From a virus, in the IMG/VR virus record IMGVR_UViG_3300009164_000312, positions 1 through 26,355 of that record: a stretch of DNA of 26,355 nt. One strand, written 5' to 3'. The notes beneath the pieces were generated by a model. It saw only the letters and a program-made list of their open reading frames with translations. It ran no database searches and was not told the origin of the DNA. Position numbers and translations under genes: made by a program. Every line of letters begins with the position of its first letter. Positions within the stretch are counted from its first letter, which is position 1. Below, piece after piece: positions 1 through 26,355 of the stretch.

Positions 1-3000
1 CTGCGCCTGCGCCCGGTACACCACTTCCAGCATACGAAAGTGATGCATTGATCCAACCATTTAATGTACTTGCTGTACTAATTGCTGTGCCAGGAGCCGC
101 AAAGAACAAGCCAGATATCTTGCCTGTAAATGTCACATTAAAGTTTTGCAACGATCCTCGGGTAAATGCTCCACGGAAATATTGATTGCCGCCGGTTCTA
201 CCCGAATTCAAGTTAGGACCTACAGGCAAATAACCTGTACTCAAATCAGTGTTAAACCATTTGAGCTGATTCCAACGAACCACTGCTTCATCTGTACCAG
301 CAACGGTCACTGCACCAGACCAGGCATTACTTGTGTAATAATTTGTACTGTTGCTAAATGTTGGGTTGGCACCGGTTGCACCTGCGATTGCAATACGCTT
401 TGCTGTTGTTGCGCCACTTGGGGCAGTGATACCGGTCTCTACAAATCCACTTGGTGTTGATGTAAACACTTGGATTTTCTTGGCCACTGTTGCTGTTGCA
501 CTGGTACCGTTTACATTGGTAGCACTGTACTTGATTGTTTGAACTGCCATTGTACTGGCTGGTGCTACATTGATAGTTTGTGAACCAATGGTATATCGAT
601 TGCCAGTATCTTTACCTGTATTTGCTTTTGGAACACCACCTGACAGGAATGTTGTTGCACCATCCAAATTACTATAAGTTTTGGTTTGTGAAACAATTAC
701 ACTGCCAGTTGTGCTTTCATCATTGGTGTCAGGTGCAATAGTAAATGGAGTTGTAGTGTTTTGATATGTCTGACCTATCCAGTTATAAATCTGTGCGCCA
801 GCCAATACCACTGTGGGACTTCCTGTATTAAAATAAGGAATACCAGAAACATACAAATAAGTTCCTGCTGTACCTGTAGTGAGCGTGGCACTGGAAACAT
901 CAACTGTTGGTACTGAGGTTACGTCATCTTTGACATAACCAACTGCATTGGTACTTCCAGTCACACTGTGAATTAGTTTTACCTGATTGTAACCTGTGCT
1001 TATGCTGCCAACTGCTTTGGTTGCGTATGCTGAAAATACTTTGTAAAAATTGCTAGGATATGTAGAAGGGCTCACAAGGTTAGCATCCCTGTCAGACGTA
1101 ACTACCAAGTTTCCGTATGTACCTGCATCATTGCCTGATGTAAACGAAATACTACCATCTGTGGCGCCATTGAATTCTGCAGACAATGTACCAGTATAAG
1201 AATTATACGCATCAGCCACTGTGTTAGTTGTCACTGTTCCAGAGGTATAACGAGTTACACTTGTACCAGCTGTTGGAATATTGCCACCCGAGTTATCAGC
1301 GGCCTGAGCTGCCAAGTATGGACTGGTTCCTGCACTGGCTGTGCTCATGCTTAATGTTTTTGCACTCAATCCTGCTGGTGCAGCCGGAACAGAATTAATT
1401 ACAATATAATTGGTTTTGGTGTTGGTGTCATCGGTTAGTGTTTCACTGTAGGTGCCTGTTGACAACAGTGAAACTGTATAACTTCCTGCACTAGTGAATA
1501 TGTGATCAATTGTGGATCCAGGTGTACCTGGACCAGTGGTCAACACTCCGCTGTCACTGCCATCGCCCCATGTCCATTTATACGAGTCGGTGTTCAATGA
1601 GCTATTGGTAAATCTCGCTATGGCTCTATTAACTCCATTTAGGTCTGTGAAATAGTATCCAGTCTGTGCGCTGTCGCCTGTTCTGTCAGATGCTGTAACT
1701 AATACACCAGAGAAGATGGCCTGTGGATCAGGATTCACTGTAACTGTCACAGTAGATGTTGCAAACGGGCTAGTAGAATAACCATTGTAAACTTCAAGTT
1801 TTACTTCAAAGGTCTGTGTCACTGCAGGGTTGGTCAATGAGAACTTGTGAGTTATATTGACATTTCTATCACCTGCCGCACCCGAGCCTGCATTAACGTT
1901 TGTTGTTGTTCCGTCACCCCAAGTCCATTTGTAGTAGTTGCCTGAGAAGGTGGCAGTTGCTCCAACACCGGCTGCAGTGGTGTTGGTAAATGTAACATTC
2001 CAACCATCGGGGTTCAATGTGTAATCATTGTTTCCGGTGAGAGTGGTGTAGGTAAATGTTGGACTATGTGTTTTATAAACGTAAACATTTTGTATACCAC
2101 TGGCCACTGTGACTGCACTTGTTCCTGCTGTTGAACTCACAGCTTCAATATATGGCTGGTATCTGGTATCTGCACTACCGGACACATTGTAGGTATGTGA
2201 TTTTGCACCACCGCCTGCACCGCCAGCCACACTGTTTGATGCAATAACATCACTTGTGCCATCACCCCAGTATATCACATAGCTTTGTGCGTTCTGGCTG
2301 GTATTTGTTAAACTTACAGATGTGCCTGTATCCAATGCTGTTTTATTCAGTGTAAAACTTGGAATTGGAGTTGGTGTGTATAATGTAATGTAATTTGTTT
2401 TTGTTTTTGTATTGCTGGCTCCGGTGCCAGAACCACTGCTGTTGCTCACAGTCAGCTGAACAGTAAATTGTCCACCTGACGTATTGTTATATGTTTTTGT
2501 AGGTGTTGAGCTGGTACTGGTTGTACCATCACCAAAGTCCCACAGGTATGAAGTGCCAGTGCCAGTAAATGTTCTGCTGAATGTCATTGTCAATGGACTA
2601 GGTCCTGCTACCGCACTGGCATTAAAATCTACACTGCCCACAAATGTGCCTTTGGCAACATTTAACATCACTTCATTTAAATCGTCTATGGCATCTGTCA
2701 CTGTTGTTGTGGGTGTCCAGATAGATGTTGCACCGGGTGTTACTAAATCAGAGTCCGATGACATACCCAATGGTATAACATTACCCACAATGGCCGCCGC
2801 GCCACCAGACGAAGTGATACCACCGGTAATACTGATACTACCATTAATGATAATATTACCAAATGCACGGATATCTCCAGTGGCATTTAAGTTACCCAAT
2901 CTCACATTGCCATATTCATTATAAGTTACAACATTGTTGTCAACTGTGACATTGCTAGCCAACGCAAATTCGGAACCGCTGTTGTCCCAACCAACGAATG

Positions 3001-5674
3001 CCTGTTTACTGGCACTCCGATAATAGTTTACAAGTATACCGCTGTCGCGTCCGTCATCTGACGTCAACGGCATAGAATTTGCGGTTTTATTTAATTCAAG
3101 TATGGAATCTGTATAGGTAACTGTGGTCGAATTAACTGTTAACGTATTTCCTAGCACTGTTAAATCGCCAGCAACTATCACGTTACCATTGAATTTAGAC
3201 TCTGTGCCGCCAACATTCAAGTTACCACTAATGCCAACTCCGTCACTGACTACCAATGCACCTGTTGTTGTGCTTGTGCTTGTTGCTACATTAGATATTT
3301 GAATTGTATGTAAAATTACATTTGGAATAACGCCAGTTGCGCCAGTTGCGCCAGCTATTCCACGTGATCCAGTATATCCTACGACACCAGTTGCTCCGTT
3401 GGTTCCTGAACTACCAGTATATCCTAATACACCAGTTGCACCAATGGATCCTGTATAACCGGTGTCGCCTTGTATACCTTGACTACCTGTGTATCCAACT
3501 CCAGTGGCACCCATGGATCCTGTATAACCAGTATAGCCTTGTATACCTTGGCTGCCAGTATAACCTATATCCCCTTGTGATCCTGTGTAACCTGTTAAAC
3601 CTCGGATGCCAGTGGAACCTTCTGGTCCTGTTAAACCTGTAGCACCTGTTACGCCTCGAGGACCTGTTGCACCTGTTGCACCACCCGGAGTACCTTGAAT
3701 ACCTTGTGAACCAGTATAACCAAATGCGGCAGCAGCACCCGGAATACCTTGTTCGCCCGCTGACCCTGTGTATCCTACTGCACCACTTGCTCCGGTGGCA
3801 CCTGTTCCTGTAGCACCTGTTACGCCTTGTGGTCCCACTGGTCCTGCTATACCAGTAGCACCCGTTGATCCTTGTGCCCCAGGAGTACCTGCAGTACCTT
3901 GAAAACCTGTGGCGCCTTGATTTCCTTGTGTGCCTTGTGGTCCTGTTAGACCGGTAGCGCCTTGTGATCCAGTGGCGCCTGTTTGTCCTACTGGTCCTGC
4001 TAATCCAGTAGACCCCCGATCGCCTTGTGGACCAACTTGTCCAACCGGACCAGCAAAGCCAGTAGATCCTCGATCGCCTTGTGGACCAACTGGTCCTGCT
4101 ATACCAGTTGCGCCTTGATTACCTTGTACGCCTTGTGCACCCACCGGACCTGCTAAACCAGTAGCACCTGTTGCGCCATTATCGCCATCAGTGCCAGCTA
4201 TACCTGTTGCACCTCGAGTTCCCTGTGGTCCTTGTGCACCTGTTTGACCTGCTAAACCAGTGGCGCCAGTCGCACCATCAGCCCCATCAATGCCAGATAT
4301 ACCTGTTGCACCTTGATTGCCTTGTGGTCCTTGTGCGCCAGTTGGGCCTGCTAGTCCTGTGGCACCTGTTGCGCCATCGGCGCCATCAGTGCCTGATATA
4401 CCTGTTGCGCCTTGCTCGCCTGCGGCACCATCGCTACCAGGTAATCCTCGTAGGCCACGTAAACCGGTTGCGCCGGCTTGCCCGGCTGGACCTGCACCGC
4501 CTGTGGCACCAGTTGCACCGCCTGCTCCGTTTGTGCCTGCAGGCCCTTGTAAGCCAGTTGCGCCTTGCTCACCGGCTGCGCCCGGAGCTCCAGCTATACC
4601 AGTAGCACCAGCTATACCAGCTTGACCCGATTGTCCCACCGGACCTGCAACGCCTGGCGCACCTGTAGCACCAGTTTGCCCCGCTGGACCTGCAATACCT
4701 GCAAGTCCTGATGCGCCTGTGGCACCTATTGCAGCCGCAGTGCCCGGAATACCTTGTGCGCCTGTTGCGCCGGGTAACCCTTGGATACCCGTGGCACCCA
4801 TTTGTCCTGTGGCACCTGCTAAACCAGGAACTCCAAAACCAGTTGCTCCTTGTGGTCCAGTCGAACCAGTTGAACCAGTAAAGCCGGTTGCGCCGGCGCC
4901 AGTTGCACCTTGCGGGCCAGTTGCACCAGTTATGCCCTGAGCACCTGTTGCACCCATGGCACCATATGGTGTTCCGTCTGCACGGAAAATATTGTCTGTA
5001 TAAAGATTTGCTAGATATGCGGCACCCGAAACGCCTAAGCCACCAGCAACTACCAATGCACCAGTTGTTGTACTTGTTGACAACGTGCCATTTGTTAATA
5101 CCAATGCGCCAGCTTCTAGTGTGCCTGCTGTGCCAGACACCACGCCGCCAGCACTAACAGTACCGTTTGAAACATATTTCAATCTGCCAGTGGCATTGTC
5201 CCAAACCATGTATGCACTTCGTTGTACCCCTGCAGATGATTTATAGTAATTGAATTCTATGCCAATGTCTCTACCATCATCTAATGTCAAAGCACTGCCA
5301 GATGTATGTAATTCTATTAGAGCGTCAGCAACACTAGAATTTTGTGCCGCTACACTACTCACGCTACCAGCAATTACTAAATTACCAGTAACAGTTAAAT
5401 CTACAGCAGTCATTGTTGACTGTACACCCAACTGTGTGATATTGGGTTGGTAAGCAGTTGTTATTGTACCACTTAGGTTAGTGCCAGAAATATTCCCAGC
5501 ATTTAAATTGCCAGCAATTCCTACACCACCTGCAACAATTACGGCACCAGTTGTTCTGCTGGTACTGGCTCTAGCATTGGTGATGCTAAATGTTGTTCCT
5601 AGAACCGTAGATGTTACATTACTTTTAGAAGCAAGGTTTTGTAAAGCTGGCGGTTGGCGTAGATATCTAATCAT
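1..5674 (-). CDS. Giant collagen-like / PKD-domain tail fibre protein (3' end outside window)
   Basis: Reading the minus strand from the ATG at 5674-5672 gives a frame that stays open to the left edge, 1891 codons with no stop seen, so the C-terminus is missing. Residues 1-237 carry fibre motifs ([17 protein letters not shown] near 42, [15 protein letters not shown] near 205) and a [13 protein letters not shown] module near 130. Residues 238-783 are about 180 Gly-X-Y triplets, mostly GAT/GPT/GPQ, with a few breaks such as GAGAT and GTAAAI. The TTGALVV (near 800) and DDGRD (near 873) modules then recur. Four PKD-like domains follow, with cores WDFGDGT (near 1048), IYWGDGT (1137), WTWGDGT (1250) and WTWGDGS (1369). 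The rest is Thr/Ser-rich beta-type sequence. Collagen-like stalks and PKD domains are known in phage fibres and adhesins; a host-binding role is inferred. The start lies 5 nt after the upstream stop, with only a weak Shine-Dalgarno. Confidence 0.85.
3332..4963 (-). repeat. Collagen-like Gly-X-Y coding repeat
   Basis: About 1.6 kb of 9-bp periodic sequence on the minus strand encodes Gly-X-Y triplets (residues 238-783 of the giant fibre). GGT/GGC occurs at every third codon, and Ala-Thr, Pro-Thr and Pro-Gln are the commonest X-Y pairs. Longer near-identical blocks of roughly 40-120 bp recur inside it, for example around 4000-4110 and 4200-4400, which suggests growth by duplication. In known phage collagen-like proteins such stretches form trimeric rods; here that is inferred. 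The local GC content is higher than in the flanks because of the glycine and alanine codons. Confidence 0.9.
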
Positions 5675-5679
5675 TGCTG

Positions 5680-6036
5680 TTAGCTCATGACCTCATATGA
5701 TATCACATATTGTAGCACTCCGGCCGCCCCTGCAGAAACTCTGATACTGTCCCCTTCTTCTAGGTAAATGCTGGTATCTTTGGCAATAGCTACCAATGAG
5801 TTTGCCACTGGTACAGGAACACCGCTAGCTAATTTATAACTAACAGAGTTCCTATATAAGTCAACTGTTGCAACTGAATCAGATGCACTTAAATTTGTAA
5901 CGTAAAGTACGTTGATACGATAAGACTGTGAGCTGTTGACAGGATTGGTCAATATTGCTGTTAGGGTACTAGGAACCCATTCAGCTTTGGTTTTTCCTAT
6001 AATAGACGATGTTGTGATTAAATTTGGGGCAGCCAT
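5680..6036 (-). CDS. Small virion protein, 118 aa (probable structural or fibre accessory protein)
   Basis: No named family is recognised. The product is a small, soluble, beta-rich protein without a signal peptide or membrane segment. Its middle (IN-VLYVTNL, then [14 protein letters not shown] near residues 88-101) resembles the first 100 residues of the 448-residue protein at 21026-22372 (AIYLCNTG, then DTYVIDSEKLILENLD), so the two may share a small beta-sandwich domain. It follows a late-promoter-like box at 6085-6092 and has a weak Shine-Dalgarno (TGGATA). It stops 5 nt before the giant collagen-like fibre and is probably co-transcribed with it. An assembly or attachment partner of that fibre is plausible but unproven. 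Confidence 0.75.
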
Positions 6037-6084
6037 TCTGTATCCAGTTAGTTAAGCAAAATTATAAAATTTTGTTCGATTATG

Positions 6085-6092
6085 TATTTATG
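6085..6092 (-). promoter_or_regulatory. T4-like late promoter box (CATAAATA)
   Basis: On the minus strand the sequence reads CATAAATA, matching the NATAAATA form of the T4-type late promoter (TATAAATA in T4). It lies in the 85-nt gap after the 1253-residue gene, about 48 nt before the ATG of the 118-residue gene. No -35 element is expected for this promoter class. It would drive the 118-residue gene and the collagen-like fibre. Confidence 0.55.
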
Positions 6093-6121
6093 TGCTTGTA
6101 AAGTAATAGTTTCGTTGCAAT

Positions 6122-9100
6122 TCACGGAGTATAAGTCCATGTGTTTGTGAACTCTACACCTGTTAAATCATCTATGACCACAGTTCCTCGTACAGTATTT
6201 CCGGCGCTGACTCCAGCACTTAGTATCATTGTTTCTCCAGTTTCTATTAGATTATCAGGCAGTAATGCCACCCTGGCCAGTAGCATGCCGTTGACCATTC
6301 GAGGTTTGTTGTTGTACTGATAAGGTGACCAAGATATTCCATTATTTTCCGATACTTCTACCAGAGATCCAGGAGACACCGCAGTCGCGTAGTCTTGACC
6401 GCGGGTTGCAGTGCCCGACATGCTTAAACTAACTTGTTTATTCAATGATGACAAATCACCAGTCACTACCCAAATTGCATAAGGGGATCTTTCCCATACT
6501 ATGTTAGAAGTAACTGCGATTATCGGTGTGTTTGTTTCAGGATAACGCCAATCATTGTTAAAATGTTTTCCTATTGCATTGTTAATTGTTGCCACACCCT
6601 GTGCTGTATTTCCGTTTTGTACTTCTGCAGACAGTATTAAAGATTCGCCAAGTTCTACTGCGGGCGATCTGACTAGCGCAACCCTGGCCAATAACACTCC
6701 ATTTTGAATAGTGGGCAATGATACCGTACTGTATGTGACCCATGTATTGCCTCCTGTGTTTGACACAGACAATGTGGGCACATAGTCTGAGGTTGCGGCT
6801 GCTGACCCTGACAGACTTAAAATAACAGTTTTGCCGTTGGCGTTGGCATCTCCTGTGATAACCCAATTTGAGTACGTGGAATATTCGTTTACTACAAAAG
6901 AGTCTACAGCTATCACCGGTGTATTTGGCAAAACAGTTGTGGTTGGTGGTACATATGGCGGATAAACAGATACAGCTCCTGTCACTTGCACATACACACT
7001 CTTGGGTTGACCTGCCTGGCCAGTTTGAGATAGTAACGTATACGTAAATGCATCAAGTCCTGCATAATCAGGAAATGGCACATAAGCCATATGTCGTCTA
7101 TCATCTGTGAGTCTAACATATCCATGCTGTGGCTGAGCTAGCACAACAGGTTCTGCGTAACGACTGTCACCAACTCTGATTTTTATTTCTGTGTTATACA
7201 ATCCCAACGAATTAACACCGGCTGCACTATCAAACGGACGAGTTGCTAAATTACCGGTATCCTCTGTGACTTTAGCGATATTGCTACCAAATGCCCAACG
7301 AGCCGGATTGAATCTTTGTACAAATTCAGTTAAACTGTGTATATTCTGTACTTTTACTACTGCGGCATTAGAAGATAGTTTATCAACAGTGTCGCTAATT
7401 ACTGTTACCACACCCGACAATGGTTGGCTAAATTTAATTTTATTATCTCGTGTGATATGGTATGTACTACCAGGTATGCCGTTGGTATTGTGCGTTGCAT
7501 ACTTTGGATTCAGCAATCTGGTTCCGTTGACAGGTGGTACATTGGAAATAAATTTGTATGCTGTGGTACGCATTGGCTCTATGCTGACAGATGATGACAC
7601 ATATGCCTGAGCCACCGGTGGATATATATCGATAGGAAACGGAATGCCTGAAGAAGAAACCCCAAACTGTATTTCACTATATGAATAAAAAGGATTAACT
7701 GTTTTCTGTCCCGGTGCTTCATAATTCTCTTTAGAATTTTTAGCACTACGTGTGGTCCAAATTGTCGCTCCCGACTTGTCTTTTATTATGCCGGCAAGCC
7801 CACGTGTGCCCATCTTGGATGGGTTCCTCATAGATCGCGTGGTCCAAAGTATGTCGCCATTGGAATTTTTAATGGTGGCTGCTATACCACCAGGACCGCC
7901 TGTATTAATACCATTCATTCTAATAACGTGCCACCCTTTAGCAATATATTCCAACCTTGTTGCTGTTGCGGTATAGTTGGCAGCACCATCAGCGGAAGTG
8001 GTTGTTATCACTGTAGTAAATGTTGTTTTTGATGTTGTACTAATTTTTAAATCGCCAAAATCATCCATCGACACTTCTATTGCGTAAATCCCTGTTGCTG
8101 GTGCATAAAATTCCCACTCGTAGTCCATACTACCATTGTAAACTCCGTATGTGTTCAACAATGATGACCAAAAACTTTGTGTATTTGCACTAGTATAGTA
8201 CAAGGGTGTTTGAATTGTGTCATCAAAGTCTTCTGCAAGGATTTTAATATCATACCATCCACATTGTGGTATAACAAAACTATCGGCCTGCGGCGAACCA
8301 TATCTAGTAGAATTGGAACCTGTTGTTTCTAATATCTGGCTATACGACAAAGCTGATCCAATATTACTTGATGCAGTCACGGTATTGGCAGCAATATACA
8401 CATTGGCAGTATTATCAACTGACACAGAAACAGTATGAACTCCAGGGTTAGGAAAAAATACCTGCCAATTGTATTCTGCAGATAGATTTCCTTGCCAAAC
8501 GCTATAGGTATTCAACAAGTCAGACCATGCTTCGTTTGTGGTACCCGGGGTGTAATATGTTAAAAATGGTTTGACTGTGCCGACTGTGATACTGGTTGCA
8601 TTTCCAGAGGTGGCCAGGTCTGATGCATCTGTTAACCCACCATATGCTTCTAATCCGTTTCCTTTTCCACAACCAGGAATTCCAACCAGGGTATATGCAG
8701 AACGAATTTTAAACAATGGAGATTCAAATATTTCTGAGCTTGCGCCACATCTATAGATAGCTTCTAGTAATTCAGGACTTGATCTATTCAAAGAAGGATC
8801 GCCATGTGTAGTTACCACAACAATAAACTGATTGTTTGTTCCATTCAGGTCGTTGGCCAAGCGTTTTACTTCTTTGACATTGGTATCTGTTTTGTAGTTT
8901 TTGTTAAAAACAACACGACCGTCTTCTCGACGGATTCTTACCAAATTATAACTCGCTGTTGTACTAGTTATTTGTTCTCCTGTGGTTTCACTCCAGATTC
9001 CGGCACCCAATGTACCGCTGGTGTCTTTGATACCACGCGATACTGCTGTAAAAGAAAGATTATCTCTGAGGTACACTTCTACCCATTTATGTGCCAACGG

Positions 9101-9883
9101 AGTAAAAGAAAGTTGTAATTCATCTTTGTCGTCTAATATAAACTTCTCTTGACAATCTTTTCTGTAATATCTATGAGAATCATATCCTGATTTGAGATGT
9201 CGAAGTATTGCAGAATTCAGTTGGCTAGATAAACACACATCAACTAACTCAGCATAGCCCAACTGTCTAGGGTGCAATCCGTCTGGTAATTTATCTAACC
9301 ACCCAGGCAATCGATTGGCATCTGCGACCAAGTCACCGTATTGTACAGCAACTTCTCGCATGGCTACAGCATATGGATTTGTGTTCCAGTATTTGTTAAC
9401 TGTAGGGGTTTGCCAAACCATGATCCGTCCGTCGCCAAGTTTTTCTCTTAGAGCAATTAAATTGTTTTTATATTGTTGTACTGGTACATTATTTTTAGCA
9501 TCGTTCATGCCATGATTTATCACAACAACATTTGCATCTATGTTGTCTGGCCAGCGTTCGTTGACCCCATCGGTTCCATTTAACAATTGCTCACTTGTGC
9601 TGTGTCCTGAAGATCTTGTTATTATCACCAGCTTGTATTGTGGTAAGAAAAACTCTATTAATGCACCGGGAGGCTGTGCAACTCTGGCTGTAACAGAATC
9701 TACATTGCTACATACTCCGCACAATGGATCAAACACATCAGGGTCACGGCCACAGATAATGCTGTCACCAAATAACTCAATGTAAATGCGATCTTGTGCC
9801 TGAGACTGTATACTAGTTGTTTGAATTACTAGATCTTGAGTCTCTGGGACAATAACATGGTGATTAGGAACAAGTAGTGACAA
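6122..9883 (-). CDS. SGNH-hydrolase, GG/FAM3-like and Calx-beta multidomain fibre protein, 1253 aa
   Basis: Residues 33-225 form an SGNH/GDSL hydrolase: block I FGDSI with nucleophile Ser41, block III HGMND with Asn127, and block V DGLHP with Asp201 and His204. Such enzymes remove acyl groups from sugars or lipids. Residues about 310-415 resemble the GG domain of FAM3/ILEI proteins, which has also been described in the T4 fibre hinge protein gp35. A duplicated module follows (LLNTYSVW near 456, LLNTYGVY near 575), then paired WTTRS motifs (near 680 and 709), a cadherin/Big-type segment (PDYAGLDAFTYT near 938), and two Calx-beta-like repeats from about 988 to the end. The start is TTG, supported by GGAGG 7 nt upstream; this ribosome site overlaps the end of the preceding gene, whose stop lies 3 nt away. 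A tail-fibre or receptor-modifying role is inferred. Confidence 0.87.
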   Translation of the reverse strand: MSLLVPNHHVIVPETQDLVIQTTSIQSQAQDRIYIELFGDSIICGRDPDVFDPLCGVCSNVDSVTARVAQPPGALIEFFLPQYKLVIITRSSGHSTSEQLLNGTDGVNERWPDNIDANVVVINHGMNDAKNNVPVQQYKNNLIALREKLGDGRIMVWQTPTVNKYWNTNPYAVAMREVAVQYGDLVADANRLPGWLDKLPDGLHPRQLGYAELVDVCLSSQLNSAILRHLKSGYDSHRYYRKDCQEKFILDDKDELQLSFTPLAHKWVEVYLRDNLSFTAVSRGIKDTSGTLGAGIWSETTGEQITSTTASYNLVRIRREDGRVVFNKNYKTDTNVKEVKRLANDLNGTNNQFIVVVTTHGDPSLNRSSPELLEAIYRCGASSEIFESPLFKIRSAYTLVGIPGCGKGNGLEAYGGLTDASDLATSGNATSITVGTVKPFLTYYTPGTTNEAWSDLLNTYSVWQGNLSAEYNWQVFFPNPGVHTVSVSVDNTANVYIAANTVTASSNIGSALSYSQILETTGSNSTRYGSPQADSFVIPQCGWYDIKILAEDFDDTIQTPLYYTSANTQSFWSSLLNTYGVYNGSMDYEWEFYAPATGIYAIEVSMDDFGDLKISTTSKTTFTTVITTTSADGAANYTATATRLEYIAKGWHVIRMNGINTGGPGGIAATIKNSNGDILWTTRSMRNPSKMGTRGLAGIIKDKSGATIWTTRSAKNSKENYEAPGQKTVNPFYSYSEIQFGVSSSGIPFPIDIYPPVAQAYVSSSVSIEPMRTTAYKFISNVPPVNGTRLLNPKYATHNTNGIPGSTYHITRDNKIKFSQPLSGVVTVISDTVDKLSSNAAVVKVQNIHSLTEFVQRFNPARWAFGSNIAKVTEDTGNLATRPFDSAAGVNSLGLYNTEIKIRVGDSRYAEPVVLAQPQHGYVRLTDDRRHMAYVPFPDYAGLDAFTYTLLSQTGQAGQPKSVYVQVTGAVSVYPPYVPPTTTVLPNTPVIAVDSFVVNEYSTYSNWVITGDANANGKTVILSLSGSAAATSDYVPTLSVSNTGGNTWVTYSTVSLPTIQNGVLLARVALVRSPAVELGESLILSAEVQNGNTAQGVATINNAIGKHFNNDWRYPETNTPIIAVTSNIVWERSPYAIWVVTGDLSSLNKQVSLSMSGTATRGQDYATAVSPGSLVEVSENNGISWSPYQYNNKPRMVNGMLLARVALLPDNLIETGETMILSAGVSAGNTVRGTVVIDDLTGVEFTNTWTYTP

Positions 9884-9886
9884 CGA

Positions 9887-12800
9887 TTATCCTCCGCGCA
9901 TGTACCAGCTTACAGGGAATAGTTTTCCTTTTTTAGGCACACAGAAATGTCTGTTATTAAACAAGATTCGATAGTTCCAGTAATCTGTAGTTGCAATATT
10001 TGTAGTCATGGCTGAATAGTATTTACTCTTTTCAAGTACAGCCTCTCCTTCGGTTAGCAATCTACCGCCATAGCTGTAATTGTATAGTTTATCGTACACC
10101 AGCATTGTTCCGTGATCAGACAGTGTAGTAATTGTTGCTCCTAGTGCTGTGCCTTCGTCGCCTCCGCGACCTTGGTTTGCCCACAAACGTATATATGTTC
10201 GGTAAGCACCAACATCCGTAAACGGATCCATGGTCCACATAATATCTGCATCTAACACTGCAGGTAGCGGTATCAATATCTTTGGCTCTACGTCTCTGAC
10301 AGGCAACAGGTTGATTAGGTACTCAGGCTCCTTGTCTTGTACTGGCAACAAGTCAATCAAGTACTCAGGCTCAATATCTTGCGTTGGTAGCAAGTCAACC
10401 AAATACTCAGGTTCTTGATCTTGTACTGGCAAGAATGAATCCACAAAGTACTCGGGTTCTTGATCTTGCATTGGTAGCAAATCAACCAAGTACTCAGGCT
10501 CAATATCTTGCGTTGGTAGCAAGTCAACCAAGTACTCGGGTTCTTGATCTTGTGCTGGCAAGAATGAATCCACAAAGTACTCGGGTTCTTGATCTTGTAC
10601 TGGCAAGAATGAATCCACAAAGTACTCGGGTTCTTGATCTTGTACTGGCTCAAGAGTAATTAAAAATCTTGTTCCGTTAGTATCCGGATCTGGCATGGTA
10701 CTTGTAAAGAACACACTTTCATTACTTTCTGTTCTACCCAAAGCCGATGACTTTTTAATAATAGTATCAAGTCCCTGATATCGTGCTATTAGTGTAACAG
10801 AGTCTAAAATTGTTTCTAGTCCTGCATATTCAGATGCCAATGTTAAATCGTTTAATATAGTGTACAGTCCAATGTAGTCCGATGATATTACAGCACCAAA
10901 GTCGTTGGTAGCACCAAAGTTTACAAATTCAAGTTTTTCATTCACCAGAAGAGATGCATTTTTAATAGACGAAGACATTACTTCGTCGTTGGTCAGGTAA
11001 CTGTAAGTTTTAATAAATCTTGAAGTATAATTGCTTGTAAACGATGTAGCAATATCATCGTACCCTTGTATAAATTCAAAGGTTGGCAAGCTAACTCCAA
11101 AATCACTAAACAACCACTCAAATTTTTCATCCTGGACTGTGAATGATGAATTTATTTCGCTGCCAAAATACAAAGGTGTTTCAAATAAGGATGATGTCTT
11201 GTCCCGTGCTGACTGAGCTTGTTCTGTTGTGAGTACGCTTGTGATTACACTAAGTCCTTGAATAGTCACATCCGGTATTACACCTGACGCTTGCGCTATA
11301 TCGCTGGTTATATTAAATTCCAACCATGATGTTTTTGTGACGTCTGTAACCACACTCAGATTGCCTTCTATTACACTAGGTGCAGGCAATGCTTCATTTG
11401 TTACACCACCGAGCATGATCACAGAGTATCTGTCGGAATTAACAGGAACAATAGGACCAATACGAATTTCTGTATAGGGTTTCGTCGAAGGAACTCCAAG
11501 TATACTAAATCTAAAGTATCCGTACTTGTCCGAGTTTATTGCAGATAACTTAGGAGCACTGAAATAACTATACAGCCCAGATCTTTTTGCTCTGATACTT
11601 CCTATATTAATATACGAACCTGTAAGTATACTCCCAGATACTGTTCCGACTAAACTATATGTTGATGCAGAAGAAATATTTTCTGACATTATTTGACCAA
11701 GATCAAAATAAGTTCCGTCAAACGGCATTGCCTCTGCTTGAATGATACCACTATCCAATACCGAGTCTTGTTTAAATGTTGGAGCTAATGTTTCAGCTGC
11801 CACTGAACTTGACGGAGATTCAGTTTCTCGGGCAACAATCGAGTCAGTACCAACAGAATAATTTTTTTCTTTAACTGCACCCGAAATTATCTTGTTATCT
11901 ATATTCCAGCTGCCAATTGGTATATATACATTGCTGTTAATGGTGGTATCGTACTTTACTTGATATACAATTACATCGTCTTGAAAGTAATGCATCAACT
12001 TCCTGTTTAAAGAAATATTTGCACCAGTTGACACATTAGTAACATAACTACCTCTGTTGGTGCCATTGACTACTAAATTAGATGAGTACATGTCAATGTA
12101 CAAGTTACCTGTGATTGCAGTATTTGCAGTCAATGCTATGTTAGCTGTTTCATAAATTTCAGGATCGATACCAACAAGGTCTCGACCAAGATAATTAGTA
12201 AATGTGTATTCGTAGTTGTCAACATATGGCTCGATCAGTGTACCAAAATCAAGAGCATCAAATAACTCACCTGCCGATGTTTCCCAACTTGTTCTTACCA
12301 CAAATGAGGGGCTCGCTAGTACCACTTCTCTGCGGTCGTATATGCTGGCAGGAGTCAATTGATTGTACACATTGATTACATCTCCTGCATTGAAATCATA
12401 TATGAGTCCTGTATCAATGACTACTTCAGAGCCATCACTCAGTGTACGTGTAAAGATGTATGGGCGACCAGAAACTCTGTAATAATCAGGCAAGTAGTAC
12501 GAATCTGATACCGGTATTGTTATGGCAGTAGTTACATAATCATTCAATAGTTGGTCGGGGTACGGTGTTGTTGTTTCAATGTATACGCTGGGTGCAGAAA
12601 TAGACTGCATGGGAATTGCAAATTGATAATCACCTATACTGATCACAGGAACCACTGTGCTCAATGACGTATTAAATGGTATAGTCAACGACACAGTGTC
12701 ATTTTCTTTTAGTGTAGTACTACCATTATAAACACCACCATTAACAGTTAAATAACCAAATGTTGTCGACATTAATATTGTAGTTGTCGGAGCGAACGAT

Positions 12801-15800
12801 TGATTGACTACAAATTCAATTCTGGCCTGAGTGCCAAATTCTGGGGTTGAATTTGCTATTACTGGAAATCTAGGCATGAATATTTTTGCAACTGGATCAA
12901 TCTTGCCTGGACCAGTATATGTCCAATTTCCAGTGTTAGCAGGACTGAAGAACACAATGCTATTATTAGGCCCTGATCGAACAGAGGTTGACAGCATTAC
13001 CGCATTGCTCGACGAAACTCCAACATTTGCACTAGCTGAATGATTTGAATTTTTATAATAATATTCTAAGAACTGGAATGATCTGCCAACATAAAATGCA
13101 ACTTCGTATGTGTGTTCTTTGGGCATTGGCAATTCTGTTTTAAACAACAGCAATGTACCATTGGCAACGCTTACGCTTGGTGCAACTTGTATTAAATTGC
13201 CTTGTATTACGATTGGTCCAGAATTTATAATAGACGAATCCATTACATTGATTTGTACTTTTTCAAATTCTGCAATAGCAATAGGAGCCGTAGTAGGAGA
13301 GACCACTACACTGGAAAGGTCGGATGTTGATACAATCTCAGTTACATCAACTGATAACGTACCGGTTGACCCCGGAGCTGTTGGAATCAAACTTGAATAG
13401 TATGCGGCAACAAGACCAGGATAGGTAACACCATTGACAGTATTGGTTGACCATAATCCATATAAATTCAGAAGTTTAGACGGATCAGAGTTTAAGTATG
13501 TTGGTCTGCCTCTAAAGATACTTGGTAGAAAATTTGACTCTATATCTAGTATAACTAAATTAGTGGTTCCAACTGTTGATGTACTTATCACAGTGAAGTT
13601 TGCCGTGATAACAGTCTGCGCAATACTTACTATATCCACCGACATTGTTGGATACTGTCCGTTAACCAATGATCCTACTGGCAAAACTGCTCTATAGTCA
13701 GGAGCGGTAATAGTAGGATTAATTGAGCCATCAATGTAAATTGTACCATTGTTGATACCGGCTATAACATAATTATTAGTTATACGATTATATGTTGACG
13801 ATAACAAATAAGTAGATGCATTTGTTAATACATTAGTGACCTTAGAATACTTAGGTATACTAGTTAGACTATAACCTGTAACCGAGTCTAGCACTAAAGT
13901 ATTTGTATTAGTTACGGTAGTTAATACATTTGCTGAGTATGTTTGTGTACCAACAATACCTGTTACTCTAGTAGAAGCAGTTATTCCTGTTCCACTGACA
14001 TAATCACCAATGTTGGCAACAGTTAAATCGTCAACTGGAATATTTGTAGCGTTAGTTATACTTGTTGTTATTGTTGTAGTGTTACCATCAGGAAATGGAT
14101 CTGCAGTGATTCCTACCCAACGTACTTTAAAATATTCAAAGTTACCTGCTGTGCCCGAAGTATAATACACACCCATTGGTTGTGTTGTTGCAACTTGTTT
14201 ATATCTTACATTTAGCGGATTAACATTGGTAATAGGTAATCGTTGGTACACCGGCCCTGTTTCAACATACAATGCATCTACATTTAAGTTGCCAAAGCCG
14301 GCAACAAGATCGGGTGTTGTGTTTCCAAATGTAATGGTTCCTGTGGTACTAACACTTATGTTAGAATACATGGTTCCGTACATGTTCCAATTAAATCCTA
14401 GTTCCAATGGACCTGTATAACCTATCCATGTATTGCCAGTTTGTGGCATTGTCTCTGCTGTTACACTGCCCGATATTCCGGTAGAGACAACATTAGGTTT
14501 ATAATAATCTGTTACTAGTACAGCCGATGATGCTTCTACATCATAATCAAAAGCCGACTCCCCAAATACAAAAGGTCTTCTAAAAACCCCGGCACCTGTG
14601 GCTTTGAAACTTACACCAAAATAATCCCCAGTGTTGGCCATTTGCCCATACGAGCCGTTGATCCAACACGTTAAACCAGGACCTGCAACAGGCATAATAC
14701 TTTCCTGTCCTAACATTTTTAATTTAATTGGTTCGGTTCCGATATGACTAATCGGACCTTTTCTAAATTTGACCGGAAATGGTATAACTTTTGCAATGTC
14801 AGTTAGATCCAGGGTAACAAACTCTTGCAAGCAATGAGTTGCCAATATAGATGTGTCCACTACAGAAACCAAAGTCACTTTGTTATCAAAATTAAGTCTT
14901 TCAATATCCACCAAGTTTGAATATGTAACTGCTGTCAATCCCGAACCTGTTATTTTTAACACTTGATTGCTGTCATACCCAGTTACCCATAGGACTCCAT
15001 CAAACATTCTTGGATAGGATGGATTTATATCTGGTGTTTCAATTGTAGTGTATGTCCCAGATGCATCATTGAATCGTAATAAACGTTGGTTATTAGGGTC
15101 AGGTATTACAACAGCAGTACCAGAGTCTATGGCGCAAGGATTTCCTAACGCAGAGGCTTGATAAATTAGTGTTACTGTGCCTGTAGAGGTCACATAATAG
15201 GCTTTTCCGAGCCTTGTGGTAACAATTGCATCATTGCCTATACAAGCTATTGATATAATTGTTTCTCTTGTTAAAAGAACTTTATTGATTTCTTGAAAGT
15301 TTTTATTTAAAATAAACACACTGTCATAACCAGCTATCCATATGTTACTGGTTGCTGTACTAATGTCTAATCCGGTTACATCCGGATTTAGTTTTGATCG
15401 TAAGTAACTACGTCTGGCATCAATGAATGATTGTCCAGTTGGTGTATCTTGTTCATACCAAAGTCCACTCAATCCAATGACTTGTACAACAGTAGGACTA
15501 AATGTATCGCTGTCAAAATAACGATTGTTAAAAATTATTCTATAAAGTCGTTTATTACCACACAACACAATTGCTTCTGTGATCAATTGATTTGTGTCTG
15601 GGTCCGTATACGACAATTTACGATACTCAACAGGACCAGCCGGCAGTTTAACTCTGGTGGCTAATGTGTGAGTTGTGGTATAAAACAGTACCGCATCATT
15701 AATATGGTCTAACACAATGTGTGTTTTTTCTATATCAACTATGCCGTGTGCACTACCCAGTGGATATTGTGTATTAAATGTGCTGTAATAAAAACTAATT

Positions 15801-16132
15801 AAAAATTCCGTAGGCAAGTAGTTAAACCATTTTTTGGTCGCGTCTACATTTTTTACAGACGGATGATAATTGTTTTTATTAACTACCGCAAAGTATTGCT
15901 GAATTCCGTTAAGATAGTATTCATGGAACTCATGCCCTAAATAACTCGAAGGAGAAGTTACAGTAACAGAAACTCGATCATTGACTGATATTGTTACAGG
16001 GCGCAATGATATCACAGTTTCGTTGATAGAAACTGTGATATTGGGTGATATATTTAATAATTGGAACTGGGTGGAAACAAAGCTAGTTGAAACCAGACTA
16101 TCGGGAGTGCATGCCGAAACACTGTTGAACAT
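9887..16132 (-). CDS. Giant fibre/adhesin-like virion protein, 2081 aa, with tandem repeats
   Basis: No single known family covers this protein. Residues about 110-450 contain repeated beta strands of propeller type (IWIAGYDSVFILN, LWVTGYDSNQVLKITG). A long Thr/Ser/Asn-rich beta-sandwich region follows to about residue 1800. Residues about 1826-1956 are nine tandem 14- or 15-residue units of the form PVQDQEPEYFVDSFL. The last 120 residues form an aromatic-rich domain ending VSWYMRGG. There is no signal peptide or membrane segment. The ATG at 16132 has GGGAG 6-7 nt upstream. The gene sits between the paralogue pair and the SGNH protein and is probably co-transcribed with both. The size, repeats and location suggest a long fibre or adhesin, with the C-terminal domain a candidate tip. 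The function is inferred. Confidence 0.82.
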   Translation of the reverse strand: MFNSVSACTPDSLVSTSFVSTQFQLLNISPNITVSINETVISLRPVTISVNDRVSVTVTSPSSYLGHEFHEYYLNGIQQYFAVVNKNNYHPSVKNVDATKKWFNYLPTEFLISFYYSTFNTQYPLGSAHGIVDIEKTHIVLDHINDAVLFYTTTHTLATRVKLPAGPVEYRKLSYTDPDTNQLITEAIVLCGNKRLYRIIFNNRYFDSDTFSPTVVQVIGLSGLWYEQDTPTGQSFIDARRSYLRSKLNPDVTGLDISTATSNIWIAGYDSVFILNKNFQEINKVLLTRETIISIACIGNDAIVTTRLGKAYYVTSTGTVTLIYQASALGNPCAIDSGTAVVIPDPNNQRLLRFNDASGTYTTIETPDINPSYPRMFDGVLWVTGYDSNQVLKITGSGLTAVTYSNLVDIERLNFDNKVTLVSVVDTSILATHCLQEFVTLDLTDIAKVIPFPVKFRKGPISHIGTEPIKLKMLGQESIMPVAGPGLTCWINGSYGQMANTGDYFGVSFKATGAGVFRRPFVFGESAFDYDVEASSAVLVTDYYKPNVVSTGISGSVTAETMPQTGNTWIGYTGPLELGFNWNMYGTMYSNISVSTTGTITFGNTTPDLVAGFGNLNVDALYVETGPVYQRLPITNVNPLNVRYKQVATTQPMGVYYTSGTAGNFEYFKVRWVGITADPFPDGNTTTITTSITNATNIPVDDLTVANIGDYVSGTGITASTRVTGIVGTQTYSANVLTTVTNTNTLVLDSVTGYSLTSIPKYSKVTNVLTNASTYLLSSTYNRITNNYVIAGINNGTIYIDGSINPTITAPDYRAVLPVGSLVNGQYPTMSVDIVSIAQTVITANFTVISTSTVGTTNLVILDIESNFLPSIFRGRPTYLNSDPSKLLNLYGLWSTNTVNGVTYPGLVAAYYSSLIPTAPGSTGTLSVDVTEIVSTSDLSSVVVSPTTAPIAIAEFEKVQINVMDSSIINSGPIVIQGNLIQVAPSVSVANGTLLLFKTELPMPKEHTYEVAFYVGRSFQFLEYYYKNSNHSASANVGVSSSNAVMLSTSVRSGPNNSIVFFSPANTGNWTYTGPGKIDPVAKIFMPRFPVIANSTPEFGTQARIEFVVNQSFAPTTTILMSTTFGYLTVNGGVYNGSTTLKENDTVSLTIPFNTSLSTVVPVISIGDYQFAIPMQSISAPSVYIETTTPYPDQLLNDYVTTAITIPVSDSYYLPDYYRVSGRPYIFTRTLSDGSEVVIDTGLIYDFNAGDVINVYNQLTPASIYDRREVVLASPSFVVRTSWETSAGELFDALDFGTLIEPYVDNYEYTFTNYLGRDLVGIDPEIYETANIALTANTAITGNLYIDMYSSNLVVNGTNRGSYVTNVSTGANISLNRKLMHYFQDDVIVYQVKYDTTINSNVYIPIGSWNIDNKIISGAVKEKNYSVGTDSIVARETESPSSSVAAETLAPTFKQDSVLDSGIIQAEAMPFDGTYFDLGQIMSENISSASTYSLVGTVSGSILTGSYINIGSIRAKRSGLYSYFSAPKLSAINSDKYGYFRFSILGVPSTKPYTEIRIGPIVPVNSDRYSVIMLGGVTNEALPAPSVIEGNLSVVTDVTKTSWLEFNITSDIAQASGVIPDVTIQGLSVITSVLTTEQAQSARDKTSSLFETPLYFGSEINSSFTVQDEKFEWLFSDFGVSLPTFEFIQGYDDIATSFTSNYTSRFIKTYSYLTNDEVMSSSIKNASLLVNEKLEFVNFGATNDFGAVISSDYIGLYTILNDLTLASEYAGLETILDSVTLIARYQGLDTIIKKSSALGRTESNESVFFTSTMPDPDTNGTRFLITLEPVQDQEPEYFVDSFLPVQDQEPEYFVDSFLPAQDQEPEYLVDLLPTQDIEPEYLVDLLPMQDQEPEYFVDSFLPVQDQEPEYLVDLLPTQDIEPEYLIDLLPVQDKEPEYLINLLPVRDVEPKILIPLPAVLDADIMWTMDPFTDVGAYRTYIRLWANQGRGGDEGTALGATITTLSDHGTMLVYDKLYNYSYGGRLLTEGEAVLEKSKYYSAMTTNIATTDYWNYRILFNNRHFCVPKKGKLFPVSWYMRGG
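10263..10651 (-). repeat. Tandem 42/45-bp coding repeat (acidic Pro-Gln-Asp-Glu units)
   Basis: Nine units encode PxQDxEPEY(F/L)VD(SF/L)L. Units are 45 bp when they end in VDSFL and 42 bp when they end in VDLL. Some are almost identical at the nucleotide level: adjacent 45-bp copies between about 10541 and 10630 differ by one base. Units 2-4 and 5-7 repeat the same order (F-type, QDQ-L, QDI-L), giving a higher-order period of about 129 bp. Units degrade toward the C-terminal side (PVRDVEPKILIPL). All unit lengths are multiples of three, so copy-number change keeps the frame. Confidence 0.92.
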
Positions 16133-16177
16133 TATGCACTCCCATTATTTTTGTAATAGCCAATTATCGATACCCCT

Positions 16178-17419
16178 TTAAGGTGTATAAACAGTGTGAC
16201 TATTTTCAACTGCAATATTATGAGCTAGGTTAGTGGCAGCAGACTGACCTGGAGTATAACCTGTTTTAGTTAAAACCATTAGTCTCATACCTTGACCTTG
16301 GCGCTCAGTGGAATACAATGCTGTATACTCACGTTGATATGGTTCATTGTAAACATTAACCAATACACTAGTACCTGCTCCTACTACTTCGGCGGCCACA
16401 GTGCCAAGCATGTCCAATTCGTCTGCATACTTGTATCGCGGTGTACTCAAATTATTCATAAATGTCACAACAAACTCGCCAGTTTCGGTCAACGACTGTT
16501 GTGGGTACGGATTTATCAAAGCTGGATTATCATCGCTTTGTATTGTGGCATCTTTTTTACGGCTTGGACTAATTACATCAACCTCGCGCACTATAAACTT
16601 TTTAAATGTTTGTGGTGCACCGGTTCCGCTGACACAGTATACAGGGCAACGACTAGTTTCTGCTGATACATTGTTATCTTCTCGCATGGCTCCGCCACCT
16701 CGCACATGCCCGGTCAACCGGTCAACTGGGCGTTGAACTAGTATCCATCTGAAAGGACTTCGACCAGTGGTACCATCTGGATTTACTGCACCGGCATCCC
16801 ATGTGGTATTCCCTTGTGGAATTTCTTCTTGGCTGTCTTCCCAGATTCCAAAGAATAGTCCACGATTGGTCAATGTTATTGTGTAGCTCATTGGGTAAGC
16901 AGACTCTGAATTAAGATTTGGACCTCTGTTTAACCAAATTTGATTAAATCCTGCAACACCGGTACCCGGCGTGCCGCCAACACCTGTCCAATCCTCGCCT
17001 ACATTACCAGCTGGTTCTTTAATAACGGGTGTTGCACTGTTGTTTGCGCCGCCCCTGTCATTCAATTGTGCAATGTCGCCTGCATTGGTAAGTTGTAATG
17101 CAGTAGCAACATGTATCGCTAGTCTACTGTCATCTAGTCTATTAAAACATATTCTCCAACCTGGCTCAACCATTGACAAATAGCTACCGATTTGTTGAGA
17201 ACTTGCCAATGGATCAACGTTGGCAGTTGTAGACAGAATTGTAACGTTGTCGCTACTAGCACCAATGCCATTCTGTGGTTGTCCATTAAATTTAGTAGTA
17301 AAATATTTAATACTATTTGACGCACCGCCGGCAACGTTTCCGGTCATTTCGTTGACAACGTCAGTCATTAACTCCTCGATAGTTAAAAATCCGTATTTTG
17401 TGATATTAAAGCATGCCAT
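16178..17419 (-). CDS. Virion structural protein, 413 aa, shorter member of a paralogous pair
   Basis: It aligns by eye to both ends of the 747-residue neighbour. The N-terminal match is YGFLTIEELMTDVVNEM against KSGFTTVGEVIDSAVNDM. The C-terminal half shares LTNRG(L/M)FFG(I/V)WE, (L/I)QRPV(D/N)R(L/Y)TG, KFIVRE(V/E)DV, TPR(Y/F)(K/R)Y(A/S)(D/E)ELDM and a closing arginine-plus-(L/I)xVL segment. No enzyme motif, membrane segment or signal peptide is seen. The start is ATG with GGAG 9 nt upstream, 16 nt after the 747-residue gene, so the pair is co-transcribed. The family is not a named T4 protein that I recognise. Virion structure, perhaps baseplate or fibre attachment, is inferred from context. 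Confidence 0.78.
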   Translation of the reverse strand: MACFNITKYGFLTIEELMTDVVNEMTGNVAGGASNSIKYFTTKFNGQPQNGIGASSDNVTILSTTANVDPLASSQQIGSYLSMVEPGWRICFNRLDDSRLAIHVATALQLTNAGDIAQLNDRGGANNSATPVIKEPAGNVGEDWTGVGGTPGTGVAGFNQIWLNRGPNLNSESAYPMSYTITLTNRGLFFGIWEDSQEEIPQGNTTWDAGAVNPDGTTGRSPFRWILVQRPVDRLTGHVRGGGAMREDNNVSAETSRCPVYCVSGTGAPQTFKKFIVREVDVISPSRKKDATIQSDDNPALINPYPQQSLTETGEFVVTFMNNLSTPRYKYADELDMLGTVAAEVVGAGTSVLVNVYNEPYQREYTALYSTERQGQGMRLMVLTKTGYTPGQSAATNLAHNIAVENSHTVYTP

Positions 17420-17435
17420 TATTTAGAGCTCCTGA

Positions 17436-19679
17436 TTATATTGGAATATTTCTAAGAACACAGATTCTTAGACCCGAGTTGTAAGGATTATTAGCCGGCA
17501 GTGCACGATATGTCCTTGGTCCGGATTCTCCGTATGCTGTAATAGAAACATCGTTTCCGGCCATACACACGTCTGCAGATGTTTGGCCAATCATATCCAA
17601 CTCTTCAGAATATCTGAATCTAGGTGTTGTTAGGTTATGCAAGAATGACACTAGATATTTACTATCTTCAGTTAATGCAATTTGATTAGTGGTGTTAAGT
17701 ATACCGAAGCTATCTTGTGTGTGAGCATCAGCCGGCACACGGTACGGAGATTGCACAGTTGTAACTATACTTGCTCCGTTTGCTTGTATTGCATATTTAT
17801 TATAACTATTCTGAGGATCTCCCACAGACGGATGTAATACATCTTCTTCTCTGACAATAAATTTCCAATACTTGTAACCAACGCTGTTGACACAAAATAC
17901 CGGTGTGCGCCCAACTGTTAGAACTTTTCCTGTGTATCTATTAACCGGACGTTGAATCAGGAACCAGTTAAAGTAATTATCGTTGTCCGATGTACTTCTA
18001 GCTTTTGTTTTCTGTATAGTACTCCATGTACCTTCCCATACGCCAAAGAACATTCCTCTGTTGGTTAATGCCAACGAATAGTTCAGTGGATACACTTCGG
18101 GGTTGGCTGCAACTCGAGCAGTTCTATTCAAGAACCCTTCATCTGGCTTGGTAGGGTCTGGTGCTCCACGAAGTGCTGCATTAGATGGAAATGCTCCCAT
18201 CATACCTGCACGGTCGATCACAGTTGTACCAGTCACATTCCAGATGTTAGCAATGCTACCATTATCTTGCAACTGTACTGGTGTAGCGGCATACGCAAGT
18301 AACTGCTGAGGACCGGCACTTGGAGTTGTTGCATTTACCACCACATCAAAGGCAACACGCCATGGTTGAACTTCAGCAAACTTAAAGTGCAATGACTCGG
18401 GCTGCGGACCAGACGGTAATGGCAATGTTTGATTACTACTTAATACTACATTGGCAGTTGTGGGGCCAGTGGGTGTTACAGAAACTACAGTAACATATCC
18501 GTCAATTGACCCATTCTCTTTTGTACTTGTTACCGTTTGTCCAGCATAGATAACTGGATTAAAGTTATTTTGTGTATTTAAGTCTCTAACCTGCACAAAA
18601 TTAGAATTAGATGTAGCTACACTAACCTTACCAAATACTCCAACAGGATCATTCAATGGGTCAACAGAAGCACCTGCTTCCAAGACCACTTTGAATCCAG
18701 CTGGTAATACTGTTGTGGTATCGCTAATTGTTAAACCAGAACCTCTCAGTGCAATATTATCATCGATTGTAATATTAATCGGAGTACTTACAGTGAACCA
18801 TGTGTATTCTTTAGTTTGTTCTAACCATGGCCCGGTATAGCTAGTAGAAGTTACTGTGTCAGTTGGCGGTGTTAGACTACTTATTTGTCTAATACCAGTT
18901 ACAACTTCGATTGGAAATATACCTGTAATAGTTGTTCCAGGCGGAATATTACTAGACGGAGAACTTGTTTGTCCTGGCTCAGTTAGAGATATTGTTTGAC
19001 CAATAAAAACATTAGCATTACCACTTATTGCTTCAGTGTACAGTATATCGACCCAAAATCCCGAACGTGGCCATTTGGTGGTTTTACCACCTGTACCATT
19101 GGTTTTTGTCCACTGAACGGGCGGAGTATTTGTTTGGTCTTGGTTACTAGAATACGCCGGGATCAGTGTTTGAGATGCAGCGACAGCAACCGGAGCTGTA
19201 CCAGTTGATGGCGTAGTAATGTTGCCCAAGGTAGTTAAGTAACGGGTAGGGGTTGTCCGAGTCACAAATGCAGTTGGCTTTGATGCCCCGAATGCCGCGG
19301 GCGGATTGCCTATATACGGTCCAACATTGGTTATCGAGACTGCTGTAACTGTACCATTTGCACCAATACTGCTAACTGCAATATTGGCAGTAGTTCCAAC
19401 TTTAGTTTCTAAAGTACCAACTTTTAACTGGTCACCAACTTTATAGCCGGCGCCACCATCGACCACTGTAATTTTTCTTTCAGCTGGTGGCCATTCTGCT
19501 GGCATAGTTACGCCACTACTTGTGGTAATAATCAAATTACTTACACTAAACGCACCAAGTGTCAGCATGTCGTTTACTGCCGAATCGATTACTTCGCCTA
19601 CTGTTGTAAACCCACTTTTCTCAACCGCGTAAAAGTTTACGTCAGGTTTAGAAACTTCATATATTGTACGTGTTGCCAT
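17436..19679 (-). CDS. Virion structural protein, 747 aa, longer paralogue with central insertion
   Basis: Residues 1-45 and about 435-747 correspond to the whole 413-residue neighbour. The central part, roughly residues 45-435, is extra. It contains a GAGYKVGD motif (near 77) followed by GTVTAVSITNVGPY (near 109), a phrase common in phage fibre and baseplate proteins, and then Thr/Ser/Pro-rich beta-type sequence. The core motifs include LTNRGMFFGVWE (near 538), LIQRPVNRYTG, KFIVREEDV, TPRFRYSEELDM and LRICVLRN near the end. The start is ATG with AAGGAG upstream, about 55 nt downstream of a GATAAATA box. The function is unassigned; a structural role, perhaps presenting the fibre genes that follow, is inferred. 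Confidence 0.78.
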   Translation of the reverse strand: MATRTIYEVSKPDVNFYAVEKSGFTTVGEVIDSAVNDMLTLGAFSVSNLIITTSSGVTMPAEWPPAERKITVVDGGAGYKVGDQLKVGTLETKVGTTANIAVSSIGANGTVTAVSITNVGPYIGNPPAAFGASKPTAFVTRTTPTRYLTTLGNITTPSTGTAPVAVAASQTLIPAYSSNQDQTNTPPVQWTKTNGTGGKTTKWPRSGFWVDILYTEAISGNANVFIGQTISLTEPGQTSSPSSNIPPGTTITGIFPIEVVTGIRQISSLTPPTDTVTSTSYTGPWLEQTKEYTWFTVSTPINITIDDNIALRGSGLTISDTTTVLPAGFKVVLEAGASVDPLNDPVGVFGKVSVATSNSNFVQVRDLNTQNNFNPVIYAGQTVTSTKENGSIDGYVTVVSVTPTGPTTANVVLSSNQTLPLPSGPQPESLHFKFAEVQPWRVAFDVVVNATTPSAGPQQLLAYAATPVQLQDNGSIANIWNVTGTTVIDRAGMMGAFPSNAALRGAPDPTKPDEGFLNRTARVAANPEVYPLNYSLALTNRGMFFGVWEGTWSTIQKTKARSTSDNDNYFNWFLIQRPVNRYTGKVLTVGRTPVFCVNSVGYKYWKFIVREEDVLHPSVGDPQNSYNKYAIQANGASIVTTVQSPYRVPADAHTQDSFGILNTTNQIALTEDSKYLVSFLHNLTTPRFRYSEELDMIGQTSADVCMAGNDVSITAYGESGPRTYRALPANNPYNSGLRICVLRNIPI

Positions 19680-19734
19680 TATTATTTTGCTCCTTGCCCA
19701 ACTGAGATTAGTCCGGGTCTTAGAAATATAAAGT

Positions 19735-19742
19735 TATTTATC
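19735..19742 (-). promoter_or_regulatory. T4-like late promoter box (GATAAATA)
   Basis: The minus strand reads GATAAATA in the 92-nt gap between the 270- and 747-residue genes, about 55 nt before the ATG at 19679. It is identical to the box at 23015-23022. It would start a transcript covering the paralogous pair and possibly the two giant adhesins downstream. No clear terminator is seen in the same gap. Confidence 0.55.
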
Positions 19743-19771
19743 AATTTGATTCCTATTAGTTCTATTGTTTG

Positions 19772-20584
19772 TTATACTGTACGCCAGGCCGAATTGGCGT
19801 AAACATGTAGTTTATTGTCTGTTGTCAAGAAAACCAGCTTGCCTTCGTACACTCTAGTGGGCAATGTTTGTACAATTTCCATACCCGGACGACTGTCTGT
19901 CACTGACGGGAAATACAACAGGCTCAAAGTGATCGGCGTTGCCGCTTCCAAGGAACTGATGCTACTCACAGTGACATAAACATTGGGGTTTGGTGGATCT
20001 TCCATGTTGGCAAAAATGCTGTATTGCCTGCTTTGGAAACTACTGCCATCGTTTAGCACAACAGACCCGTCGTCAACCAGGTGATCCGCTGTTGCAATAA
20101 ATGTATAAGGATTAGGCTCGTTTCTATCAGGTGTTCCAAACACTTCTACTTTTACCGGACGGCTCACACTGACCTGGTAAACAATAGAACTGATACCCAA
20201 TGGTAACACTAAGTCAACACTGCCATATCCTTGTAAGCTGGTTATGGTTGTTTCATAACGTCGTCTGCGTATGCTAGATTCTGGCGACCCAGGTGCCCAA
20301 TAAGTAACTGTACTACCAGGGCCTTCTGCAGTTAGTACAGCACCCGACGGTGGTTCTTCAAACGGCAGTTGATAGAATGTGGTTGTTGCATTAGCAACAA
20401 ATAGATTACCAGTTACCCGTACATCACCAACAACATCAAGGGCAACGTTAGGAGTAGTTGTGTTGACACCAACTCGTCTGTTGGTAACATCAAAGTAGAC
20501 AAGGTCGCCATCAATTGATAAATTTATTCCTTGCCTTTCCAGGTCTGGAACCAGCATTGGGCCCGATATGCGTCCTATTGCCAT
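19772..20584 (-). CDS. Fibre-like structural protein, 270 aa
   Basis: The N-terminal 65 residues carry a typical phage fibre segment: GINLSIDGDLVYFDVTNRR, then VGVNTTTPNVALDVVGDVRV and TGNLFVAN. This trimeric-fibre style sequence commonly precedes variable tips. The middle (YETTITSLQGYGSVDLVLPL) and the C-terminal part (LVFLTTDNKLHVYANSAWRTV) look beta-rich. The ending resembles the 'x-LYV/HVY-x-NxxWR' phrase found in the neighbouring 137-residue protein (ELYVDNEWRAF). The start is ATG with GGAGAA 7 nt upstream. It belongs to the small-fibre operon 22995-19772 and is its last gene. A fibre or fibre-adaptor role is inferred; no T4 orthologue is recognised. Confidence 0.78.
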   Translation of the reverse strand: MAIGRISGPMLVPDLERQGINLSIDGDLVYFDVTNRRVGVNTTTPNVALDVVGDVRVTGNLFVANATTTFYQLPFEEPPSGAVLTAEGPGSTVTYWAPGSPESSIRRRRYETTITSLQGYGSVDLVLPLGISSIVYQVSVSRPVKVEVFGTPDRNEPNPYTFIATADHLVDDGSVVLNDGSSFQSRQYSIFANMEDPPNPNVYVTVSSISSLEAATPITLSLLYFPSVTDSRPGMEIVQTLPTRVYEGKLVFLTTDNKLHVYANSAWRTV

Positions 20585-20609
20585 TTAAATTCTCCGTAAT
20601 ACATGCGGT

Positions 20610-21023
20610 TTACCCTGCAAATCCATGCAATATCACAATGTATTGACCATCCGGCGGTGTGCTGGTAAAACTAATGTTGTTGCCATCCACAGTGTATGCC
20701 ATACCAGGATTTTGAAACACGTTGCCAACAAACACCAATATCATTATTTCTTGACCAGGTTTGTAACTGTACTTCATTGGGCCAAACTCTCTCGAGGCAC
20801 CGTCACCGTAATAGGTATCTTTGCTGACTTCCCTTGATCCTGCTGAGCTGACCACAAATGCCCTCCATTCATTATCAACATACAATTCAGGTTTGGATGT
20901 TGTTTGGTTATATCGCATCATTCCGCCAACAGGGTTATCAGGACCAAGTGTACTGGATCCTATTGGCAGTCTGATACTGTAACTACCAGTCTGTAACTCG
21001 GCGTTTTTAATAAATCGTCCCAT
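20610..21023 (-). CDS. Small fibre-associated structural protein, 137 aa
   Basis: The N-terminal half has a pattern seen in many T4-like marine phages: MGRFIKNAELQTGSYSIRLP, a DNPVGGMMRYNQTTSKPE stretch, then LYVDNEWRAF. The C-terminal half (YYGDGASREFGPM, ILVFVGNVFQNPGMAYTVDG, FTSTPPDGQYIVILHGFAG) resembles a small beta domain found in fibre proteins. No catalytic motif is seen. The start lies 2 nt after the stop of the 448-residue gene, with a poor Shine-Dalgarno, so translational coupling is likely. A structural role is inferred from the wording and the operon. Confidence 0.77.
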   Translation of the reverse strand: MGRFIKNAELQTGSYSIRLPIGSSTLGPDNPVGGMMRYNQTTSKPELYVDNEWRAFVVSSAGSREVSKDTYYGDGASREFGPMKYSYKPGQEIMILVFVGNVFQNPGMAYTVDGNNISFTSTPPDGQYIVILHGFAG

Positions 21024-21025
21024 TG

Positions 21026-22372
21026 TTATATACCAATGCTTGACACAGTTACAACCACATTGGGCAGTGTTGCGGCCACAACTGCTGGCGCCTGTGTTCT
21101 ATATGTCCAAGTGATGGCGTCTGTACTGGTTGCAACTCTGGCCTGTGAACCAATTGCAATAAATTCAGATCTGGCAGAGTTCCATAGTAACCCAGTACCG
21201 GCATATGCTTGCCAGGGTTGGTTAGTCAAGCCAGAAGTTTTGGACCATGCACCGCTGGTGTCTAAAACATAAATCTCTGAGCTGGTTCCGATCGCATAAA
21301 AACCAAAACCAGGTTTATATGTTGCACCACCAATGCCAGGATATGTCGAGCTACCAATTGCAGCCAATCCAGCATTGTAAGTCCAGGCTGTGAGATTTGT
21401 ACTAGTTGCCGCTTTGTTGTTGTCTCGACTCAATGCCAAGTACCCAATGCTGGGTGACCCAGAGTAAACCAAAGATGTTATTCTGGTATTCTGTCCCCAG
21501 GCTGCATTACTGGCCAACGAAGAAACATATGTCCATGTAACACCATCTGGGCTGGATGCAATTTTACCGCCGTCGCCTCCAACCACAAATACGCTACCGG
21601 TCCAAGATGCTGTCCACACTCCGCTAGTTCCCCAAGCAGTACCAGACAGCCCTAGCCTGACTGTCCAATTTAAACCGTCAATGCTGGTAGCAACAGACCC
21701 TGAGGCACCAACAACTAAAAAGATAGATCCGTTGTTGGTAACAGCATTTGCATCAGTATTAGCCCATGCTGTACTACTCAATCCTGTTAGACCTGTCCAT
21801 GTTACACCGTCGGTACTAGATGCTACACTACCGCCATCACCTACTGCCACATATCTACCACCTGTCATTTTGGTAATAGATCTAATTTGTTTTTGATTGT
21901 CCCAAGTAGTTACCACAATGCCAGTGCTGTAAGCCCATGTTGCACCAGTTGCGCTTGCGGCAATTTTACCTGCTGGACCACCCACTACGTATTCAGATCT
22001 GTCAGATGCCCATGTCACTGCATTAACAGTGTCTTGTCCCCATCCCGGAGTAGTTGTGCCAGCAATCACTGTATCACCTAGGCCAACATTTTGTGTAGTC
22101 AGCGGGTCTACTATTCTTGCCTGTAGTGTGTCTAAATTTTCTAGTATCAACTTTTCAGAGTCAATTACATAAGTATCTTTTCCTGACAGAGATACTTGAT
22201 AATAAATCAAGTTTGTGTCGCTGGCCATTGTTCCATTGGGCACAGCATGAATACTGAATTGCACAGCAGTATCTCCTGTGTTGCAAAGATAAATTGCTGT
22301 GACTGCATTTTCGCCATTGCTGGTAAAAACACTTGCTGTGGATGTGGTTAAAACTGTGCTAGTTAATGCCAT
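21026..22372 (-). CDS. Seven-bladed beta-propeller virion protein, 448 aa
   Basis: Residues 1-90 form a small domain (AIYLCNTG, DTYVIDSEKLILENLD) that resembles the 118-residue protein at 5680-6036. Residues about 110-435 hold seven blade-like repeats of the form (Y/F)xxxGxxGxxAxSxDGxTW(T/A), for example YVAVGDGGSVASSTDGVTWT and FVVGGDGGKIASSPDGVTWT. The last clear copy is FIAIGSQARVATSTDAITWT. The repeat resembles BNR/sialidase-type or photosystem-assembly-type propellers, but no sialidase catalytic arginine set can be assigned. The start is ATG with AGGAAA upstream, overlapping the stop region of the preceding gene. Glycan binding by the propeller is a plausible inference. Confidence 0.8.
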   Translation of the reverse strand: MALTSTVLTTSTASVFTSNGENAVTAIYLCNTGDTAVQFSIHAVPNGTMASDTNLIYYQVSLSGKDTYVIDSEKLILENLDTLQARIVDPLTTQNVGLGDTVIAGTTTPGWGQDTVNAVTWASDRSEYVVGGPAGKIAASATGATWAYSTGIVVTTWDNQKQIRSITKMTGGRYVAVGDGGSVASSTDGVTWTGLTGLSSTAWANTDANAVTNNGSIFLVVGASGSVATSIDGLNWTVRLGLSGTAWGTSGVWTASWTGSVFVVGGDGGKIASSPDGVTWTYVSSLASNAAWGQNTRITSLVYSGSPSIGYLALSRDNNKAATSTNLTAWTYNAGLAAIGSSTYPGIGGATYKPGFGFYAIGTSSEIYVLDTSGAWSKTSGLTNQPWQAYAGTGLLWNSARSEFIAIGSQARVATSTDAITWTYRTQAPAVVAATLPNVVVTVSSIGI

Positions 22373-22380
22373 GTTATTTC

Positions 22381-22995
22381 CTATAGTACCAACGAATACA
22401 CTAACGATTTTCGTTTAGTAATTAATTCTTCATTGTCAGACACAAAGTTTGTTACATACAAACCAGTCTTGCCCCGTTGGGGTGTGTGAGCACTTAGTAT
22501 AGTTGAGCCAAGTGATGGTGTTGCATTTCCAACTGACTCTTTAATCTCTATACCAGAGTTAGGGCCGGGCTGTAGCACAATGTTTTGATCACTTATTGAT
22601 CGTATGTGAAATCCATCTGTAAATAAATCGCCGCCCAGTCTAGGGCTTGCATCATCCTGCAGTCTGACCAATAGATTTCCGTAATACAATCCATCTTCAG
22701 ATACCTGCCATTTTTTTACTGATTCAACCCAACGAAATCCCACCGGTGGTTCATCACCGCGAAGTACCTCAATGCCTGCATCTAATATGGGTTGGCCAGT
22801 TGTGACATTGGCACATAATGTAATGATATTGTCTGCCAGTAATGTATTAACTGACCCAACAGCGGTTTGTGTTCCTGTAACAACAACATCGCCTAATAAA
22901 GTTATTACGCCGTTACCACCTCTGGCATCTAGATAGATATCGCCATTCAATGATTTTAAGTACCAATCGCCTGATACACGGTCAACAGTAGACAT
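22381..22995 (-). CDS. Fibre-like structural protein, 204 aa
   Basis: The protein has fibre signatures. The N-terminus reads DWYLKSLNGDIYLDARGG and ITLLGDVVVTGTQTAVGS. The phrase LADNIITLCANV is followed by DAGIEVLRGDEPPVGFRWVE and KKWQVSEDGLYYGNL, wording typical of T4-like marine phage fibre proteins. The C-terminal part (DASPRLGGDLFTDGFHIRS, NIVLQPGPNSGIEI) is also of fibre type. It is the first gene of the small-fibre operon, preceded by a GATAAATA box only 19 nt from the ATG. The Shine-Dalgarno is weak (TGGGAAT). The precise location in the virion is unknown. Confidence 0.8.
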   Translation of the reverse strand: MSTVDRVSGDWYLKSLNGDIYLDARGGNGVITLLGDVVVTGTQTAVGSVNTLLADNIITLCANVTTGQPILDAGIEVLRGDEPPVGFRWVESVKKWQVSEDGLYYGNLLVRLQDDASPRLGGDLFTDGFHIRSISDQNIVLQPGPNSGIEIKESVGNATPSLGSTILSAHTPQRGKTGLYVTNFVSDNEELITKRKSLVYSLVL

Positions 22996-23014
22996 AAATG
23001 ATTCCCATTTTAGA

Positions 23015-23022
23015 TATTTATC
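23015..23022 (-). promoter_or_regulatory. T4-like late promoter box (GATAAATA)
   Basis: The minus strand reads GATAAATA between the terminator at 23040-23065 and the ATG at 22995. The distance to the start codon is 19 nt, which leaves a leader of only about 10-15 nt if initiation occurs at the usual place. The terminator-then-promoter order suggests that a new late transcript begins here for the small-fibre operon. Confidence 0.6.
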
Positions 23023-23039
23023 ACTGTGCTAAACTAATA

Positions 23040-23065
23040 AAAATAGCACCCGAGGGTGCTATTTT
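23040..23065 (-). terminator. Rho-independent terminator (probably bidirectional)
   Basis: A perfect 12-bp stem (arms 23040-23051 and 23054-23065, core AATAGCACCC/GGGTGCTATT) closes a very small GA/TC loop. A-rich and T-rich ends flank it on both sides. It lies 17 nt after the stop of the 130-residue gene. Confidence 0.85.
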
Positions 23066-23082
23066 GTTATCATCAAAAATGA

Positions 23083-23475
23083 TTAGCTTAGGTCAACGTT
23101 GCCAGCAAATACGCTGTTTGTACCAGCTTCTTCAATTTGAACTGCACCGTCAGTGTTTGATGTATCAAAGTTCCATGGATATCTATTACCATCACTACCG
23201 GTAACCATGTTCATTGAAATTTTAGTAACATATAGTACTGCGGCTGCATCAGTTTTAATTTTAATGCTCATTTGGCCGGCTACTAATGCACCATCTGCCG
23301 CTGAAACTAAACTACATACAGCTTGATTACCACTGGCATCTACGCAAAGGAACTTTTTAGAACCTTTTTGTTTAACAATTGCACCATCAACACTGCTGGT
23401 ACCGTTGTGAAAACGTACACGAATGTTGGTGTCTGAGTTTGCACCGAAAAATCTTTTGTTTATTGGACGTCCCAT
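23083..23475 (-). CDS. Probable virion protein, 130 aa
   Basis: No named family is recognised. The protein starts MGRPINKRFFGANSDTNIRV and is beta-rich with many Lys, Ala and Gly residues and no signal peptide or membrane helix. Proteins with a similar start (MGRPxNKxxFG) sit near capsid genes in marine T4-like phages as far as I recall. It has an excellent Shine-Dalgarno (AAGGAGAA, 6-7 nt from ATG) and forms a single-gene unit: promoter-like box and terminator upstream, terminator downstream. The isolated unit next to gene 23 suggests an abundant protein, for instance a capsid decoration protein. That role is inferred. Confidence 0.75.
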   Translation of the reverse strand: MGRPINKRFFGANSDTNIRVRFHNGTSSVDGAIVKQKGSKKFLCVDASGNQAVCSLVSAADGALVAGQMSIKIKTDAAAVLYVTKISMNMVTGSDGNRYPWNFDTSNTDGAVQIEEAGTNSVFAGNVDLS

Positions 23476-23551
23476 TTGTTTCTCCTTTAAGTTGGCGTTC
23501 CAGGCCTACGCAGTGGGAACTGCATAAACTCTCAATTAAGAGTGAACAATA

Positions 23552-23559
23552 TATTTACC
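23552..23559 (-). promoter_or_regulatory. Weak late-promoter-like box (GGTAAATA)
   Basis: The minus strand reads GGTAAATA, one base off the NATAAATA pattern. It lies 23 nt downstream of the gene 23 terminator and about 76 nt before the ATG at 23475. Its position between a terminator and an isolated gene supports it, but the sequence match is imperfect. Confidence 0.35.
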
Positions 23560-23581
23560 TAATTTAGAGTTTTAGTCAAAC

Positions 23582-23605
23582 AAAAAGGGCCTTGCGGCCC
23601 TTTTT
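23582..23605 (-). terminator. Rho-independent terminator after gene 23
   Basis: The stem AAAAAGGGCC/GGCCCTTTTT (arms 23582-23591 and 23596-23605) closes a four-base loop, with T-rich flanks. It is a canonical strong terminator, 22 nt after the stop codon of the major capsid gene. Its symmetry would let it act from either side, but all nearby genes are on the minus strand. Confidence 0.9.
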
Positions 23606-23627
23606 TGTTTAGTCTAACAAACCAATA

Positions 23628-24800
23628 TTATTGGAATGATAGGTTAGATACAGCGATCTCAGAAACGTAGTCACCAGCATTACCTAGAGACGAAGCAGTA
23701 TTGGTCAATTCTACGTACCCATACCTCGTCATGAAACCAACTACTGGTTCAAACGTTGCTGGGTCTAGAACAACACCACTGCTCATCAATGGAACGTATG
23801 GGCAGTAAAACGCTGCCGCATCAGCTTCTGATGAACCTTTGTAACCAACTAGCACAGGAGTAGAGTCGCTAGCATAGCTATCAACATAAATCTTCATTGC
23901 GCCATTTAGTGTACCAACAAACTTGGTGTTTGTAGGAGCTTCAAATGTACCTTCTGTTGTACGAGCAAACGCACTAGTAGTTGCAGATTGCAATACTGTC
24001 AATGCGGCTGGAGATACAACTGCCCAGTTACCAGCACCACGACGTGTGCGTTGTGCGATCAAGTTAGCACTACGGTTGATCAATACTGCAAGAGCAGCAT
24101 GCTCATCACCAACGAAAGTAGCTGTACCAGATACAGTAGCTTGGTTGTATGTGAATTCTGTAGCAGCCAAGGCACGTAGTGAGCCTAGAACTTCTTGGTC
24201 GATTTCAACTGTAATTTCTTGAGCCAAAGCAGCCATGATTTCTGCTTCAACGTCCAAACCATGCATGGCTTGTGCGTCTTGAGCAGCTTCAAATGTCCAA
24301 CGTGCAGACAATTTACGTGTCTTAGCTTCAACAACTTGTTTCAAGATTTGAACGTTGATACGGTTGCCAGGTACACCTTCCAATGTACTTGTAGAAGCCG
24401 CAAAACCAGCTCCTGTACCAGCATAAGCTGTAGCAATACGGAATGGGCTCAATGCCTCGTCACCAGCTGTTGCGCCAGTACCGTTACCGGAACCGCCAAC
24501 TGTGTCAGCATAACGAACACGTAATGTGTGGATCTGTGCAACAGGTCCTGTCATTGGCTGAACACCAACGATTTCGTTAGCAATAACTGTAGGCATTACA
24601 CGACGGATAACTGGTAGGATAACACGGTTAAGTGTTGCTACGTTACCTGCGCTTGTTGCACCAGCAGATGCGCTCTCAGCCAAATGCTTGCGAGTGTTTT
24701 CTAAGATCACGCTCATTGATGTACGGCGTGAGCCTTGTAGGCCTTCTAGCAGGGCTTCTTTAGTCTCGCCCCAACGGCTCTCTAATAGTTCTTGTGTCAT
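23628..24800 (-). CDS. 23: Major capsid protein (T4 gp23-like), 390 aa
   Basis: The protein is the HK97-fold major head subunit. Characteristic gp23 phrases are LNRVILPVIRRVMPTVIANE, VGVQPMTGP, IHTLRVRYAD, RKLSARWTFEAAQDAQAMHG, AEIMAALAQEITVEIDQEVL and FEPVVGFMTRYGYVEL. An N-terminal propeptide is expected to be removed by gp21, whose known preference is (L/I)-x-E. LAE near residues 40-42, just before SASAGATS, is the best candidate site. At 390 residues it is clearly shorter than T4 gp23 (521). The region between RVRYAD and the RKLSARW segment is compact, so a T4-type insertion domain seems to be absent. The start has AAAGGAAAG upstream. The gene follows gene 22 directly and is closed by a terminator. 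Confidence 0.96.
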   Translation of the reverse strand: MTQELLESRWGETKEALLEGLQGSRRTSMSVILENTRKHLAESASAGATSAGNVATLNRVILPVIRRVMPTVIANEIVGVQPMTGPVAQIHTLRVRYADTVGGSGNGTGATAGDEALSPFRIATAYAGTGAGFAASTSTLEGVPGNRINVQILKQVVEAKTRKLSARWTFEAAQDAQAMHGLDVEAEIMAALAQEITVEIDQEVLGSLRALAATEFTYNQATVSGTATFVGDEHAALAVLINRSANLIAQRTRRGAGNWAVVSPAALTVLQSATTSAFARTTEGTFEAPTNTKFVGTLNGAMKIYVDSYASDSTPVLVGYKGSSEADAAAFYCPYVPLMSSGVVLDPATFEPVVGFMTRYGYVELTNTASSLGNAGDYVSEIAVSNLSFQ

Positions 24801-24825
24801 TTTCTTTCCTTTAAGGTTTAACTAT

Positions 24826-25923
24826 TCATTTTAACCCTGCTAAACGTCGTAGCTCAACAACATTGGTGTCAACATTGTGAACTGAAACTTTAGCAGTTTT
24901 ATCTCCAGTGACGGCAACATGAGATTCTGTCAAAGTAGAAGTTGCCTTCTCTTTAGCAGAACCAGATGTTAGTACAGCTGGTAGATACTTATCAAATGCA
25001 GACTTCAATTTTTCAGTCTGTACATTTTCGAGTAGCTCGCGCATTACCACTTGCTTCTCACGATTTAGAGTACCTAGTAATCCGTTCATCACTTCTTTAC
25101 GGTCAATACTCTCTTTGATCACGCGAATTTCGCGGTCTTTCGATTCAACAATTTGTTGAGCTTCTTTAGAAACCTTAGAGGCTTCGTCCAGTTGCGTTTG
25201 TTGATGATCAATGACTTGTTTTAGTTTTTGCAATTCACGGTTTTCGTTGAGGTGAGTCAATGAAAATTCGCTAGCAAAAGCCTCGAATATACGACGTCCA
25301 AACATGTTCTCGCGAGCAAGTTGGATATCTTCTTTGAGTTGGGTTAATTCAGACCCTAGTTTCACAGAAACTGATTCTTTAACTAGTCGTGCGCTGTTGG
25401 CAACAAATCGGCTTTGTAGTTCATGTAACTTACGCTTGGCTTCAGCAACCAAACGCACTTTAGTTTCTACAACTGCTTGTTTGTCTTGTGCAAATTCTTT
25501 AATTTCTTCAGCAAGGGCTCGAACAATAAATTTTTCGAGACGTTGATAATTCTCTTTCTGAATTTCACGATCTTTGTGTAGTTCTTTAACTTCTTCAGAT
25601 AACTTAGTTACCATGAAGTTGTTGAATCTACCAGCACTTTCCATCATGTGATTTTTTACTCTCACACGATCTTCCACGACAGCCTTTTTCTCACTGGCAA
25701 ATTCTTGAATTTCGGCAGCAAGACTTTCAGTTACCATTTTGTCTAGAGCTTCCACCATTACTTGTTTGTCATGTGTATAGCGGCTTGCCATTTCTTCGCG
25801 CAATTCAGCACGAATAGCATCACGAGCTTCATCTAGCTTGGCTTCCCAGGCTTCGTTGATAGCTGTACGAGTTTCCTCGTTAATGATGCCACTATCTAGT
25901 AATGGTTTGATAGCATCAAACAT
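24826..25923 (-). CDS. 22: Prohead core scaffold protein (T4 gp22-like), 365 aa
   Basis: This is the internal scaffold around which the prohead assembles; in T4 it is degraded by gp21 during maturation. It is highly charged and almost entirely helical, with long coiled-coil-like Glu/Lys runs. Typical phrases are PLLDSGIINEETRTAINEAW, ENMFGRRIFEAFASEF and SAFDKYLPAVL. A motif of the form LAxEIxEFAxDKxAVVExxVR occurs near residues 72-92 and 136-156, with a diverged copy between them, so the rod contains internal repeats. Several LxE sites (for example LTES near the C-terminus) would be gp21 targets. The ATG at 25923 has AGGAG overlapping the gp21 stop codon, which implies tight translational coupling of 21 and 22. 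Confidence 0.95.
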   Translation of the reverse strand: MFDAIKPLLDSGIINEETRTAINEAWEAKLDEARDAIRAELREEMASRYTHDKQVMVEALDKMVTESLAAEIQEFASEKKAVVEDRVRVKNHMMESAGRFNNFMVTKLSEEVKELHKDREIQKENYQRLEKFIVRALAEEIKEFAQDKQAVVETKVRLVAEAKRKLHELQSRFVANSARLVKESVSVKLGSELTQLKEDIQLARENMFGRRIFEAFASEFSLTHLNENRELQKLKQVIDHQQTQLDEASKVSKEAQQIVESKDREIRVIKESIDRKEVMNGLLGTLNREKQVVMRELLENVQTEKLKSAFDKYLPAVLTSGSAKEKATSTLTESHVAVTGDKTAKVSVHNVDTNVVELRRLAGLK

Positions 25924-25933
25924 AGCTGTTCTC

Positions 25934-26355
25934 CTATAATTTTAAGTCTTTAATCAAGCGAGTTACCTGCTCTTTTAAATACTTTTGCACTTTTTTATCG
26001 TCCTGAGCATCACGAGCCACATCTAGCGACCGGTGGCCATATTTCATATTTAATAAGCCTTCATAGATGGCTGTTGGATATGCATGTGGCGCACTTGGTT
26101 GTGCTACAATATCAACTGTGACTATCTCGAAATCACTGACGTGCCCAGTGCCTTCGCTGACGTTACCGCTACCGCGGCTTGAAACACCTAATTTAACACC
26201 ACTTTCTAACATGGTTCGGACTAGTTGTCCCATAGGTGTTGGTAGAATCTTTAACTTACCACAGCCTGCAGGACCATCCATCCACATTTGTTCAATCATG
26301 TGGCTAACACGGTCCAAATTAATTTTTAAATCATCTGGGTGATCTACTTCGCCTA
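25934..26355 (-). CDS. 21: Prohead core protease (T4 gp21-like), C-terminal 139 aa, 5' end outside window
   Basis: The serine protease cleaves scaffold and capsid proteins during T4-type head maturation. The frame runs in from the right edge beginning GEVDHPDDL, the family's GE-x-x-HP motif with the catalytic histidine. GVSSRGSG lies 53-54 residues later and holds the catalytic serine; the spacing agrees with the His-Ser spacing of T4 gp21. DFEIVTVDIVAQPSAPHAY is also typical of the family. The N-terminal part, including the true start, is missing; a TTG at 26317 in the same frame is only an internal leucine codon. The stop TAG overlaps the Shine-Dalgarno of gene 22. Confidence 0.94.
   Translation of the reverse strand, partial: GEVDHPDDLKINLDRVSHMIEQMWMDGPAGCGKLKILPTPMGQLVRTMLESGVKLGVSSRGSGNVSEGTGHVSDFEIVTVDIVAQPSAPHAYPTAIYEGLLNMKYGHRSLDVARDAQDDKKVQKYLKEQVTRLIKDLKL

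Follow-up and report, generated by a model that had tools for sequence, protein, structure and literature searches.

A predicted SGNH esterase fused to a GG/FAM3-type domain and PA14-like repeats in the fibre locus of an Arenbergviridae-like phage

The question raised by this locus is what a phage protein with an enzyme at its extreme N terminus does, and whether it does so as part of the virion. The gene occupies positions 6122..9883 (minus strand; stop codon 6122-6124 included) of the stretch of viral DNA analysed here, hereafter the window, which comprises 26,355 nucleotides (IMG/VR record IMGVR_UViG_3300009164_000312, positions 1 to 26,355). It is a single open reading frame and specifies a predicted multidomain adhesin/esterase of 1253 amino acid residues. 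All other complete genes of the operon begin with ATG; for this gene the earlier note on the sequence had proposed a TTG start (9881..9883, minus strand), and this proposal holds up well. The TTG is credible because no later start codon retains the catalytic GDS motif: the next in-frame ATG, GTG or TTG triplets are codons 50 and 54, and the use of either drops the motif. A Shine-Dalgarno sequence (GGAGGA; 9890..9895, minus strand) is situated 6 nt 5′ of the TTG and overlaps the end of the upstream gene (9887..16132, minus strand), the stop codon of which lies 3 nt before the TTG. The product of this upstream gene (2081 aa) is likely a co-translated structural partner. A full-length search of viral contigs returned no close relatives of the 1253-aa protein, and the entire sequence had no useful match when searched against the PDB.

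The first domain (residues 35-214; 9242..9781, minus strand) is an SGNH hydrolase, as recognized by Pfam, by alignments and by an AlphaFold model. PF13472 (Lipase_GDSL_2) matches residues 37-211 with an E-value of 5e-12 (47.1 bits against a curated cut-off of 32.9), and PF00657 (Lipase_GDSL; E 5.6e-7) likewise exceeds its curated cut-off. The catalytic residues named beforehand are found at exactly those positions, namely Ser41 in the GDS of block I (codon 9761-9763), Asn127 in block III (9503-9505), and Asp201 (9281-9283) and His204 (9272-9274) in block V, all on the minus strand. They are invariant in both alignments that were prepared, one of 6 rows with five phage homologues and one of 13 rows with twelve viral-contig homologues. 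A QLxxGTDG motif is common to the domain and its homologues.

The SGNH and GG domains were modelled separately. The SGNH model, based on the 13-row alignment, has a pLDDT of 76, with most of the core at 85-96 and low values at residues 1-28 and 51-71. The flavodoxin-like core expected of an SGNH enzyme is present: comparison with 1yzf yields Z 19.4 and an rmsd of 2.4 over 171 residues, indicating an α/β/α fold of this type. The model also resembles a CE3 acetyl esterase (5b5s; Z 18.9) and Axe2 (Z 18.5), the scores against SGNH enzymes being 16-19, and the phage protein Moo19 Gp82 is among the matches. The sequence profile matches SGNH domains of solved phage tail fibres (9lna, E 9.9e-12; 9d80, E 2.4e-10). 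Among viral models the best fold match is A0A6J5T0B2 (BFVD fragment _1, 815 aa) from an uncultured Caudovirales phage, followed by the tail spike of Pectobacterium phage PP99, with the Possum spike also close. A0A6J5T0B2 is the closest known relative, with 62% identity across 228 aligned columns in a comparison restricted to the SGNH domain. Viral contigs searched with the SGNH domain alone held no close relatives.

The SGNH tail spike gp63.1 of phage G7C is an O-antigen deacetylase whose activity is required for infection (PMC10743462). Among the fibres of Klebsiella prophages, two with SGNH domains have proved to be active esterases (PMC13123978). For the tail spikes of PP99 and Possum, polysaccharide deacetylation is likewise reported (titles cited in PMC10743462; PMC9569702). 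Like these gp63.1-type spikes (G7C, PP99, Possum, and the Klebsiella prophage receptor-binding proteins), the window protein possesses intact SGNH blocks within a large structural protein encoded in a fibre locus. Unlike them, it carries its enzyme at the extreme N terminus and without an anchor, followed by the GG domain, PA14-like repeats, and other repeats. The SGNH core is preceded by no more than 34 residues, most of which have a low pLDDT, and no N-terminal virion anchor is recognisable among them; in two fibre relatives (L056 and L057) the SGNH domain is preceded by approximately 165-175 residues.

We infer that the domain is catalytically active. It is very improbable that it represents a dead enzyme retained for binding, given that Ser41, Asn127, Asp201, and His204 are intact and the fold is complete. 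What might be cited for a dead enzyme is block II, where the column of the oxyanion glycine is occupied by His94 (Gly93 adjoins it, one place earlier, and some relatives possess Ser), along with the report that many of the phage depolymerase candidates tested were without detectable activity (PMC13123978).

The enzyme is followed by a GG/FAM3/ILEI module (residues 266-424; 8612..9088, minus strand), recognized by Pfam, a viral alignment and a model. PF15711 (ILEI) matches the core, residues 312-404, with an E-value of 6e-7 and a score of 30.3 bits, which rises to 34.5 when the segment is excised; the cut-off is 27. The resemblance to FAM3 proteins that had been noticed between residues 300 and 420 is therefore borne out by the Pfam match, and also by the predicted structure: the model (31 rows; pLDDT 87) scores Z 17.6 against the human POMGnT1 stem (5ggf) and 16.6 against FAM3B, with FAM3A, B, and C at about 16. 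The fold is the one shared by the GG/ILEI domains of FAM3, the POMGnT1 stem, TMEM2/CEMIP and phage tail tips (Z 16-17.6), from which the window domain differs in being without the sugar-site Arg and Asp and in its fusion to an SGNH enzyme. GG modules are present in 41 viral loci. When 24 viral GG proteins were scanned for an SGNH domain, the window protein alone was found to carry one (0 of the other 23).

In the POMGnT1 stem, sugar is contacted by Arg129, Asp179, and Arg207, and sugar binding is established for this stem as well as for FAM3A, FAM3C, and Fam3L2 (PMC9802357). Alignment with FAM3B and POMGnT1 places Ala310, Gly361, and Arg394 at these positions in the window protein, two of the three contacts being lost. 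In the 36 other distinct viral GG domains, Arg is found at the equivalent of position 310 in 32, Asp at that of 361 in 35, and Arg at that of 394 in 30. A Glu at the equivalent of 407 is present in 35/36, where the window protein has Lys407. The loss of sugar-site residues is a point that the earlier note did not make. In a tree of GG domains, the window domain groups with two baseplate-type GG proteins, L011 and L013, with support of 98/94. The latter is a T4-like phage protein encoded in a baseplate region, its neighbours being wedge-initiator, fibre, and hub-lysozyme genes. The loss is specific to the branch of the window domain, since L011 and L013, its nearest GG relatives, retain the Arg, the Asp, and the Glu.

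Enzymes joined to carbohydrate-binding modules are a common arrangement, and the GG domain could accordingly be imagined as an active module of this kind that positions the esterase on the polysaccharide. Such a function has been proposed for the Tal protein of streptococcal phage TP-778L, in which a domain named CBM_1, of POMGnT1-stem fold like the window GG domain and likewise part of a protein assigned to phage adhesion, has its Arg and Asp conserved; an SGNH enzyme is not mentioned in that paper (PMC9437275). Sugar binding by the POMGnT1 stem and the FAM3 proteins named above, and the retention of Arg and Asp in most viral GG relatives, point in the same direction. For the window protein we nevertheless consider it unlikely. 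Its own copy has Ala310, Gly361, and Lys407 in place of the Arg, Asp, and Glu that L011 and L013 keep, and these substitutions, as read from the alignment, argue against sugar binding of the POMGnT1 type. The GG domain is most likely a rigid connector, because the fold has been kept while the POMGnT1-type sugar site has been lost.

A connector role brings to mind the T4 protein gp35, and the earlier note had suggested that the GG domain may mark a gp35-like hinge. T4 gp35 does carry ILEI (E 1.1e-8), and eight of nine gp35 proteins are without both the sugar-site Arg and Asp, most of them having Gly where the Asp would be, like the window protein; the gp35 of Stenotrophomonas phage IME13 is the sole one of the nine to retain both residues. 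This loss in gp35 is in keeping with GG domains of this type being structural. The comparison goes no further than that: T4 gp35 is a hinge connector of the long tail fibre, of 372 aa and on a different GG branch, and no similarity to gp35 was found outside the GG domain. Membership of the window protein in the gp35 family was considered and rejected, as the GG tree places all gp35 sequences in a clade of their own (100/99), apart from the window domain, which falls with L011 and L013 among the remaining GG proteins. From the tree it appears that the sugar site was lost separately in the gp35 and window lineages, since the former constitute their own clade and the latter groups with two proteins that retain the residues. 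A gp35-like hinge is thus a plausible guess as to role and carries no claim of homology.

The remainder of the protein consists mostly of repeats. Residues 435-556 (8216..8581, minus strand) and 557-690 (7814..8215, minus strand) share 29% identity and align with a score of 137 versus 35 ± 6 for shuffled sequences. They show a weak similarity to PA14 (PF07691; 15.8 bits, E 0.012), which lies under the cut-off of 24. A Big_9/tandem-95-like Ig segment follows at residues ~905-968 (6980..7171, minus strand), with matches under the curated cut-offs. Neither this segment nor the PA14-like pair (435-690) had been mentioned in the earlier note. At the C terminus, residues 985-1115 (6539..6931, minus strand) and 1116-1253 (6125..6538, minus strand) are true tandem repeats, with 46% identity and a score of 270 versus 35 ± 6.6 for shuffles. 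They had been described as Calx-beta-like, and they do contain a GTAxxGxDY-like motif reminiscent of that family. The repeats are real, but their assignment to Calx-beta is not supported: PF03160 gives no match up to an E-value of 10, and Calx-beta was absent from the results of the Pfam, NCBIfam, and PDB searches. No relatives of the C-terminal repeats or of the PA14-like pair were found in phages and viral contigs, and a PDB sequence search with a profile of the C-terminal repeats gave no useful match.

The gene belongs to a structural operon and shares strand and order with its genes for capsid, fibre, and collagen-like proteins. Upstream of it are two sheath-like genes, and downstream there is a collagen-like and PKD-containing fibre gene (2..5674, minus strand), which is open at the window end. 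The capsid protein shares 65-70% identity with its counterparts in Sinorhizobium phage Phosso, Vibrio 2.275.O, PA5oct/MIJ3 (Arenbergviridae), and Erwinia jumbo phages; for the versions on viral contigs, one of which is on a 374-kb record, identity reaches as much as 89%. The phage is an Arenbergviridae-like, T4-like jumbo phage with a fibre locus.

Two other locations for the protein deserve consideration. Collagen, PKD, and Ig-type domains are able to decorate phage heads, the locus follows the major capsid gene, in the downstream direction and on one strand with it, and the PA14-like repeats are similar to an extension found in the major head protein family phrog_773 (E 4e-6 and 7e-6), all of which would suit display on the capsid, as a head fibre or decoration, instead of on the tail. 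This we regard as rather doubtful, since the collagen-like neighbour matches tail-fibre families, two sheath-like genes are upstream, and the SGNH domains in the solved phage proteins that were found belong to tail fibres. The other possibility is that the protein is a non-virion esterase, secreted or bound to the infected cell, which serves in O-antigen conversion or in release. Close SGNH homologues are indeed free-standing proteins whose N terminus resembles that of a lipoprotein, encoded next to lysis and spanin genes (PBR31, Magia). The window protein, however, has neither a signal nor a lipoprotein start, its enzyme is followed by more than 800 residues made up mostly of repeat domains, and its gene sits within the structural operon, so that a role of this kind appears quite improbable.

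The reading that we favour, and consider reasonably probable, is that of a receptor-binding enzyme attached to the virion of an Arenbergviridae-like phage and made up of an SGNH O-acetyl(acyl)esterase, a GG connector, and an adhesive or attachment stalk. The protein would be carried on the virion, and its serine esterase would strip acetyl or other acyl esters from the surface polysaccharide of the host during adsorption. The GG/FAM3 domain would act as the rigid link between enzyme and repeats, and not as a sugar-binding module, whereas the PA14-like, Ig-like, and other C-terminal repeats would constitute a stalk that either binds glycan or holds the protein on the virion. As no anchor domain precedes the enzyme, which begins at residue 35, the protein probably attaches by its C-terminal half or by way of the adjacent 2081-aa and collagen-like partners, and the enzyme would then lie at the free end. 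The earlier note, too, envisaged that the phage de-acylates surface polysaccharide in adsorption, a prediction to which the enzyme family, the fold, and the position in a fibre locus lend good support.

The components of this protein are each known, and deacetylation by SGNH domains of phage fibres is established; what is new is the layout, SGNH-GG-PA14-like, and the fact that the GG sugar site was lost in parallel. Only tentatively do we go on to suggest that a FAM3/GG fold which lost its sugar site became a rigid connector here in parallel to, and independently of, gp35, in a new layout that presents the esterase at the free N-terminal end of a fibre. Polysaccharide deacetylation is increasingly seen as a common entry strategy of phages, and the window protein would add a jumbo T4-like lineage in which the enzyme is, unusually, N-terminal. 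The pattern of residues across viral GG domains also suggests a simple sequence test to separate sugar-binding from structural GG modules, one that is relevant to gp35 hinges and to the human FAM3, POMGnT1, and TMEM2 proteins. Beyond the viral loci, GG domains were encountered twice in a scan of bacterial genomes (two loci) and once in a plasmid search, the single plasmid match being annotated as a phage tail protein.

The SGNH-GG protein is missing from all 31 sister-phage records, many of which are fragments; as these do without it, the group does not depend on it. Its absence from sisters, together with a pairing of SGNH and GG domains that is unique among the 24 GG proteins scanned, is typical of a fast-exchanging host-range gene. 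The genes on either side of 6122-19679 are neighbours in sister contigs, for which reason the intervening block appears to have been inserted or exchanged within the fibre locus; it comprises the SGNH gene, the 2081-aa gene, both sheath-like genes, and possibly a 118-aa gene. Chimerism of the contig was also considered and is unlikely, since both flanks of the block correspond to genes that adjoin each other in sister phages, and the base composition is fairly even.

Two sheath-like genes lie in tandem on the minus strand, at 16178-17419 (413 aa) and 17436-19679 (747 aa). Both products are assigned to phrog_12249 and share 30% identity with each other; they are most similar to the sheath genes of Lu11 and its relatives, which are likewise arranged in tandem. 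The pair is located in the fibre locus of a phage with a T4-like capsid, and no match to phrog_12249 was found in eight sister records of up to 374 kb. The two genes possibly represent a tail-module exchange.

The adjacent gene (9887-16132, minus strand), upstream of the SGNH-GG gene, specifies a 2081-aa protein that has no match to any family. Close to its C-terminus are approximately eight tandem repeats of 14-15 residues each, resembling PVQDQEPEYFVDSFL, and residues 1826-1955 exhibit 40% identity to a protein of Chlorobiaceae phage CV-1-33. The long collagen-like fibre gene (2-5674, minus strand), which includes PKD domains and is open at the window edge, ends in a C-terminus of the phrog_8578 type; in sister contigs this fibre and a start like that of 19772-20584 can form a single gene.

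The major head protein family phrog_773 carries an extension similar to the PA14-like repeats of the SGNH-GG protein (7814-8581, minus strand). Phage heads may use the same adhesive module.

Stand-alone SGNH esterases (L006, L009, L052-L055, and L059-L066) are found on phage or prophage-type contigs, many with lipoprotein-like N-termini, and share the motif QLxxGTDG with the SGNH domains of phage fibres. In PBR31 and Magia the esterase gene adjoins the lysis genes. A possible role for these genes is surface-polysaccharide conversion.

Among nine gp35 hinge proteins, only that of Stenotrophomonas phage IME13 (L167) has a GG domain in which the Arg and the Asp of the sugar site are both retained, and this protein may represent an ancestral, sugar-binding gp35.
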